This document shows positions 1 through 64,000 of a DNA stretch of 64,000 nucleotides, piece after piece (position 1 is the stretch's first letter; each line of letters opens with the position of its first letter). This DNA comes from an uncultured Actinomycetes bacterium. Its GTDB lineage: Bacteria > Actinomycetota > Acidimicrobiia > Acidimicrobiales > RAAP-2. The notes under the pieces were generated by a model. The model was given only the letters and a program-made list of their open reading frames with translations, was not told the origin of the DNA and made no database searches. The DNA is taken from the NCBI GenBank assembly GCA_903871335.1, contig CAIQGE010000010.1:1-64000 (forward strand), written 5' to 3'. The position numbers and the translations under genes were made by a program.

Positions 1-170
1 ACGGCCGGAAGGCCCAAAATGGACGGCGCGATGGTAGCCGTCGCCCCGTTATGCGTCGGCGCCGTACCAGACGTGGCGCTGGCTACTGGCGTGACGAACC
101 CCGACGCTACACAGAGCGCCAGTAAGAGGCTGAGCACAACAAGGGGGAGAGATCGCCGAAATGGGTTCAA
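1..170 (-). CDS. N-terminus of a secreted protein (partial, runs off left edge)
   Basis: Open frame from a TTG codon at 170 to the window edge without a stop, giving 56 residues. The product begins MNPFRRSLPLVVL, has a run of about 18 hydrophobic residues and then the small-residue motif VASA, a typical Sec signal peptide with predicted cleavage after residue 32. A GAGGTGG Shine-Dalgarno sequence lies just before the TTG, and an in-frame TAA directly precedes it, so the start is well fixed. The mature part visible (TSGTAPTHNGATATIAPS) is Thr/Ala/Ser-rich and not recognisable. It is divergent from the exporter at 465. The signal peptide is seen in the sequence; function is unknown because the body of the protein lies outside the window. 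Confidence 0.7.
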   Translation of the reverse strand, partial: MNPFRRSLPLVVLSLLLALCVASGFVTPVASATSGTAPTHNGATATIAPSILGLPA

Positions 171-437
171 TTACCCACCTCACTCGGGACAATGTCCCTC
201 GGCGGATCCGAGCCGTGATGCGTCAACTGTGACCTTTCAGGATCGGAGCGCGAACTGCACGTGACTCCGGAATGAATATCGAACTGTACTAGACTTTTTT
301 TTTTCAGTATAGGACCGGAATTTTCCCATTTCGATGATCTACAGCATCTGGGTATATAGGAAAGTCCAAGGATTCTTTCTTCGCCGCTACATGGCAACCG
401 CCCACGGGCTCTCCCCACGGCTCGCTTCGGAGAGTAT

Positions 438-458
438 CTAGGTGCTGGCCCCTAGCAT
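438..458 (+). promoter_or_regulatory. Dyad and -10-like element before the MFS exporter
   Basis: CTAGG (438-442) and CCTAG (451-455) form an inverted repeat. The right arm overlaps TAGCAT (453-458), a -10-like hexamer only 6 nt before the ATG at 465, and there is no Shine-Dalgarno sequence. This fits a leaderless promoter with a possible repressor site across it. No regulator gene is adjacent, so repression is speculation. Confidence 0.35.
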
Positions 459-464
459 CTCCTC

Positions 465-1907
465 ATGCCCGAGGCACCCACCACTCACCGTCACGCACCC
501 GACGGACTCATCCTCGCGATCGCGTGTTTGGCCCAATTCATGGTGGTCCTGGACGTCTCGATCGTCAACGTGGCCTTGCCCAGCATTCAGCACGACCTCC
601 ACTTCACCGATGCCGGTGTCCAGTGGGTCGTTAACGCTTACGTGTTGACCTTCGCCGGCTTCCTCTTGCTCGGAGGTCGCGCCGCGGACCTCTTTGGTCG
701 ACGATTGGTCTATCTCTGTGGTCTCGCGATCTTTACCATCGCGTCGATCGGCGCTGGATTTGCGGCGACCAGCGGCCAGATGATTGCGGTACGAGCTCTG
801 CAGGGAATTGGTGGAGCGATCTTGTCGCCCGCCACGCTCACGATCATCGTGACGACATTTCGTGGTGAGAAATTGCCGCGGGCCATCGGCGCGTGGAGTG
901 CCGTCGCGGGCGCCGGTGGCGCCGTAGGAGTACTGCTCGGTGGCATTCTCGTCGGCGAACTGAACTGGCGTTGGATCTTCTTCATCAATGTCCCGATCGG
1001 CATTGCCGCGAGCATCGTTGCGCTCCTCTATCTCCGCGAGATGCGCAACCAGGACGCTCTCGTGAAGCTCGACATCATGGGTTCGCTCCTCGTGACCGGC
1101 TCACTCAGCGCCATCGTCTACGGCGTCGTGCACGCGAGTTCCGCCGGATGGGCGTCCACCACGTCGACGTCGTGTTTCTTCGCGGGCGCCATCGGTGTCG
1201 TGGTTTTCATCTTTTGGGAGCTGCGCGTCGCGAGCCACCCATTGCTGCCGTTTCGCATTTTCCGTAGCCGTTCACTGAGGGGGGCCGACCTCGTGATGCT
1301 CCTGATCGGAGGGGCTTTCTTCTCCATGTGGTTCTTCTTGAGTTTTTACTTGCAAAACGTTCTCCATATGAGCGCGCTTCGCGCGGGTTTCGCGTTTGCC
1401 CCGATGTCGGTCGCGATCATTGCGGGTGCTCAGGTGAGTTCGCGCTTGACGTCTCGCGCAGGAGTGCGGCCACTTCTCTTCGTCGGCACTCTGACGGCGG
1501 CCCTGGGGTTTGCCTGGCTGTCGACGATCCAAGCGACGTCGTCCTACTGGACCGTAGTGCTGCCCGCGGCCATCGTCGCGTCGTTCGCGATGGGCATCTT
1601 GTTCACGCCACTGGCTACCGCGGCCACGAGTGACGTCGATCGTGCGGACGCGGGACTGGCGTCAGGGATCTTGAACACGGCACGACAAATCGGTGGTTCG
1701 CTCGGTCTCGCGGCGCTGGCGACGGCGGCCACGTCTCGCTCCAACACGTTCGCCAATCCCTATTCGCCCGTCGCCCTCACCTCGGGATACCGACTCGCAT
1801 TTCTCATCTCGTCGGGCATCCTGCTCGTCGCGTTCGCGCTGAGCTTTCTCTTACCCGCGAGCACCGGACGGCACCGCGCCGAGAACGTGGTCGTGGACAC
1901 TCACTGA
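465..1907 (+). CDS. MFS drug exporter, DHA2 (14-TM, EmrB/QacA-like)
   Basis: Predicted proton-coupled multidrug exporter of 480 aa in the cytoplasmic membrane. Residues about 25-45 carry the DHA2 motif around LDVSIVNVALPSI, followed by the MFS motif A form GGRAADLFGRR near residue 75 and the motif C-like segment GAGGAVGVLLGG near residue 155. The length and the number of hydrophobic stretches fit the 14-helix subfamily. The ATG at 465 is chosen because it precedes the first helix by about 15 residues and a -10-like TAGCAT lies 6 nt upstream; no ribosome binding site is visible. It is convergent with the MmpL-type gene, sharing a hairpin at 1914-1938. The substrate cannot be read from sequence. 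Family assignment is firm; efflux of a specific drug is inference. Confidence 0.88.
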   Translation: MPEAPTTHRHAPDGLILAIACLAQFMVVLDVSIVNVALPSIQHDLHFTDAGVQWVVNAYVLTFAGFLLLGGRAADLFGRRLVYLCGLAIFTIASIGAGFAATSGQMIAVRALQGIGGAILSPATLTIIVTTFRGEKLPRAIGAWSAVAGAGGAVGVLLGGILVGELNWRWIFFINVPIGIAASIVALLYLREMRNQDALVKLDIMGSLLVTGSLSAIVYGVVHASSAGWASTTSTSCFFAGAIGVVVFIFWELRVASHPLLPFRIFRSRSLRGADLVMLLIGGAFFSMWFFLSFYLQNVLHMSALRAGFAFAPMSVAIIAGAQVSSRLTSRAGVRPLLFVGTLTAALGFAWLSTIQATSSYWTVVLPAAIVASFAMGILFTPLATAATSDVDRADAGLASGILNTARQIGGSLGLAALATAATSRSNTFANPYSPVALTSGYRLAFLISSGILLVAFALSFLLPASTGRHRAENVVVDTH

Positions 1908-1913
1908 CGTTGC

Positions 1914-1938
1914 CACGAGTGAGGTGCGATCACTCGTG
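1914..1938. terminator. Bidirectional hairpin between convergent genes
   Basis: CACGAGTGA (1914-1922) pairs perfectly with TCACTCGTG (1930-1938) around a 7-nt loop. It sits just after the MFS stop codon, and the MmpL stop codon (1930-1932 on the minus strand) is inside the stem. There is no clear U-run, so termination is inferred from position and symmetry. Confidence 0.5.
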
Positions 1939-4116
1939 CTCGAGTCCAATCTTCGGCAGCAGTTTGTCGAGGCTCTTCGGGAACCACCAATTCGCCTTCC
2001 CGAAAAGGAACATCACGGCGGGGACAATCGCCATGCGAATAATCACCGCGTCCACCAAGACACCGCCGGCGAGTCCTAGTCCGAACTCCTTAATGATGCG
2101 TTCGCCACCCAGAATGAACGAAGCGAACACCACGATCATGATGGCGGCCGCTGCCGTGATCGTCTTGCCCGTTCGGGCGAGTCCTAGCCGAACCGCGGTG
2201 CGGTTGTCGCCCGACTTTTGCCACTCTTCGTGCATGCGAGTTACCAAGAACACTTGGTAGTCCATCGAGAGTCCGAAGAGAATCGCGAACATCATCACCG
2301 GCAAGAAAGCCTCGATAGGTCCTGGTCGGTTCACGCCAAAGAGATCGCCGAGCCAGCCCCATTGGAAGACGGCCGTCAGCACACCAAAGGCCGCACCGAT
2401 GGACAACAGGTTCATCACGGCGGACAGGATCGGAACGACAACACTGCGGAACACCACCGCGAGGAGGAGGAACGACAGCAAGACCACGAGCCCAATGAAG
2501 AGAGGCAGCTTCGAGGAGAGGACGTGGGCGAAGTCGACAAAGACGGCGGTGATGCCGCCGACGTAGACCACCAACGTCGAGTTCTTGGTGATCGGCGGGA
2601 TCACGTCATGTCGCAACGTTGAAATCAACGTCGTGGTCGCGGCGTCCTGCGGAGCGGAGGTGGGTACGACGACGGCGACTTCGAGTTCGTTGAACGACGC
2701 GGGTAAGCACGAGGCCGTCATACATCCGGCGACGGGAGTCTTCGGAAACCACGCGACACCCTGAACACCGGGGGTGGTCTTCGCGGCCTGATACACCTCG
2801 GAGAACGTCATGAATTCGGCCGGTGTGTGAACCTCCGACACAAGCTGTAGCGGTCCGTTATAGCCCGGACCGAAACCCTTTGCGATCAGGTCATACGCGG
2901 TGCGCGTGGTCGTGCCCAGCGGGTCATTGCCCTGGTCCGACGATCCCAGACGCATGGAGAAGAACGGCACCGCGATCAGGACGATCAAGATCGTGGCGAT
3001 GATCGCCGGAATTGCGGGACGACGATCGATGAAGTTCGCCCAGTTCGTCCAGAAGCCCTTGGCGGCGCTGGCCGGTCGCGGCCCGTTGGCGGCGAGACTC
3101 TTGCGCTGCTTGCCCGAGAGGATGCGGGGTCCCACGAACCCGAGAATCGCGGGGAGCAGGGTCAACGCGGCGATCATCGTGAAGGCCACGCCAATCGACG
3201 CGGCGACCGCCAAGCCGTAGAGGAAACTCACACCAAGAGCGAACATCCCGAGCAGTGCGATACACACAATGATGCCGGCGAAGAGCACGGCACGTCCCGA
3301 GGTGTTCACCGCCTGCACGATCGACTCTTCGACGCTCAAGCCTTCGAGGAGGCCTTGTCGGTGTCGCGTCACAATAAAGAGGGCGTAGTCCACGCCCACA
3401 CCCAGACCAATCAAGATCACGAGTTCCGGCGCGAACATCGGCATCGCCATCACGTGCGTCAACATGCCAATAATCGCGGTTGCGGTGCCGAGGGCGATGA
3501 GCGCGCTGGCCAGTGGCATCAACGCGGCAAAAATGGATCCGAAGACCAGTAGCAAGACCACGAGTGCCGCCAGAGCCCCGATGCCGGTTCCACCAATCGT
3601 GACCTTGTTGGCCGCCTCGGCCACCTGACCGGCGACGGCTACCTCGAGACCGGCCGTGCCATTGAATTTCGTCGCGGTAGCCACGAACGTCTTTGCTTCT
3701 TCGGTCGTAATCTTCGGCGCGATCACGTCAAAGGTGACGTTGGCGTACGCAATCGTCTTGTCCGAACTGACGTAGAACACTCCCTGCGGAGATAGCGGAG
3801 AGACAATCTTCGACACGTGCGGCAATGTGGCGACGTCGGCGAGTGTTGTATTGATCGCCGCGATCACGCCAGGGGACATCACCGTCTTTCCCGCGGGCGC
3901 CGCGAAGACGATCTGGTCCGTGTCGCCGCCCTGGGTGGGCTCGTGCAGCTTGATCAGTTCCAGAGCTTTCGTGGACTCAGTGCCCGGCAAGCTGAAGTTG
4001 TTGGAGTAATTCGTTCCCACGGCCCGACCAATGGCGAAGGTCAACACAAAGGCAACAATCCACACCACCAGCACGATGCGGCGGTAGCGAACACAGAAGG
4101 TGGCGAGGGCGCGCAC
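1930..4116 (-). CDS. MmpL/RND-family membrane transporter
   Basis: A 728-aa polytopic protein of the MMPL branch of the RND superfamily, which exports lipids or other hydrophobic compounds across the actinobacterial membrane. The N-terminus RALATFCVRYRRIVLVVWIVAF contains the first helix. Two large extracytoplasmic loops alternate with two five-to-six-helix bundles; each bundle carries the family signature (GLGVGVDYALFIVTRHR near residue 240, GLSMDYQVFLVTRMHEEW near residue 610). The GTG at 4116 is preferred over the ATG at 4164 because AAGGAG (4122-4127) lies 5 nt upstream. It is divergent from the VOC gene at 4199. Cargo is unknown; no polyketide or lipid synthesis genes are nearby. Confidence 0.88.
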   Translation of the reverse strand: MRALATFCVRYRRIVLVVWIVAFVLTFAIGRAVGTNYSNNFSLPGTESTKALELIKLHEPTQGGDTDQIVFAAPAGKTVMSPGVIAAINTTLADVATLPHVSKIVSPLSPQGVFYVSSDKTIAYANVTFDVIAPKITTEEAKTFVATATKFNGTAGLEVAVAGQVAEAANKVTIGGTGIGALAALVVLLLVFGSIFAALMPLASALIALGTATAIIGMLTHVMAMPMFAPELVILIGLGVGVDYALFIVTRHRQGLLEGLSVEESIVQAVNTSGRAVLFAGIIVCIALLGMFALGVSFLYGLAVAASIGVAFTMIAALTLLPAILGFVGPRILSGKQRKSLAANGPRPASAAKGFWTNWANFIDRRPAIPAIIATILIVLIAVPFFSMRLGSSDQGNDPLGTTTRTAYDLIAKGFGPGYNGPLQLVSEVHTPAEFMTFSEVYQAAKTTPGVQGVAWFPKTPVAGCMTASCLPASFNELEVAVVVPTSAPQDAATTTLISTLRHDVIPPITKNSTLVVYVGGITAVFVDFAHVLSSKLPLFIGLVVLLSFLLLAVVFRSVVVPILSAVMNLLSIGAAFGVLTAVFQWGWLGDLFGVNRPGPIEAFLPVMMFAILFGLSMDYQVFLVTRMHEEWQKSGDNRTAVRLGLARTGKTITAAAAIMIVVFASFILGGERIIKEFGLGLAGGVLVDAVIIRMAIVPAVMFLFGKANWWFPKSLDKLLPKIGLEHE

Positions 4117-4185
4117 ACGTACTCCTTGACTGAGCCGAAAAATCCGGCGGGGGGACCCCACCATCGTAGAGGCGGACGAGGAATC

Positions 4186-4191
4186 TAGATT
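4186..4191 (+). promoter_or_regulatory. -10-like hexamer of a leaderless gene
   Basis: TAGATT ends 7 nt before the GTG start of the VOC gene, and no Shine-Dalgarno sequence intervenes. This spacing would put the transcription start at or next to the start codon. No convincing -35 is seen. Confidence 0.4.
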
Positions 4192-4198
4192 CAGACCC

Positions 4199-4564
4199 GT
4201 GGGCGCACAACTTCGTTATTTTCAATTCAATTCCGAGAACGTCACGGAACAATCGCGGTTCCTGGCCTCGCTATTCGGATGGGACATCACTGTTGCCGAA
4301 CACGAGCGACACGCATTCTTTGACCACCACGGACCAGCGGACGCCGTGCAGGGCGACATCGAAATCGCCAATGGCGACATCCCAACGGGACTCATTGTGT
4401 ACTGGGAGGTCAGCGACCTGGAGTCCCACTGTGCGCGAGCACAACAACTCGGTGGGCGCGTTCGTGTCGCGCCCACCGAGTTACCGAACAACTATGGATC
4501 CGTTGCCCTGATCGTCGACCTCGACGGCAACACGCTCGGTCTCTACTGCCCACCGACCGCCTAA
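4199..4564 (+). CDS. VOC-superfamily (glyoxalase/bleomycin-resistance fold) protein
   Basis: A 121-aa single-domain protein. It has the paired beta-alpha-beta-beta-beta layout of the vicinal oxygen chelate fold: an N-terminal half FNSENVTEQSRFLASLFGWD and a C-terminal half ending with ALIVDLDGNTLGLY, where the Asp-Gly-Asn and the terminal aromatic region match the family's usual second metal-site region. Many homologues of this size are uncharacterised dioxygenase-like or antibiotic-binding proteins, so the substrate is open. The GTG start is supported by a -10-like TAGATT 7 nt upstream. Its TAA stop overlaps the stop of the convergent surface-protein gene (4561-4563). Confidence 0.75.
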   Translation: MGAQLRYFQFNSENVTEQSRFLASLFGWDITVAEHERHAFFDHHGPADAVQGDIEIANGDIPTGLIVYWEVSDLESHCARAQQLGGRVRVAPTELPNNYGSVALIVDLDGNTLGLYCPPTA

Positions 4565-6087
4565 AGAACGCGCCGGCGGCGCAGCAGGGCGATCGCACCA
4601 CTGAGCAGAACTGCCACTCCACCAACCATCACGGCGCCGAGGGCCCACGGTGTAGCGGCGGCCGGCGAGGTCACGTGCCCGAGGGCCACCGTGTGTCGTT
4701 CCAAGTTGCGAGGAGTAGCGACCTTGTCGAAGCGAACCGGCGTCACGGTCGAGCTACCCGAACCATTCGCCGCCGTCGCAACCGCCGTCGGAGCAACAGC
4801 ACCAGCGAGGTCGTATTCAATGAGGTGCATCGGGTAATAGGTGACGGTCAGTCCAGTGATTTCCGTCGAGCCGTCCGTATGAGCGCTGAGATCGCAGGTC
4901 GCCGTGTCTCCCGCCACACCATCGGAGTCAACGGTGCACACGTCGCCCTGATCGGTGGTGACCTCATACCAGCCACTGCTGTTGGCATTGGTTACCTCGG
5001 GCCAAGAGATCGTCCATCCCCCGTCGCCGTTGCTAATCGGTGTGACCGAGACCGTGCCCGGGTCCACGACGGTGCCGGTGCCCAGTACCACCGGAATCGG
5101 ATCCACCGGGATGTGAGCGATGGTGCCACCCGAAATATCGATGCTGCCCGTAGGTGTCGTGAAATCACCGATCGGCGTATGCGCCACGATCGAGATCTCG
5201 TATCCCGTTCCGTCCGCCACGGCGGGCACGCTGTCACTGGTGGCGCCAGCTCCCAGGCTGTCGTCGGCAATCTGCGTCCCGTTGCCGTCCGTGACCATCA
5301 CGTCATATTCCGTGACGTCGCTCGCATTCGACGACCACGTCACCGTGATCACACCGTTCGAGGCATCAAGTGACACGAGGGTCGGTGCGGCGTCATTGGA
5401 GTACGCACCACCGGCGAGGTCGAAGGCGCCGGACGCGTCCGACGAGAGGTCGCCGCCGGGCGTGATGGCGGTCACGACTGCGTAGTAACCCGTCCCGTCG
5501 GGGACGTTAGCGAACGTGTCCCTCGTCGCCGACGCCGACAAGGTGTCCTCCTGAACGACGTTGCCGTTCTGGTCATAGAGCGTGACGTCCAGCGACGACG
5601 CGTCGGCCGCGTCATTCGTCCACGTCACGGTGACGTTGCCCGCGGTGGCGCCCACGGTTTGAATCGACGGCGCGTTATCGAGAACGTAGGTACCACCCGT
5701 GACGTCGAATGGTGCCGTCGAATCGGAGCTCAGATCACCCGACGGAGTGTTGGCTACCACACTGATGGTGTAACCGCCGCCGTCGGCCACGTTGTTCAAG
5801 GTGTCGGTCGTCGCGGTTGACGCCAAGTTGTCGTCGACGACTACGTTGCCCGACTGATCGTAGAGAATCACGTCGAGAGATGTGGCGTCGGGCGCGTTAT
5901 CCGTCCACGTGACCGTGAGGTCACCGGCGGAACCGGAGACGGCGGTAATGGACGGCGCGGAGGAGGCAATGACGTCGGCACCCGCGGCCAACGGAGTGGC
6001 GATGGCCACGGTGCCCATAAGAACGGTGCCCACGGCCGCGCGACGAAGCACGCGGGTGGTGAGTGAGGGAGTTTGAGTTCGCTTCAT
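4561..6087 (-). CDS. Exported repeat protein with C-terminal membrane anchor
   Basis: A 508-aa protein. Residues 1-38 form a signal peptide (two Arg clusters, hydrophobic core, TPLAAGA). Three tandem beta-rich repeats of about 90 residues follow, each with the pattern APS(I/L)-x-G/N-x-(V/L)-TVTW, then YDQ-GN-V, then GY-x-ISVVA-TP-GD and a closing GG-T/A. They resemble Fn3/Ig-like modules. A fourth divergent unit covers about 330-440. The C-terminus WALGAVMVGGVAVLLSGAIA is a transmembrane helix followed by LLRRRR, a stop-transfer tail; no LPxTG motif is seen. The likely role is surface display or adhesion (inference). It is divergent from the liv operon and shares its stop region with the VOC gene. 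Confidence 0.75.
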   Translation of the reverse strand: MKRTQTPSLTTRVLRRAAVGTVLMGTVAIATPLAAGADVIASSAPSITAVSGSAGDLTVTWTDNAPDATSLDVILYDQSGNVVVDDNLASTATTDTLNNVADGGGYTISVVANTPSGDLSSDSTAPFDVTGGTYVLDNAPSIQTVGATAGNVTVTWTNDAADASSLDVTLYDQNGNVVQEDTLSASATRDTFANVPDGTGYYAVVTAITPGGDLSSDASGAFDLAGGAYSNDAAPTLVSLDASNGVITVTWSSNASDVTEYDVMVTDGNGTQIADDSLGAGATSDSVPAVADGTGYEISIVAHTPIGDFTTPTGSIDISGGTIAHIPVDPIPVVLGTGTVVDPGTVSVTPISNGDGGWTISWPEVTNANSSGWYEVTTDQGDVCTVDSDGVAGDTATCDLSAHTDGSTEITGLTVTYYPMHLIEYDLAGAVAPTAVATAANGSGSSTVTPVRFDKVATPRNLERHTVALGHVTSPAAATPWALGAVMVGGVAVLLSGAIALLRRRRVL

Positions 6088-6213
6088 GCTCTCTACTTGT
6101 CGTCAGCGCCGAATCTCTTACCGTGAAATCTCGCTTTTGTGTCATTCGCCCCGCGATGAGGGCGTGCATTGAGGAATCGGCGCTCCAATTTCCCCCAAAA
6201 GTCAGGGAGCGAC

Positions 6214-6219
6214 TAGGTT
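6214..6219 (+). promoter_or_regulatory. -10-like hexamer upstream of livG
   Basis: TAGGTT lies 10 nt before the GTG start of the first liv gene. No strong ribosome binding site is visible, so the transcript may have a very short or no leader. No -35 match is clear. Confidence 0.3.
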
Positions 6220-6229
6220 TAACGCTGCC

Positions 6230-7012
6230 GTGGATACTGCCGCCCCCTCAGAAACGATCCTCCAGGTCGAGAACGTATCGGTGCGCTTCGGCGGACTAGC
6301 TGCTCTCACCGACGTCACCTTTGACGTTAAGCACGGGGAAATTGTCGGTCTGATTGGACCCAACGGCGCCGGAAAGACCACGGCGTTCAACGTGGCCTGT
6401 GGATTCGTTCGTCCCACGACGGGAGCGGTGCACTTTCCGCACGCGAAGCGCACCAACCTGAAGCCGCACCAGTTGGCTCGTTCCGGAGTCGCGCGCACTC
6501 TGCAAGGAGTCGGCCTTTTCGAACATTGCACGGTTCTCGAAAACGTGATGGCGGGTGCCCAAAGCCGCCGGGGTGACGGTGTCGTCACCGGACTTCTGGG
6601 ACTGCCTGGTGGCCGCCGACACAACCAAGAGCTTCGCGAAGAGGCCATGGCGACTCTGGAACGCCTCGGGATCGCCAATTTCGCCGCCGCGCTTCCTTCG
6701 GCCATTCCCTACGGAATCGCAAAGAAAGTCTCCGTCGCCCGCGCGCTGATGATCCAGCCCCAGCTCCTGATGCTGGACGAACCCGCGTCGGGACTCGACG
6801 AAGTCGAACTCGAAGAGTTCGCGGCCTTGATCACCGGGCTCCGGTCCTCGATGGGTGTCCTGCTCGTCGAACACAACATGGAATTCGTCATGCCGTTAGT
6901 CGACCGCCTCGTGGTACTTAATTTCGGCAACGTCATCGCCACCGGCACGCCCGAGGAAGTCCGGACCAACAACGACGTCATCGAGGCGTATTTGGGGGTT
7001 GACCATGATTAA
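6230..7012 (+). CDS. livG: Branched-chain amino-acid ABC transporter ATP-binding protein LivG
   Basis: First ATPase of a HAAT-family importer, 260 aa, peripheral on the cytoplasmic face of LivHM. Walker A is GPNGAGKTT (about residues 43-51). The signature region is atypical, reading YGIAKKVSVARALMIQP near residue 165 in place of a classic LSGGQ, followed by Walker B LLMLDEPASGLD and the switch histidine in LLVEHNMEFVM. The C-terminal IEAYLG tail is typical of LivG. The GTG at 6230 begins the cistron, and its stop overlaps the livF start by 8 bp (ATG at 7005). The variant signature loop departs from the family consensus and deserves note; the rest of the motifs are intact. Substrate could be Leu/Ile/Val, urea or amides. 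Confidence 0.88.
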   Translation: MDTAAPSETILQVENVSVRFGGLAALTDVTFDVKHGEIVGLIGPNGAGKTTAFNVACGFVRPTTGAVHFPHAKRTNLKPHQLARSGVARTLQGVGLFEHCTVLENVMAGAQSRRGDGVVTGLLGLPGGRRHNQELREEAMATLERLGIANFAAALPSAIPYGIAKKVSVARALMIQPQLLMLDEPASGLDEVELEEFAALITGLRSSMGVLLVEHNMEFVMPLVDRLVVLNFGNVIATGTPEEVRTNNDVIEAYLGVDHD

Positions 7013-7715
7013 GGTCGCCAACCTCAACGTCAGTTACGGTGCCGTCAAGGCCCTCCGCGACGTGAGTTTTGAGGCCCCGTCGGGCGCGATTACCGCCGTT
7101 TTGGGGGCCAACGGAGCCGGCAAGACCACCCTGTTGCGCACCATTAGTGCCTTGGTCGAGCCCCAGTCGGGCCAGATCTTCCTCGACGAGAGGAACCTTG
7201 TCGGCATGCGGCCCGAGGCAATTGCCCGTTTGGGAGTGGCCCACGTTCCCGAGGGCCGGGGCGTCATCGGTGAATTCACGGTCGACGAAAATTTACGATT
7301 AGGTGCCATTGCGCACAAAGTGACTTTGGCAGAGGGTATTGCCGAGCAATTCGAACTCTTCCCGATCCTCAAGGAGCGCCGCAAGCAATACGCCGCGACC
7401 CTCTCGGGTGGTGAACGTCAGATGCTGGCCGTGGCTCGTGCCATGATCGCTCAGCCGACGGTGCTGCTGCTCGACGAACCGTCGTTGGGCTTGGCGCCGA
7501 AGGTGACCTTCGACATCATGACGACCATTCGTCAACTCTGCGAGTCGCGCAAGTTGACCGTTCTCCTCGTGGAGCAGAATGCCAAGTCGGCCTTGCGCAT
7601 TGCGGACTTCGCCACCGTGCTGCACGTCGGCACGGCCATCGCGTCGCGACCGGCCGCCGAAGTGGCTGCGGATGACAGTTTGCGGGAGTACTACCTAGGA
7701 ATGCCTTCCTCATGA
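7005..7715 (+). CDS. livF: Branched-chain amino-acid ABC transporter ATP-binding protein LivF
   Basis: Second ATPase of the importer, 236 aa. Walker A GANGAGKTTLL, the Q-loop region, LSGGERQML signature, Walker B VLLLDEPSLGLAP and VEQNAKSAL with the switch region are all present. The family end EYYLG is seen. The ATG at 7005 is chosen over the upstream in-frame TTG at 6999 because the product then starts MIKVANLNVSYG, matching the family; a G-rich stretch (GGGGG) precedes it. It overlaps livG by 8 bp and livH by 4 bp (ATGA), so translation of the cassette is probably coupled. Confidence 0.92.
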   Translation: MIKVANLNVSYGAVKALRDVSFEAPSGAITAVLGANGAGKTTLLRTISALVEPQSGQIFLDERNLVGMRPEAIARLGVAHVPEGRGVIGEFTVDENLRLGAIAHKVTLAEGIAEQFELFPILKERRKQYAATLSGGERQMLAVARAMIAQPTVLLLDEPSLGLAPKVTFDIMTTIRQLCESRKLTVLLVEQNAKSALRIADFATVLHVGTAIASRPAAEVAADDSLREYYLGMPSS

Positions 7716-8608
7716 ACGGATTTCTCACTAACCGCATCTTGAGCGACGTGCTCTACGGCATCACGAACGGCGTCACGATTGGGCTCGTCGCCCTGTGCCT
7801 CGTTCTCATTTGGCGTTCCACGCATATTTTGAACTTTGCCCAAGGACCGATGGCGATGTTCGTGACCTACATCGGGCTCACGCAGATGGATCACGGTCTG
7901 GGCTTTTGGCCGGCCGCGTTGATCTGCATGGTGGTCGGTTTCTTGTTCTCCGGTCTCACCGAGCGCCTCATCGTCCGACCTCTCTACAACAAAGCGGAGA
8001 TCAATCCGATTGTGGTCATGGTCGGCTTCTTCACCGTGCTCGAAGCGGTCGCGACAGCCATCTGGACCAATATCCCTCGCTATCCCGTCGCTCCGTTCTC
8101 GTCGATCAACTTTCAAGCGGGCGGCAGTCCGACCGCTCTGAGTCCGCTCGCGGTCTTCCAAATTGTTCTCGCCGTGGGTGCCATGGCGCTCGTCACCGTG
8201 CTGTTCAACTACACCAAACTCGGATTGCAGTTGCGCGCCAGCGCACTGGCGCCCGAAGTCGCGAAGCTGTTGGGGGTGCGGGTCAACCGCCTTCTGACCC
8301 TCGGTTGGAGCATCGCCGGCGTCGTCGGCGCAGTCGCCGCCGTCGTGGTCGCGATTAACCCGTCGGGCATGTCGCCTTCCATGATGGACGGCATTTTCAT
8401 TCTGGGCTTTGTCGCCGCCGCGATTGGTGGACTGGAGAGCCCGCTCGGCGCACTGGTCGCGGGAGTGAGCATGGGGATTCTCATGCAATTCATTAACGAC
8501 TACTGGAACTCGAACTACGCCGACCTCGTGGCCGTGCTCATCCTGATCGTCGTGCTCATGGTCCGCCCACAGGGACTCTTCACCAAGAACACCGCGAGGC
8601 GCGTCTGA
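7712..8608 (+). CDS. livH: Branched-chain amino-acid ABC transporter permease LivH
   Basis: A 298-aa permease with about eight transmembrane segments. The segment ILNFAQGPMAMFVTY is the LivH hallmark near residue 40, and the cytoplasmic EAA-like loop GLQLRASALAPEVAKLLGVRVNRLL lies near residue 190 before GLESPLGALVAG. It starts at ATG inside the livF stop (ATGA) and ends in TGATG shared with livM. It forms the membrane channel with LivM. Confidence 0.93.
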   Translation: MNGFLTNRILSDVLYGITNGVTIGLVALCLVLIWRSTHILNFAQGPMAMFVTYIGLTQMDHGLGFWPAALICMVVGFLFSGLTERLIVRPLYNKAEINPIVVMVGFFTVLEAVATAIWTNIPRYPVAPFSSINFQAGGSPTALSPLAVFQIVLAVGAMALVTVLFNYTKLGLQLRASALAPEVAKLLGVRVNRLLTLGWSIAGVVGAVAAVVVAINPSGMSPSMMDGIFILGFVAAAIGGLESPLGALVAGVSMGILMQFINDYWNSNYADLVAVLILIVVLMVRPQGLFTKNTARRV

Positions 8609-9654
8609 TGTTGCGACACACCACGACCCTGCAGCGGATTCTGCTGAGTGTGCTCGGTGGCGCTATCGCCATCGGCATTACCTTCTTCCTTTCGGGGTCG
8701 AACAACCAACTGCTCGCCCTGGCGACGGCTTACGCGATCACCATCCTGGGGCTCTCCTTCTTGACGGGCTGGAGCGGTCAAATCTCCTTGGGCCACTCGG
8801 GTTTCATGGCTATCGGTGGCTACGTGACGGCCCTCTGGCTCCAGCACTTCTCTTCAACACCGATGGTGCTCACGTTGATTCTCGCCACCGCAGCTGCTGC
8901 GGTGGGTGGGGTCATTATGGGACTACCCGCGACCAAGTTGCGGGGGCCCTATCTCGCCGGTATGACGCTGGCCTTCGCGGTGGCGCTACCGCAGCTACCA
9001 GAGAGCCTCGGACCGTGGGCGGGTGGGTCCCAGGGAATCCCCCTCCAAACGCCGACCGCGCCTCACTGGTTCGCCAATGTGGTCGGTGGCGGCCCCCTGG
9101 CCATCATCGCCACCAATTACCAATACGACGCGATCGTGGGCATCTTGGTGTGCACGGTGGCGTTCTTCATCGTGTCAAACCTGTTCGCGAGCAAGACGGG
9201 GCGAGCCATGCGGCTCGTGCGCGATAACGACGTGGCCGCGGAACTTGTGGGACTCAACCTGCCCCGGACGCGAACCTTGGCTTTCGCGATTTCGGCGGGT
9301 CTTTCGGGACTCGGAGGCGCCGTGTTCGCCTATATGAACGGGACTGTCAGCCCCGCCAGTTTTCCCTATGTTCTGTCCATTTCCCTCGTCACGTACATGG
9401 TGCTCGGTGGCATGGGCACCCTCCAGGGAGCGGTCTACGGTGGACTTCTGGCGGTGTACGCCACGCAGATCACGAATTGGATTTCGAACACGGTCGGAAT
9501 TGACCCGAATTCCAACTTCGGTCTCAACTTCCAGAACATCCTGTTCGGTGGTCTCTTGATTGTGACAATGATCACTGCACCCCGAGGTTTGGCCGGACTA
9601 ATTCACTTGCTCAAGGGCCTCGTCCAAAAGCAGATGAGCAAGCAGCGGCAGTAA
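8608..9654 (+). CDS. livM: Branched-chain amino-acid ABC transporter permease LivM
   Basis: A 348-aa permease pairing with LivH. Family segments are GWSGQISLGHSGFMAIGGYV near residue 55 and the coupling loop SKTGRAMRLVRDNDVAAELVGLNLPRTR near residue 200, followed by GGMGTLQGAVYGG. The ATG overlaps the livH stop by one base. A gap of 128 bp then separates it from livK, which probably has its own promoter or is read through at higher dosage. Confidence 0.93.
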   Translation: MLRHTTTLQRILLSVLGGAIAIGITFFLSGSNNQLLALATAYAITILGLSFLTGWSGQISLGHSGFMAIGGYVTALWLQHFSSTPMVLTLILATAAAAVGGVIMGLPATKLRGPYLAGMTLAFAVALPQLPESLGPWAGGSQGIPLQTPTAPHWFANVVGGGPLAIIATNYQYDAIVGILVCTVAFFIVSNLFASKTGRAMRLVRDNDVAAELVGLNLPRTRTLAFAISAGLSGLGGAVFAYMNGTVSPASFPYVLSISLVTYMVLGGMGTLQGAVYGGLLAVYATQITNWISNTVGIDPNSNFGLNFQNILFGGLLIVTMITAPRGLAGLIHLLKGLVQKQMSKQRQ

Positions 9655-9782
9655 ATAGTCGCTTCGACTCGCCGGGCGAAATGGCCGTGGCAAAAGTTCC
9701 GGGCTGATAGGCACAAGCAATCGCGGAGTGACTACTCTTTTGAGTCTGGGGGGGATTCCTCAGTTACGAAAGGGATGGACTT

Positions 9783-11150
9783 ATGAATCGCAAATTCCGT
9801 CGTCTGGGCGTTGCCCTAACGTCGGTGTCCGTTTTGTCACTCGGATTGGCGACTGCTGGATTGGGCTCGCTGCCCGCCGGTGCGTCGACTGACCCGGGTG
9901 TGAACACGGGTACTAAGACGATCACGATTGGCGCCACTGTTCCGCTGAGCGGACTGGCGGCACTCGGTTTCGCCGATGTGTCGAAGTCGGCGATTTCGGT
10001 CTTCAACTACGTGAATGCCCACGGTGGCGTCAACGGTTGGAAGGTCAACTTCATCGTGAAGAACGACTGCTACAACTTGGGCATCTGTGGTGCCGGTAAC
10101 GACACCACGTCGCAGACCGCGAACCTCTTGAACACCTCGGGCGGACTTTTCGCCACGGTCGGTTCCTTGGGCACCGCGACGCAGGTGAGCGTCGAGAACA
10201 CTCTGAAGAACGCCGGCGTGCCGCAGCTCTTCGTGAACTCGGGTTCGCACTACTGGAACAACCCCTCGACCTACCCGGGTCTCTACGGCTTCCAGACGAA
10301 CTACCTCGCTGAAGGCAAGATGTTCGCGACCTACATCAAGGCGACCGCCGCTCTCAAGAGCGCCAAGGTCGGCTACTTGGGTCAGAACGACGACTTCGGT
10401 CAGGACGGACTGCAGGGCTTGAAGAACGGTGGCGTGACGCCGAACGACTCTGAGACCTACAACGCGACGGACGTCGTCTTCAACCAGCCCACGTTCAAGA
10501 CCACGTTGGCCAAGTTCCAGAGCGCCGGCATCAAGGTTGTCGTTCTCGACACGGTTCCGCAGGGCACCACGCTGGCGCTGACCGCGGCGAAGCAGCTCGG
10601 TTACAAGCCGACCTTCTTCATCTCGGGCGTTGGCTCGGACCCGCAGACGGTCAACAACGCGAACGAGAACGGCGCGTACTCGATGACGTTCCTGCCCGCG
10701 ACCAAGCTGACCACCAACAAGTGGAATGCCTGGACCAGCAAGGTTCTGACCGCTGAGAATGGTACGTCCATGAACGGTGTGAGTGCCGAAGCCTTCTCGA
10801 AGAACAAGTACCTCAACGGCAACCAGCAGTACGGTGTCGCGTGGTCGGTGGCCTTCCTTGAGGCTCTGTACAAGGTGACCTCGAGCAACGGCGTCCCGAC
10901 GCGTAGTGGCATCGAAAGCGCCTTGACGTCGACGAGCTTCGCGACCCCGGCCGTTGTGCCGCTGGCGTACTCGAGCACGAACCACCAGGGTTTGACCGGT
11001 GGCTACCTCGTTAAGGTGTCCTCGGCGAGCGGTGCTGCGAACCAGTACACGACTGCCGTGAACACGACGGTCTACCACGTGGACCCGAACTCGCAGGCGT
11101 TGACCACGACGAAGGTGAGCTACACCTCACCGGCGACCTGGCTGCACTAG
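9783..11150 (+). CDS. livK: Branched-chain amino-acid ABC transporter substrate-binding protein LivK
   Basis: A 455-aa periplasmic-binding-protein type I receptor. Residues 1-34 are a signal peptide ending LPAGAS; there is no lipobox cysteine, so the protein is probably released or wall-held instead of lipid-anchored. The mature part begins TKTITIGATVPLSGLAALGF and continues with the Peripla_BP_6 pattern (GGVNGWKVNFIVKNDCYNLG, SVENTLKNAGVPQLFVNSGS, VGYLGQNDDFGQDG). One Cys pair (CYNLGIC) may form a disulfide. AAAGGGA 8 nt upstream supports the ATG. The gene is followed by a strong terminator and closes the liv cassette. Confidence 0.92.
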   Translation: MNRKFRRLGVALTSVSVLSLGLATAGLGSLPAGASTDPGVNTGTKTITIGATVPLSGLAALGFADVSKSAISVFNYVNAHGGVNGWKVNFIVKNDCYNLGICGAGNDTTSQTANLLNTSGGLFATVGSLGTATQVSVENTLKNAGVPQLFVNSGSHYWNNPSTYPGLYGFQTNYLAEGKMFATYIKATAALKSAKVGYLGQNDDFGQDGLQGLKNGGVTPNDSETYNATDVVFNQPTFKTTLAKFQSAGIKVVVLDTVPQGTTLALTAAKQLGYKPTFFISGVGSDPQTVNNANENGAYSMTFLPATKLTTNKWNAWTSKVLTAENGTSMNGVSAEAFSKNKYLNGNQQYGVAWSVAFLEALYKVTSSNGVPTRSGIESALTSTSFATPAVVPLAYSSTNHQGLTGGYLVKVSSASGAANQYTTAVNTTVYHVDPNSQALTTTKVSYTSPATWLH

Positions 11151-11158
11151 TAGTTCTC

Positions 11159-11196
11159 AAAATGCCCCCCGCCGGGAAACCGGCGGGGGGCATTTT
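11159..11196 (+). terminator. Rho-independent terminator of the liv cassette
   Basis: A 17-bp perfect stem, AAAATGCCCCCCGCCGG (11159-11175) with its complement at 11180-11196, closed by a GAAA tetraloop and ending in TTTT. It lies 9 nt after the livK stop. Confidence 0.93.
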
Positions 11197-11277
11197 GCAT
11201 TCCTCGCTCGATTCTCTTCGTGATGGTGTCGGTCCGTCACCATCACGAAGTACGGATCTGCGTGCAAGGATCACCGC

Positions 11278-12015
11278 ATGAGTTCTAGCGACGTGTGGGA
11301 TGAGGAGACCGCCGCGAGCTACGACGCCGACACGATGAGCGTGTCGAGGCCCGACGTCGTGAATCCGGTGGTCGACGTACTCGAGCGATTCGCGGCCACC
11401 GGTCGCGCACTCGAATTTGGGATTGGCACCGGCCGCATTGCTATCCCTCTTCACCAGCGCGGTAGTGACGTCGCAGGTGTCGATCTGTCCCCCGCGATGA
11501 TTCGACACCTTCGTTCCAAGATCTCTGCCGATCAGATGCCGGTAACAGAAGGAAGTATGGCCACCGTATCGGTCCCGGGGTCGTTTTCCGTGGTCTACGT
11601 CGTCTTTATCAGCATCGCCAATCTCCGCACGCAGGACGAACAAGTGGAGTGCTTTCTCAACGCAGCTCGACATCTCGAGGATGGGGGTCGTTTTGTGGTG
11701 GAACTCTTTGTCCCCCCGCTTCGTCAACTCACACCAGGAGCAACCGCCGTCCCATTTGACGTCTCCGAGGCGCACGTCGGACTGGACACGTTTGATCTCG
11801 TATCCCAAGAGTGCGTCTCGCACCACTTCACGCGTCAGTCAGATGGTCGTTTCCACTACGGCGTCGGACACTTTCGCTACATCTGGCCGGCGGAATGCGA
11901 CCTCATGGCTCGTCTCGCCGGGCTGGAGCTCGAGTCGCGACACGCCGACTGGATCGGCACTCCCTTTACCGCCGAGAGTGCTCGGCACGTCTCGGTCTGG
12001 CGCAAGCCCGCCTGA
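11278..12015 (+). CDS. Class I SAM-dependent methyltransferase
   Basis: A 245-aa enzyme with the Rossmann methyltransferase motifs: motif I ALEFGIGTGRIAIPL near residue 43, the acidic end of strand 2 at GVDLSPAMI, and a motif III/IV-like stretch VVYVVFISIANLRTQDEQVECFLNAARHL. The last half has no recognisable acceptor domain. AAGGA 7 nt upstream of the ATG supports the start. It stands alone after the liv terminator and is convergent with the crotonase-like gene. The methyl acceptor is unknown; a role in lipid or small-molecule methylation is as likely as any other. Confidence 0.82.
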   Translation: MSSSDVWDEETAASYDADTMSVSRPDVVNPVVDVLERFAATGRALEFGIGTGRIAIPLHQRGSDVAGVDLSPAMIRHLRSKISADQMPVTEGSMATVSVPGSFSVVYVVFISIANLRTQDEQVECFLNAARHLEDGGRFVVELFVPPLRQLTPGATAVPFDVSEAHVGLDTFDLVSQECVSHHFTRQSDGRFHYGVGHFRYIWPAECDLMARLAGLELESRHADWIGTPFTAESARHVSVWRKPA

Positions 12016-12037
12016 GCGGCGAGAATCTTTTCTGGAC

Positions 12038-12712
12038 TCAGCGGCTCCGCTCGGTATCAAAACCGACGCGTCGAGCAATGTCGCCAAACGCTTGTCGCTT
12101 GTGAACCTTGATCACTCGACGGTCCTTGGTTGCCACTTCCGCCGCGCGCGCCACGGCGAGCGGCAGGACGTCCTCCTCGGGCGCGATGAGTTCCACAATG
12201 CCCGCGGCAAGAGCGTCAGCCGCGCTGAAGCGCCGCGCCGTCAGGGCTGCTTCCCGGGCCGCCGTTGCGGGCAGGCGGCCGAAGACCACGGCCGCCATTT
12301 CGTCCGTCAGGGGCAATCCGAGCTCGGCCTCATTCAGACACCAAAACCCACGATCTGACCGCATGACGCGAAGATCCGTGGTGCAGCTCAACATTGCCCC
12401 ACCGGCGAACGCGTGACCATTGATGGCGGCCACGGTGTACGCCGGGAAGACGAGGATGCGACCAAACAGGACGTGCAGGGCGCTCACCGTCGCCGTCATC
12501 TCATCTGGCTCGTTGGCGAAGCGCTCGAGGTCGAGTCCGTTTGAAAAGAACTTGCCCGTTCCTGTCCACACGACGGCGAGGGGATCGGTGACGTCGTCGA
12601 GTTCGTTAAAGATCTCGTTGAGTCGAGCGATCGAGTCGAGGTTGATGCGGTTCTCGCCGTCATTCCAGGTGATGACGGCGACAGGACCGTGTTGTTCGAG
12701 CGAGATTTCCAT
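12038..12712 (-). CDS. Enoyl-CoA hydratase/isomerase (crotonase) family protein
   Basis: A 224-aa crotonase-fold protein, shorter than the usual 255-260. The first oxyanion-hole region is KFFSNGLDLERF near residue 55 and the second is INGHAFAGGAMLSCTTDLRV near residue 98; NEAELGLPLTDEM follows. The classical Glu pair of hydratases is partly present (E in LNEAELGL), which is compatible with a delta3,delta2-enoyl-CoA isomerase or an uncharacterised activity. TAGGCT (12719-12724, minus strand) lies 6 nt before the ATG with no Shine-Dalgarno sequence, so the mRNA may be leaderless. No beta-oxidation partners are adjacent. Confidence 0.82.
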   Translation of the reverse strand: MEISLEQHGPVAVITWNDGENRINLDSIARLNEIFNELDDVTDPLAVVWTGTGKFFSNGLDLERFANEPDEMTATVSALHVLFGRILVFPAYTVAAINGHAFAGGAMLSCTTDLRVMRSDRGFWCLNEAELGLPLTDEMAAVVFGRLPATAAREAALTARRFSAADALAAGIVELIAPEEDVLPLAVARAAEVATKDRRVIKVHKRQAFGDIARRVGFDTERSR

Positions 12713-12718
12713 TCGTCG

Positions 12719-12724
12719 AGCCTA
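12719..12724 (-). promoter_or_regulatory. -10-like hexamer of the crotonase gene
   Basis: Reads TAGGCT on the minus strand and ends 6 nt before the ATG at 12712. There is no Shine-Dalgarno sequence between. Confidence 0.35.
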
Positions 12725-12751
12725 TTGCGCAACTCGACGGTGGAGGTTCGA

Positions 12752-14146
12752 CTAGCGAGCCATGGGCATCACGCCCGACGGACGATTGGCCAAACTCACG
12801 TAATGCGGGTCGACGGCCATTTGCGTGTACGTCCCACCATTATCCGCCGTGAAGACGTACTCCGGCAGCAACGCGTCGGTTCCGTCGCTCAAGGTGTACT
12901 CGCCGTACTGGAGGGTCGCGCTGAGCAGAGTGACGACCGGCGTGTCGACCGTGACCGGCGTGGGGTCACTCGTCGGTACCGTCGTGTCCGTCGTGGCGGG
13001 AGGCTCACCAGCCACCGAACTCGGAACTGTCGTACTCACGGGGTCCGACGAGCTGCCGACGGACGTGACGGGAGTCGTCCCGTTCGTCACACCCGGCGTC
13101 GGGACGCTGACCGGGCTTACCACCGTGACCGGCGACGTCACCGGCACGCCACCACCGGAGAAGTTGCCGTAGGTCGCAATCAGTTCCTGGGCCGCGGTGA
13201 CCTCCGAGACCACCGGGTACAACCCCTTGTCCGTCAACGTGGCCACGAGGCCATTCGCGGAGGCGAGATTTCCGTGTTCGTCATAGGTGAACGAGAAAGA
13301 ATTGCCGGTGTCCACGCCGTTGAGGAGCCACGGCAGATTCACCGTCGTCCACCACGTGGTGGCCGACGAACCATACGGCGAGACCTGATCGGTCGAGAAC
13401 TGCGGGTCGCCGAAGGTTCCGGGAACCCCGAGCGAGTTCAGGAGACCTTGCGCTCGCGAGAGCGCGTCATCGTTCGACAGCGCCGAACCATTTCCACTGG
13501 TTCCGCCGGTCGCGTCCGAAGGGAGCGGCGTGGGAGGAGAACTCACCACACCGCCGCCCGCGGCGGACTGGGTGTAGGACCACGTCAGGATCGACCCGTC
13601 GCTCCAGAAGTCGATGTAACCCGATTCGGCCGAACCCACGGTCCACGACGTATTCGTCGCGGGTGCCGTCGAAGGTGCACCAACGACGCCCAGGGCCCGC
13701 GCCACCGTGTCGGACGCGGCGGCGAGATCGGACGGTTCCACAAAAACGTACGCATGAGCGGACGTGGTTCCCGTGGTCAAGTCGGGACCCGCCACCAAGC
13801 GGAGATTGGCGAGCATCATGTCCGGTCGACCGACCAATGAGGTGCGAGGAGTGGTGGTTACCGACGTCTTCGCGGCGGCACCGAGAGCCAATGCGGGCGC
13901 CACCGAACCCGCCGAGGACAACACGGCAATACCACCGGACGTCACCAAGACAGCCGCGGCGGCGGCCGACGCCATCTTCATGCGGAATCCCTGCGCGAAG
14001 GATGCCTTCGTCACCCGAGGCACCGCCGAGACGCGTTGCAGCATGGCGACCAGATCGGTGTGTTCGTAGGACGCGCCCGCGAACGGGTCCGCTGCGCGCA
14101 ACTGGGACTCCCACAGTTCGTTCTGTTCACTCACGACATCACCCAT
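12752..14146 (-). CDS. Membrane-anchored partner of the ECF sigma factor (putative anti-sigma)
   Basis: A 464-aa protein 42 nt downstream of the sigma-70 gene on the same strand. Residues 1-52 are cytoplasmic, 53-78 (MKMASAAAAAVLVTSGGIAVLSSAG) a single transmembrane helix, and the rest extracytoplasmic. The outer part has a Pro/Ser/Thr-rich linker at about 320-400 and a short folded end repeating TLQYGEYTLSDG and VFTADNGGTYTQM. The topology and position match an anti-sigma factor or sensor. No zinc-binding HxxxCxxC anti-sigma motif is present, so this is not a classic ZAS protein. A GTG at 14134 is an alternative start. Regulation of the sigma factor is inferred from position and topology only. 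Confidence 0.65.
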   Translation of the reverse strand: MGDVVSEQNELWESQLRAADPFAGASYEHTDLVAMLQRVSAVPRVTKASFAQGFRMKMASAAAAAVLVTSGGIAVLSSAGSVAPALALGAAAKTSVTTTPRTSLVGRPDMMLANLRLVAGPDLTTGTTSAHAYVFVEPSDLAAASDTVARALGVVGAPSTAPATNTSWTVGSAESGYIDFWSDGSILTWSYTQSAAGGGVVSSPPTPLPSDATGGTSGNGSALSNDDALSRAQGLLNSLGVPGTFGDPQFSTDQVSPYGSSATTWWTTVNLPWLLNGVDTGNSFSFTYDEHGNLASANGLVATLTDKGLYPVVSEVTAAQELIATYGNFSGGGVPVTSPVTVVSPVSVPTPGVTNGTTPVTSVGSSSDPVSTTVPSSVAGEPPATTDTTVPTSDPTPVTVDTPVVTLLSATLQYGEYTLSDGTDALLPEYVFTADNGGTYTQMAVDPHYVSLANRPSGVMPMAR

Positions 14147-14188
14147 TTCCCCATGTACGTGGTTCCTGTGCGGTGAGCGTCAAAAATT

Positions 14189-14692
14189 TCACTCATTTTC
14201 GGCTTTCGTGAAGTTTTCTTTGAATCGGCTCTGAGCTCGCGACAATCGCACCGCGGCCGCGTTGGTCGTGACCGACAGGACGGTGGCAAGTTGGCTCGCG
14301 TCGAGACCATCCCAAAAGTGCAGGAGCAGAATTTCACGGTCCGATTCGCTCATGGCGACCAGGGCCTCACGTATCGACGTGTCCGCGACGACGTAGTCCT
14401 CGGCGGACGCGTCTGCCTCTACTGGTGACAAGGTCGCGACGAACGCCGACCGACGATTCTGGGATCGACGGGCATTATTGAGCACGTTGCGGGCCACCCC
14501 AATCATCCAGGGCAATTCGGCGTCCGCCGGCACGGCGTCGATGCGACGCCAACAGACCACGAGTACTTCTTCGACGAGATCGTCGAGATCAGCGGGGCTG
14601 AGCGGGTAGAGACGGCGACGCAGGTAGTTCGCCACTGCCGGACTGTGCTCGCGGGCGAGGTGTTCCAAACGCTGTTCCCGGGAGGCCGCCAT
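14189..14692 (-). CDS. ECF-type RNA polymerase sigma factor
   Basis: A 167-aa sigma-70 family protein. Region 2 covers about residues 10-75 (HSPAVANYLRRRLYPL, DLDDLVEEVLVVCWRRID, LPWMIGVARNVLNNARRSQNRR). Region 4 covers about 110-160 (MSESDREILLLHFWDGLDASQLATVLSVTTNAAAVRLSRAQSRF), a helix-turn-helix for the -35 element. Regions 1 and 3 are absent, as expected for ECF factors. It heads a two-gene unit with the membrane protein at 12752. A small dyad (14701-14715) lies directly upstream. The stimulus and regulon cannot be deduced. Confidence 0.9.
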   Translation of the reverse strand: MAASREQRLEHLAREHSPAVANYLRRRLYPLSPADLDDLVEEVLVVCWRRIDAVPADAELPWMIGVARNVLNNARRSQNRRSAFVATLSPVEADASAEDYVVADTSIREALVAMSESDREILLLHFWDGLDASQLATVLSVTTNAAAVRLSRAQSRFKENFTKAENE

Positions 14693-14700
14693 CGCTAATC

Positions 14701-14715
14701 CTTGTCCGGTACAAG
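14701..14715. promoter_or_regulatory. Short dyad upstream of the sigma factor gene
   Basis: CTTGT and ACAAG flank CCGGT, 9 nt before the sigma factor start. It could be an operator, but five-base arms are weak evidence. Confidence 0.25.
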
Positions 14716-14850
14716 TCGAAAATTACGTTCTCGGTGAGAAAACCTGGAGAAGTTCCACTCGCGCAGCGACCCGGAGAGCACGCCACTTCTCATAGAGAAC
14801 ACCCTAGATCGGCCAAGCTCGGCAACGAGACGGAGGGTAAGTTAGGCACC

Positions 14851-16341
14851 GTGAGCGACAACAACACCCTCCCCGAACCCGACGTCTCTGAGGATCACCC
14901 GATCTCGGAGCACTGGGTGTGGATCGGACCGCACCGTCCGCCCTGCCCACGGGCCCTGTTCGACCAAATGACCAGAGATTGGGCCGAAGAGCCGCTTGAA
15001 ACGACGGTGCACCCCGCGGCGGAGTTTTGTGCCGATCGACGTCGACGTCTCGGAGAACAGTTCCCGACAACGACGCTCGTGATTCCCACCGGAAATCCGA
15101 AAGTCCGCGCCAACGACACCCACTACCGGTTCCGCCCGGGCACCGATTTTTACTACCTGACCTCGTGCTTCGAATCCGACGCGGTCCTCGTTATCCAGCC
15201 GAGTTCGTCGGGGCCGCGTTCGACCTTGTACGTGGCGGAACGCCGGGACCACCGCACCCACGAATTCTTCACCGACGCCAACTACGGCGAACTCTGGGTG
15301 GGCAAGCGGCGCGGTGTCGCCGAAGCGGCGGTCTTCTACGGCGTGGAGACCGCGCCCATGGACCAACTCGCCAAGGATCTCAGTTCCGTCACCGGGCCGG
15401 TGGCCACCTTGCGCGGATTCGACGCCGGCGTCGACGCGATGGTGGCCGCGGGTGAGAACGACCACGGCATCAGTGAGTTCCTCTCTGAAATGCGTCTCGT
15501 CAAAGACGACTTCGAAGTGGCGCAGTTGCAGCTCGCGATCGACTACACGGTCAAGGCATTCGAGGATGTCGTGCGGGCGCTCCCGGCGGCTGAGGGACGC
15601 GGCGAGCGAGTGATCGAGGGCGTCTTCAACTTACGCGCCCGCGTGGAGGGCAACGATGTGGGCTACGACACCATCGCGGCCAGTGGCGCCCACGCCACGA
15701 TTTTGCACTGGACGCAGAATGACGGGATCGTGAGATCCGGCGAACTGCTACTTCTCGACGCCGGCGTCGAGTGTCACAACCTCTACACCGCCGACGTCAC
15801 GCGCACCATGCCGATCAACGGAAAGTTTTCGCCCGCCCAACGACGCATCTACGAGCTCGTTCTCGCGGCACAGGAAGCGGGCATTGCCGCGGTCAAGCCC
15901 GGAGCATCCTTCATGGCGCCCAACGACGCCGCGATGGCGGTCTTGGCCGAAGGACTGCACGACCTCGGCATCTTGACGGCCGACCCCGCCGAGGCCCTGC
16001 GTCGTGATCGACAGCTCCACCGTCGCTACACGCTCCACGGTGTCAGCCACATGCTGGGCATCGACGTCCACGACTGTTCGAATTCTCGTAACGAGGTGTA
16101 CCTGGGCGAATTACAGGTGGGCTACGTCCTCACGGTGGAGCCCGGCTTGTATTTCCAAGCCAATGACCTCACGGTGCCGGAAGAATACCGAGGCATTGGG
16201 GTACGTATTGAGGACGACGTCCTGGTCACGCCCACCGGAGCTCGCGTGATGTCCTTGGGACTTCCCCGATCAGTCGATGACGTGGAGTGCTGGATGGCGG
16301 AGATTTGGGCCGCGGGAACCACCGACCTTCGACTCTCGTAA
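14851..16341 (+). CDS. pepP: Xaa-Pro aminopeptidase (M24B, aminopeptidase P)
   Basis: A 496-aa cytoplasmic metallopeptidase that removes an N-terminal residue next to proline. The N-terminal creatinase-like domain spans about 40-230 (FRPGTDFYYLTSCFESDAVLV). The C-terminal pita-bread domain carries the dinuclear metal ligands: Asp in LLLDAGVE, Asp in YTADVTRTMPING, His in GVSHMLGIDVHD, Glu in TVEPGLYF and Glu in VRIEDDVLV. The GTG at 14851 is preferred over an upstream in-frame start at 14734 because GGAGG precedes it and the extra 39 residues (Arg/Pro-rich, not family-like) would run into the sigma promoter region. It fits peptide use together with the liv importer. Confidence 0.9.
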   Translation: MSDNNTLPEPDVSEDHPISEHWVWIGPHRPPCPRALFDQMTRDWAEEPLETTVHPAAEFCADRRRRLGEQFPTTTLVIPTGNPKVRANDTHYRFRPGTDFYYLTSCFESDAVLVIQPSSSGPRSTLYVAERRDHRTHEFFTDANYGELWVGKRRGVAEAAVFYGVETAPMDQLAKDLSSVTGPVATLRGFDAGVDAMVAAGENDHGISEFLSEMRLVKDDFEVAQLQLAIDYTVKAFEDVVRALPAAEGRGERVIEGVFNLRARVEGNDVGYDTIAASGAHATILHWTQNDGIVRSGELLLLDAGVECHNLYTADVTRTMPINGKFSPAQRRIYELVLAAQEAGIAAVKPGASFMAPNDAAMAVLAEGLHDLGILTADPAEALRRDRQLHRRYTLHGVSHMLGIDVHDCSNSRNEVYLGELQVGYVLTVEPGLYFQANDLTVPEEYRGIGVRIEDDVLVTPTGARVMSLGLPRSVDDVECWMAEIWAAGTTDLRLS

Positions 16342-16394
16342 CGTCGGGCACCGTCGCGGCGACTAGAACGTAGGGGACCTTCAAGGAGTTTCCT

Positions 16395-17300
16395 GTGCCG
16401 ACCCCCTATAACGCCGCTACCCAAGACGCTCTGTTGGGACGTTCAACGCCCAATCCGGTCTACCGTCGTATCGCCGCCGTCATTCTCTTGCTGCTGATGG
16501 CCGTCGTGGTCTTTTTCGCCACTGGTCTTCGCACCGTCGGCGGACTGACGAACAACGTCACCATCTCCAACATTGTGATTTCGGCCTCCATCGAAGACCC
16601 GACGGCTACGGCGCTGGCGAACGCGATGTTGTCCGACATTCGCGGCCACATCCCCCCTCACGAGTACGCCGCCTTCGATGCTCACCACGACCTCTTCGTG
16701 ACGACGATCCTCGCAACCGCGAAGGATCCCGCCACGCAAGCCATCATCCGCGGTGACGTGCGCGAGGCGTTCATTCTTCTGGACACCGGAAAGAACGGCA
16801 CGGTCGACTTCACGCCACTCCTGCGTCAATTCACGAGCGCTCTGCATCAGGCGGACGCCGCGTTCCCGAATAATCCTGATCTCATTGCGCCGAAAGCCGT
16901 GCTCACCTTGAAGCCCAACGGCACTTCGTACCCGATCGGAAGTTCCCTCTTGACGACGGGGTGGATCCTGACCGTCCTCAGTGTCCTCGGGGCATTCTTA
17001 ACCGCGCGTTTTCTCGTCCGGAATCCCAAGCGGCAATTGTGGGCCTTCGGTGTGGCCGTGGGCGCTCCGGGTCTGTTCGCCGTCGGCGTCTCCTACAACC
17101 TGACCCACGCGTCCTTTTCCCTGTCGAAAATTAAAGAAGACCTCGCGCGCACGACCCTCACCAACCTGATCCACTCGGTGGCGCACGCCTACGAGACGTC
17201 AGGATTGATCCTCATCGCTATTGCGGTGCTCGGAGTAGGCCTGTGGTTAGGAATTCGCTTAGTGCGCCAACGCACAACGCCCCCGACACCCACCATCTAG
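16395..17300 (+). CDS. Four-helix membrane protein of unknown function
   Basis: A 301-aa protein. A helix at about residues 27-47 (IAAVILLLLMAVVVFFATGL) is followed by an exported domain of about 130 residues (VISASIEDPTATALANAMLSD onward) and then three helices at about 180-200, 215-232 and 260-282. The exported part contains HIPPHEYAAFDAHHDLFVT and reads as helical. I do not recognise the family. GTG at 16395 is supported by AAGGAG 6 nt upstream. The last codons and the stop are built into a large hairpin (17278-17318). It follows pepP by 53 nt and may be cotranscribed. Confidence 0.7.
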   Translation: MPTPYNAATQDALLGRSTPNPVYRRIAAVILLLLMAVVVFFATGLRTVGGLTNNVTISNIVISASIEDPTATALANAMLSDIRGHIPPHEYAAFDAHHDLFVTTILATAKDPATQAIIRGDVREAFILLDTGKNGTVDFTPLLRQFTSALHQADAAFPNNPDLIAPKAVLTLKPNGTSYPIGSSLLTTGWILTVLSVLGAFLTARFLVRNPKRQLWAFGVAVGAPGLFAVGVSYNLTHASFSLSKIKEDLARTTLTNLIHSVAHAYETSGLILIAIAVLGVGLWLGIRLVRQRTTPPTPTI

Positions 17301-17318
17301 GGGTGGGTGTCGGGGGCG
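17278..17318. terminator. Bidirectional terminator overlapping a stop codon
   Basis: CGCCCCCGACACCCACC (17278-17294) pairs perfectly with GGTGGGTGTCGGGGGCG (17302-17318), a 17-bp stem with a 7-nt loop. The TAG stop of the membrane protein (17298-17300) is in the loop and its PTPT codons are in the stem. The P450 stop lies 12 nt away on the other strand. There is no U-run on either side. Confidence 0.75.
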
Positions 17319-17329
17319 CGTCCCAGTCG

Positions 17330-18550
17330 TTACTTCAAAATGCGTAGCGGCAGATTGCGTGGTCCACGCACCTGGCCCTGCGACCAGGTCACAGCCGACT
17401 CGTCCGCCAACTCGAAGTTCGGGAACTTCAGGAGGAACTCCTCCAGCGCAACCTGCATCTCGAGTCGCGCCAGGTTCGAACCCGCGCAACGGTGAATCCC
17501 GAGACCGAAGGCGAGGTGGCGGTTCACCTCACGGTCGATGATGAACTTGTCGGCATCCTTGAAGGCCTTCGGGTCGCGGTTCGCGGCCGGGAAGCCCAAC
17601 AGAATCCAGTCGTCCTTCTTCATCGGGCAACCGTGGAAGTCAAAGTCCTCCTTGACCAAACGAGCCATGGACACCGGCGCGTAGAAGCGCAGGAATTCCT
17701 CAATGGCCGTCGGGATCAATTCCGGCTCGTCGACCAGTCGCTGACGGTCCTCGGGGTGCGTCGCCAAGTGGTACAGCGAGGCGCCGATGGCCGACCACGT
17801 GGTGTCAATACCCGCAATGAGAACCAGAACCACCGTGCCGAAGATGTGCTCGGGGGCCAACTTCTGACCTCCGATTTCGACACTCAGCAGGTAGGAGATG
17901 AGGTCATCACCCGGGTTGGCCATGCGGTCTTCCACCACGCGAGTGATGTACTCCTCGAGCGGGGTGAACATCTCAATGCGCTTATCCTGGTCGGGCTCGT
18001 CGACACCCTCGAGGGCGACGTGAATGAAGTGACGGAACAGGTCCTCGTCTTCACTCGGCAGACCCAACAGGAGTTCGACGACATTGGCCGGGATGTACTG
18101 GGCGTAGTCCGACGAACCATTGACGATCTCGTTGTCCTTGACCTTCTCCACGAGACTCTTGCAGAGCTCGCGGATTTGAGGCTCCAACGCGGCAACCGGG
18201 CGAGGCGCCAAGGCCGGGAGAATGATGCGACGGGCGATCTGGTGGAACGGCGGGTCCGAGGAAATCGGCGGGACGACACCGATGGGCGCCGGCGGGGCGT
18301 CATCGCCCGGGCGGCCGTTTCCGATCACCACGGTGCGGCTGGTGTAGTGGTCGGTGTCGTTCGCAATCTCTGACACGAGTTCGTGGGTCACCGGGAACCA
18401 CCCACCGCCGTAGCGGTCAGTGTGCGCCACCGGGCAGGTCTCGCGCAGTTCGTCCCAGATCGGGTACGGGTTCTTGACCCACGTGGGGTCCGTGTGGTCC
18501 CAGTCGGTCGCGAAGTCCTCGACGGGCGGCTTAGTCATTTCAGTCGTCAT
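17330..18550 (-). CDS. Cytochrome P450 monooxygenase
   Basis: A 406-aa soluble bacterial class I P450. The I-helix oxygen-activation motif is LIAGIDTTWS (about residues 243-252), the ExxR pair is EEFLR (about 288), and the heme-thiolate loop is FGLGIHRCAGSNLARLE near residue 350. Electrons probably come from the ferredoxin encoded 3 nt upstream in the same operon, with a ferredoxin reductase elsewhere. GGAGTAGGAA precedes the ATG. A large inverted repeat upstream of the ferredoxin may be the operator. The sequence resembles steroid, terpene and linalool-type P450s of actinobacteria, but substrate assignment is not possible from sequence alone. Confidence 0.93.
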   Translation of the reverse strand: MTTEMTKPPVEDFATDWDHTDPTWVKNPYPIWDELRETCPVAHTDRYGGGWFPVTHELVSEIANDTDHYTSRTVVIGNGRPGDDAPPAPIGVVPPISSDPPFHQIARRIILPALAPRPVAALEPQIRELCKSLVEKVKDNEIVNGSSDYAQYIPANVVELLLGLPSEDEDLFRHFIHVALEGVDEPDQDKRIEMFTPLEEYITRVVEDRMANPGDDLISYLLSVEIGGQKLAPEHIFGTVVLVLIAGIDTTWSAIGASLYHLATHPEDRQRLVDEPELIPTAIEEFLRFYAPVSMARLVKEDFDFHGCPMKKDDWILLGFPAANRDPKAFKDADKFIIDREVNRHLAFGLGIHRCAGSNLARLEMQVALEEFLLKFPNFELADESAVTWSQGQVRGPRNLPLRILK

Positions 18551-18553
18551 TTC

Positions 18554-18748
18554 CTACTCCTCGATCAATACTGCGTGTTCAGGGCAATTGGCTTGTGCGA
18601 GTCGGGCAAGTTCTTCGTCGCCGGCGGCTACGTTGCCATCGCCAACAGCGAAACCGTTCCCCAATTCATCTGAATCGAATAATCCAGGCGCGAGCGAAAA
18701 ACAACGCCCGTGCCCCTGACAGCGATCCGGATCAATGGATATCTTCAC
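18554..18748 (-). CDS. [3Fe-4S]-type ferredoxin, P450 redox partner
   Basis: A 64-aa ferredoxin. Cysteines in CQGHGRC (Cys10 and Cys16) and in NCPEHAV (Cys55) supply three ligands. The His/Gly at the position of a fourth ligand, CxxHxxC, is characteristic of 3Fe-4S ferredoxins that serve actinobacterial P450s. The GTG at 18748 follows an AAGGAGGGG ribosome binding site. It is the first gene of the operon; the P450 starts 3 nt after its stop. Length is normal for the family. Confidence 0.92.
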   Translation of the reverse strand: MKISIDPDRCQGHGRCFSLAPGLFDSDELGNGFAVGDGNVAAGDEELARLAQANCPEHAVLIEE

Positions 18749-18770
18749 GACCCCTCCTTCGTGGTTACTT

Positions 18771-18801
18771 GGTGAGACAATAACAGGCCATCTGTCTCAC
18801 C
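18771..18801. promoter_or_regulatory. Inverted-repeat operator candidate of the ferredoxin-P450 operon
   Basis: GGTGAGACA (18771-18779) and TGTCTCACC (18793-18801) are perfect 9-bp arms around a 13-nt spacer, 23 nt upstream of the ferredoxin start. Size and symmetry fit a dimeric repressor such as a TetR- or GntR-family protein. No regulator gene is adjacent. Confidence 0.6.
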
Positions 18802-18815
18802 GGGAGTAATTTTTA

Positions 18816-18846
18816 GAAGCCCGACATAAGAATTGTCGGGGCGCTT
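18816..18846. terminator. Hairpin downstream of serB
   Basis: CCCGACA (18820-18826) and TGTCGGG (18834-18840) form a stem that can be extended by GAAG/CTTC with a small bulge. It lies about 45 nt past the serB stop. No U-run is present. Confidence 0.4.
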
Positions 18847-18891
18847 CGAACGCCGTAATCTCCCTTTGATCAGGAACTATTGCCCCTGGGA

Positions 18892-20103
18892 CTACTCGGC
18901 TTCGATTTCCTCGCGCGAGATCCCCAGGAAATACAGAACGGCGTCAAGATACGGAACGCTCAGCGCGGCGTCGGCGTGTTCGCGCACCACGGGCTTGGCG
19001 TTAAAGGCGATGCCGAGTCCGGCGATGGACAACATGTCGATGTCGTTGGCCCCATCACCCACGGCCACCGTCTGTTGCAAGGGCACGCCGATGTCGTTCG
19101 CGAAGCGCACCAGAGCCCGCGCCTTGCCGGCCCGGTCTACAACGGCGCTCGCGAGATAACCAGTGAGTTGACCGTCGACGATCTCGAGGTGATTGGCTTC
19201 CAAGAGATCGACACCGAGATCAGCGAGGAGCGGGGCCAGGACTTCGGTGAAACCACCGCTGACCACGGCCGGCACGTAACCAAGGCGCTGCAGCGTACGC
19301 AAGAGAGTGCGCGCGCCCGGCGTCAGTCGCAGCTGCGCCCGCACCTCATCCAGCACGCTGGCGGGTAGTCCGCGCAGGAGAGCAACACGCTGGCGCAGAC
19401 CTTCGGCGAAATCAATTTCCCCGGCCATGGCGGCCGCGGTAATGGCGGCGACCTCGTCGGCGTGACCACTGCGCTCCGCTAAGAGGTCGATCACCTCATC
19501 TTGTAACAGAGTGGAATCGGCGTCCATCACCACCAGGTGCTTACTGCGACGATGAAGACCGGCCCGCTGCACCGCAATGTCAACGTGCGCCTCACCGGCC
19601 GCTTGCGTCAGTGCCTCTCGCAGGACACCGTGATTGGGACCTCGCACCACCAACTCGTAGCAATCGACCGGGTAACTCGCCAAATGGACGATGCGCTCAC
19701 AGGTCGCGTTCGATGCCGCAATCGCTTCGAACAAGATGCGCAGAGCGGAACTGGTAATTGAAGGAGCGAGAAAGGTGACCAGAAGCCGCTTTCCGTTCAC
19801 GAAGTCGCCCGGCTCGACGGCCGCCACCGTCACGTCGATGCCATCACCGACGGCTCCCGTTCGCACGGCTCGTTCACGGAGTCCCTCGGCAGTTTCACTG
19901 GCGTCCACCGTCACCTCGACGCACAACACGAGATATCCCCGGATGGTGATTTGGGCCACGTCGTTGATTTCGCACGAGCCACTGGGCAATTGCTGGATGG
20001 CTTCGAAGAGTTTGGCCCCCACTCCTTGACGGTCAGGACCGCTCGCGGTCACGAGAAACGTGGTGGTGGTCACGTCATCAGCGTAATTCGCACCGTGACT
20101 CAC
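18892..20103 (-). CDS. serB: Phosphoserine phosphatase SerB with N-terminal ACT domains
   Basis: A 403-aa enzyme catalysing the last step of L-serine synthesis, O-phosphoserine to serine. Residues about 13-90 and 105-180 form two ACT-like regulatory domains (FLVTASGPDRQGVGAKLF; LLVTFLAPSITSSALRILF). The HAD phosphatase domain starts near 190: motif I VMDADSTLL (nucleophile Asp), motif II VVSGGF, the Lys region AGKARALV and motif III AVGDGANDIDML. The GTG start overlaps the stop of the upstream MFS gene in GTGA, so translation is probably coupled. The ACT domains suggest serine feedback, as known in mycobacterial SerB2. Confidence 0.94.
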   Translation of the reverse strand: MSHGANYADDVTTTTFLVTASGPDRQGVGAKLFEAIQQLPSGSCEINDVAQITIRGYLVLCVEVTVDASETAEGLRERAVRTGAVGDGIDVTVAAVEPGDFVNGKRLLVTFLAPSITSSALRILFEAIAASNATCERIVHLASYPVDCYELVVRGPNHGVLREALTQAAGEAHVDIAVQRAGLHRRSKHLVVMDADSTLLQDEVIDLLAERSGHADEVAAITAAAMAGEIDFAEGLRQRVALLRGLPASVLDEVRAQLRLTPGARTLLRTLQRLGYVPAVVSGGFTEVLAPLLADLGVDLLEANHLEIVDGQLTGYLASAVVDRAGKARALVRFANDIGVPLQQTVAVGDGANDIDMLSIAGLGIAFNAKPVVREHADAALSVPYLDAVLYFLGISREEIEAE

Positions 20104-21359
20104 TTGAAGTGGTCACTGGCTCGCAACCTCGCGACTTCCGCCACGTGCTCATCGGTGCGGGCGTCAAAGCGCCACGTCGCGCGCAAGGCTGCCGGCAAGA
20201 CAGCGCAACCCGCCGCGCACACCGCTCCACCGATCACCAGTGATGTGCGAACGGTCGTTGCTGCTGCGAGGACACCGGCGCGCACTTGGCCGGTCGTCGG
20301 ACCAACCGAGTAGCTAAGGAGTTCGATGCCCGCCATTCGGCCACGAACCTCGGGCGGAATGGATTCGTTCCACATGGTGTTGCGGAAGATGCCGCTCACG
20401 GCGTCTGCCCCTCCCGCCACCGCAAGAAAGATCCACGCCACGACCAGGACGTGACTGCAGCCGAAGCCGACGATGCCGAGACCCCAGACAATCGCGGCGC
20501 CGAACACCGCACGCCCGTAATGCGCCACTCGTCTCGTCCATTTCTCGGTCAGTGCCACGATCAGCGCTCCCGCCGGGAGAGCGCAGTACAAGGCGCCAAG
20601 CGCGTAGGAGACGTGGTACTGCTCGGCCACAAATGGCAGCAGCGACACGGGAAAAGCAAAGATCATCGCGACGAGATCGATGACGTAGGTGCCCAGGACG
20701 TCTCGACGCGAAAGTGCATACCTGCCCCCTTCCAGCAACGAATCCCACGCGATTCCCCCACGTTCGCTGGTAGGGGGTGCTGGAGGTAACGCCATCAGGA
20801 GCGGGACAGTGACGACCACGCAGGTCGCGGCGAGCGCGTAGACCACCCAGGGTCCACATACCACGGCCCCAACGCCACCCAGCACGGGGCCAAGAAGCGC
20901 GGCTCCAGTGCTTTGGACCATTTCGAGCGTGGCGGCTTGCCGCTGTTGCGCGTGGGGAACACTGTGTTGAAACATCGCCGTGTAGCTCGGGCGCTGGGCA
21001 CCACTGGCGGCGGCGAGCGCACCGGCGAGCACGTAGAGCAGGGCTAGATGCGGGTGAGCCAACGAGGCATTCCAGGCCAGTAGTCCCGTCAACAAGGCCA
21101 CCAATGTTTCGGTCACAACGAGAACACGACGCCGGTCCCAATGATCGGCAATGACACCACCGTAGAGACCGAAGACGACAATGGGAACGAGTTCGACGGC
21201 GCCGAGAGCTCCCACCGCCATAGGTGAGTGCGTCAACGTCGCCAATTGGTACATCAGGGCGACATACGCCGCCTGTGCGGCGAGAGCACTCACCGCGCTG
21301 AAGGCGAAGAGGCGACGAAACGCTCGCGACGAACGCAGTGGCGCCAAGAGGGTTGTCAT
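20100..21359 (-). CDS. MFS transporter, EntS/MFS_3-like
   Basis: A 419-aa transporter with twelve predicted helices. The product begins MTTLLAPLRSSRAFRRLFAF and carries the motif A variant GGVIADHWDRRRVLV near residue 60. A longer upstream frame exists but its first 63 residues are Arg/Pro-rich and lie inside the acyltransferase gene, so the ATG at 21359 is used. No Shine-Dalgarno sequence is seen; the upstream stop is only 5 nt away, so reinitiation is likely. Its stop overlaps the serB start. Homologues export siderophores or macrolides; coupling to serB could hint at export of an amino acid, which is speculation. Confidence 0.85.
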   Translation of the reverse strand: MTTLLAPLRSSRAFRRLFAFSAVSALAAQAAYVALMYQLATLTHSPMAVGALGAVELVPIVVFGLYGGVIADHWDRRRVLVVTETLVALLTGLLAWNASLAHPHLALLYVLAGALAAASGAQRPSYTAMFQHSVPHAQQRQAATLEMVQSTGAALLGPVLGGVGAVVCGPWVVYALAATCVVVTVPLLMALPPAPPTSERGGIAWDSLLEGGRYALSRRDVLGTYVIDLVAMIFAFPVSLLPFVAEQYHVSYALGALYCALPAGALIVALTEKWTRRVAHYGRAVFGAAIVWGLGIVGFGCSHVLVVAWIFLAVAGGADAVSGIFRNTMWNESIPPEVRGRMAGIELLSYSVGPTTGQVRAGVLAAATTVRTSLVIGGAVCAAGCAVLPAALRATWRFDARTDEHVAEVARLRASDHFK

Positions 21360-21364
21360 GGAGG

Positions 21365-22018
21365 TCAGTCGTTGGGCGCGCCGGTCACCCAACCGTGCTC
21401 TCGGTCGTAGTGACGCAAGATTTTGGCTGGCACGCCACCTAGGACAACGTGGTCCGGGAACGTTCCTCGGACGACAGCGCCCGCGGCCACCACGGTATTT
21501 CGACCCAACTGCGTGCCAGGGAGAATGACGACATCCGCTCCGAGCCAACTTCCCGAACCAATCGACACCGCGGCCTCATTCGGTTGCTGCCAACCAACGG
21601 CACTGTCGGGGTCCTCGTATCCATGGTTCTGGTCAGTGATGTACACGTACGGCCCGGTTTGGATCTCATCACCGAGGACGATGGACCAGTGCCCAATAAT
21701 GTGCGAGCCTCGCCCAATGATGCACTTACGACCAATCGTGACGGTCGGACTCGCCAGCATGGGCTGCCCCGGACCGATTCCCGCGGTCAGGCACACATTG
21801 GGTCCGATCAAGGTCTCGTCACCGATCGAGAGATACTTCTCGTTGTAGACGACTCCCTGGGGCGCCATCAATGCGGCACCACTCCCGAAGTAGCCAAATG
21901 AGTGTGCGTAGTCGTCATCGGGGCCCACAATTGCTACCTCGTTGAGGTATCGACGAAGCCGGCGTACCTGCGTTCCAAGAGTGCGACGGAATCGAAGTCG
22001 GGCGGTCATCGGCGCCAC
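21365..22018 (-). CDS. Hexapeptide-repeat (left-handed beta-helix) acyltransferase
   Basis: A 217-aa protein of the WbbJ/maltose O-acetyltransferase type. From about residue 65 the sequence shows repeated hexapeptides ((L/I/V)-G-x4) such as IGPNVCLTAG, TIGRKCIIGRGSHIIGH, SIGSGSWLGADVVILPG, and QLGRNTVVAAGAVV, ending in VVLGGVPAKIL. The segment YITDQNHGYEDPD contains the probable catalytic histidine. The acceptor is usually a sugar or polysaccharide hydroxyl. The GTG at 22018 has GAGG 9 nt upstream; the ATG at 22009 is an alternative. It is followed within 6 nt by the MFS gene and lies between that gene and the recA hairpin. Confidence 0.85.
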   Translation of the reverse strand: MAPMTARLRFRRTLGTQVRRLRRYLNEVAIVGPDDDYAHSFGYFGSGAALMAPQGVVYNEKYLSIGDETLIGPNVCLTAGIGPGQPMLASPTVTIGRKCIIGRGSHIIGHWSIVLGDEIQTGPYVYITDQNHGYEDPDSAVGWQQPNEAAVSIGSGSWLGADVVILPGTQLGRNTVVAAGAVVRGTFPDHVVLGGVPAKILRHYDREHGWVTGAPND

Positions 22019-22056
22019 GCTATCGGCCCTCAGGTCCTTCGCGGAAAACTGATGTC

Positions 22057-22103
22057 TTTTGCCACGGCGTCTTCAATCAATTCGCGAAGACGCCGTGGCA
22101 AAA
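22057..22103. terminator. Hairpin terminator downstream of recA
   Basis: TTTTGCCACGGCGTCTTC (22057-22074) and its complement (22086-22103) form a perfect 18-bp stem with an 11-nt loop, 4 nt after the recA stop. The T-run is at the 5' arm and the A-run at the 3' arm on both strands, the reverse of a canonical intrinsic terminator. Confidence 0.7.
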
Positions 22104-22107
22104 CCTC

Positions 22108-23157
22108 TTAGTCCAGAGTGATGGGTGAGTCGACGTCGATCTCAGCCGCGGCGTCCGCAGGCTTATTCGCTTCGGCGATGTGGTCACGCACGCGCTGGTC
22201 AATTTCGGCCATCAGCTGAGGGTTCTCACGCAGAAAGTTCTTCACGTTTTCGCGTCCCTGACCAAGCTGTTCGCCTTCATAGGTGAACCAGGCACCAGCC
22301 TTCTTGACGAAGCCGAACTCGACCGACACGTCGAGGATGGAACCCTCGCGGCTAATACCTTGGCCGTACATGATGTCGAACTCCGCCTGCTTAAAGGGAG
22401 AAGCGACCTTATTCTTGACGACCTTCACGCGCGTGCGGTTACCGACAACCTCGGTGCCGTCCTTGATGGACTCAATGCGTCGGATATCCAATCGCACCGA
22501 GGAATAGAACTTCAATGCGCGACCACCAGGCGTGACTTCGGGCGAGCCGTACATCACACCGATCTTCTCGCGCAGCTGGTTGATAAACAGCGCGATCGTG
22601 TCGGACTTATTGAGGTTCGCGGTGACCTTGCGGAGCGCCTGACTCATGAGACGTGCCTGGAGGCCGACGTGCGAGTCGCCCATCTCACCTTCAATTTCCG
22701 CTCTCGGCGTCAGGGCCGCGACGGAGTCGATCACGATGACGTCCAGTGCACCAGAGCGAATCAGCATGTCAACGATTTCCAGTGCCTGTTCACCGGTGTC
22801 CGGTTGGCTGATGAGAAGGTCGTCGACGTTCACGCCAATCGCGCGGGCGTAGACCGGGTCCATGGCGTGTTCTGCATCGATGTACGCACACACCCCGCCA
22901 TTTCGCTGCGCCTCCGCCACGACGTGCATTGCCAGAGTCGACTTACCCGATGACTCCGGACCGTAGAGCTCGACGATGCGTCCACGCGGGAGGCCGCCAA
23001 TGCCGAGGGCGAGGTCGAGGGAGAGCGCACCCGTCGAGATCGACTCGAGGTTCATGTGGAGGTTTTCACCCATCCGCATGATCGAACCCTTGCCGAATTG
23101 CTTCTCGATCTGGCCCAGCGCTACTTCGAGGGCCTTGCTGCGGTCATCAGTTGCCAT
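22108..23157 (-). CDS. recA: Recombinase RecA
   Basis: A 349-aa ATP-dependent strand-exchange protein and LexA co-protease. It shows the N-terminal helix [26 protein letters not shown], Walker [10 protein letters not shown], Walker [11 protein letters not shown], the L1 loop [20 protein letters not shown] and the L2 region [30 protein letters not shown]. The ATG at 23157 is used because AAGGAG lies 6 nt upstream; an in-frame upstream start at 23181 would add eight Lys-rich residues. A LexA box is located about 80 nt upstream. No intein and no recX follow. This is one of the most secure calls in the window. Confidence 0.98.
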
Positions 23158-23233
23158 TGTCAACTCCTTGGTCTTCTTCACGCGTGGAACCGTAGGTTCC
23201 GGTTGTCACATCGGTCGGACTTCACGTTGGTTA

Positions 23234-23263
23234 CCGTACTACGAACAAGTGTTCGTAGTACGG
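23234..23263. promoter_or_regulatory. LexA (SOS) box in a 30-bp palindrome
   Basis: CCGTACTACGAAC (23234-23246) and GTTCGTAGTACGG (23251-23263) are exact complements around AAGT. The core CGAAC-N4-GTTCG is the Gram-positive LexA site. It lies 77 nt before the recA ATG. The arms extend well beyond the known site. Confidence 0.9.
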
Positions 23264-23371
23264 ATTATCCAAAAACCACATTCTGCGGCACCTAAATCTC
23301 GAAGCTTCCACCTGAATTCGCTGGGATTCATAGGGGATGCGCACCACACATCGAATCCGACCACATTCTCG

Positions 23372-24601
23372 TCAGTCAACGAGCGAGCCATAAATCAATT
23401 GCTGCAATTCGCGACGAATGTTGTGCGTTCCGCTCGGCAAGAGTTGTGTGTAGAAACCGACAGTCAACTCTTCGAGTGGGTCCACCCAAAACGCCGTGGA
23501 CGCTGCTCCACCCCACGCGAAGGTTCCTTCACTCACGAGAGACTTGTTCTTTCGGCGATCCAGGACGACGGAGAATCCGAGACCGAACCCAATGCCTGCT
23601 TGTTGATCTTCGGAAAAGCTGTCGACGGCGTAGTCCGCGAGATCAACATCGCCCGGGAGGTGATTCTCCGTCATGAGATCAAGAGTCCGGTTCGACACCA
23701 AACGAATTCCATCGAGCTCACCACCGTTGAGCAGCATGGTCATGAATCGCTGGTAGTCGTGCGCCGTGGAGAGTAGACCGCCTCCTCCGCCGTGGATACG
23801 AGGTGGCCGCAAGGAAATCGCCGACATGTCGGTCAGTGGAATGCACCCGTCGGGCGTGGGGTAATACAGCGTCGCGAGTCGCTCCTGCTTTTCTTCCACG
23901 CAGTACCAGTCGGTGTCGTTCATGCCGAGTGGATCAAGAATCCTGGTGCGGAAGAAACTGACAAGGTCCTGGCCACTCCACAACTCGATCAAGCGGCCCA
24001 AAACGTCCGTCGAGACTGAATAGTTCCATCCGCTGCCGGGTTGGAATCGTAACGGCATGGAGCACCAGTCACTCACTGCCTTGGCGAGATCGGCCCCTTT
24101 GGGAAAACCAAAGTCGTACCCATTGGCTCGATAAATCGCGTCAGTGGGATGCAGGTAGGTGAATCCGTAGGTCAAACCACTCATATGGCTCAGCAAGTGA
24201 TGCACGCGTACCGGTTCGATGGCGGGAACTGTGACGGGTGCCGTCGGTGGCCCACTCACGTAAACGCGCGCCTCCCCCAATTCCGGAATCCAGCGACTCA
24301 CGTCGTCGTTGAGATCGAAGAGGCCCTCTTCGTAGAGCATCATCACGCCAATGGACGTCAGTGGCTTGGTCATTGAGTAGATGCGCCAAATAGTGTCGTC
24401 GGTCACGACGGCCCCGGCTTCGCGATCGCGGTGTCCGCCCTTGGCGGTGTAGACGACTTGACCTCCGCGAGCAACGCTCACCAACCAACCCGGCAGTCGG
24501 CGATCGGCGAGGTAGTCGTTGAAGTGTTCTTCAATGCGCGCCAACCGGTGAGGGTCAAACCCGTATTCCGCCGCGTCACCCTCGATCCGTAACTCCCCCA
24601 T
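23372..24601 (-). CDS. Serine hydrolase of the beta-lactamase/esterase (class C-like) family
   Basis: A 409-aa enzyme. The catalytic Ser-x-x-Lys is SMTK in WRIYSMTKPLTS near residue 77, the Tyr-x-Asn-type motif appears as NYSVSTDVLG near 185, and a Gly-rich HGGGGGL near 280 takes the place of the third box. No signal peptide is present, so it acts in the cytoplasm, as do many EstB-type esterases. GAGGAGGAACC precedes the ATG at 24601. The start overlaps the end of the upstream gene by 26 bp, so it is part of the rimO-pgsA-cinA strand unit. Substrate probably an ester; beta-lactam resistance should not be assumed. Confidence 0.87.
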   Translation of the reverse strand: MGELRIEGDAAEYGFDPHRLARIEEHFNDYLADRRLPGWLVSVARGGQVVYTAKGGHRDREAGAVVTDDTIWRIYSMTKPLTSIGVMMLYEEGLFDLNDDVSRWIPELGEARVYVSGPPTAPVTVPAIEPVRVHHLLSHMSGLTYGFTYLHPTDAIYRANGYDFGFPKGADLAKAVSDWCSMPLRFQPGSGWNYSVSTDVLGRLIELWSGQDLVSFFRTRILDPLGMNDTDWYCVEEKQERLATLYYPTPDGCIPLTDMSAISLRPPRIHGGGGGLLSTAHDYQRFMTMLLNGGELDGIRLVSNRTLDLMTENHLPGDVDLADYAVDSFSEDQQAGIGFGLGFSVVLDRRKNKSLVSEGTFAWGGAASTAFWVDPLEELTVGFYTQLLPSGTHNIRRELQQLIYGSLVD

Positions 24602-25469
24602 GGTTCCTCCTCGTTTCGGCGTGACTCGCTCGAACACCCACCAACCACCCTTCTTCTCGTTGCACAACGGCACGAGCGGAAGGTGTCAGCAGTTCTAGCA
24701 GCGACGACGCGACGAGTGGGTCACCGGCGGCGTGTTGGTGACGGAGCCAGCGGACCACCGCACGGACCTGTCGCTCGTCCTTCGTCGCGCCGCTTTCCTT
24801 CTGCCACGGCGCCAAGGAGAAGAAGTATTCGCCGACAACGACGGGGCCGGTCGCGGACTCGAAGGGCCACTGATGAAGCCGTCCTCGTTGGCTCAATCGG
24901 TGGACGAAGAGTTGGCCGAGGAGGGATTGCGAACCCACAGCACCGATTCCCGTGAGTTGAAAAGGCGACTTAATGGCGCCACCGACTTCGTGCTCGATCA
25001 ACCTGCGCGCGTCGAGACCGCGGGGTTGCAGACCTGGGGGAACGGACATAGTCGGACCCAGCGTCTCAAAGCTCCGGGTATGAGGATGACCCCAGAAGAG
25101 CGCTCGCCCAGCACGTTGATTGGCGCTGGCGGCGACGTCGAAACGATTATTACCGTTGTTCTCGTCGTCCACCAAACGCTCGCTGAACCACTTTCTCGTC
25201 GCCCGCCACGGAATGCCGTCGAGGGCGAGTGCGGCGGCCATTCCGTCGGGCCATCCGAGTGCAATATCCATCACCACCAGAGTGCGCGTGCCCGTGAACA
25301 CGATCTCCGACGTGACGTCAAGTAGCGCGTCACGCGTTAGTGGGTTGTGCGTCCGAATCCTTCCCGTCGCGTCGCCCCACGCAATCCAGAGAGAGTCCTT
25401 GCCACGCGTGGGGACCGCTGACGCCGAAAAATCAATGGCGACGAATCGATCGAATGACTCAATGACCAC
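24576..25469 (-). CDS. RNase H-like fold protein, DUF429-like (uncharacterised)
   Basis: A 297-aa protein. The N-terminal RFVAIDFSASAVPTRGKDSLWIAWGD and the later LVVMDIALGWPDGMAAAL supply two Asp on beta-strands in the manner of RNase H-like folds; homologues are sometimes labelled as a CbiG-type cobalamin protein without experimental basis. The GTG at 25469 overlaps the end of cinA by 11 bp; a longer upstream frame runs through cinA and is not family-like. The C-terminus (about 225-290) has GEYFFSLAPWQKESGATKDERQ and an all-helical end. Tight linkage to cinA suggests cotranscription. Function is unknown; the fold is inferred from pattern only. Confidence 0.6.
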   Translation of the reverse strand: MVIESFDRFVAIDFSASAVPTRGKDSLWIAWGDATGRIRTHNPLTRDALLDVTSEIVFTGTRTLVVMDIALGWPDGMAAALALDGIPWRATRKWFSERLVDDENNGNNRFDVAASANQRAGRALFWGHPHTRSFETLGPTMSVPPGLQPRGLDARRLIEHEVGGAIKSPFQLTGIGAVGSQSLLGQLFVHRLSQRGRLHQWPFESATGPVVVGEYFFSLAPWQKESGATKDERQVRAVVRWLRHQHAAGDPLVASSLLELLTPSARAVVQREEGWLVGVRASHAETRRNHGGVTDRG

Positions 25470-26718
25470 TGTCGATGGTGCGCCGGAGGAGGTCGAGGGC
25501 GCTAATCGCTCCGTAGGAACGAACGCGCGGTCGGTCACCGGGGAGGCGAAGCTGCGCGTGACCGACCACATCACCAATCGCCCATCCCACAAAAACGGTT
25601 CCCGGCGGTTGGTCGTCCTGGGGCTCCGGCCCCGCCACTCCCGTAATCGCCAGTCCGACGTCACTTCCCAGCACGCGACGAGCGCCGAGCGCCATCTGCT
25701 CGGCGGCACTCCCGGAGACCACCGGTCCCGGATCAACACCGAGCAGATCAAACTTCACATTGGATGCGTAACTCACGACGCAACCTCGGAACCACTGCGA
25801 GGCCCCGACGACGTTGACCAAACGACTTGCGATCAGGCCACCCGTGAGCGACTCGGCCAGACCGAGCGTCCAACCCCGAGCGCGAAACCGCTCGGCGATT
25901 GCGTCCTCCATCGTTTCTTCGTCAACCCCAAAAATGATGTCGCCCAGTCGTTCAGTAATGATGGCGCGTACCACCGCTTCTTCGGCGTCCAGTAATGCGT
26001 CGGCGTGTTCCTGGTCGTCACCACGAGCGGTGAGGCGAACCTTGATCCCTTCGATGCCCGAAGCGAGAAAGGCAATCGTCAACGATCCCGACGATTCCAT
26101 TTCAATGAATCTCTCTGCGAGTGCTTCGGCGAGTCCCGACTCGCTGGCGCCCCACGTCTTCAAGACCCGTGACGAAATGACCGACGTCGCGCCATCGGCG
26201 CGAACCCGGTCCAGCAGGTCGGGCAGGATCGCGCGCTCGAACATCTCGGTGAGTTCATACGGAACCCCGGGCACGGCGTAGATGACCTTGTTGCCGAGGG
26301 GGCAGATCAACCCGGGGGCCGTGCCTCGCCGTTGGTCGATCGCGGTGGCACCGAGCGGCACGTCCGCCTGCAGCAGATTATTCGCGGGCATTTCGCGCTG
26401 CCGAGAGTTGAACATCGTACGAATGCGATCAACAATTTCTTCGTCACGCACGAGGGGGACGTTCATGATCTCCGCAATCGCGGCGCGAGTGATGTCGTCC
26501 TGCGTGGGCCCGAGGCCCCCGCACACGATCAGCGCGTCGCTGCGCGCCAAGGCGGTGCGAAAGGCGAGGACGATCCGTTCGTGATTGTCACCCACGTGTT
26601 GGTGAAAGTGCGAGGCAATGCCGTTGGCGGCCAATTGTTCGCCCAGCCACTGGGAATTCGTGTCGGCAATTTGTCCGAGCAAGAGTTCCGTGCCGACCGC
26701 GACGATCTCGACCCTCAC
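25459..26718 (-). CDS. cinA: CinA-family protein (NMN deamidase / competence-damage inducible)
   Basis: A 419-aa two-domain protein. The N-terminal MoCF-like (COG1058) domain shows VGTELLLGQIADTNSQWL and VCGGLGPTQDDITR, associated with ADP-ribose pyrophosphatase activity in the family. The C-terminal PncC domain (about 260-415) has LAESLTGGLIASRLVNVVGAS and GLAITGVAGPEP, typical of NMN amidohydrolase, which returns NMN to NAD synthesis. The GTG start overlaps the pgsA stop in GTGA, and its end overlaps the next gene by 11 bp. The cinA-recA neighbourhood is conserved in many Gram-positives, but here two extra genes separate them. Confidence 0.93.
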   Translation of the reverse strand: MRVEIVAVGTELLLGQIADTNSQWLGEQLAANGIASHFHQHVGDNHERIVLAFRTALARSDALIVCGGLGPTQDDITRAAIAEIMNVPLVRDEEIVDRIRTMFNSRQREMPANNLLQADVPLGATAIDQRRGTAPGLICPLGNKVIYAVPGVPYELTEMFERAILPDLLDRVRADGATSVISSRVLKTWGASESGLAEALAERFIEMESSGSLTIAFLASGIEGIKVRLTARGDDQEHADALLDAEEAVVRAIITERLGDIIFGVDEETMEDAIAERFRARGWTLGLAESLTGGLIASRLVNVVGASQWFRGCVVSYASNVKFDLLGVDPGPVVSGSAAEQMALGARRVLGSDVGLAITGVAGPEPQDDQPPGTVFVGWAIGDVVGHAQLRLPGDRPRVRSYGAISALDLLRRTIDSGH

Positions 26719-27272
26719 GCGACAACCGCCTTGCGGCCGTCGTCAAAGTATTGCCAACCGGTGTAGAGAGTCAGAACGACGGCAATCCAAAGAGTCCCCG
26801 CCTGGAGCCACTTCAAATTCGCCGTCGGTGGCAGGACACAAAAGGCAATCGCCCAATCTTGAATAAACGTCTTCCACTTCGGCAAAGTTCGCGCCGGAAT
26901 CGATATTCCGAGCTTCGAGGACTTGGACCGGTACCAGGTCATCCACGCTTCGCGCAGGGTGATGATGATCACGGGCAACCAGGCCATGCGACCCACGGCG
27001 GCCAAGGTGAACAACGAGCCGAGCACCACGACTTTGTCCGCGAGCGGGTCGAGGAATGCGCCCGAGGTCGTCGTGCCTTGACGACGCGCCACGATGCCGT
27101 CGAAGTAGTCCGATACCGCCGCCACGAATCCGACGCTCGCGGTGATCCACGATGCGCCACGTTGGACAATTAACCAGATGAAGATCGGCGTGATCACTAA
27201 CCGAAACGCGGTCAAGAGGTTGGCGGGCGTGAGCAAGGCTGTCGGACCGTAGGTTCGTTGCTCGGTGCTCAC
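26715..27272 (-). CDS. pgsA: CDP-diacylglycerol-glycerol-3-phosphate 3-phosphatidyltransferase
   Basis: A 185-aa integral membrane enzyme making phosphatidylglycerol phosphate, the precursor of PG and cardiolipin. The CDP-alcohol phosphotransferase signature D-x2-D-G-x2-A-R-x8-G-x3-D-x3-D is complete in SDYFDGIVARRQGTTTSG and the following AFLDPLADK. Four to six hydrophobic segments are evident. The GTG start overlaps the rimO stop (GTGA) and its stop overlaps the cinA start, forming a tightly packed operon. The exact alcohol substrate is inferred from the operon position next to rimO and cinA. Confidence 0.92.
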   Translation of the reverse strand: MSTEQRTYGPTALLTPANLLTAFRLVITPIFIWLIVQRGASWITASVGFVAAVSDYFDGIVARRQGTTTSGAFLDPLADKVVVLGSLFTLAAVGRMAWLPVIIITLREAWMTWYRSKSSKLGISIPARTLPKWKTFIQDWAIAFCVLPPTANLKWLQAGTLWIAVVLTLYTGWQYFDDGRKAVVA

Positions 27273-28573
27273 GCGGGTACTGCCTCCAAATCGATGCCGT
27301 GGCTGGCGGTCACTACACAGTCAACCAATGTTCCCACCGCCAGTGACGGATTCACCCGGACCACTCCATCAATTTCGGGGCATTCGCGCACGCCACGTGC
27401 GATCCCGGGAGCGTCTATGAGCAGTCGCTGTGTCGTTCCCACGAGGTCGTCTCGCCGGCGCGCCGTGATCGCGTCCTGGAGTTCACTAACTTCCCGCAGT
27501 CGCTCCAACGCCAATTCGTGCGGCACCTGTTCGGCCATCGTGCCAGCCGGAGTGCCATCCTCCGGCGAGAACGTAAAGAAGCCCGCCCAATCAAGTTGGG
27601 CGGCTTCAATAAAGTCCAAGAGCTGCCGCTGATCATCTTCGGTTTCACCGGGGTATCCAAGAATGAAAGATGAACGGAACGCGGCATCCGGCGCCTGTTG
27701 TCGAATCGCGGCAATGCGGTCTAAGAATCGTGCGCTATCGCCCCACCGGCGCATATTGCGCAGCAGCGGTCGCGACGCGTGTTGGAGCGACAGGTCGAAA
27801 TAAGGAACACCCGTGTTCACGATGGCGTCGATCAAGCCACCCGTAAGGCCCGAAGGGTATAAGTAGAGGAGTCGAACTCGCTCGACTTCTTTCGCCAGAG
27901 CATTGGTTAGATCAATGAGCGGCTGCGTGCCGCCGTCGTCCAGGACCTCGAGAGCTTCACCGAGGCGCGCCCGTCGGCGGTCGTGACCCCAGCTCGCCAA
28001 GTCCTGCGCGATGAGCACAATCTCCTTGACGCCCCCCGCCACCAGAGCCCGCGCCTCGGTCAGGATCTCTTCGGTCGATCGCGACTTCTGATCCCCGCGG
28101 AACGTCGGGATGGCACAGAACCCGCAGCGCCGGTCGCACCCTTCGGCAATCTTGACGTACGCCCAGGGTGTGGTCGTGGCCGGACGAGGAAGATTCAACA
28201 AGTCAAAGTCAGGCACTCGTCGCCGTTGGCCGATCGTCACGGGCGTCGACGGCACGAGGTTTTCGCCAAACCCCGCCACGAGGTCCACTTCGGGGAGCGC
28301 GGCGGCGAGTTCGTCGCCGTAACGCTCGGCCATGCATCCGGTCACCACGAGGCGAGCGCCTGGGGTGCGTCGATCCGCCAGATCGAGGACGGTCGCAATG
28401 GACTCTTCACGCGCCGACTCGATGAACGCGCACGTATTCACGACCACGAGGTCGGCGCTTTCCGCACTATCAGCGGGAACGTAACCATCCGACGCCAAGA
28501 GTCCGGTGAGTTTTTCGGAATCGACGTGATTCTTGGGGCAGCCGAGCGTCTCGATCCAATACTTCACGCTCAC
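27269..28573 (-). CDS. rimO: Ribosomal protein S12 methylthiotransferase RimO
   Basis: A 434-aa radical SAM enzyme that methylthiolates an aspartate of ribosomal protein S12. The N-terminal UPF0004 domain has three cysteines for the auxiliary cluster (TLGCPKN, NTCAFI, TGCMAERYG). The radical SAM motif CDRRCGFC gives CxxxCxxC near residue 145. A C-terminal TRAM domain covers about 365-432 (LVGTTQRLLIDAPG). GCPKNHVDSEKL fits RimO and not MiaB. The GTG at 28573 is shown; a second GTG at 28567 has a better-spaced GAGGGG upstream. It is the first gene of the rimO-pgsA-cinA run. Confidence 0.93.
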   Translation of the reverse strand: MSVKYWIETLGCPKNHVDSEKLTGLLASDGYVPADSAESADLVVVNTCAFIESAREESIATVLDLADRRTPGARLVVTGCMAERYGDELAAALPEVDLVAGFGENLVPSTPVTIGQRRRVPDFDLLNLPRPATTTPWAYVKIAEGCDRRCGFCAIPTFRGDQKSRSTEEILTEARALVAGGVKEIVLIAQDLASWGHDRRRARLGEALEVLDDGGTQPLIDLTNALAKEVERVRLLYLYPSGLTGGLIDAIVNTGVPYFDLSLQHASRPLLRNMRRWGDSARFLDRIAAIRQQAPDAAFRSSFILGYPGETEDDQRQLLDFIEAAQLDWAGFFTFSPEDGTPAGTMAEQVPHELALERLREVSELQDAITARRRDDLVGTTQRLLIDAPGIARGVRECPEIDGVVRVNPSLAVGTLVDCVVTASHGIDLEAVPA

Positions 28574-28616
28574 CCCTCAAATTGTGACGCCAGTGATCAT
28601 GCATCAACTGGCGTAC

Positions 28617-28708
28617 TGGCGGAGAGGGAGGGATTTGAACCCTCGGACCCGGTTTCCCAAGTCAACTCATTAGCAGTGAGTCCGATTCGGCCGCTCTCGC
28701 ACCTCTCC
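28617..28708 (-). tRNA. tRNA-Ser (anticodon GCU)
   Basis: The acceptor stem GGAGAGG (28702-28708) pairs with CCTCTCC (28621-28627), followed by discriminator G and an encoded CCA. The anticodon stem ACTCA/TGAGT encloses CTGCTAA, giving GCU for AGC/AGU codons. The long variable arm and the GGTTCAAATCC T-loop are as expected for serine. TAGGAT, a -10-like element, lies 12 nt upstream of the 5' end. Confidence 0.97.
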
Positions 28709-28818
28709 TCGGACTGAACATCCTAGTAAAGACTGGAATGTGCACGCGTTGCGTGAGGAGTGGCCGAAGACGTTGGCCAAATATTGGCCAATTTCCAGCA
28801 TCCGTTTGGGGGAAGACA

Positions 28819-28962
28819 TCACTCGAAGCAGCGATCCTTGCAGGCCACACGCAGTGACGAGGGTCGAATTTCACCCGTGGCGAGATTGATGAGTTCTCCG
28901 CGCAAGCGCAACGTGTGCGAGCAGTTGCCCGCCGAGCGCACCTCCTGCACGAGACGCTCCAT
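28819..28962 (-). pseudogene. Possible remnant of a plasmid-type replication initiator
   Basis: A 47-codon frame with the string CSHTLRLRGELINLATGEI followed by LRVACKDRC and then a stop. The pattern Cys-x-His-x-(L/V)-R-L-x-G, ATGE, and A-C-K/G-x-R is what I recall from the N-terminus of actinobacterial RepSA-like replication initiators, where a Cys-rich zinc region follows. Only this beginning is present. It lies 18 bp past the end of the transposase remnant and about 110 bp from the tRNA-Ser gene. No ribosome binding site is visible. The link to Rep is a weak pattern match, not a secure identification. Confidence 0.3.
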
Positions 28963-28979
28963 TGACGGGACTTCGGAAA

Positions 28980-29370
28980 CTAGCGGGGTGTGATCGTCGG
29001 AAGTAGATCCCAATTTGGCTTGCCGGCATAGAGCTCGAATTCTGTAGTTGCGAAATGAGCTAAAACCGAACGCCACTCGCTTGACTCGCTTGACTCGCTT
29101 GGCGAGATTGTTCATCGACTCGGTCGGACCGTTGGTGATGCGGCGCTTGTGCCACGCGATGATTTAGGTGCGCCAGCGCTTGAGGGTCTTGCCGAGTGAA
29201 CGCACTTCGAGTGGGTAGGTCGGCTCAGCCATGTCGCGAATCAACTCGTCGATGAACTCCTCGGCGAGTTCGTAGTCGTCCACTTCGTAGAGCTCGAGGA
29301 TCGCCTGAGCGGCGTGCCAGGTCATCTGCAGTTCACCGCGCGGGTCGCCCGCGGCCAGGTAGGGGTCGGT
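28980..29370 (-). pseudogene. ISL3-family transposase remnant (C-terminal third)
   Basis: The translation reads YLAAGDPRGELQMTWHAAQ, then EVRSLGKTLKRWRT, an in-frame TAA (29164-29166), IIAWHKRRITNGPTESMNN, LAKRVKRVKRVAFGFSSFRN and YRIRAL; the expected family end LYAGKPNWDLLPTITPR follows in a shifted frame and stops at 28980. This matches the C-terminal catalytic part of ISL3-type DDE transposases. Two inactivating lesions are visible: the premature stop and a frameshift at CGAGCTCTATGCC, where a 5-bp slip in a GCTCT tandem would explain the loss. The N-terminal two thirds are missing. A local duplication KRVKRVKRV (TTGACTCGC repeated) is also seen. Confidence 0.82.
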
Positions 29371-29553
29371 CCTCCACTTGGCCGAGGACGTCGGTGCCGT
29401 TGTAGTAGGTGCAGGCCGCAATGTACGTAACGCCACTCGTGAGGCGGGTGTGTCAGGGAATTTTCCACTCACCCGCTCGCGCGTCCCAAGAGATGGCGTC
29501 GCCCGATTCCGGCACCACGCTGTAGTGGAGGGACAAACGAAAGAGCGCTGACC
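29371..29553 (-). other. Degenerate DNA between the transposase remnant and the oxidoreductase gene
   Basis: Short stop-interrupted frames only, for example HYSVVPESGDAISWDARAGE and VTYIAACTYYNGTDVLGQVE, which read like pieces of older coding sequence in different frames. I cannot assign them. No terminal inverted repeats or target duplication could be found. Confidence 0.35.
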
Positions 29554-30522
29554 CTACGGAACCAGTACGACCCGGCCGAGGGCTTGGCGACTTTCGATGT
29601 ACTCGTGCGCGTCATCAGCTCGCTCGAGGGGAAACTCTCGATCGAGCACCACCTGCAGTTCCCCGTCAGCAATGTCGCGTAGGACCTGAGCGATCACCTC
29701 GTAGGGCCGCGGGGACATGAAGAGTTCGGCGCCCAGGAAGTAGGTGGAGAACGATTGGTTATTGCCTGACATCGTCGAGATGTCAAGAACCGCCGACTCA
29801 CCACGACCGGCGTTGCCAAAATTCACGACGCGCCCTCGGTACGCGAGACAGTGCAAACTCTTTTGCAAGGTGACACCGCCCACGGCGTCAACAATGACGT
29901 CGGCACCACGACCACCAGTTAGGTTGCGCACCGCGTCGACGAAGTCAACGTCGGCGTAGTTGATGCCGTCGTCCATGCCAAAAGGACGAAGCCGCTCAAG
30001 TCGCTCATCGCTCGACGCCGTGGCCAGCACGCGAGCTCCCGCTCGGTGCGCCAGTTGAATGGTGGCAATCCCCACCCCGCTCGCCGCGGCGTGAATGAGG
30101 ACCGTTTCGCCCGCGGTCAGTCGACCAAATTCGAAGAGACAATCGTGCGCCGTGCCAAATTCCGTCGGGACACTGGCCGCGGCCGCGAACGACACCCCGT
30201 CGGGAACTTCCCAGCAAAACGACTCGTGCGCTGCACGTAGTTCCGCGTGCGAGCCATTGAGACCCAGGCTGACCACTCGGTCACCGAGCTGAAATTTCGT
30301 CACGTTGGCACCAATGGCCTCGACGGTGCCCGCACACTGGTAGCCCACGATGTGGGGAGTGGCCGTTAGTTCACCACCCTGTCGATTGAGGACGTCGCCC
30401 CCTTGCACCCCGATAGCGGACACTCGAATGAGGACCTCGTCGGCGGTGATCACCGGATCTGGCACGTCCTCGTAGCGGAGGACATGTGGCCCACCATTTT
30501 CGTAGTACACGGCAGCTTTCAT
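29554..30522 (-). CDS. NADPH:quinone oxidoreductase-like MDR enzyme
   Basis: A 322-aa medium-chain dehydrogenase/reductase. It has the GroES-like N-terminus (DEVLIRVSAIGVQGGDVLNRQG), the GYQCAGTVEAIG turn and a Rossmann domain with AAASGVGIATIQLAHRAGA near residue 148. The four-Cys structural zinc cluster and the catalytic zinc ligands of alcohol dehydrogenases are absent, which places it in the zinc-independent quinone oxidoreductase/crotonyl reductase group. GAGGGAGGG precedes the ATG. It is divergent from the SGNH gene and next to decayed mobile DNA. The true substrate is likely a quinone or enone. Confidence 0.88.
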   Translation of the reverse strand: MKAAVYYENGGPHVLRYEDVPDPVITADEVLIRVSAIGVQGGDVLNRQGGELTATPHIVGYQCAGTVEAIGANVTKFQLGDRVVSLGLNGSHAELRAAHESFCWEVPDGVSFAAAASVPTEFGTAHDCLFEFGRLTAGETVLIHAAASGVGIATIQLAHRAGARVLATASSDERLERLRPFGMDDGINYADVDFVDAVRNLTGGRGADVIVDAVGGVTLQKSLHCLAYRGRVVNFGNAGRGESAVLDISTMSGNNQSFSTYFLGAELFMSPRPYEVIAQVLRDIADGELQVVLDREFPLERADDAHEYIESRQALGRVVLVP

Positions 30523-30816
30523 GAGACCCTCCCTCGATCATCGAGACTCCGCACTATGTCACGTCCGCCGCGCGTCCGTCGTCAGCCACGACGAAGCTGA
30601 GGCCCCGCTTGACACCGACTCTCATTCCATCGAGCGGGTCTTCGAAATTTTTTTGCTGTTTCTTTCAGCCCCAACAGGACATTGGCTGATCGAGAGGTGC
30701 ACACTGGACGCACGGACGTCAACTTCCGGAAACATTTCGCTGTTACGATCACCCCCAATCATTGACCGCAGTTGTATTCGACCGGCGCGACGCCCCTCAC
30801 GTAGACGGACCTCCAC

Positions 30817-32064
30817 ATGATGACGAACAAGTTCACTCTCCGTATCGGCACGACGCTCGCGCTCGTGAGCCTGATGGCGGGGACTTTCACGACGGCGTCC
30901 ACCGCCGGCGCGAGCGCCCCACACAAGACGGCGAGTTACCCCACTTTGACGCAGCTCAAAGCGGACATCGTCACGGCCGGTCAATCCAATAATGCGCCGG
31001 ACTTCACGAAATCGATTCCGCCGCTCTCGCAAGACAACTCCGCCGTCATGCCGCAGAATCACCAGCAGTGCTTCTCGAACGGCTCGATTCCCTCAGACCC
31101 GGCCACGACGTGTGGTTTCGGGGACCTGACATCGAAGCAAATGATTTTCATGTTCGGTGATTCACAGGTCGCCCAATGGATTCCCTCGTTTAACCAGATC
31201 GGCATCAATCTTCACTTCAAGATTGTGTATCTCGCCAAGCCCGAGTGCCCTCCGTGGGCGCCCCACTTCCCGAATTCGGGCACCGTGTGTTCAAATTTCC
31301 AATCCTCCGTCATTGCCTTGGCGAACAAGTGGAAGCCCATGTTCGTCATGCCGGTGGGACTCGAAACGACCGCCGCGAACCAGGTGGGTTGGACGAATAT
31401 TCGCCTGGCTTTTGCCGCCACGATAAAGGACCTCAAACCGAGCGGCGCCAAGATCATCTTGATCGGATCGATTCCACACTCCTCACCGGGTCAAGACCCC
31501 ACGATTTGCCCGGTCGTGTATCCGACGAACATCCAAAAGTGCGAGCGCACCCCGCAACAAAACGCCAGCACCACAATTCGAGAAGTGGCCGCGGCGATGC
31601 ACGTGACGTTCCTCGACATCATCCCCTTGTTCTGCACCACCACCATCTGTCCGATCTACGCCGCGGGCCCGGACGGTAATCACCTGATGTACTTCAATTA
31701 CGCCCACATGGACCGTCAGTACGCGGCCTGGGTGAGTTCGGCGTTGCAGACCTTGGTTGCCCCCTATCTGGCGCTGAACGTTCCGGTGCCGAGCCCGTGG
31801 CTTCCCCAGGGTCCGCTGGTGGCGAGCGTTTCCTCCAGCTCCGCCACGGGTGGCACGTCGGTCCCCGTGAGCGTGAAGGGCGGTGACGGCAACGGACAGT
31901 TGACCTTGAGCGCGACCGGTACGGGTTGTGTCGTGCATGGTTTATCCGTGACGGGACCCTCGGGATCGACCTGCGTCGTCGTGGCCACCAAGGCGGGCAG
32001 TTACGCCTACGGCACCGCGACGTCGGCGCCCGTGTCCGTCACCTTCCATCGAGCGAACGGCTGA
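30817..32064 (+). CDS. Secreted SGNH-hydrolase-like protein with C-terminal Ig-like tail
   Basis: A 415-aa exported protein. Residues 1-33 form a signal peptide (TLALVSLMAGTFTTASTAGA). The SGNH domain covers about 75-325: block I MFGDSQVAQW with the nucleophile Ser, a CPPW segment, and block V HLMYFNYAHMDRQYA with the His and a nearby Asp. This is the kind of domain found at the C-terminus of OafA/YrhL acyltransferases, but here it stands alone without membrane helices. Residues about 335-415 form a small Ig-like beta domain with one disulfide-capable Cys pair. Role: deacylation or acylation of surface polysaccharide is plausible (inference). Confidence 0.78.
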   Translation: MMTNKFTLRIGTTLALVSLMAGTFTTASTAGASAPHKTASYPTLTQLKADIVTAGQSNNAPDFTKSIPPLSQDNSAVMPQNHQQCFSNGSIPSDPATTCGFGDLTSKQMIFMFGDSQVAQWIPSFNQIGINLHFKIVYLAKPECPPWAPHFPNSGTVCSNFQSSVIALANKWKPMFVMPVGLETTAANQVGWTNIRLAFAATIKDLKPSGAKIILIGSIPHSSPGQDPTICPVVYPTNIQKCERTPQQNASTTIREVAAAMHVTFLDIIPLFCTTTICPIYAAGPDGNHLMYFNYAHMDRQYAAWVSSALQTLVAPYLALNVPVPSPWLPQGPLVASVSSSSATGGTSVPVSVKGGDGNGQLTLSATGTGCVVHGLSVTGPSGSTCVVVATKAGSYAYGTATSAPVSVTFHRANG

Positions 32065-32128
32065 TCACGACAACGCGTGTTCTTGCGACGACCCGGCGCC
32101 CTGGAGTCGACCCAGCACTGGATCGTTC

Positions 32129-33508
32129 GTGAGGTTCCGTACCACCCTGCGCGGTGAGACATTCACCTTCCGTGACTTGCGCGACGTCTTCGCGAAGGCG
32201 AACGAGGAGAAATCGGGCGACCAACTGGCCGGCATCTCGGCAAGGAACGAAAAAGAGCGCGTAGCGGCAAAAGTTGTGCTGGCGGACCAATCCGTCGCCG
32301 ACGTGGTTGATTATTGCTTCGTCGATGATGACGTCTCGGCGTTGATCGCGGAGACTCGACGAATGCCCGGGTCACTGCGGGCCCTCACCTTCGGGGAGCT
32401 GAGGGACTACGTGCTCGAGCCCAATTTTCCCACGACCTGGGACAGGGAGTTTCGCCACGTGGTCACACCCGAGGTGGCCGCGGGCCTCGCGAAAATCATG
32501 GGGACCAAAGATCTGGTCCTCGCCGCCTCACGACTACGAGTCGTCACCACGTGTCGTAACACCCAGGGCGCAGACGGCACCTTGGGTGTTCGCGTGCAAC
32601 CCAACCATCCCACCGACGATGTCCACGGCGTGGTGCTATCTGCCATCGACGGACTCCGTCACGGTTGTGGTGACGCGATGTTGGGCGTGAATCCCGCGAA
32701 CGATGACGTGGGATCCGTAGTTCGTTTGCTCCGGGGACTCCACGATCTCATCGAACACGTGGCGGTTCCCACCCAGTCGTGCGTGCTCTCCCACGTGACC
32801 ACACAAATTGCCTCCCTTCGCCGCGGGGCACCGGTCGATCTTTTGTTTCAATCCGTCGCGGGCACGCAGGGTGCCAACGCCTCCTTCGGTGTCACACTCG
32901 AACTCTTGCGAGAAGCGCGTGAGGAGGTGGCCGCTCACCACGCGACCCGTCGTGACGAATTTCCTGGGGAGCACTTCATGTACTTCGAGACGGGTCAGGG
33001 CACGGCTCTTTCTGCCGAAGCCCATGAAGGGGTCGATCAACTCACTTTGGAGGCGCGCGCGCAAGCGGTCGCGGGCGCCTTCGATCCCTTTTTGGTCAAT
33101 ACCGTGGTCGGCTTTATCGGTCCGGAATACCTCGCGACGGCGCGCCAAATTACTCGAGCCGGCCTCGAAGATCACTTCGTCGGCAAACTGCAGGGCATTC
33201 CTATGGGAGCCGATGTCTGTTACACCAATCACGTTGATGCGGACCAGAATTCCAACGATGAGCTCATGCTCCTGCTCGCGACGGCGGGCTGCAACTTCTT
33301 GATGGGTGTGCCAGCGGCGGATGACGTCATGCTGCATTATCAGTCCACGAGTTTTCAGGACGTGACCGCCACTCGGGAAATCCTGCGGCGAGGTCCCGCC
33401 CCCGAATTCTCCACCTGGTTGGAAAGTCAGGAGTGGTGGCGCGGACCCCACACCCGGTCGCCGCGTCCGCTCGTCGGCGAGCTTCGTCGAGCATTGGGAG
33501 CACCGTGA
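32129..33508 (+). CDS. eutB: Ethanolamine ammonia-lyase large subunit
   Basis: A 459-aa TIM-barrel subunit of the adenosylcobalamin-dependent lyase that converts ethanolamine to acetaldehyde and ammonia. Family blocks include AKANEEKSGDQLAGISA near residue 23, LGVRVQPNHPTDD near residue 150, MLGVNPANDD, QSVAGTQGANASFG, FETGQGTALSAEAHEGVDQ and GADVCYTNHVDADQN. The start GTG gives MRFRTTLRGETFTFRDL, a normal N-terminus. The stop overlaps the eutC start in GTGA. No microcompartment shell genes, EutA reactivase or acetaldehyde dehydrogenase are nearby, so the product must be handled elsewhere. Confidence 0.95.
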   Translation: MRFRTTLRGETFTFRDLRDVFAKANEEKSGDQLAGISARNEKERVAAKVVLADQSVADVVDYCFVDDDVSALIAETRRMPGSLRALTFGELRDYVLEPNFPTTWDREFRHVVTPEVAAGLAKIMGTKDLVLAASRLRVVTTCRNTQGADGTLGVRVQPNHPTDDVHGVVLSAIDGLRHGCGDAMLGVNPANDDVGSVVRLLRGLHDLIEHVAVPTQSCVLSHVTTQIASLRRGAPVDLLFQSVAGTQGANASFGVTLELLREAREEVAAHHATRRDEFPGEHFMYFETGQGTALSAEAHEGVDQLTLEARAQAVAGAFDPFLVNTVVGFIGPEYLATARQITRAGLEDHFVGKLQGIPMGADVCYTNHVDADQNSNDELMLLLATAGCNFLMGVPAADDVMLHYQSTSFQDVTATREILRRGPAPEFSTWLESQEWWRGPHTRSPRPLVGELRRALGAP

Positions 33509-34302
33509 GCGAAGCACCCGACGTCTCTCGCCAAAGTCGCGACGCTCTCGTGGACTACGTACGAGCGATCACACCCGCTCGTTTGTTTCTCGATGGCTCG
33601 GCCTCCAGCTACACCACCAGCGATCTTTTGCGACTGCGCGCCGACCACGCGGCCGCGCGCGACGCCGTCGCACAGCCCTTTGCGACCGACGTCGAGTGGT
33701 GGCGTGACGTTGATTCAAAGGATCCACCAGTCCACGTGCGTACTCTCGCCCGCGACCACACCACATACCTCCGGCGTCCGGATCTCGGCCGCCGCATGGA
33801 TGACGACTCGCGCACCCGGCTCGCCGAGCGCTACGCAGGACCTCCGCGCACTCTCTGCGTCGCGGTGGCGGGCGGACTTTCCGCTCAGGCCACCCATTCG
33901 TACGGTCCCGCGCTCCTCGCAGCGATCTCGCAGCACGCGCGACGCCAGACATGGACGCAAGGTCCGCTCGTCGTCATTGACTACGCCCGCGTCGGGTTAC
34001 TCAATGATCTAGGAATAGTGACGCGCGCGTCCGTCGTCGTTCTCTTGATTGGCGAACGCCCGGGGCTCGCCGTAGCGGACAGCCTGTCGGCCTATCTCGC
34101 GTACCGCCCTCGCCCCACGGATACCGACGCACACAGGAACCTGGTTGCCGGAATTCACGAACGAGGCGTGTCGATTGCCGAGGCCGCCGAACGTGTGGCC
34201 GATCTGATCAGCGGCATGCTGAGCGCGCAGCGAAGCGGCGTGGCCCTGAAGGCGCCCGACCGTCACTACGACCGGGTCCTTCCTCCCTCGGATCTCGGCT
34301 AA
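33505..34302 (+). CDS. eutC: Ethanolamine ammonia-lyase small subunit
   Basis: A 265-aa subunit that helps bind adenosylcobalamin and completes the EutB6C6 complex. The GTG at 33505 overlaps the eutB stop; a longer upstream frame (33433) adds 24 Arg/Ser-rich residues and is rejected. Family blocks are YVRAITPARLFLDGSASSYT, LRLRADHAAARDAV, LCVAVAGGLSAQATHSYGPA, VIDYARVGLLNDLG and VVVLLIGERPGLAVADSLSA. Expressed with eutB by overlapping translation. It supports use of ethanolamine as carbon or nitrogen source. Confidence 0.94.
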   Translation: MSEAPDVSRQSRDALVDYVRAITPARLFLDGSASSYTTSDLLRLRADHAAARDAVAQPFATDVEWWRDVDSKDPPVHVRTLARDHTTYLRRPDLGRRMDDDSRTRLAERYAGPPRTLCVAVAGGLSAQATHSYGPALLAAISQHARRQTWTQGPLVVIDYARVGLLNDLGIVTRASVVVLLIGERPGLAVADSLSAYLAYRPRPTDTDAHRNLVAGIHERGVSIAEAAERVADLISGMLSAQRSGVALKAPDRHYDRVLPPSDLG

Positions 34303-34346
34303 CGTCGTTTTCAGAGGTCCTGATATGACCGCCAGGGAGGAATCCA

Positions 34347-34712
34347 ATGACTGACACACCCCGATACAACCAGGGCGGACCAGCCGACTTTCCCATCACG
34401 ACCGCACTCGAGTTCCCCGAGTGGACGATCCAACAGAGCCTCGGCATGGTCTTTGGCGTCGTGGTTCGCTCTATGGGCATGGCCAAGGGCATCACCGCCG
34501 GCTTCAAGGCCATGGCGGGTGGTGAAGTCAAGCAGTACACCCGACTCGTCGAAGACAGTCGCCGACACGCCATGGACCGAATGATCGAGAACGCTCAACT
34601 GTTGGGTGCGACGGGCATCGTGTCGATGCGCTTCGACTCGTCCGAAGTGGGCCAATCGTTGACCGAAATCGTCGCCTACGGCACGGCCGTCATCCTGCAA
34701 CCTAAGGCGTAA
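34347..34712 (+). CDS. YbjQ/UPF0145-type heavy-metal-binding-domain protein
   Basis: A 121-aa cytoplasmic protein of the YbjQ family. The recognisable core is GVVVRSMGMAKGITAGFKAMAGGEVKQYTRLVEDSRRHAMDRMIENAQLLGATGIVSMRFDSSEV, where YbjQ proteins form a pentameric beta-alpha fold with Gly-Gly-Glu and the Arg/Asp helix conserved. GGGAGGAAT gives a strong ribosome binding site before the ATG. A small membrane-protein gene begins directly at its stop. The biological role of the family is not established; metal binding is only a domain name. Confidence 0.85.
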   Translation: MTDTPRYNQGGPADFPITTALEFPEWTIQQSLGMVFGVVVRSMGMAKGITAGFKAMAGGEVKQYTRLVEDSRRHAMDRMIENAQLLGATGIVSMRFDSSEVGQSLTEIVAYGTAVILQPKA

Positions 34713-34940
34713 ATGGTGGTCTTCGTGCTGATATGGGGGGCCGTGGCGCTGGCCGTCATTGGTGCGGGCGTCGCTAGTTTCTTTGTCCGTCGACACGGTG
34801 AGGTTGAGGGGCCTGATGCATCGTGGCGGCGCACCGATGAGGTCTTTAATGATCCCTCCACCAATCGGGTGATGCGCGTATGGCTCGACGATCGGGGTGG
34901 TCGGCACTACGTCCACGAGGATGACAAAAGAGCGGTGTGA
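34713..34940 (+). CDS. Small single-helix membrane protein
   Basis: A 75-aa protein whose ATG follows the YbjQ-type stop codon with no gap, so it is likely translated by reinitiation. Residues 2-25 are one membrane helix (VFVLIWGAVALAVIGAGVASFF); the rest is a charged cytoplasmic tail ending WLDDRGGRHYVHEDD. No family was recognised. Cotranscription with the YbjQ-type gene is the only functional clue. Confidence 0.6.
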   Translation: MVVFVLIWGAVALAVIGAGVASFFVRRHGEVEGPDASWRRTDEVFNDPSTNRVMRVWLDDRGGRHYVHEDDKRAV

Positions 34941-34967
34941 ACCGCGAGCACTCAATGAAATCGACGG

Positions 34968-37900
34968 CTAGCCCTCGGTGACAATGACGTTCGAAATGGC
35001 GTGCACGTCCGACAGTCCGCCCGTCGCGCCGGAAAATCCGAGACGCGACGTCGGCGCGATACTGAGATGAGTTCTCTGCAAGAGCTGCGTTCCGTCCACG
35101 TAGACGGTGATCGACGTGGCCGTCGTGACGACCGTCACACGACTGGCGACCGAGCCGAGCGCAAAGGGCAGTTGCGCGGTCGCTAACCACCGCAACTTCC
35201 CGTTCGCTCCCCCGTTCGAGATTCCGATGAAATTCGCACCGGGCGCACCCGCCTCGGCGTACTCCCCGAAGACCACCGCGTAGATGGGCTGCGTCGCCGG
35301 AGCAAATCCGATTCCCCACCCATTGGACCCAAGGAACGACGCCGACGTCTTGGGACCACCGACAAGAACAGCCATCCCGTCCGCACCCAAGCCGGGTGCG
35401 ACAGTGGGTGTGAAACTGACCGCCGCGTTGGAACTGCGATTGAGTGTGGGCGACCAGAGTGATCCCGCCACGTATTCGACATTCGGCGTCAGAGTGATCG
35501 TCGACGCCTTGATGGACGTCGAGCCATTTTTCTTCCAACCGGTCGCGGACGTGAGCGCCGAGACTTTCCCGGTCGCCGTGCCCGTCAAGGACACACTCTG
35601 AGGGGCACCGCCCAAGGCCGAGATCGTGACTCCCCCGTGGATGACACCTGGTGACGACGGCTGGACATTCAACACCACCGTGGTGCTGGCACCGGGGGCG
35701 ATGGTCTCCGGCAAAGCCGTCAGACCGAAGCTCGCACCGCTGCGCCCATTGGTCACGCCCGCGAGGCTGACGCCACTCCCGGAGGCGGCCGCCGACGACA
35801 TCGTCACCGCCCAGCTGTTGTTGTTCGTGAACGTCACCGGGACCGAGCGATACGAACCGACGGGGACCGAACCGAATGTCGACGGTAACGACGGCGTCAG
35901 TGTCACACTCGGTGCGGGACCGCCCACCGTCGTCCATACGTTGGAGATGAGGTGGTTGTCGTCGCCTTGACCCGTCGACCCACCGAAGCCCACCAACACT
36001 TGCGACGCGAGTTGCGGCGCGAAGTACGTAAAGGGCGTGTACGTGCCGTTGTCTTGTCGGACCAGATTGTTCGTGCCGTTGACGTACACGCTGATCGTGC
36101 CGTTCTTGACGGTGACCGTCACATGGAGTGGATTATCGAGCGCCCCGCCGGTGAAGTCGGGCAAGTTGGTAGTGGCGAGCCAGTTCATGTGACCGCCGCC
36201 TTGCGCGAGTCCATTCGTGATGCCAATAAAGCCGTTAATGCCCGCGCCCACCGGAGCGCCGATCTCGGGGTACTCCGAGATAACCACCGAAATTGCGTCC
36301 AAGCCGTTCACGCCCAAGTTGAACCCGGGGTCACCAATGGCGTTCGGCGACGTATCGGCGGCATTCGCCAAGATCAAGTCGCTCCCGTCGGCGCCGTTCC
36401 CATTGAGCGCGGTGCTGACGTAGGAGACAGAAAGACTGCTACTTGATTGGGGCACCGGCCAGAAGGACGTCCCGACTTGTTGTTCCATCAGTGGCGTCAA
36501 AGAGATCTGATTATCCGACAGCACCGCGGTGCCGTTGGCGGTCCACCCGTTGGACGACGACGGCGCGGGTAGCGCGTGCCCGTCTCCCGAGCCCGTTCCG
36601 GTGAACGACAACGCCACGGTAACTCCCGCGTCCGTCGTCACCGCCAGGGTCTGCTGGAAAATTCCCGCGGCGGAGGGTTGGAACGACACCGGAAAGGACA
36701 ATTCCGTACCCGGCGGAATCTGATCACCCACGGAGGGTGGGGCCTGAAGATTGAAAGCTCCGTGCACCGCGTCAGTGGCGAGGGGGTCCTTCGGGTAGGC
36801 CGTGACAACGTTGGTGATGGTCACCGTGGAGCCACCGGTGTTGGCAATGGTTACCGAGGAGTCCGCGTGATCGCCCACGGTCACGGTGCCGAAGGACAAC
36901 TCGGACGTGGACGTTTCGTGGTTGGGTCCAAAACTTGTCGTGAGGTTCGCCGGAGCTGCTCCGGATCCATTCAGAGAAACACTGACGGATTGACTTGATC
37001 CTCCCGCCGTCGGGTGAGCAACGAAGTTCAGCGACCGTGACGCGAGGCCGGTCGTCGTGGGCGCAAAGGTGGCCCGCACCGTGATGGAGGCGTCGGGTGC
37101 CAGTACCCCTTGCGCCGCGGGGAGACCACTAAGCGCAAAAGGTGATCCGCTCGTCGGAACGGAGTCCCAGGTCAGAGACTGCGCACCAAAATTTGCCAAA
37201 GTAAAGGCTTGTGGGACCGATGTCTTTCCGGTCGTCACGCCATTGAAGTCCACCGTCTTCGTCGAGGCGTAGAGGTAGCCCGTTGGCGACTGCGACGTAC
37301 CGCTGACCGGCAAATCAAACTCGCCGACGTTGCTGAAAACGGCGATGGTCCCGAGCTGACCACCCGGTGGTCCGGTCGTCGCGGGCGCGAAGGTGATCGC
37401 GACCTTCAGCGTGGCCCCCTTCGCCAGGTCGATGCCGTTGGTGGGAATCGGTGTGGCGACGCCATTAATAATGGGCACCGCGGTAAAGGCCGCCGACGTA
37501 TTGACAATCTTGGTGATCGTGATGGGCGTCGTCGTCACGCCCACCGCGGAGAGCGTCGTCGTCAGTGATGACGCGTGTCCCTGGATGGTCGCGGGAAAGT
37601 TAACCGGGGTCGCGTCGACGAGCGCGGGGGCGTGCAAGACGCCGAACCCGTAGACCGTGCCCGTCTTGGTGGCAACGAAAACCTTGTTGCTCCAGACGCC
37701 GGGCGGCGTGAACTTATTCGCCTGTCCAATGGACCATTGGCCAAGAAGTGTCAACCACTTCCCGTTCGGCACGGCGTTATAGGCCTGCAGGGTCGCGCCA
37801 TTACCGGTGAGATCAAGCGTGCGAATGATCCATACGACGCCACTGCCGACGGTTAATCCGTTTGACGTCACTACCGGACTCGACGTCCCGAAACTAAATT

Positions 37901-39383
37901 GCGCGGACGAAGGCTGACCATTCAGGAGCGTGATCGGGCCCGCCGTGGCGACTTGACTCATGACGGGCTGCGGACTGGTTCTCCCGGTGCTGTCGACGCG
38001 GTAGGCGTAGAAGTTTCCTTGTCCCGCATTGCCGAGTGACGCCGCGCCACCGTACGCGGTGGGCAGATAGATGTAGCCACCCGTCGCGGTGGGCAGCACC
38101 GCGGGCGTTGCCCACGTGCCACCGAATTGACCCAGTTTCCCAACCACCGCGTCGCCATTGCCGACACCTTGTTTGTATCCGCCCAACGCGTCGGCGTTGA
38201 GCAGATACACGTAACCCGACTTTCCGTCTTGGAAGACGGGATGCGGGACCGCCGTCGTACCGAATTGACTCGGCAGCACCACGGGAGATCCGGACCCGAA
38301 GTCGAGATCGTCAGTCGTGAGCAACTTCGCGTTGTACGGCATAAAGAAGTCCACCGGTTGCAACGCCGCCGGGTTCGCTGCACTGAGAAGAATCACTGAT
38401 TCGGGGAGCGAGCCGTTCTTATTGATCCAAGCAGACGCGGTCGTGGGTTGATTGGGACCATCGCCCCCGTTGCCGGTCGTGACCAGGATGTCGCCGTTGT
38501 ACGCGGACAGACCACCCCCGGACTGCCAGATACCGGAATTGCCCTCCGCATCGTCGACGGTGACGGGACTCCAAATGGTCTGGAGTGCACCTGCCGTCGA
38601 GACACCCGCGATGAACCCGGTATAGGGATCCTGGTCACAGTGCGCGCCAAAGGCTATGTACACACTGTTGTGCAAGAGAAGTAGACCCGGCCGTTGAATG
38701 ACGTTGTACGCAGTAAAGAGTCCCGACGCGCCCGCGTTGTTTTGCGCCTGACCCTGAATTTCGACCGGAAAATTGGCTCGTTCGCTGCCGTCCAAAGGAT
38801 TAACCGCATGCAGGTAGTACTGCGGAGCACCGAGGTCGTCGAGGGCCATCGACACAAAGAACATGGAATTCGTGGTGGGGTCAAATGTCGGTGTCGAAGT
38901 GATGCCCACGAACGGCGCGAGGTCGGGACAGGCCCAGGTGGTGGCCTCGTAATACGGCGTTCCGACCGACCTCGACCACTCGATCGCCCCGGTTGATGGA
39001 TTCAGCCCGTATACATTGTCCTGCTCGGTCGCGACGATCAAGACACCGTCGGCGACAAGGGGCTGGGCGTAGACCTGACCCACCACGGCGGGTTGCTTCC
39101 AGATTTGACCAAACTGCGACGAATCGGCGACGGTGGCGGGTGAAAGCTGCGACTGATCTCCGTACCAACCATCACGACTATCAGATCCGTGATTCGTGGG
39201 CGTCGTCGCGCCGGTAGAAGTTCCGGTGTCGTGGGATCGAACGATCGTACTGACCCGAGGGTGGCCACTCGCCGCTTGCGCAGACGTGGCGGCCAGCGAG
39301 AACGCGGTCAGCACTCCGAACGCCACGAGGCCGCGTGTCAGCGTGCGAGCACGGCCTATAGCCCCGCGTCGACTTGATCTCAT
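34968..39383 (-). CDS. Giant exported protein: PQQ-type propeller, ASH domains and two lectin-like modules
   Basis: A 1471-aa secreted protein. A signal peptide ends near residue 38 (SLAATSAQA). Residues about 70-600 resemble a PQQ-type beta-propeller with blades such as AQPLVADGVLIVATEQDNVYGLN and IGQANKFTPPGVWSNKVFVATKTGTVYGF. Three ASH/choice-of-anchor-D Ig-like domains (about 600-935) follow, then an L-type lectin-like module (about 940-1155), a fourth ASH domain and a second lectin-like module to the end. Both lectin modules finish with a LGF-GATG or VGFGGSTG turn and a HLISN/HAISN strand. ATG at 39383 is chosen; an ATG 21 nt upstream is possible. No anchor motif is seen. Carbohydrate or surface binding is inferred. 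Confidence 0.78.
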   Translation of the reverse strand: MRSSRRGAIGRARTLTRGLVAFGVLTAFSLAATSAQAASGHPRVSTIVRSHDTGTSTGATTPTNHGSDSRDGWYGDQSQLSPATVADSSQFGQIWKQPAVVGQVYAQPLVADGVLIVATEQDNVYGLNPSTGAIEWSRSVGTPYYEATTWACPDLAPFVGITSTPTFDPTTNSMFFVSMALDDLGAPQYYLHAVNPLDGSERANFPVEIQGQAQNNAGASGLFTAYNVIQRPGLLLLHNSVYIAFGAHCDQDPYTGFIAGVSTAGALQTIWSPVTVDDAEGNSGIWQSGGGLSAYNGDILVTTGNGGDGPNQPTTASAWINKNGSLPESVILLSAANPAALQPVDFFMPYNAKLLTTDDLDFGSGSPVVLPSQFGTTAVPHPVFQDGKSGYVYLLNADALGGYKQGVGNGDAVVGKLGQFGGTWATPAVLPTATGGYIYLPTAYGGAASLGNAGQGNFYAYRVDSTGRTSPQPVMSQVATAGPITLLNGQPSSAQFSFGTSSPVVTSNGLTVGSGVVWIIRTLDLTGNGATLQAYNAVPNGKWLTLLGQWSIGQANKFTPPGVWSNKVFVATKTGTVYGFGVLHAPALVDATPVNFPATIQGHASSLTTTLSAVGVTTTPITITKIVNTSAAFTAVPIINGVATPIPTNGIDLAKGATLKVAITFAPATTGPPGGQLGTIAVFSNVGEFDLPVSGTSQSPTGYLYASTKTVDFNGVTTGKTSVPQAFTLANFGAQSLTWDSVPTSGSPFALSGLPAAQGVLAPDASITVRATFAPTTTGLASRSLNFVAHPTAGGSSQSVSVSLNGSGAAPANLTTSFGPNHETSTSELSFGTVTVGDHADSSVTIANTGGSTVTITNVVTAYPKDPLATDAVHGAFNLQAPPSVGDQIPPGTELSFPVSFQPSAAGIFQQTLAVTTDAGVTVALSFTGTGSGDGHALPAPSSSNGWTANGTAVLSDNQISLTPLMEQQVGTSFWPVPQSSSSLSVSYVSTALNGNGADGSDLILANAADTSPNAIGDPGFNLGVNGLDAISVVISEYPEIGAPVGAGINGFIGITNGLAQGGGHMNWLATTNLPDFTGGALDNPLHVTVTVKNGTISVYVNGTNNLVRQDNGTYTPFTYFAPQLASQVLVGFGGSTGQGDDNHLISNVWTTVGGPAPSVTLTPSLPSTFGSVPVGSYRSVPVTFTNNNSWAVTMSSAAASGSGVSLAGVTNGRSGASFGLTALPETIAPGASTTVVLNVQPSSPGVIHGGVTISALGGAPQSVSLTGTATGKVSALTSATGWKKNGSTSIKASTITLTPNVEYVAGSLWSPTLNRSSNAAVSFTPTVAPGLGADGMAVLVGGPKTSASFLGSNGWGIGFAPATQPIYAVVFGEYAEAGAPGANFIGISNGGANGKLRWLATAQLPFALGSVASRVTVVTTATSITVYVDGTQLLQRTHLSIAPTSRLGFSGATGGLSDVHAISNVIVTEG

Positions 39384-39493
39384 GGGACCACTACCTCTCC
39401 GCATACCAGCGACATGATGCTAGAGACACAACGAGCGCCACGGTGATCACGTCGAAGGATTTCTCATGCTCGCCCCTGAAGGGCCATTTCATC

Positions 39494-39523
39494 GAAGATC
39501 ACGGGAGATTTTCCGTGATCTTC
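39494..39523. terminator. Hairpin between the giant secreted protein start and the aldo/keto reductase end
   Basis: GAAGATCACGG (39494-39504) and CCGTGATCTTC (39513-39523) form an 11-bp perfect stem with an 8-nt loop, 6 nt past the aldo/keto reductase stop. It probably terminates that gene. No U-run follows on the minus strand. Confidence 0.55.
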
Positions 39524-39528
39524 CGTCT

Positions 39529-40560
39529 TTAGAGAGCGTGACGACGCCGACGACGTGGCGTGGTGAGGGAGGGAGGCGTCCAACCCGCGTCCTCGTTGTT
39601 GACGTTCGTGCCCGGAGGGACAATGGCGTCAATGGCGTCCATGATCTCTCGCGTCAATCGCACGTCACTCGCGCCGAGCTGCGATTCCAATTGGTCCATG
39701 GTGCGCGGACCAATGATGGCCGAACTCACGGCGGGGTGTTCCAGGACGAAGGCGATGGCCATGTCAATCAAGGTCAACGAGTTTTCGGCGGCCAGCGCCG
39801 CCAATTTGGTGACGGCCTCCAACTTCACTTGGTTCGCCGGTAATGACAGGTCGTAACGCCCCGGGATACGAGCGGCCCGACGACTGGTGTTGTCCTGACC
39901 CACGCCAAAGCGCCCCGAGAGCCAGCCACCCGCCAAGGGACTCCACGGCAGCACACCCATTCCGTATTGTTGCGCCACCGGCAACACGTCGCGCTCGATA
40001 CCGCGAACCAGCATGGAATAGGGAGGTTGTTCGGTCATAAAGCGCTCGCGGCCACGTCGCTGCGCCACCCATTGAGCTTCGACGATTTGGTGGGCCGGGA
40101 AGGTGGACGAACCAAAGTTGCGAATCTTTCCTGCGTGCACCAAGTCACTCAGCGCACCGAGTGTCTCGTCAATGTCGACGGATTCGTCGGGACGATGGAT
40201 TTGATAGAGATCGATGTAGTCGGTGCCCAGTCGTCGCAGGGAGTTCTCGCACTCGGCCATGATCCATCGACGCGAATTTCCTTGCGCGTTGGGATCGTCA
40301 CCCATGGTTCCGTGCACCTTGGTTGCGAGGACCACTCGCGAACGATCAATCGAGGCGAGAGCCTTGCCGACGATCACTTCCGACTCACCCGCCGAATAAA
40401 CGTCCGCCGTGTCAATGAAATTGATCCCCGCGTCGAGTGCGCGGTGAATGATGCGCACGCTGTCGTCGTGGTCGGGATTACCCCACGCCCCAAACATCAT
40501 GGCGCCGAGACAGAGCGGACTGACTTTGATTCCGGTGGTACCCAAGCTGTGGTAGTTCAT
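39529..40560 (-). CDS. Aldo/keto reductase
   Basis: A 343-aa NADPH-dependent TIM-barrel reductase. The start MNYHSLGTTGIKVSPLCLGAMMFG and INFIDTADVYSAGESE give the catalytic Asp and Tyr; the Lys lies in VLATKVHG and the His in IDLYQIHRPDESVDID, completing the tetrad. LLPWSPLAGGWLSGRFG-type loops (here VLPWSPLAGG) place it in the YajO/YeaE-like group. AAGG 7 nt upstream supports the start. It ends in an Arg-rich tail RRRRRHAL. The substrate is unknown; small aldehydes or sugars are possible. Confidence 0.9.
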   Translation of the reverse strand: MNYHSLGTTGIKVSPLCLGAMMFGAWGNPDHDDSVRIIHRALDAGINFIDTADVYSAGESEVIVGKALASIDRSRVVLATKVHGTMGDDPNAQGNSRRWIMAECENSLRRLGTDYIDLYQIHRPDESVDIDETLGALSDLVHAGKIRNFGSSTFPAHQIVEAQWVAQRRGRERFMTEQPPYSMLVRGIERDVLPVAQQYGMGVLPWSPLAGGWLSGRFGVGQDNTSRRAARIPGRYDLSLPANQVKLEAVTKLAALAAENSLTLIDMAIAFVLEHPAVSSAIIGPRTMDQLESQLGASDVRLTREIMDAIDAIVPPGTNVNNEDAGWTPPSLTTPRRRRRHAL

Positions 40561-40708
40561 GTGGCGACCTTACCGAGAACGCGCCGCCACCGCGCGACGA
40601 CGCGAACGTGTGTCCATTGACACGATCTTGCAATGAATCTCTCGCCTCCTGATCCCGTGCGCTCCGCTACGTTCCTTGTTGTCCAGTGTGAAGCGCGAGG
40701 AAAACGTC

Positions 40709-42346
40709 ATGTCCGTCACCGTGTACCGATCGAACACCATCATCACGCTCGACCCCGCGTGTCCAACCGCGACGGCGATCGCGGTGCGTGATGGACGAAT
40801 TCTTCACGTGGGTGACGCGAGGGATGTGCTCGACCTCGTCCGCGAGATACCTCACGTGATCAACGACGACTATCTCGATGACGTCATCGTGCCGGGTTTC
40901 ATCGAAGCGCACGGACACCTCTTTGGCGACGGTGCCCTGTGCCATTATGCGTGGCTCGGTTTCGATGATCGTCGACGGGCTGACGGGCGCACGGCCCAGG
41001 GGTGTCAGTACGTGAGCGAGGTCATCGATCGACTGCGCGAGGAGGTGGCGCAGCACGAGGGTGACGACCCCGTCTTTGGCTTTGGTTTCGATCCCGTCTT
41101 TCACGATGGCCGGACCCTCACCCGTCACGATCTCGACGCCGTCAGCGCTGATGTACCGGTCCTGGTCATGAACGCCAGTGGGCACATCGCTTACGCCAAC
41201 AGCGCGCACCTCGCACGCCAGGACATCACCAGCGCCACCACTGACCCCGGCGTCATCAAAGATGCCTCCGGAGAGCCCGTTGGCGAATTTCACGAAACCG
41301 CCCTGGCCTTGGTGCTCGCGAATACCAAAATTCTCGGTCAGAACGCGGAGCGCGCGGTACGCGACGGTGCGTCTCTCGCTCGTCAGGCGGGGTGCACCAC
41401 TGCATCAGATCTAGCTCTGTTCGCGGCCGGGCCGGCTTTTGAGACCTATCGCAACGTTGCTAACGGTGAGGATTTTCCTGTGCGGGTGGTGTATTCCCCG
41501 CACATCGGCGACATGTCGCGCGTCTTTTCCTCCGATGACCTCCTCGCTCACGTCACGAGGTTGCGGGAAGAGTCCACGGACCGATTTTTCTGCGGACCGT
41601 TGAAATGGACAGCCGACGGTTCTATCCAGGGCTTCACCGCCGCTCTGCGCTGGCCCGGATATTGCGGCGACAGTGATCATGCGTACTTGATCCTGGACGC
41701 CGACACTCTCATCGAACAAGTCACCCCGTACCACCGAGCGGGATTCCAGGCGGCCATCCACACCAATGGTGACGAGGCGACGGAGCAAGCGCTGCGCGCG
41801 ATCGAGCACATCCTCACCGAACATGCGCGACCCGATCATCGCCATCGTCTCGAGCACTGCCAAATGGCCTCGCGGTCCATGTTCGACAAGATGGCGCGCC
41901 TGGGTGTGGGTGCCAATCTGTTCGCGAACCACATCTACTACTGGGGTGACATCCACCGAACGCGCACAATGGGTGCGGATCGAGCGCGTCGAATGGATGC
42001 CGCCGCGACCGCGCTCGCCGCGGGCGTCGTGATATCTCTTCACTCTGATCATCCCGTCACGCCGGTCGACCCACTGTTCTCCATGTGGTGCGCGGTCAAC
42101 CGCGTGACGCGCAGCGGCCACGTCCTCGGCCCGCATGATCGGATCACCGCCGCGGAGGCCCTACAAGCTGTCACCTTGGGATCGGCCTACCTCATTCACC
42201 GAGACGACGAGCTCGGCTCCCTCGAGGTGGGTAAATGGGCAGACTTCACGGTCCTGGGGGACAATCCACTCACCGTTGATCCGATGACGTTGAAGGACAT
42301 TCCCGTCAGGGGCACGGTCGTCGCGGGGCGAAGAACCTCAGAGTAA
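40709..42346 (+). CDS. Amidohydrolase, YtcJ/AidH (Amidohydro_3) family
   Basis: A 545-aa metal-dependent hydrolase. The N-terminal beta-sandwich VYRSNTIITLDPACPTATAI is followed by the metal-site HxH motif, here VIVPGFIEAHGHLFGDG, with later ligands in AIHTNGDEATEQ, RLEHCQMAS and ISLHSDHPV. The C-terminal ADFTVLGDNPLTVDPMTLKD closes the sandwich. The ATG at 40709 has GAGG 9 nt upstream; an in-frame start 33 nt earlier (40676) is less likely. A bidirectional hairpin follows the stop. YtcJ-type enzymes act on amides or esters; the substrate is not predictable. Confidence 0.9.
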   Translation: MSVTVYRSNTIITLDPACPTATAIAVRDGRILHVGDARDVLDLVREIPHVINDDYLDDVIVPGFIEAHGHLFGDGALCHYAWLGFDDRRRADGRTAQGCQYVSEVIDRLREEVAQHEGDDPVFGFGFDPVFHDGRTLTRHDLDAVSADVPVLVMNASGHIAYANSAHLARQDITSATTDPGVIKDASGEPVGEFHETALALVLANTKILGQNAERAVRDGASLARQAGCTTASDLALFAAGPAFETYRNVANGEDFPVRVVYSPHIGDMSRVFSSDDLLAHVTRLREESTDRFFCGPLKWTADGSIQGFTAALRWPGYCGDSDHAYLILDADTLIEQVTPYHRAGFQAAIHTNGDEATEQALRAIEHILTEHARPDHRHRLEHCQMASRSMFDKMARLGVGANLFANHIYYWGDIHRTRTMGADRARRMDAAATALAAGVVISLHSDHPVTPVDPLFSMWCAVNRVTRSGHVLGPHDRITAAEALQAVTLGSAYLIHRDDELGSLEVGKWADFTVLGDNPLTVDPMTLKDIPVRGTVVAGRRTSE

Positions 42347-42348
42347 GA

Positions 42349-42388
42349 CGACGACCTCGCAGGGATGAAGAACACTGCGAGGTCGTCG
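42349..42388. terminator. Bidirectional terminator between convergent genes
   Basis: CGACGACCTCGCAG (42349-42362) pairs perfectly with CTGCGAGGTCGTCG (42375-42388) around a 12-nt loop, between the amidohydrolase stop and the stop of the repeat protein at 42399. Confidence 0.8.
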
Positions 42389-42398
42389 AAAGACGTCT

Positions 42399-44660
42399 CT
42401 AGAGCGTGGTGAAGTTCGCCGTCGCCGACGAAGGACTCACACCGGCGGCGTTCACGGCGCGAATGGTGAGGTGATACTTCGTCTTGGACGACAGGAAGTT
42501 CACCGTGATCACCGGTGACGCGGAGGCGGTGCCGGACGTCGTCGCCGTCTTCCACACACCCGGGGTCACGGCGTACTGGTAGCTCGTAATGACCGAGCCA
42601 CCGTTGTTCGACGGAGCGTGTACCAGGACCGTCGCCGAGGTCTTGCTCGGAGTGACTTTGGTGATCGACGGCGGCGTCGGTACGGTCGCGGGCGTGGCCG
42701 TGACGGCATTCGAGGGCACACCGCCGCCATTGGTGTTCGACGCCACGACGGTGAACGAATACGTCGTTCCGTTGGTCAATCCCGACACCACACAGGAAGT
42801 CGCCGATAGCTGGGCCGGGCTACAGGTCGCACCGCCGGGCGTGGCCGTGACGACGACGGAGGAAATGGCGGGCGTGCCATTGCTCGTGGGCGCGGTCCAC
42901 GACACGGTCGCGGTCTTGTTACCGGGAACAACCTTCACGTTCGTACTCGCACCCGGGACGGCGAACAGACTGGTCTCCGATGACGGGGAAGATGCCACGG
43001 AGTCACCGTTGATATTCGTGGCCTTCACCGTGAAGGTGTACGCCGTGTCGTTCGACAAACCGCTCACGGTGCAGTGAGTCGCTGTCGTCGTGCACGTGGC
43101 GCCACCCGGCGAAGCGGTCGCGGTGTAACCAGTGATCCGCTGACCTCCGGTCGCTGTTGGAGCGGTCCACGAGACAACGGCCGATTGGTTGTAGCCCGTC
43201 GCCGTAACGGAGGTAGGTGCACTCGGCACCGTCGTCGCGGAAATCGACATCATCTTGACGGCCTCACCCGTGGCGCTCACCGTCAAGAAGTAGCCGACGA
43301 AGGAGCACTCACCGAGGAGAGACGTCGTGCAAGATGCACCCGCGGCGTCGGAAAACTGGAAGGGCCCATACGCACTGGCGGGCAGCGGCGCGGTTACGCC
43401 CGCACTCCACGTGCCGGACGACTCGGTCCAAATGGCGGGCTTGAGACTGTCCTGCGAGCTGTCGTACACGGCACCATAGGCACCTGTGGCGACACAATTA
43501 CCCACCGACACACACGCCACCGAACCTGCTCCCGAATTCTGAGGGGTCTTTGCCGAGTTGGTGAATGCCCCCGACGGCAGCGCGAGAGCTTGTCCCTTCG
43601 ACCACGTTCCCGACGTCTCCGTCACGACGCTGGGAACAGAACCATTTCCCGTGACGTCATAGGCACCGGTCGCGACGCAGTTGCCGTCGGACGTGCACGC
43701 AAGTGCGTTCAGCGTTGGAAACGTACTGGACTTCGCGCTAGTTTGCGCCACGCTGCCCGCTGGTTGGCTAAGGGCCACCGGAGTGGACCAACCGGCACCA
43801 CTCAAGGTGGTGGCATCCCACTGGTACCCCGATTTCGCGAAGTAGGCGCCGACCGCAGTGCAATCCGTGGCACTCGAACACGACACGGCGCCCAGCCCGC
43901 TCTGTCCACCCGTCGTGGTCGATTCCGCGGGCGTCGAGGACGAAGCGCTCACGGTTCCCGCGGTCCACTGACCCGTGGAGAGCACCTCGGTGAGACCCAC
44001 GTTGTAGTTATCACTCGACGAACCAATCGCCACCGTACCCACGGCCACGCACGACTGGTCGGCGGGACAACTCACCGCCGACAATCCCGATTGCGACGCG
44101 GCGCTCTGCGCCGCGGTCTTGGTCGTGCTGGCGTACGCCCCGCTCGGCAGAGGTAGAGGCTTGGGCGTTCCCCACACTCCGCTGACCTCGGAGATCGCGA
44201 AGGGCAACTTCGATCCCAACGTGCCCGCTACGAAACTTCCTACCGCGACGCAGTTGCCCGCGCTGGAACACGAGACCGCATCCAAGAGGGCCTGTTCCGT
44301 GCTCGACGATCCACTCGGCGCGACCACAATCACCGGTGTCGCCCACACGCCGTTCGTTTCGACGACCAGTATCGGCCGAATCACGTTGGACGCTGTCGCG
44401 TCGGGAAAATTCGCGCCAACCGCCACGCAGTTGCCGATCGAGACGCACGACTGGTCCGCGAGAAGATTCCACGTGTTCACACCCGCACCGGGAGTCGTCG
44501 GCAGAACGACGGGGCCACCCCAGATCACTGCACCGGCGGGCACCGTCAAGGCCAGAACGCTGGCAATCAGTGTTGCCGACACCGCGGCGCGCCCAACGTG
44601 GACACGACGTCGCGCGCGATTCCAAGAAGCACCCAACATGGAGAACCAAACTTTCGTCAC
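42399..44660 (-). CDS. Secreted protein with seven Cys-x5-Cys repeats and three Fn3 domains
   Basis: A 753-aa exported protein. Basic N-terminus and hydrophobic core (TLIASVLALTVPAGAV) form a signal peptide. Seven repeats of about 50-65 residues follow, with cores such as LLDAVSCSSAGNCVAVGSF, GLSAVSCPADQSCVAVGT and TLNALACTSDGNCVATGAY; six have Cys-x5-Cys and the seventh Cys-x7-Cys. Each repeat continues with a TE-x-G-x-W strand, so a seven-bladed beta-propeller with one disulfide per blade is likely. Three Fn3 domains (residues about 470-753) close the chain. The GTG at 44660 has AAGGG 7 nt upstream; a start at 44726 is possible. Paralogue at 48846. Confidence 0.78.
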   Translation of the reverse strand: MTKVWFSMLGASWNRARRRVHVGRAAVSATLIASVLALTVPAGAVIWGGPVVLPTTPGAGVNTWNLLADQSCVSIGNCVAVGANFPDATASNVIRPILVVETNGVWATPVIVVAPSGSSSTEQALLDAVSCSSAGNCVAVGSFVAGTLGSKLPFAISEVSGVWGTPKPLPLPSGAYASTTKTAAQSAASQSGLSAVSCPADQSCVAVGTVAIGSSSDNYNVGLTEVLSTGQWTAGTVSASSSTPAESTTTGGQSGLGAVSCSSATDCTAVGAYFAKSGYQWDATTLSGAGWSTPVALSQPAGSVAQTSAKSSTFPTLNALACTSDGNCVATGAYDVTGNGSVPSVVTETSGTWSKGQALALPSGAFTNSAKTPQNSGAGSVACVSVGNCVATGAYGAVYDSSQDSLKPAIWTESSGTWSAGVTAPLPASAYGPFQFSDAAGASCTTSLLGECSFVGYFLTVSATGEAVKMMSISATTVPSAPTSVTATGYNQSAVVSWTAPTATGGQRITGYTATASPGGATCTTTATHCTVSGLSNDTAYTFTVKATNINGDSVASSPSSETSLFAVPGASTNVKVVPGNKTATVSWTAPTSNGTPAISSVVVTATPGGATCSPAQLSATSCVVSGLTNGTTYSFTVVASNTNGGGVPSNAVTATPATVPTPPSITKVTPSKTSATVLVHAPSNNGGSVITSYQYAVTPGVWKTATTSGTASASPVITVNFLSSKTKYHLTIRAVNAAGVSPSSATANFTTL

Positions 44661-44808
44661 AAGTGAGCCCTTCGACTCGCGGTCATCCTTGACGAGCCGC
44701 GTGAGTTTGTCAAGGACACTCATCATGAATTCGAATGAATTCTTGGCGACACGGTGTCACAGGACCGAAGACCCTACAAGTTTCCCGACGAATGTTCTGC
44801 CCTCTCGC

Positions 44809-44814
44809 TACGTT
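44809..44814 (+). promoter_or_regulatory. -10-like hexamer of the dipeptidase gene
   Basis: TACGTT ends 6 nt before the ATG at 44821; no ribosome binding site intervenes. Leaderless expression is likely. Confidence 0.4.
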
Positions 44815-44820
44815 GCGATC

Positions 44821-45819
44821 ATGAATTCATTGAGTCGCGGTCCCTGGATCGACTTGCACGCTCATCCGGGGCGCTGCTTCCTCGAAGGCAACACTCCCGA
44901 AAGTCCGTGGCGCGCACTGCTGGGTGACAGCGTGTGTGGTGAGGTCCTGAAGAACGTCCCCACCCCACCATTCGCGGCGATCAGCGTCTCGTCGGTCAGT
45001 GATCTTGCGGTCCTCGGAGTGACTCCCGACGGGGGGCTCGCCGCGGTTCGTCCCTTCGAAGAAGGTGAGGCGTACCGGGATCATCGACGCCAAGTTGACG
45101 GCGTCGTGTCCATGCTCGCGACCGAGAGAATTGCTCTCGCGCGTTGCGCCGCGGATATCACTCGCGCACACGAATCCGGAGAACTCGTTGCGATTCTCTC
45201 GTGCGAAGGTGCCGACTTCGCGGAGTCACTCTTTGACAGCGTCTTCGAGTTGCGCGACCTCGGTGTGCGCATCGTGACTCTCGTGCACTACCGAGCCAAT
45301 GCTTTCGCTGACCCGCAGACGGAACCCGAGAGACATGGTGGGTTGTCCGACGACGGACGACGACTCGTGCACGCCCTCAACCATCAGAACATCCTGATCG
45401 ACCTCGCCCACGCCACTCTCGCGACGACTCGCGACGTGCTCGAGATTTCGACCGCCCCGATCGTCATCTCTCACACTCATCTGCAGCCACGAAATGCTGA
45501 TCACGCCCGCTTGATCTCGAGAGAACACGCTCGCATCGTCGCGGACGCCGGGGGGCTCATAGGAGCGTGGCCGTCAGGTCTGACGAGTACGACGTTGGAC
45601 GATTTCGTGAGTGAAGTACTGCGTTTGGTGGACACAGTCGGAGTCGAACACGTGGCGGTGGGCACCGACATGGACGCCAACTATCGGCCCGTTCTCGATC
45701 ACTATGACCAGTTCGGCGACGTGAACGACCGACTAGTTGCTCGCGGACTCCATCAGCACGAGGTCGAAAGAATCCTCGGAACGAATGTTCTCGAACTCTT
45801 TCGCGCCGTGTGTGGTTAG
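44821..45819 (+). CDS. Membrane dipeptidase-like peptidase (M19, renal dipeptidase family)
   Basis: A 332-aa TIM-barrel metallopeptidase. Metal ligands expected for M19 are seen: WIDLHAHPG (His-x-His), the bridging Glu in ILSCEGAD, His in IDLAHATLAT and His in VISHTHLQPRN, with the substrate-site Asp in VGTDMDANY. No signal peptide is present, so it is probably cytoplasmic. The ATG at 44821 is used because a long upstream in-frame extension (from 44119) runs antisense through the neighbouring gene. It likely cleaves dipeptides, perhaps with non-standard or D-residues. Its stop is 4 nt from the convergent lectin gene. Confidence 0.9.
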   Translation: MNSLSRGPWIDLHAHPGRCFLEGNTPESPWRALLGDSVCGEVLKNVPTPPFAAISVSSVSDLAVLGVTPDGGLAAVRPFEEGEAYRDHRRQVDGVVSMLATERIALARCAADITRAHESGELVAILSCEGADFAESLFDSVFELRDLGVRIVTLVHYRANAFADPQTEPERHGGLSDDGRRLVHALNHQNILIDLAHATLATTRDVLEISTAPIVISHTHLQPRNADHARLISREHARIVADAGGLIGAWPSGLTSTTLDDFVSEVLRLVDTVGVEHVAVGTDMDANYRPVLDHYDQFGDVNDRLVARGLHQHEVERILGTNVLELFRAVCG

Positions 45820-45823
45820 AGAG

Positions 45824-46630
45824 TTAGAGACGAATCGTCCGACGACGCTGTGAGAGCGCCAACAGGCCGAGCAGCACTGCCGCCATCGCGCCCAGAACAA
45901 TCACACCGTTCGCGCCACCGGCCGAGAGGTCGGGAGTGGAGGGATTGAGAACGAATGACGAAATGATGTGATCGTTGGTTAATCCACCGGTGGCGCCGGT
46001 GAAGCCGAGCAGCACCGACGACGGGAGCGTGATCGCGTTCGACAACACCGTTGTGCCGTCCAAGATCAAGGTCAGGACGCCACCCGTGTACGTCACTTCC
46101 ACCGAGTGCGTTCCGTGCAACGAGGTGCTGAGCGCATGGGTCGCCGCCCATGTCTTCGACGTGTTCAGACCACCGGTGAGAAAACCGACGAAGTTGTTGG
46201 AAGGGTCATTCGAGTTCTGATACGTGTCGAGGGCGACGCCCACGCCGGTCACACCAGGGTGTCCTCCACCCGCTGTGAAGCCCAAACCACCGCCATTGGA
46301 ACCCGTGGTGGCGGTGGTGTTGTGAGCCGGATCGGCCAACGCGAGCGTGATGCCATCAGCGCCGCCGCTCGTGCCCATGTTCACCTGGAAGTTCACGTCC
46401 AGACCATTCGTCGACACGGGCGCGTTCAGCCACACGGCTGAGGACTGGAAGGTCTGTCCCTGCTGCGTCAGCACCAGAGAGCTGCCGGACACCGACGCAT
46501 TGCCGTTGAGGGTCCAGCTGCTGTCGGGGGGCCAGGTAGTTGCCGCTCCGGCGGGAACGGCCACCAGCCCCACGGACAGAGCGGTCAGAAGAGCAACACC
46601 CATGGTGCGCGTCGCGAATCGGCGGGACAT
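45824..46630 (-). CDS. Exported L-type lectin-domain protein with C-terminal anchor
   Basis: A 268-aa protein. A signal peptide (TALSVGLVAVPAGA) precedes one L-type (legume-like) lectin domain at about 30-225: SWTLNGNASVSGSSLVLTQ, VNFQVNMGTSGGADGITLALAD with the Asp of the calcium/sugar site, GVGVALDTYQNS and LGFTGATGGLTNDHIISSF. The C-terminus GANGVIVLGAMAAVLLGLLAL is a membrane helix followed by SQRRRTIRL. The ATG at 46630 has AAAGGA upstream. It probably displays a carbohydrate-binding domain on the surface. The lectin module is shared with the protein at 34968-39383. Confidence 0.82.
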   Translation of the reverse strand: MSRRFATRTMGVALLTALSVGLVAVPAGAATTWPPDSSWTLNGNASVSGSSLVLTQQGQTFQSSAVWLNAPVSTNGLDVNFQVNMGTSGGADGITLALADPAHNTTATTGSNGGGLGFTAGGGHPGVTGVGVALDTYQNSNDPSNNFVGFLTGGLNTSKTWAATHALSTSLHGTHSVEVTYTGGVLTLILDGTTVLSNAITLPSSVLLGFTGATGGLTNDHIISSFVLNPSTPDLSAGGANGVIVLGAMAAVLLGLLALSQRRRTIRL

Positions 46631-46733
46631 CACGGTTTTCCTTTGCGAATTCAGTCACTTCGCCTAATGCGAAGAAAGTTTTTCGACCTTATCAGTAATC
46701 CACCCTTGAAGCCAGTCGGCCTGCTAAGTCGCC

Positions 46734-48656
46734 TCAATACGGGCCTGGACCGTTCAAACTGGCGTTGCAGGAGCGTGGGTCCCACGGCTGGAGGGGCTGG
46801 GCGAGCTGCGTGGGCTTGCCGAGTCCATTGTCACCCGAGACGGACGGCGGATCGTAGACCGTCGTCGGAGTCACGGTGGTGGGCGTCCCCTTCACGGTCG
46901 TGGTCGTCACGGGCTTGGGCGCCAGTGGCACCAACGAAATGTCCGTGCCCGTTTGCACCGTCACCGTGGCTCCGGGCGTGACCTCGGACGGGTTGTAACC
47001 AAGAACGGCGGGACCCTGAATCTGACGCAGGACCGCTTCGGCCTGGGCTTGGGCCGGAGACGTCCAGTTCCCATTCGCCGGTGGCGGCGAGCCTCCGTAC
47101 CAAACGACGGTCTGTGTCTCACGCGGATTCACCGGAGTGCGGTCACCGGTCGAGATCACGTGGAATCCTCGAGTCGTGAGGTCGGTAGCGACCTTCTTGG
47201 CTTGCCCCGCGACCCCGGAACCATTCTCCACGGTGACCGCGAAACTCCCCGGTGCGGGCAAGGTCGTGTAGTTGAACGTGCTTTGAGTGGGCTTGACGCC
47301 GAAGAGCTTGTCGATGGCCGCGTAGCCACCCGGCTGCAGGGGGAACTCGATATCTCCGTAGTAGTAACCCTTGTAGAGGTAGCTCCCGACCTCGACAGTG
47401 ACCACGGGGAACGTGAACTGCGGCACGTTCGTAATGGACGTGGACGCGAATGCTTCGGCGAGGGCGACCATGTGCCCTTCGCTAAATGAGTTGTCGACGG
47501 TCAGACTCGGCAATACCGACGTGGCGATGGACTGGTCCGTCAACGGATCGCCGATGCCTCTCGCCGAAACTTGGCTCGCGAGCACACGAAGGAACTCGTG
47601 GGTGCGACGGATGCGCGCAATGTCGGACTGCGCCTCCTGCGGCCACGTTGAGTGCGCAAAGGGGTACCCCTTCGGTTGGTACTGCAGGTGACGAGCGCGA
47701 ACCACCTGAAGAGCGTGGTAGCCGTTTAGGAGATAACAGCCGGGGCGACGAATGTTGAGCCCCGACTCTGCGTCAAAGACCGGCATCGGGAAGTACATGT
47801 GCGTGCCGCCGAGCGAGTCCACCACTTTGGCGAACGTGTCGAAGTTGAGCTCAACGAAGTGATTGATCGGAATGGCAAAATCTTCTTCGATGGCGGCTGC
47901 GAGTTGCGTGGGTCCCTGATAGAGGGCCGCGTCAATCTTGTTGGCACCTTCCTTGCGCGCGTTTGGGATGAAGGTGTCACGCGGGATCGACAAGAGCGAC
48001 ACCGTGTGCGCACCCAAGTCCAGGTGCACGATCATGACGATGTCGCTATTGACACCCGTCACACCTTGCGAACACAGTCCGTACGCCGGATTCGCCTTCA
48101 TCCCGGGTGCACAGCGCTCCGTGGAGCCGACGAGCAATATGTTCTCTTTCGCCCCGGCGGTCTGGAGGTGTCCCACGTCAGTGTGGTGCACCAAGGAACC
48201 AAGGTAGAAATACTCCGCGACCGCCGCGGTCACTACCAGGACCACCATGACGACGCTCAACAACATGATGCGTCGCGCCCAAAAACGTCGACGGCTCGGA
48301 CGACGTCGGGGTGTGGGTCGACGTGGTGGGCCACCGCCCGCGGGGACCATTCCGGGATCTCCTCGTCGCGCAACAGGTGCCGATCCCCGGGGACTTGCCA
48401 ATTGCCGGGATTGATTCATCGGCGGAGGAGCATCGCGGCGTGGCGGTCCCTGGCGGTTGGAGGTGGTCCGCTGCGGTTGGTCGCCGCGATATGCGCGGGG
48501 GTCGTTACCCGGACGGCCAGCACCGGAGTTCGGCATCCTCGACGAACCCGTGGGCGGACGAGCCGCTCCCCGCGGAGGTTCGTAACTCCCTCGACCGACA
48601 TCACCCGAGGTTGGAGGTGTGTAGCCACCGAGGTTCGGCGGATCCGACGAAACCAT
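46734..48656 (-). CDS. LytR-CpsA-Psr (LCP) family wall-polymer ligase
   Basis: A 640-aa type II membrane protein. Residues 1-125 are a cytoplasmic Pro/Arg/Gly-rich tail, residues about 130-152 one helix (IMLLSVVMVVLVVTAAVAEYFYL), and about 165-415 the LCP catalytic domain (NSDIVMIVHLDLGAHTVSLLSIPRDTFI with the conserved Arg, then ANKIDAAL, and QVVRARHLQY). A LytR_C domain follows at about 490-570 (VTVENGSGVAGQAKKVATDLTTRGFHV), and a Pro/Thr-rich end. LCP proteins join secondary polymers such as arabinogalactan or teichoic acids to peptidoglycan. ATG at 48656 is used; AAGG lies 9 nt upstream. Confidence 0.9.
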   Translation of the reverse strand: MVSSDPPNLGGYTPPTSGDVGRGSYEPPRGAARPPTGSSRMPNSGAGRPGNDPRAYRGDQPQRTTSNRQGPPRRDAPPPMNQSRQLASPRGSAPVARRGDPGMVPAGGGPPRRPTPRRRPSRRRFWARRIMLLSVVMVVLVVTAAVAEYFYLGSLVHHTDVGHLQTAGAKENILLVGSTERCAPGMKANPAYGLCSQGVTGVNSDIVMIVHLDLGAHTVSLLSIPRDTFIPNARKEGANKIDAALYQGPTQLAAAIEEDFAIPINHFVELNFDTFAKVVDSLGGTHMYFPMPVFDAESGLNIRRPGCYLLNGYHALQVVRARHLQYQPKGYPFAHSTWPQEAQSDIARIRRTHEFLRVLASQVSARGIGDPLTDQSIATSVLPSLTVDNSFSEGHMVALAEAFASTSITNVPQFTFPVVTVEVGSYLYKGYYYGDIEFPLQPGGYAAIDKLFGVKPTQSTFNYTTLPAPGSFAVTVENGSGVAGQAKKVATDLTTRGFHVISTGDRTPVNPRETQTVVWYGGSPPPANGNWTSPAQAQAEAVLRQIQGPAVLGYNPSEVTPGATVTVQTGTDISLVPLAPKPVTTTTVKGTPTTVTPTTVYDPPSVSGDNGLGKPTQLAQPLQPWDPRSCNASLNGPGPY

Positions 48657-48845
48657 GTGTATTGACCTTACGTTCGTGTGGAGGCGACACGATCGTGACG
48701 ACCTGCCGAAATCCCACCACCACGCTAGACCCCACGGACGCAATACGAGAGGGTTTGGTCGAGTGGTGACCAAGGATGCACGTCGTGCGACGGAACGGCG
48801 ACCGGATATTCGTGAAAGGGACTGGTAGGGTCCGAATTCACCGCC

Positions 48846-50768
48846 ATGGTACGCCCGCTCTCCCCGCTAGATTCCGCACTTTTCGGCCGCGCTCTGCGAC
48901 ACGGACCGACATTCTCCCCGTGGCGGGCGCATCGCTGGTGGGCGGCGGGGTTGCTGTCGTCACTGTCGATGCTGATCCCACTGGCGGCGAATGCCAGCGT
49001 CGCTCCTTCTCCGCTGACGTTTCCCCTTCCGGCCACTTCGGTGACGAGTGGTCAAGACGTCAACGTCAACTCGGTGAGCTGTGGGAGCGTGAATACGTGC
49101 GTGTTCGTGGGCACGGCGGTGGTCAAGACAGCCACGTCGACTCGTCACGATGTGCCCCTGGTCCTTACTGAGGTCGACGGTGTGCTCACGGCGCCCCTGC
49201 TCGTCACACCACCGACCGACGCGATCATGAGCTCGAAGAGTGGGCGGAGCGAACGAACGGGTCTGGACGCCGTGTCCTGTGTGGCGACCGGTGATTGTGT
49301 TGCGGTTGGCACGTACGCAACGGCGAGTGGTTTCGCTCCCTTCGTGGCGACAGAGTCCTCGGGCATCTGGTCGCTCGGCAAGCGACTCCCTGTGCCGACG
49401 AATGCCGTCAGCTCGAACAATGCGGACGCCCTCGGCCTCTCGTGTCTCACTTTGTCATCCTGTATCGCGACTGGCTCGTATCGCGTCGCCGGGGAGTCCA
49501 CCGTACCGTTCATAAGTTCCAACGCCTCGGGTTCATGGCGTTCCATCGCGGCACCTCTGCCGAGTGACGCGGACACGAACTCTCAAGTCGCCTTCCTCGA
49601 CGCGGTCTCCTGCTGGACACCCGGCGCGTGCGTCGCGGTGGGGAGCTACACCGCCGGAGTCAATCAAAGCGATCTCGTCGCATCGCTGAACCGAGGCGTC
49701 TGGACGACCAGCGCGGTGTCGGGTCCCACGACCGGTGCCCTCCCGTCCAGTGAGGCCAATGCACTCAACGCCGTGAGTTGTTGGGCTCCCTGGTCGTGCG
49801 CGGCCGTGGGTCAGTACGGCACCACGAGCGGCGTCGGTAGCACCGTGAGTTTCAGTGTGGGTGGTGCGAACTCGGCCACCTGGCCGAGTTCGCAATGGGT
49901 CAGTACGCCCACCGTGTCTCCGACCCCTCCCTCGTCTCTTAGCACGCTGTTGACGGTCTCGTGTGTCGGGGCTACGTCCTGCGTCGCGGGAGGCTCTTAC
50001 GGGACACCGACGTTGCAGCACGCCGATGTCGTGACATCGCTCTCGAGTCGTCAAGCGAGTGCGGCGACTCTGCCGACCTCAGCGGCGACCTCACAATCGT
50101 CGGCCCTGACCAGTGACGTCTGCTTCACCCCGACCGCGTGCCTCGTCACCGGCACGTACACGCAGAGCGGAACGGGAAACGTTGAGGGCCATGTCAGCAT
50201 TCCTCAAACGCCGCCACTTCCGCCGACGTCCGTGACGGTGGTGGCGGGTAACGAGAGTGCGCGGGTCAGCTGGCATGCACCGACCTACGACGGTTTGTCG
50301 CCGGTGACGCAGTATCGCGTCACCGCGACCCCCGGCAATTCCACCTGCGTCAGTTCTCCGGCGCTGGATTCGTGCACCGTGCTCGGGCTCACCAATGGCG
50401 TCAGCTATCGCGTCAGTGTGGTGGCGAGCAACGTGGTGGGAGACTCCGCACCGTCGGCGTCGTCGTCGAACTTCACGCCAGCCACCGTGCCGAGCGCTCC
50501 GGTCATCACGTCGATCACCCCACTCATCGGAGGTTGGCGGTTGACCTTCACCGCGCCGAGCACGACGGGTGGCGCCGTGATTCGCACGTACGAATACTCG
50601 TTGACGATGGGTGCCACCTGGCACACTCGGCCCAATGGCACGACGGGTTCACCATTGAGCGTGGCCGGTCTGCAGCGGCACCATCGGTATCGGGTCATGA
50701 TTCGGGCCATCAACGCTCGTGGCGCGTCGTCTCACTCCAATACGGTGACGGTCACCACAAAGTCATAG
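48846..50768 (+). CDS. Secreted protein with seven Cys-x5-Cys repeats and two Fn3 domains
   Basis: A 640-aa exported protein and paralogue of that at 42399. A signal peptide ends near residue 50 (LIPLAANA). The seven repeats have cores such as NVNSVSCGSVNTCVFVGT, GLDAVSCVATGDCVAVGTY, FLDAVSCWTPGACVAVGSY and ALNAVSCWAPWSCAAVGQY; each contains Cys-x5-Cys. A seven-bladed propeller is inferred. Two Fn3 domains (about 455-640) end the chain. It is divergent from the LCP gene. Cell-surface or matrix function is inferred; no enzymatic motif is visible. Confidence 0.78.
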   Translation: MVRPLSPLDSALFGRALRHGPTFSPWRAHRWWAAGLLSSLSMLIPLAANASVAPSPLTFPLPATSVTSGQDVNVNSVSCGSVNTCVFVGTAVVKTATSTRHDVPLVLTEVDGVLTAPLLVTPPTDAIMSSKSGRSERTGLDAVSCVATGDCVAVGTYATASGFAPFVATESSGIWSLGKRLPVPTNAVSSNNADALGLSCLTLSSCIATGSYRVAGESTVPFISSNASGSWRSIAAPLPSDADTNSQVAFLDAVSCWTPGACVAVGSYTAGVNQSDLVASLNRGVWTTSAVSGPTTGALPSSEANALNAVSCWAPWSCAAVGQYGTTSGVGSTVSFSVGGANSATWPSSQWVSTPTVSPTPPSSLSTLLTVSCVGATSCVAGGSYGTPTLQHADVVTSLSSRQASAATLPTSAATSQSSALTSDVCFTPTACLVTGTYTQSGTGNVEGHVSIPQTPPLPPTSVTVVAGNESARVSWHAPTYDGLSPVTQYRVTATPGNSTCVSSPALDSCTVLGLTNGVSYRVSVVASNVVGDSAPSASSSNFTPATVPSAPVITSITPLIGGWRLTFTAPSTTGGAVIRTYEYSLTMGATWHTRPNGTTGSPLSVAGLQRHHRYRVMIRAINARGASSHSNTVTVTTKS

Positions 50769-50800
50769 AGGCGACCCCCCACGGTGGTCCCTGTTTTCTT

Positions 50801-50806
50801 ATACTG
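50801..50806 (+). promoter_or_regulatory. -10 element upstream of the solute-binding protein gene
   Basis: TATACT lies 34 nt before the ATG at 50841 and would give a leader of about 25-30 nt that includes the GAGG ribosome binding site. No -35 match is evident. Confidence 0.35.
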
Positions 50807-50840
50807 AACTCTCCGTCACGGCCAGAAACGCGAGGTGATC

Positions 50841-51710
50841 ATGCGTCGGCTATTGGTCTCCGTCGTTGCGTGTCTGTCGACCGTGCTCCTCCTGACACCG
50901 AACGTCGCTCGAGCCGACGGTGACGCGACGACGGTCGCTCAGTGTCTGAAGGTCGCCCCCACCCAAACTTTGGTGAAGGGGAAACTCACGATCGCGACCG
51001 ATAATCCGGTGACGCCCCCGTGGTTCGTCAACAATCAACCGAGCAATCAAAAAGGTTTCGAATCGGCTCTCGCCTACGCGCTGGCGAGCACTCTCGGATT
51101 CACTCCGGCCAAGGTCAACTGGGTGACCGAACACTTCGCCACGTCATTTCAACCGGGCGCGAAACCTTTCGACTTCGACATCAACGAGATCACCGTCACG
51201 CCCGACAAGTTGAAGAACGTTGCGTTTTCGAATAGCTATTTCCAACTACGACAATCTGTGGTCGCCCTCAAGGGATCACCGATCGTCAAACACCACACGC
51301 CCAAAGATCTACGGCGTGACGTCTTTGGTGCACTCACGAACAGTCCCGCTCTCGCCTACGTGACGGACGCCATTGAGCCGGACGCCGCGGTGCGCGCCTT
51401 CGCGACACTCAACGATGCGGTCACTGCTCTTCGCAGTGGGGCGATTGACGCCATTGTCGTCGATACGCCGACCGGCAACGTTCTCGTGAATTGGCAGATC
51501 CTCTCCAGCACCGGTGCACCCAGCGCCACGCAAGTGGGTCAGTTCCCGGCTGTTGGTAACGAGTACTACGGATTGCTCTTTCAGTTGAAGAACCCGCTAC
51601 TGGCCTGCGTGAACACTGCGCTCGGCAAGCTCTCGACGAATGGCACGTTGACGTCGTTGACCAAAAAGTGGTTGTCGATCTACACGTCGATTCCGACGTT
51701 GCAACCCTGA
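50841..51710 (+). CDS. Orphan extracellular solute-binding protein (family 3-like)
   Basis: A 289-aa protein with an N-terminal signal peptide (LLVSVVACLSTVLLLTPNVARA) and a type II periplasmic-binding fold: GKLTIATDNPVTPPWFVNNQ, GFESALAYALASTLGF, PFDFDINEITVTPDKLKNVAFSNSYFQLRQSVV, AIDAIVVDTPT and LSTNGTLTSLTKKW, typical of polar amino-acid receptors. GAGG 5 nt upstream supports the ATG at 50841. No permease or ATPase genes lie nearby, so it must serve a transporter elsewhere or act as a free sensor. No lipobox at the cleavage site. Confidence 0.82.
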   Translation: MRRLLVSVVACLSTVLLLTPNVARADGDATTVAQCLKVAPTQTLVKGKLTIATDNPVTPPWFVNNQPSNQKGFESALAYALASTLGFTPAKVNWVTEHFATSFQPGAKPFDFDINEITVTPDKLKNVAFSNSYFQLRQSVVALKGSPIVKHHTPKDLRRDVFGALTNSPALAYVTDAIEPDAAVRAFATLNDAVTALRSGAIDAIVVDTPTGNVLVNWQILSSTGAPSATQVGQFPAVGNEYYGLLFQLKNPLLACVNTALGKLSTNGTLTSLTKKWLSIYTSIPTLQP

Positions 51711-51711
51711 G

Positions 51712-52167
51712 TTAGGACGCGTTGGCGCGCAACTCTGGCAGCGTGACCAGTAGGTCGAAGAGTTCTTGGTCGCGGTCCCACGTCAGACGTTCGCGCACGT
51801 GCTCGAGTGGCACCCACCGCAACTCGTCCACCTCGTCGTTGGGAACAAATTCACCGTCGACCGGAGTCATGAGGTAGTAGGTCACGATCTTGGGCTTACC
51901 CTTGCGGTGAACGTAATTCGTGGTGCCGATGAACCGAACGATCTCGCAGCGAAGTCCGGTCTCTTCGACCACCTCCCGCAGTGCGGCTTGTTCGAATGTC
52001 TCACCCTCATCCAGCTTGCCCTTGGGAAAAGTCCAGTCGCCGCGCGCCTCTCGAAACACGCACGCCACTTCAACGCGGCCACCGGCGACGAAGCGAATGA
52101 TGACCCCACCGGAGGCTCGTATGAGGTCGGTCGGCGCGTCGTCGGGGATGATCAACTCGCCGGTCAT
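51712..52167 (-). CDS. NUDIX hydrolase
   Basis: A 151-aa enzyme of the MutT/Ap4A group. The NUDIX box G-x5-E-x7-R-E-U-x-E-E-x-G-U is complete in GKLDEGETFEQAALREVVEE plus TG. Flanking DWTFPKG and LVTYYLMT-type strands (here KIVTYYLMTPVDGEF) fit dinucleoside polyphosphate hydrolases. The ATG at 52167 is chosen; a longer frame from 52203 is possible. It ends 1 nt from the convergent binding-protein gene. Likely substrates are nucleoside diphosphate derivatives or Ap4A. Confidence 0.87.
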   Translation of the reverse strand: MTGELIIPDDAPTDLIRASGGVIIRFVAGGRVEVACVFREARGDWTFPKGKLDEGETFEQAALREVVEETGLRCEIVRFIGTTNYVHRKGKPKIVTYYLMTPVDGEFVPNDEVDELRWVPLEHVRERLTWDRDQELFDLLVTLPELRANAS

Positions 52168-52252
52168 CAAGTACACACTTTCGAAGGTAGCGGGGCGGAG
52201 CAATCAAATCGTGTCAATACGTTTCCTTGACGTCGACTTGTTCCCCTCTCCG

Positions 52253-52258
52253 TAGAGT
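52253..52258 (+). promoter_or_regulatory. -10-like hexamer before the TauE-type gene
   Basis: TAGAGT ends 7 nt before the GTG at 52266, which lacks a ribosome binding site. The spacing supports that GTG as a leaderless start over the in-frame GTG at 52260. Confidence 0.4.
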
Positions 52259-52265
52259 AGTGAAT

Positions 52266-53033
52266 GTGCTCGCCGTCTCTCTGCCGCTCGGCTGGCGACT
52301 CACGATTTACCTCGCCGCCGGAATCGCGGCGGGGATCTCCAACGGTATTGCCGGTGGGGGAACCTTCATCACATTTCCGACGATGTTGGCCCTCGGGGTT
52401 CCCGCCATCCAAGCGAATGTGTCGTCGACCGTCGGCGTCCTACCGAGCTATCTCGGCGGGCTCCGCGGTTTTCGCGACGAGTTGCGAACGCGAATGCCCC
52501 TGGTGCGTCGCCTATTGCCGGCGTGTCTCATCGGGACGGCCTTCGGCACGGCCTTGCTGTTGCGGGGGTCACCCACCACTTTTCGCGCCCTCGTTCCCTG
52601 GCTGATTGGTGGCGCGACCATTCTTTTTGCCCTGTCCCCACTGGTGACCAAGCGACTGGCGCACATTGACCACGCCCACCCCACGCGCCGATGGGCCTTG
52701 CAAATCGGCGTCTTTCTCGTCGCCGTGTACGGGGGATACTTCGGCGCCGGTCTCGGGATCATGCTTTTGGCGGTCATGGGGCTCACCCTGCCCGACGACC
52801 TCGATACCGTCCAAGGTCTCCGCAGCGCGTTGTCCACGGTGATCAACGCGGTCGCCGCTCTCGTCTTTCTTTTTCGCGGTCACTTAGCCGTCGAAGCGGT
52901 CATCATGTTGCTCATCGGCACCGCCATCGGTGGGTGGCTGGGCACGGTGCTCATTAAGAAGCTGCGGCCGAATACGGTCCGAGTGCTCATCGTCGCGATC
53001 GGGGCGGCCACCGCCATACGACTCGCCGTGTAG
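52266..53033 (+). CDS. TauE/SafE-family membrane protein
   Basis: A 255-aa protein with about eight transmembrane segments in two similar halves. The halves start with LAAGIAAGISNGIAGGGTFITFPTML and VYGGYFGAGLGIMLLAVMGLTLPD, the repeated Gly-rich signature of the TauE/SafE family (sulfite, sulfoacetate or other anion export). The start is taken at GTG 52266 because of the -10 hexamer 7 nt upstream. A DUF4395 gene follows after 41 nt but has its own -10 element. The actual anion cannot be inferred. Confidence 0.87.
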   Translation: MLAVSLPLGWRLTIYLAAGIAAGISNGIAGGGTFITFPTMLALGVPAIQANVSSTVGVLPSYLGGLRGFRDELRTRMPLVRRLLPACLIGTAFGTALLLRGSPTTFRALVPWLIGGATILFALSPLVTKRLAHIDHAHPTRRWALQIGVFLVAVYGGYFGAGLGIMLLAVMGLTLPDDLDTVQGLRSALSTVINAVAALVFLFRGHLAVEAVIMLLIGTAIGGWLGTVLIKKLRPNTVRVLIVAIGAATAIRLAV

Positions 53034-53061
53034 CTGAATGATCAATTCCTGAGTAATCCAC

Positions 53062-53067
53062 TAATAT
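53062..53067 (+). promoter_or_regulatory. -10-like hexamer of the DUF4395 gene
   Basis: TAATAT, a near-consensus -10, ends 7 nt before the GTG at 53075. No ribosome binding site is present. Strongest leaderless case in the window. Confidence 0.5.
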
Positions 53068-53074
53068 TTATGGG

Positions 53075-53596
53075 GTGAAGCGATTCTTCAGTTTCCCGAA
53101 TCCCGTCAATGACGCCGCGGCGCGCACCGTCGCACTGGGCGTCGTCACGATGACGGTCACGGTGCTCGTGACGGGCTGGGTCTGGATCCTGATTCCTCTC
53201 ACCTACGGCTTTCTCGCGCGCGTTCTCGCGGGACCGAAGTTGTCCCCACTCGGGCGCTTCGCCGTCACTGTGGCGGCGCCGCGCATTGCTCGCACCCCCG
53301 CTTTTTCTCATTGGGAGCGACTGGTCCCCGGACCCCCGAAGCGTTTCGCGCAGGGCACTGGCCTCGCCTTCACCACGGCAACGGTGATCACGTGGGCGAC
53401 GGCGGGATGGGGAGCCGCCCGGTGGATCCTGCTGCCGTTACTCGTGGCCGCATCGCTCGAAGGTTTCGCCGGGTACTGCCTCGGTTGCAAGATGTTCGGG
53501 TGGCTGATGAAGTGGGGACTGGTGCCCGAATCGGTATGCGAGGAGTGCGCCGATCTTTCCAAGCGCTGGGCTCGACAGGGTTTAGTGAATACTTAA
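53075..53596 (+). CDS. DUF4395 membrane protein
   Basis: A 173-aa protein with four hydrophobic segments. FPNPVNDAAARTVALGVV at the N-terminus, then RVLAGPKLSPLGRFAV and VPGPPKRFAQGTG, then LEGFAGYCLGCKMFGWLM match DUF4395. Two cysteines in CLGC and two in CEEC near the C-terminus could bind a metal or carry out thiol exchange. DUF4395 genes commonly occur next to thioredoxin- or rhodanese-like genes; here the neighbour is TauE-like. The GTG start fits a leaderless transcript. Function is unknown. Confidence 0.85.
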   Translation: MKRFFSFPNPVNDAAARTVALGVVTMTVTVLVTGWVWILIPLTYGFLARVLAGPKLSPLGRFAVTVAAPRIARTPAFSHWERLVPGPPKRFAQGTGLAFTTATVITWATAGWGAARWILLPLLVAASLEGFAGYCLGCKMFGWLMKWGLVPESVCEECADLSKRWARQGLVNT

Positions 53597-53669
53597 GAGA
53601 CGCCCTTCTCCGGCCGTGGGAAGAGCCCTACGATCGGAAGATCGTGGCCGAGTCCCCGGGGAGAAGAAG

Positions 53670-56600
53670 ATGAGTCGTTTGTCCGCGCATCACCGTACGG
53701 GAAGCCGTCCGTGGACCGCGACCGTCGTCGCCACCGCCGCCCTCGCCAGTCTTGCCACCAGCGTGCCCGCCATCGGCATTGCTTCGTCGGCGGGCGCCGC
53801 TGAGGTGCGCGTCATCGTGGACCACGCGAGCCTCGCCGGTGTCCACGTCACGTCAGCGCCTCGCACGACGTCCTTCAGCGTGGTTTTACGTCCTCAGCAC
53901 GCCACACAACTAGCCGCATTCGTCGCGAGCATCAGTGATCCCCATTCGAGCAACTACCGCCACTTCCTCTCGCGAGGGGCGTACGCCGCACAGTTCGGTC
54001 CCTCGGCGTCAACGGTCTCGGCGATGAAGTCCTACTTCTCGCGCTACGGACTTCACACCCAGTCGGGTGGCGACGGTTCATTGGTGTGGCGCGTGAGCGG
54101 ACTCACGACACACGTGGCCTCCGCTTTCGCCGCCCAGGTCGTGGGCGTGCGCGATAGTTCGGGTGCGGTCCTCAGCGAACTTCGTGGGAATGGCACGTTG
54201 CCCTCGTCGCTCGCCCAGCACGTCAGTGGCATCGTCGGCTTGAGCTCGTCGCGACTGTTCCACTCACTCGCCGTCACGCACGCTTCGGCCCACGACACCG
54301 CGGGTACGAATGAACAAACCTGTTCGGACGCCGCCGCGACGGCGACGTCGCAAGGTGCGTATCTGCCAAGCCAGCAGGCGTCGCTCTACGGCCTCGACAC
54401 TCAGTGGGCCAAGGGTATCGACGGCGTGGGTGCCACCATTGGCATCTACGAACTCTCGGGCTATTCCTCGAGTGACGTGTCGACCTATCTCTCGTGTTAC
54501 AACGTGCCGAACCACCTGCAGCCGAGCGTGATGGTGGACGGTGGTCCCGCTCTCGGGGACACCACCGTCAACACGGAAAGTGAAGCCGACCTCGACATCG
54601 AAGAAGCCGCCGTGTTGGCTCCTGGCGCCCACATCGTCGTCTACGAAGCACCCAACTCGGCGAGCGGCAGCCTCGATGGTTTCGCTCGCATGGCGAGTGA
54701 CGACACGGCCTCGGTCATTACGACCTCGTGGGGCGAATGCGAAGCGCAGCTCGGCTCGTCGGGCATGAGCGCCGAGAACACGGTGTTCCAACAGATGGCG
54801 GCCCAAGGTCAAACAGTCGCCGCGGCCGCCGGTGATGACGGATCGACCGACTGCACGACGGCGTCGGGTTCACCCGTCAATCAGCTGGCGGTCGATGATC
54901 CCGCGTCACAGCCGATGGTGATTGGTGTCGGGGGACTCGCCGTGACCTCGATCTCGCCCCTGAGCCAAGCCGTGTGGAACAGCCGCTTCCCGTCCCCGGG
55001 CGTCAACGACGGCGGTAGTGCGGGTACGCAAGGTGGCGGAGCCGGTGGCATCTCGTCGTACTGGACCCGCCCGTCCTGGCAGTCCGGGGTCGGCATCGCG
55101 TCCACGCAGGTCTCGCGACTGGTACCCGACCTCTCAGTGATGGCCGACCCGGCGTACGGCTTCTTGGAGTACACGCCCGCGGGACATCGCACGAATGTTT
55201 GGACTGCCGTGGGAGGTACGTCCATTGGTTCTCCCATCGTGGCCGCGCTCCTCGCGGTGGCGTCTCAAGCGTGCGGCGGTGGACGACTCGGACTGGTCAC
55301 GCCCACCTTGTACGCGATGGCCGCGGCGAACACTGGTTTCAACGACGTCACCGTGGGTGGCAATAACATCTTCCGTTCCGCCGGTTCCTACCACGCCGGT
55401 GTCGGTTACGACATGGCGTCCGGACTCGGGAGCCCGGACGCGGGGAGTTTCATCTCCAGTCTGTGCGCCCGCGTACCCGCCAGTGCCACTCTCAACTCCA
55501 CGACATCCGGCGCCATTGACAGCGCACCGGCCACCATCACGATCACCCTCGACAATGGTTCTGCTTCCCCGATGGTCAACGCGCCCGCGCCCTTGATGAC
55601 GGCGACCGAAGCACACGGCACTCCGGTGGTCACGGCAGCCACGTCGACGACCAACGCCAGTGGACAAGTCACCTATAACGTCACGAGTAACACTCCGGGG
55701 CTCGTTCATCTGACCCTGTCGAGCGGAGGAGTCGCGCTTCTCACGACATCGGTCGCGGTCACGACCAACGTGACCGCGACGCCGCTCGCCACGACCGTCA
55801 ACGCGTTGGGCGCGCTCTCAGGCACCCTTCGCGCCGCGAATGAAGGCAGTGACACGGTGGTCGCCGGCGTGACCAGCGGCGGAAAGGTCGTCGTCGCTTC
55901 GACAGCGTCGCCCACTGTCGTGACCCTCGCCGTCAAGACCGCCACCGGCGCGCCCGCCCTCACCTGTACCGCGAGCGCGTGCGACCTCGCGGTCGACGTC
56001 AACGGTGCGGTCGTCCTCGTGACCGACGTCCTCGGAGCCACGCCCAAGGTCACGACGCTCTCGTCCAACACGCCCCTGGCCAACGGCATCACCGCCAACA
56101 CGTTGTCACTTTCTCTCACGCCCACTGGTGGAATAGCCATCTTCGCGATCCGCTCGGGTCACGTGGTCGCGGTGACGCTGAAGAAAGCGAGTGCAAAGCC
56201 CGTGGGGATCGATCTGAGCGCGGCCCGAGGTCTCGGTGCCGCCACCGGTGGCACCGCCAGTGCCGTGAGTGCGAGTGGTACGCCCGAGGTGGCGGTGACG
56301 ATCTCTGGACACGTCTGGCTCCTCACGACTCTGAGCGCGAGCGCTGACCGCGATCTCGTTAGCGCCAGTGCGCTGTCCACCTCGACGAACGGCACGGTGA
56401 TCGCGAGTCCGCAGATCGTCAACGACAATGGTGTCCTCGACGTCGCGGCGATCACGTCGAAGAACTCACTGGTCCTATTCACGACCACGGCGTCGTCTTC
56501 GACGGCGACCGTCACGTCATCGGTGTTGACGACGTCGGTGTCGGCCGTTGCCTTCACTCCCGGCGCCAACGGGATGGACCTACTCGCACGAACCACGGGC

Positions 56601-56753
56601 GGAAGTCTGCGGCTGTTGGCGAGAACTCCGAGTTGGACCGTCCTCACGGCGAACACGCTGACCGGGACCTCCTTCGCGGGCGTGACGCTGGTGCCGGGTG
56701 GCTCGAGTGGACTCGTTCTGAACGTCAACGGCCCGACGTTGGTGCGCGCCTGA
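53670..56753 (+). CDS. Secreted sedolisin (S53) peptidase with Ig and propeller-like C-terminal region
   Basis: A 1027-aa exported endopeptidase. Signal peptide at 1-43, pro-kumamolisin activation domain at about 60-215 (HATQLAAFVASISDPHSSNY), catalytic domain at about 240-615. The acid pair is Glu305/Asp309 in ESEADLDIE and the nucleophile is Ser518 in GGTSIGSP; the calcium-site region appears near ASGLGSPDAG. S53 enzymes work at low pH. Residues about 620-725 form a Big_1-like Ig domain and about 730-1027 a region of repeated strands such as GHVVAVTL, GHVWLLTTLSAS and GSLRLLART. ATG 53670 has GGGGAGAAG upstream. It probably digests external protein; downstream gene may be cotranscribed. Confidence 0.9.
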   Translation: MSRLSAHHRTGSRPWTATVVATAALASLATSVPAIGIASSAGAAEVRVIVDHASLAGVHVTSAPRTTSFSVVLRPQHATQLAAFVASISDPHSSNYRHFLSRGAYAAQFGPSASTVSAMKSYFSRYGLHTQSGGDGSLVWRVSGLTTHVASAFAAQVVGVRDSSGAVLSELRGNGTLPSSLAQHVSGIVGLSSSRLFHSLAVTHASAHDTAGTNEQTCSDAAATATSQGAYLPSQQASLYGLDTQWAKGIDGVGATIGIYELSGYSSSDVSTYLSCYNVPNHLQPSVMVDGGPALGDTTVNTESEADLDIEEAAVLAPGAHIVVYEAPNSASGSLDGFARMASDDTASVITTSWGECEAQLGSSGMSAENTVFQQMAAQGQTVAAAAGDDGSTDCTTASGSPVNQLAVDDPASQPMVIGVGGLAVTSISPLSQAVWNSRFPSPGVNDGGSAGTQGGGAGGISSYWTRPSWQSGVGIASTQVSRLVPDLSVMADPAYGFLEYTPAGHRTNVWTAVGGTSIGSPIVAALLAVASQACGGGRLGLVTPTLYAMAAANTGFNDVTVGGNNIFRSAGSYHAGVGYDMASGLGSPDAGSFISSLCARVPASATLNSTTSGAIDSAPATITITLDNGSASPMVNAPAPLMTATEAHGTPVVTAATSTTNASGQVTYNVTSNTPGLVHLTLSSGGVALLTTSVAVTTNVTATPLATTVNALGALSGTLRAANEGSDTVVAGVTSGGKVVVASTASPTVVTLAVKTATGAPALTCTASACDLAVDVNGAVVLVTDVLGATPKVTTLSSNTPLANGITANTLSLSLTPTGGIAIFAIRSGHVVAVTLKKASAKPVGIDLSAARGLGAATGGTASAVSASGTPEVAVTISGHVWLLTTLSASADRDLVSASALSTSTNGTVIASPQIVNDNGVLDVAAITSKNSLVLFTTTASSSTATVTSSVLTTSVSAVAFTPGANGMDLLARTTGGSLRLLARTPSWTVLTANTLTGTSFAGVTLVPGGSSGLVLNVNGPTLVRA

Positions 56754-56841
56754 ACCATTTTGTCTCCGCCGCACCCCTAGACTTCCCTTCGGGTGGAGGT
56801 CCTCAACGGGTGCACGCATCCCGAGACAAGGACGACGAAGA

Positions 56842-59463
56842 TTGAGACGAATCTCGCGTAGCGCCCTGTGGGCGCTCCCGATGATCCTTCTCGTGGCGCC
56901 CACGGGAGGTAGTGCGTGGGCGCAGGCCTCCGCGGCGGCGCCACGCGCGCTCAGCCTCACCCCGGCCGCACCCCTTCCGCTCTATCAATTCGCCAAAACC
57001 ACCACGGGACCTCTCCCGTGGAACGCACAGTCATTGGCCTCGTCTCTCGGGGGTGCCACCGTGAGCGCGGGACCTCTGTCGACGACGGGCCCTGACGGAT
57101 CGAGTGTGCTCGCCATCGCGACGTCCACCGGTTCGGTGGGCGTTCTTCTCAGCGCACCCGGGGCGCCACCCTCGACCGGCACGTACACGGATCTCGGAAC
57201 GTTAATTCCGTCCCTGCCGCCACCGTCCGATGCGCCGGTGCCTTTTTTTGATGGCGCGGGGCACCTGAATGTTGCCTACGTCGGTGTGGGTGGTGACCTG
57301 TACGTCGCAACGAACGACCCTGTTCCCGGCGTCAACGTGCTCGGACGAGGCACGACGGATACTCACCCACGCTGGCGACTCACGAACCTGAGCGCACTCT
57401 CGTCGGCGGCGGCCCCGACGCTCGGAGTCGTGACCGCGACGGGCACACCGGCCATCAACATCAGCGGCTCATCGGATCTCATCGCGGTGCGCACGCCCGC
57501 GGCACACCTCGTTCACTTCACGCTCAGCGCCACACGACCGTTTCTCCTCGCTGGGGTCACCGACCTCAGCGCCGCCGTGAGTCCCGCGATCACGGTCGCG
57601 GGTAATCCGGTGGCCCTCGGCGTCGCGAATGGCACCGACCGATGGGCCGCGGTGGCGACGGGCGGTCACCTCACGGTCTTTGGTCTCACGGGATCAAGCG
57701 CATCGGCGCTCGACGTGACGGCTCTGACCAAGAGTGCGTCCCTGGGCACAGCGCTCTCGGGAGTGCCCACCTCGAGCGGCTGGTCAGTGGCGGGTATTGC
57801 CGCCAGTTCTGGCGACGTGCAGTATTTCAGCGCGTCGTCGTCCACGCCGGGGACGTGGACGAACGCGGACGTCACGACCAAGAGTCAATCCACCTCCACC
57901 AACGCTCCACCGCTGGGCGGACGAATCACGCTGGCGCGAAGTGGTTCGAGCGTCACCATTGCGGGACAGGCTGCGGGCTGGGGAGATTTGTTCGCCTTCA
58001 CGTCGTCGAACGGCACCACGTGGGCCGCCACCGACGTCTCAGCCACGGGTGGATCGAACGCCACCACCGTGGGTACCACCGTGTCCTCGCTCGTGCTGAA
58101 TGGTGCCGTTCTCCTCTTCGCCGGTGGCGTGGCGACGCCCGCTCCCCAGGGCGTCGGGATCTACGACATTCCCTCGAACGACCTTCCTCACGCCGTGGCG
58201 GATCACTGGAAGATCATCGCGGACACCGGTGGACTCGGAACAACCACAGCGCCGTATACCAACGTGTGGCCGTCCACGCCGGTCAACCAGACACCCGAGT
58301 TCGTCACCGGATCGGCGATTGCGAACGCCTCCGGTCACCCGCGAGAGACGTGGCTGTCATTTTGGACAGTGAGCGGTCCCGTGGGAACTGAGAGCGTGAC
58401 GCCCGCGACGTATCAGTCACATGCCTACCAGGCCGGTGCCGCGGTGGCGACGGAAATTGATCAGTATCGCAACGCCGGTCTCGGTCTCAAACCCGACTGG
58501 GTGATTCTCGACCCGGAGGGATTTCCGGACAACCACTCGGAACTCGACGGCACCAATATCTCGTCGCTCTCCGCCACGGCGACATCTGTCACCGTATCCA
58601 TCGGGGTGCCGACGAACTTCGTGACCGGGCAAGTCGTCTCGCTTCAATTTCTCGCCACGAAGATCCCGGTACCGAGTTTCCATGACACCAACGTGACGAT
58701 CACCGTGACCTCGAAGCCCGGGGCGCCGACGACGTTCAGCTTTCCGAACTCGTCACAGCGCGCGTTCGCCACGGTTGCGGCGTCGGGCAACGTCGTGAAC
58801 AACGCCCTCATCGCGCAAAACTGGGCGGCCGTCATTTCGGGTTGGCGCGCGGGAATTGCGGCGGTCGACCCGTCGCTCAACGCGGCGATCTACACCGAAG
58901 AATCCCAGTACAGCTCATTCGGGATCGCCAAGCAGAACATTCCGGTCTTCATGGCCATTGCCTACGAGACAACCGCGTCGCCCTATACATTCACCGTGAC
59001 CGCCCGCAACGCCGGGGGCTCGTCCCCGCCCGGATCGGTCACCACGCTGGCCACCTCCACCGCCACCGCACCCACGGCGCCCACCAACGTGCGAGTCGTC
59101 CTGACCTCCAACACCACCGCGACGGTGACCTGGTCCGCGCCGAGCCAAATGGGCTCGAGTGCGCTTACCGGATACACCGTGCGGGCGTATAAGAACAATC
59201 AAACTTTGGCGGGAACGTGCGCCGTCGCGGCCACGGCCGCCAGCTGCGCGATGACCGGTCTCTCGAATCTTTGGGGGAAAGTCACGAGCCCTCGGGCCAT
59301 CTCGCACTCCAACAATGTCCTCGGTTATATCGAGTTCGGCAATCTGTGCGTGCCCGGCACGGTGCAGTCGCAAATGACCATGTTGCAGAACGCACCTTTC
59401 GGTGGTCTCTACAACACCGTGCAATTCAATCCGCCGGGATACTGCACCGCGACAACGCCGTAG
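56842..59463 (+). CDS. Secreted propeller protein with interrupted glycosidase-like domain
   Basis: An 873-aa exported protein with a signal peptide (residues 1-28). Residues about 40-440 hold beta-propeller-like strands GSVGVLLS, GDLYVATN, GHLTVFGL, GDVQYFSA and GDLFAFTS, resembling the C-terminal region of the adjacent sedolisin. A TIM-barrel-like domain follows: TWLSFWTVSGP, WVILDPEGFPDNHSELDG with a candidate catalytic Glu, IAQNWAAVISGWRAGIAAVDPSL and PVFMAIAYE. It seems split by two inserts, one of about 80 residues after the DPEG strand and one Fn3-like unit after AIAYE. The end HSNNVLGYIEFGNLC resumes the barrel pattern. The start is a TTG 88 nt after the sedolisin. Confidence 0.68.
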   Translation: MRRISRSALWALPMILLVAPTGGSAWAQASAAAPRALSLTPAAPLPLYQFAKTTTGPLPWNAQSLASSLGGATVSAGPLSTTGPDGSSVLAIATSTGSVGVLLSAPGAPPSTGTYTDLGTLIPSLPPPSDAPVPFFDGAGHLNVAYVGVGGDLYVATNDPVPGVNVLGRGTTDTHPRWRLTNLSALSSAAAPTLGVVTATGTPAINISGSSDLIAVRTPAAHLVHFTLSATRPFLLAGVTDLSAAVSPAITVAGNPVALGVANGTDRWAAVATGGHLTVFGLTGSSASALDVTALTKSASLGTALSGVPTSSGWSVAGIAASSGDVQYFSASSSTPGTWTNADVTTKSQSTSTNAPPLGGRITLARSGSSVTIAGQAAGWGDLFAFTSSNGTTWAATDVSATGGSNATTVGTTVSSLVLNGAVLLFAGGVATPAPQGVGIYDIPSNDLPHAVADHWKIIADTGGLGTTTAPYTNVWPSTPVNQTPEFVTGSAIANASGHPRETWLSFWTVSGPVGTESVTPATYQSHAYQAGAAVATEIDQYRNAGLGLKPDWVILDPEGFPDNHSELDGTNISSLSATATSVTVSIGVPTNFVTGQVVSLQFLATKIPVPSFHDTNVTITVTSKPGAPTTFSFPNSSQRAFATVAASGNVVNNALIAQNWAAVISGWRAGIAAVDPSLNAAIYTEESQYSSFGIAKQNIPVFMAIAYETTASPYTFTVTARNAGGSSPPGSVTTLATSTATAPTAPTNVRVVLTSNTTATVTWSAPSQMGSSALTGYTVRAYKNNQTLAGTCAVAATAASCAMTGLSNLWGKVTSPRAISHSNNVLGYIEFGNLCVPGTVQSQMTMLQNAPFGGLYNTVQFNPPGYCTATTP

Positions 59464-59473
59464 TGTGGGCCTG

Positions 59474-59728
59474 ATGAGCGACGAGTCCACCACCTCCGAG
59501 GGCCGTTCCAGTGGCGACCTGCGCGACCTCTTGAAGCAATTTGCTCAACCCGTGCTTGATTCCCTCGACACCCGACTCCGCGACCAAATCGACGGACGAG
59601 TGGACACGCGCGTGGACGCCATTCTCGCTGACCGTCTCGCCGTGCTCGAGCGTGCGGTGGCCGACCTCGACCGCGCGGTGCGCGCGCTGCAAGCGCGCGT
59701 GGAAGCGGACGCCATCCCCGAGGATTAA
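59474..59728 (+). CDS. Small coiled-coil protein
   Basis: An 84-aa hydrophilic protein. From about residue 15 to 78 the sequence is a heptad-like helix (LRDLLKQFAQPVLDSLDTRLRDQ, then LADRLAVLERAVADLDRAVRALQARVEA), with no transmembrane segment. The ATG at 59474 lies 10 nt after the upstream gene's stop. Its TAA overlaps the stop of the convergent Lhr gene. No family was recognised; oligomerisation by coiled coil is the only inference. Confidence 0.6.
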   Translation: MSDESTTSEGRSSGDLRDLLKQFAQPVLDSLDTRLRDQIDGRVDTRVDAILADRLAVLERAVADLDRAVRALQARVEADAIPED

Positions 59729-62700
59729 CGCGCTTCGACCTCTCCCGCCGTGATCGTGACCGAACGTCGGGGACGCGCCGGTACGCGAGTAGAGGTCACG
59801 ATCGTGCCGGTGAGGTTCAAGGGGTCCACGGCCGCCAACGTCACGGGCGTGGAGATCGGTGGACGCTGCAGGGCGTCGAGGGCCCCGGGGTGCGCGTACT
59901 GCTCACCGGCCAAGCCCTGCACGAAGCGACCCCCCAAGACCTCTCCTTGTGCTTCCAGACGACGCAACGCCCACACCACGTAACGCCAGGGCACGCGGTA
60001 GGACTCGGTGGTGTAGAGCTCGTAGGTCACGACCCCCCAACGCACCACGAGTTGCACCGCGATCTCCGCCGCCAATTCTTCGTAAGCGAGAGGCGTGAGC
60101 GGCGTCTCGTCGACGGGCAACAGTGACCAGCGCCCTTCGCCCACACCCGTCGACGACGGTGCTCGGTGCGTCGACAGCGACAGACGACGTGACGTCGTGC
60201 GGCTGGACGAGTGCGCATTCACTCGCGCTCCTAGCAGTGAACGCACCGCGGAGAAGGCGTCCGCCGACACCGCACCGCGAGAGACGAGGTCCCATACTCC
60301 CTCGTCGACGTCGCTCGTCAACCGGCCCGTCAAGGCGGGCAGCGCGGAACGAAAGAGCGCGCCGCGCCGTTCGAGCGCCGCAAAGATGTCCGCCGCTGCC
60401 CCGTGCGGCGGCACTTTCGGTGAGCGGTCCAGTCGCACGGCGCGTAGTTGCCAATCGAGGTCATCGCGACACAGCAGCGTGAGCGGCGTCGCCACCGACG
60501 GCGTCGCCGTCCCACGACCGTCGTCCTCACCCGCCCGCAACGACAGACGAGCCCAGGTGACCTCACCGGACAAACACAGTTCGTCCAGCCACTGTGGCTG
60601 GTAATCGCGTACCCGGGCTCGCAGCACCGAACGCTCCCACTCACCCGCCGCCAGTTCCACGCCTTGCAGTTGTTCGATGACCCGCCGAACGCCCTCGCGA
60701 CCTTCGCGGCGAGTGTCGTCGGTGACGTGTTGCCAGCGCGTGAGGAAGTCCACAAACTGTGCCACCGGCACAGCGACGTAGCTCGCTCGTCGGCGCTGTC
60801 GAGCCATGCGATTGAGTCGCGCAAAACTGTGGCGCGCGCACCATTGATTCCCCTCGACCTGCATCGCGAATCCTGTCGCTTCCAATCGCGCGAGTGCGGT
60901 GCGCGCTCGCGCGAGAGACAAAGGTGCTCCTCGTAAGGGACCCGCGCCCAGCACCCCGTCGCTCACCAGACGCTCCACCGTGACCGGTCCCGCGGCCGTG
61001 AGGTGCACGCGCACCAGAGTTGCCGCCGACTCGTCGTCGTCACGAAGGACGTCGAGGGGAGGACTGGTCACCGAACGCCACACGCCGTCTGCTTCCACAC
61101 CTCGTCCGTCGCTCACGAGTTCGTCAAAGTAATTCCGCCACTCGTTCACCGCACGAATGGCGCCCGCGTCCATCAGCAGGTCGTGCATTTCGTCCGCACT
61201 TCGCACTTTGGGGGCGTTTTGCCGGTTGACCTCCTCCACCGCGCTCGGGTTCAGCGCGTGAGCTTCGAGCGCAACGGGGAGCCCGCGATCGTCGAGCACG
61301 CCCACGCCACGGGTCGTGGACACGGCGCGGCTCCGGCGTTCTTCCAAGGGGGCGTCGTCAAGGAATGTGAACGGCGCCCCGTGGAGGATGCCGTGAGCGA
61401 GCAGTGATGGTTCCGGTGTGTCGACGACGTGTACTCGAACATCGCCGTTGTCAATGCGCTGCAGCAGACCTTCGAGCCGCGTCGCGTCGAGGGGCTCGAA
61501 GAGAACGTCGTTGATCGTCTGACGCACCAGCACGTGATCGGGAATCGGTATGGGTCCGGCCGGAGCATTCTCCTGACACGCGGCCAACGAGGGCCACGTC
61601 GCCGCCATCAGGTCGTCGGCCTCCATTCGCTGCAAGTGAATGGGGCGACGCTGGAAGTTCATGGAGCGTCGTAACACCAGTGCTCGCGCCGTGTTCCATC
61701 GCCACCGTGCCGCCAACATGGGCAGCGGCAGAACAGCCTGCGTGAGGACGTCACGGCAATTATGGGCGCGCACCATCCGCATCACGGATTCGAGCGCGAA
61801 CGAGTGGTGTGGACCGAGGGCGATCGTGATGGATTCGTCATCGGCCGCGGCCTGAAGTTCAAAATCAAACGTCACGCAGAATCGTTTGCGCAGAGCGAGT
61901 CCGAGGGCCCGATTGAGTCGGGCACCCTGCGGGGCGTGAATGACCAAGTGCGAGGATTCGGTTTCGTCGAAGAATCGCTCCACGATGATCGTGCGGCGTG
62001 TGGGCAAGTCGCCGAGCACGTCGTAGCTCTGAGAGAGAAAAGCGACTGCCTGCTGTGCGGCTTCCGCTGATACTCCCGGGACGGCACACAGTCGAGCTCG
62101 CGCGGCGTTCGCGTCGCGGCGTGCGAGGGGCTCCAGCAATTCGTCATGGAGGTCCGCGACCGCCTCGGACAACTCAATGGTTCGCCCCGGTGATTCGCCG
62201 AACCAAAACGGTGCGGTCGGGGCTTGGCCCGTTGCGTCCACCACGCGCACGACGCTCGTTTCCACGCGGGTGACGCGCCAGGCGTGAGTGCCGAGCAAGA
62301 AGACGTCACCGGCGGACGACTCGATCGCGAAATCCTCGTCGAGCGACCCCACCGTGACACCTTCGGGATCCAACACGACGCGGTATTCGCCCGTGTCCGG
62401 TATGGCGCCCGCGCCGCCGATGGCCGCGAGCGACGCGCCACGGCGCGGACGTAATTTGTTATTGACTGGATCGTGGTGGAGGTGGGCGCCACGTGGTCCG
62501 TGGCCCGTCACGATGCCGCGACTGGCGAGTGCGACAACGTCGTCGAAATCTTCCCTCGTCAGGGTGGCAAAAGGTGCGGCGTGACAGAAGGAGGAGTAGA
62601 GATCATCCGGCGAATCCTCACCGCGCGCGGCCACTTCAGCGACCAATTGCTGGGCGACAATGTCGAGCGGCGCGATGGGAGGCTCCAGAGTGTCGAGCAC

Positions 62701-63927
62701 CCCGCGACGAACGGCGTCAAGAAGGGCGATGGATTCAACGAGTTCGTGTCGATTGAGAGGAAAGAGACGCCCCTTGGGAACGCCGCCCACGTGGTGATTG
62801 GCACGACCCACGCGCTGCAGAAAGGTGGCGATCGCCTTGGGTGAGCCGATCTGACACACCAACTCCACGGGACCCACGTCGATGCCGAGTTCCAGCGACG
62901 CGGTCGCGACGAGGGCGCGCAGGTCACCGGCGCGAAGTCGTCGCTCGACTTCGCGACGCCGGTGGGTCGATAGAGAACCGTGGTGGGATGCGACCACCAA
63001 TTCCGCGTCTTCGAGGATGCCCCCGTTCGAGAGGGCTTCGGTCAGGCGATGAGCCATCCGTTCGGCGAGTCGGCGACTCTGCACGAAGATCAAAGTCGTG
63101 TGATGTTCGCCAATCATGGTGGCGATCCGGTCCAAGATCTCGCCGAATTGTTCTCCCGACAACACTGAATCGAGTTCACCGTCGGGAAGTTCTATCGCGA
63201 TGTCCATGGCGCGTTCGGTCGTACAGTCCACGATGTGCGCCCGCGCGCGGCCTTCGCCCACGCCCGAGAGGAAGTCCGCCACGAGTTCGAGTGGCTTTTG
63301 TGTTGCGGACAAGCCAATGCGTTGCGGCCGGCGTCCACCGGAGTCCCGCACGAGTCGTTCCAGTCGCTCGAGCGACAGGGCCAGGTGGCTGCCGCGCTTA
63401 TCGCGACACAGGGCGTGAATCTCGTCGACGATCACCGTCTCAACGCTGCGCAACATCGCGCGACCCGACGCGCTCGTTAAGAGGAGGTACAACGTCTCCG
63501 GCGTCGTCACGTAGACGTGGGCGGGTGAGCGGCGCTGGGCCGCTCGTTCGGTCTCCGTGGTGTCCCCGGTACGAACATCGATCCGAATGTTCGGGGCGGG
63601 CACTCCTAACTCGGCCGCGACCTCGCGCATTTGGTCGAGTGGCACGAGCAAGTTTTCTCGCACGTCGGTGGCGAGGGCTCGAAGTGGCGAGAGGTAGAGA
63701 ACCCGCGGGCCGGAGACCTTGTCATCGGGTGGGCGCTCGTACATGTCGTTGAGCGCCACGAGAAAGGCGGTGAGGGTCTTGCCACTACCCGTCGGAGAGG
63801 CGACGAGGAGATCCTCGCCCTGTGGTACTAACGGCCAAGCCGCGAGTTGCGGCGGCGTGGGACCGCTCGGGAACCGTCGCTCGAACCAGGTGCGCACGAC
63901 GGGGTGGAATGTCGCGACCGGGTTCAT
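59725..63927 (-). CDS. lhr: Lhr-type DEAD/DEAH superfamily 2 helicase
   Basis: A 1400-aa ATP-dependent DNA helicase. N-terminal RecA-like domains: motif I ASPTGSGKTLTAFLVALNDM near residue 45, motif II VDEIHAL near residue 170, motif III LSATQKPLEL, motif V GSPKAIATFLQRVGRANHH near residue 370. The winged-helix and long Lhr-C region (about 560-1400) complete the usual 1,400-1,500-aa length of Lhr-Core plus C-terminal extension. The start ATG overlaps the stop of the upstream gene (ATGA). Lhr proteins act in DNA crosslink and mitomycin damage repair in mycobacteria. Only the family assignment is certain here. Confidence 0.94.
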   Translation of the reverse strand: MNPVATFHPVVRTWFERRFPSGPTPPQLAAWPLVPQGEDLLVASPTGSGKTLTAFLVALNDMYERPPDDKVSGPRVLYLSPLRALATDVRENLLVPLDQMREVAAELGVPAPNIRIDVRTGDTTETERAAQRRSPAHVYVTTPETLYLLLTSASGRAMLRSVETVIVDEIHALCRDKRGSHLALSLERLERLVRDSGGRRPQRIGLSATQKPLELVADFLSGVGEGRARAHIVDCTTERAMDIAIELPDGELDSVLSGEQFGEILDRIATMIGEHHTTLIFVQSRRLAERMAHRLTEALSNGGILEDAELVVASHHGSLSTHRRREVERRLRAGDLRALVATASLELGIDVGPVELVCQIGSPKAIATFLQRVGRANHHVGGVPKGRLFPLNRHELVESIALLDAVRRGVLDTLEPPIAPLDIVAQQLVAEVAARGEDSPDDLYSSFCHAAPFATLTREDFDDVVALASRGIVTGHGPRGAHLHHDPVNNKLRPRRGASLAAIGGAGAIPDTGEYRVVLDPEGVTVGSLDEDFAIESSAGDVFLLGTHAWRVTRVETSVVRVVDATGQAPTAPFWFGESPGRTIELSEAVADLHDELLEPLARRDANAARARLCAVPGVSAEAAQQAVAFLSQSYDVLGDLPTRRTIIVERFFDETESSHLVIHAPQGARLNRALGLALRKRFCVTFDFELQAAADDESITIALGPHHSFALESVMRMVRAHNCRDVLTQAVLPLPMLAARWRWNTARALVLRRSMNFQRRPIHLQRMEADDLMAATWPSLAACQENAPAGPIPIPDHVLVRQTINDVLFEPLDATRLEGLLQRIDNGDVRVHVVDTPEPSLLAHGILHGAPFTFLDDAPLEERRSRAVSTTRGVGVLDDRGLPVALEAHALNPSAVEEVNRQNAPKVRSADEMHDLLMDAGAIRAVNEWRNYFDELVSDGRGVEADGVWRSVTSPPLDVLRDDDESAATLVRVHLTAAGPVTVERLVSDGVLGAGPLRGAPLSLARARTALARLEATGFAMQVEGNQWCARHSFARLNRMARQRRRASYVAVPVAQFVDFLTRWQHVTDDTRREGREGVRRVIEQLQGVELAAGEWERSVLRARVRDYQPQWLDELCLSGEVTWARLSLRAGEDDGRGTATPSVATPLTLLCRDDLDWQLRAVRLDRSPKVPPHGAAADIFAALERRGALFRSALPALTGRLTSDVDEGVWDLVSRGAVSADAFSAVRSLLGARVNAHSSSRTTSRRLSLSTHRAPSSTGVGEGRWSLLPVDETPLTPLAYEELAAEIAVQLVVRWGVVTYELYTTESYRVPWRYVVWALRRLEAQGEVLGGRFVQGLAGEQYAHPGALDALQRPPISTPVTLAAVDPLNLTGTIVTSTRVPARPRRSVTITAGEVEAR

Positions 63928-64000
63928 TCGGTCAGTTGATCAGAACCCTGTGACGCGCGCAGTTGGCGATCACGGCGCACCGCCCAGCGAATGATCACGA
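63924..64000 (-). CDS. C-terminal end of the gene upstream of lhr (partial)
   Basis: Open frame from the right edge to a TGA at 63924-63926, giving VIIRWAVRRDRQLRASQGSD followed by QLTE. The stop overlaps the lhr start in ATGA, which is a sign of a genuine coupled upstream cistron. Twenty-four residues are too few to assign a family; the end is basic and polar. Confidence 0.5.
   Translation of the reverse strand, partial: VIIRWAVRRDRQLRASQGSDQLTE

What the first reader, a model, noticed from the sequence alone, without database searches (positions are those of the whole stretch)
42399..50768. Twin secreted proteins with seven Cys-x5-Cys repeats: likely disulfide-clamped seven-bladed propellers
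Two paralogues (42399-44660 minus, 48846-50768 plus) each contain exactly seven repeats of about 50-65 residues with the core (L)-x-A-V-S-C-x5-C-x-A-V-G-x-Y/F, the last repeat of the first being C-x7-C. Seven repeats with a TE-x-G-x-W strand each suit a seven-bladed beta-propeller where every blade is stapled by a disulfide. They are followed by three and two Fn3 domains. The repeat count is read directly; the propeller fold is inference. The two genes flank the lectin and LCP genes, so this may be one surface system.
Basis: partly seen in the sequence, partly recalled or inferred. Interest (0 to 1): 0.68.

Follow-up and report, generated by a model that had tools for sequence, protein, structure and literature searches.

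The report
Secreted propellers stapled by disulfides
Two secreted proteins of an uncultured peat- and lake-type actinobacterium are predicted to fold into seven-bladed rings in which every blade carries its own cysteine pair, and they belong to a widespread but uncatalogued family whose rings have seven, eight or twice seven blades.

Summary
Both genes encode exported proteins with exactly seven C-x5-C repeats (the last of the first is C-x7-C), followed by three and two Fn3 domains. AlphaFold gives the first a confident propeller (pLDDT 84, pTM 0.88). The second is weaker (74, 0.64). Both hit the seven-bladed propeller of CylK by fold, and neither hits a solved propeller by sequence. Independent sequence evidence agrees. 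The N-terminus of each domain carries the missing fourth strand of blade 7 (velcro closure). Repeat numbers in relatives cluster at 7, 8 and about 14. Of 1275 cysteines in the repeat regions of 69 relatives, 1253 sit in such pairs, and one protein has an odd number. The genome encodes VKOR and DsbA. No Pfam, NCBIfam or PDB entry covers the family, found here only in Actinomycetota (about 12 members in this genome). Corrections: TE-x-G-x-W is not in every blade; the twins are distant paralogues; blade number is 7 or 8 across the family. The LCP link recurs (an adjacent propeller gene in 6 of 20 further genomes of the genus); the lectin link does not. Function is inferred: a stapled surface-ligand-binding scaffold with variable top-face loops. 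New variant of a known kind.

The parts
42399..44660 (-). propeller protein 1 (P0001), GTG start as given; more likely start ATG 44639; signal peptide + 7-blade domain + 3 Fn3
43227..44531 (-). seven-bladed propeller domain of protein 1 (residues 44-478)
   Evidence: AlphaFold pLDDT 83.7, pTM 0.88; Foldseek 7roo E 6e-12
44481..44531 (-). N-terminal strand AVIWGGPVVLPTT that completes blade 7 (velcro)
   Evidence: same motif as the W...PLP strand of blades 1-6; alignments A1, A2
44409..44462 (-). blade 1 Cys hairpin C72-x5-C78
44232..44285 (-). blade 2 Cys hairpin C131-x5-C137
44031..44084 (-). blade 3 Cys hairpin C198-x5-C204
43842..43895 (-). blade 4 Cys hairpin C261-x5-C267
43659..43712 (-). 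blade 5 Cys hairpin C322-x5-C328
43476..43529 (-). blade 6 Cys hairpin C383-x5-C389
43287..43346 (-). blade 7 Cys hairpin C444-x7-C452
42402..43223 (-). three Fn3 domains of protein 1; the first two carry their own Cys pair (C523/C530, C613/C623)
   Evidence: PF00041 E 1.5e-28, three stretches
48846..50768 (+). propeller protein 2 (P0002): signal peptide + 7-blade domain + 2 Fn3
48996..50210 (+). seven-bladed propeller domain of protein 2 (residues 51-455)
   Evidence: AlphaFold of residues 51-640 pLDDT 74.3, pTM 0.64; Foldseek 7roo E 1e-8
48996..49043 (+). N-terminal strand SPLTFPLPATS that completes blade 7 (velcro)
49065..49118 (+). blade 1 Cys hairpin C79-x5-C85
49263..49316 (+). blade 2 Cys hairpin C145-x5-C151
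49428..49481 (+). blade 3 Cys hairpin C200-x5-C206
49596..49649 (+). blade 4 Cys hairpin C256-x5-C262
49764..49817 (+). blade 5 Cys hairpin C312-x5-C318
49947..50000 (+). blade 6 Cys hairpin C373-x5-C379
50106..50159 (+). blade 7 Cys hairpin C426-x5-C432
50220..50765 (+). two Fn3 domains of protein 2; the first has C501/C510
   Evidence: PF00041 E 8.8e-18, two stretches
46734..48773 (-). LCP-family glycopolymer transferase, neighbour; an adjacent propeller gene recurs in other genomes of the genus
   Evidence: PF03816
45824..46633 (-). L-type lectin domain protein, neighbour; found in only 3 of 41 genomes of the genus
   Evidence: PF18483

Best explanation
Each gene makes an exported protein whose N-terminal domain closes into a seven-bladed beta-propeller. 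In every blade, strands A (LxAVSC) and B (CxAVGxY) form a tight hairpin locked by its own disulfide. The last blade is completed by the N-terminal strand (velcro closure). The seven staples fix the frame. The loops on the opposite face (B-C and D-A) vary in length and sequence and most likely form a binding surface for a cell-wall glycan or another surface ligand, held away from the cell by the Fn3 domains. Shown: the repeats, the cysteine pairing pattern, the family, and the ring by model plus repeat-number evidence. Inferred: that the disulfides are formed, which face binds, and the wall or surface ligand.
For: Fold: model of P0001, Foldseek hits to seven-bladed CylK for both proteins (CylK is seven-bladed). 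Closure: an N-terminal D-strand motif with blade 7 ending after strand C in P0001, P0002 and the minimal relative L015, which is nothing but a signal peptide and seven repeats. Ring size: 69 complete relatives peak at 7, 8 and 14 repeats. Disulfides: all 14 Cys invariant in the 14-row alignment; 1253 of 1275 Cys in pairs and one odd protein of 69; the C-xN-C loop is 5 residues in 691 of 728 blades; VKOR and DsbA encoded. Conserved frame and variable face: A-B loop length sd 0.35 against 3.6 and 4.3 for the other two segments; P0001 and its orthologue are 52% identical in the A-B hairpins and 34% elsewhere. Surface role: signal peptides, Fn3, fast divergence (46-48% between orthologues against 62-91% for most neighbouring genes), and adjacency to the LCP gene in 6 of 20 further genomes.
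Against: The P0002 model is weak in blades 5-7. AlphaFold versions have disagreed on blade number in repetitive propellers (PMC9218822). No coordinates were available to measure S-S distances. No ligand, binding residue or expression data exist. Most LCP-bearing genomes sampled (14 of 20) have no propeller gene next to the LCP gene.
Confidence: 0.72

Rival explanations
1. The repeats form an open beta-solenoid or a chain of separate hairpins, and seven is incidental.
For: Tandem repeats of 50-65 residues without sequence homology to any solved propeller.
Against: Repeat numbers are not spread evenly but cluster at 7, 8 and about 14; the domain ends are complementary; the model is a confident globular domain with pTM 0.88 and the best fold match is a seven-bladed ring.
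Confidence: 0.04
2. The cysteines hold a metal or an iron-sulfur centre rather than disulfides.
For: Weak ferredoxin-profile hits (PF12838 E 1.4e-4 for L015, below its cut-off; PF13237 for P0001).
Against: These hits are below curated cut-offs and come from cysteine spacing. The proteins are exported and carry no clear Tat signal. Each pair is local to one hairpin, about 56 residues from the next. No His or Asp ligand is conserved beside the Cys. The genome has VKOR and DsbA.
Confidence: 0.04
3. The propeller is an enzyme (lyase, sialidase-like hydrolase, CylK-like alkylating enzyme) with its active site on the top face or in the channel.
For: Nearest folds are enzymes: CylK, sialidases, a rhamnose-glucuronate lyase.
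Against: No Asp-box in either protein. Across alignment A2 the invariant columns are Cys, Gly and Trp, with no conserved acid, His, Arg or Tyr set. Sequence identity to those enzymes is about 10%. No catalytic companion domain is present (Pfam finds only Fn3).
Confidence: 0.15
4. The propellers are protein-protein scaffolds (for example of an envelope complex with the LCP enzyme) rather than glycan binders.
For: LCP adjacency recurs; Fn3 and propellers are common protein-binding modules (general knowledge).
Against: No partner is identified; most paralogues in the genome lie on other contigs away from this LCP gene.
Confidence: 0.3

Closest known systems
CylK beta-propeller domain (PDB 7roo, 7ron; PMC8916777)
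   Same: Seven-bladed propeller; best Foldseek match of the P0001 model (E 6e-12, TM 0.63) and best propeller enzyme match of the P0002 model (E 1e-8).
   Different: About 10% identity; CylK is an alkylating enzyme fused to a Ca-binding domain and has blade-bridging calcium sites. Its main text mentions no disulfides.
PfCyRPA, six-bladed propeller of Plasmodium (PMC5349852)
   Same: Secreted non-enzymatic propeller with sequential disulfides, one per blade, in five of six blades.
   Different: Six blades, none in the velcro blade, eukaryotic, no sequence relation. Here every blade has the pair, the velcro blade included.
Asp-box, VCBS and WD40 propeller superclusters (PMC2716378, PMC8023676, PMC9218822)
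   Same: Four-stranded blades, velcro closure, blade-number variation, ongoing blade amplification.
   Different: None of their Pfam models is found and the Asp-box is absent. The A-B loop here is a C-x5-C staple instead of an Asp-rich metal loop.
Fibronectin type III domains (PF00041)
   Same: C-terminal domains match well above cut-off.
   Different: Nothing unusual, except that most carry their own Cys pair.

Membership tests
beta-propeller fold | repeated four-stranded antiparallel blades | tested here: met
   strand pattern of both models
beta-propeller fold | closed ring with velcro closure | tested here: met
   by model and Foldseek, by complementary domain ends and quantised repeat numbers; no experimental structure
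disulfide-stapled blades | both Cys on one hairpin within bonding reach | tested here: inconclusive
   strand limits put them opposite or one residue off, and pairing conservation is near complete, but distances could not be measured and no chemistry is known
Asp-box propellers | S/T-x-D-x-G-x-x-W/F hairpin in the C-D loop | tested here: not met
   none in P0001 or P0002; 42 of 738 blades family-wide with a loose pattern
WD40 / Kelch / VCBS / other Pfam propellers | match to a Pfam model above cut-off | tested here: not met
PfCyRPA-like | sequence relation to a solved chain | tested here: not met
   profile search of the PDB finds nothing at E 10
CylK-like enzymes | N-terminal Ca-binding domain, catalytic Arg and Tyr | tested here: not met
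   no such domain; no conserved Arg or Tyr column
Fn3 | PF00041 above gathering score | tested here: met
sortase-anchored wall proteins | C-terminal LPxTG-like motif and membrane span | tested here: not met
   P0001 and P0002 end right after Fn3; some relatives (L039, L045) have one

The most novel reading that the evidence does not exclude
An uncatalogued, Actinomycetota-restricted propeller superfamily whose founding unit is a blade carrying its own A-B-loop disulfide. Because each blade is locked by itself, blades can be duplicated or lost freely, giving 7-, 8- and double-ring forms in one lineage, and the family serves as a fast-diversifying set of extracellular binding proteins tied to wall-glycopolymer attachment.
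Probability: 0.35. Interest if true: 0.65.

Novelty: new variant of a known kind. Interest (0 to 1): 0.47.

Why it matters
A repeat family present in many Actinomycetota genomes (25 of 148 sampled in the class, about 12 members in this 2.2 Mb genome) has no Pfam, NCBIfam or PDB entry, so the repeat domain of these proteins cannot be recognised by those libraries. If the staples are real, this is a natural example of a propeller whose blades are each covalently locked. It bears on how propellers gain and lose blades, since members with 7 and 8 blades and blades up to 96% alike exist side by side, and it offers a rigid scaffold with variable loops for engineering. It also points to an unstudied component of the cell surface in uncultured peat and lake actinobacteria.

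Tried and rejected
Viral contigs, phages and plasmids: no relatives. PDB by sequence and by profile: nothing in the repeat region. Pfam on P0001, P0002 and about 20 relatives and NCBIfam on the alignment members: no propeller model above cut-off; scattered Fer4, Big_13 and WD40 hits are below cut-offs. The idea that the two genes are recent twins was dropped: each has a clear orthologue only in genome G006, and they are not each other's nearest relatives. The idea that lectin and propellers form a fixed system was dropped. A reading of the TExxGxW strand as an Asp-box was tested and failed. Paper searches found no description of the family. Regex repeat counts sometimes included Fn3 Cys pairs (L001, L007, L022, L039, L045, L073); these were corrected by hand.
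Full report
WHAT IS THERE. The two ORFs are as described. Each has a signal peptide, a repeat domain of about 400-435 residues and C-terminal Fn3 domains: three in protein 1, two in protein 2. Each repeat domain contains exactly 14 cysteines in seven C-x5-C pairs (C-x7-C in the last of protein 1) and no other cysteine; shuffled sequences give 0.1 motifs on average. The likely start of protein 1 is ATG 44639.

FOLD. I built a 14-row alignment of seven-repeat domains, in which all 14 Cys are invariant. AlphaFold2 on protein 1 (residues 44-478) gave pLDDT 83.7 and pTM 0.88 with a repeating pattern of long A, B and C strands and a short D strand. Protein 2 with its Fn3 domains gave pLDDT 74.3 and pTM 0.64, good for blades 1-4 and weaker for 5-7. 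Foldseek finds the seven-bladed CylK propeller first for protein 1 (E 6e-12, TM 0.63) and third for protein 2, behind two entries of the receptor ROS1. The coordinates are not released by the tool, so disulfide distances were not measured. From the strand limits, each Cys pair lies on the two strands of one tight hairpin, opposite each other or one residue off.

INDEPENDENT EVIDENCE FOR A CLOSED RING. First, the N-terminus of each domain (AVIWGGPVVLPTT; SPLTFPLPATS) repeats the W...PLP strand that ends every other blade, and blade 7 stops after strand C: a velcro closure. The smallest relative, L015 in the same genome, is a signal peptide plus seven repeats, beginning with strand D and ending with strand C. 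Second, repeat numbers are quantised. Among 69 complete relatives the raw counts were 28 with eight, 20 with seven, 7 with fourteen, and few others. Several exceptions are explained by Fn3 pairs counted in error (L039, L040, L045, true count 8), a repeat missed by the motif (L004, 7) or gaps the length of two or more repeats (L066, L070). One partial protein has 21 (L067) and one has 16 (L053). A few proteins (10, 12, 13, 15 repeats) remain unexplained. A solenoid would not be expected to prefer 7, 8 and 14.

DISULFIDES. In the 69 relatives, 1253 of 1275 cysteines in the repeat region are in close pairs, and only one protein has an odd number. The spacing is five residues in 691 of 728 blades. 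The organism encodes VKOR (E 1e-27) and DsbA (E 2.6e-39). The rival idea of metal or Fe-S binding rests only on ferredoxin-profile hits below cut-off. Formation of the bonds is therefore very likely but not shown.

FAMILY. No Pfam or NCBIfam model and no PDB chain matches the repeat region. One genome-collection scan found 37 loci, all in Actinomycetota MAGs labelled Acidimicrobiaceae, Solirubrobacterales, Thermoleophilia, Streptosporangiaceae and unplaced Actinomycetes. Profile searches found matches in 25 of 148 genomes of the class and 21 of 297 of the phylum at a stricter limit. No search was run in other phyla apart from that collection scan. Viral contigs, phages and plasmids gave none. 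The host genome has about 12 members. Within-protein blade identity ranges from 23% to 57%, with single pairs up to 96% in L103, so blade amplification seems to be still going on, as is known for other propeller lineages (PMC9218822, PMC6805158).

NEIGHBOURHOOD. Genome G006 shares the whole region; there the propellers are 46-48% identical, the lectin 58%, the solute-binding protein 62%, the LCP protein 68%, and most other genes 74-91%. The M19 dipeptidase gene is missing there. Across the genus, the LCP protein is present in 23 of 41 sampled genomes and the lectin in 3. In 20 further genomes with the LCP gene, 6 have an eight-bladed member of the family next to it, in the position of protein 1 (four) or divergent like protein 2 (two). 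With a few members per 2 Mb genome, chance adjacency would be about 1-2% per genome (my estimate; shared descent makes the cases non-independent). So an LCP-propeller link is supported and a lectin link is not.

MECHANISM. The A-B hairpin is constant (loop length sd 0.35), while the segments holding the B-C and D-A loops vary (sd 3.6 and 4.3), and protein 1 and its orthologue are 52% identical in the hairpins against 34% elsewhere. In propellers B-C and D-A loops form one face and A-B and C-D loops the other (general knowledge of the fold). I therefore propose a frame stapled along one face and a variable binding face on the other, displayed by Fn3 spacers, most likely binding a wall glycan or surface partner. 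The fold I hold at about 0.93, the disulfides at about 0.9, the binding role at about 0.45 for a glycan and 0.3 for a protein partner.

KNOWN OR NEW. Disulfide-bearing blades are known: PfCyRPA has one in five of six blades (PMC5349852). Seven-bladed extracellular propellers are common. What appears unreported in the papers I could search is a bacterial family in which every blade, the velcro blade included, has the staple in the A-B loop, with 7, 8 or double rings. I file it as a new variant of a known kind.

Noticed in passing
window 34968-39404 (-): A 1478-residue protein with HYDIN/ASH-type Ig domains, a weak PQQ/BamB-like stretch and a C-terminal lectin domain similar to the neighbouring lectin at 45824-46633.
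   Followed up: no
window 53616-56753 (+): Protein with a pro-kumamolisin activation domain (S53 peptidase propeptide) in 1045 residues, followed at 56842-59463 by another Fn3-bearing protein.
   Followed up: no
L120, L123, L125, L127, L137, L138: Eight-bladed members of the family next to the LCP orthologue in six other genomes of the genus; L120 and L125 carry a C-terminal Fn3-like domain.
   Followed up: yes
L058 3827-7351, L059 2912-6574: 14-repeat double propellers followed by a second repeat type with a GYWLA...DGGVFAFGDA pattern, probably another propeller family.
   Followed up: no
L039, L040, L045: Eight-repeat relatives end in a LAATGF-like sorting signal and a membrane span, so some members are probably wall-anchored; the host genome of the window has four sortases.
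   Followed up: partly
L047, L092, L095, L103: Proteins with unusually alike blades (means 41-57%, one pair 96%), signs of recent blade amplification.
   Followed up: partly
window 42402-43223 and 50220-50765: All Fn3 domains except the last of each protein carry a Cys pair of their own (C523/C530, C613/C623; C501/C510).
   Followed up: no
window 44560-45819 (+): An M19-type dipeptidase gene lies between propeller 1 and the lectin; it is absent from the otherwise collinear G006 locus.
   Followed up: no
host genome G000:C1:12702-13304 and G000:C10:153242-153616: DsbA-like and VKOR genes of the host, the expected machinery for disulfide formation in exported proteins.
   Followed up: yes
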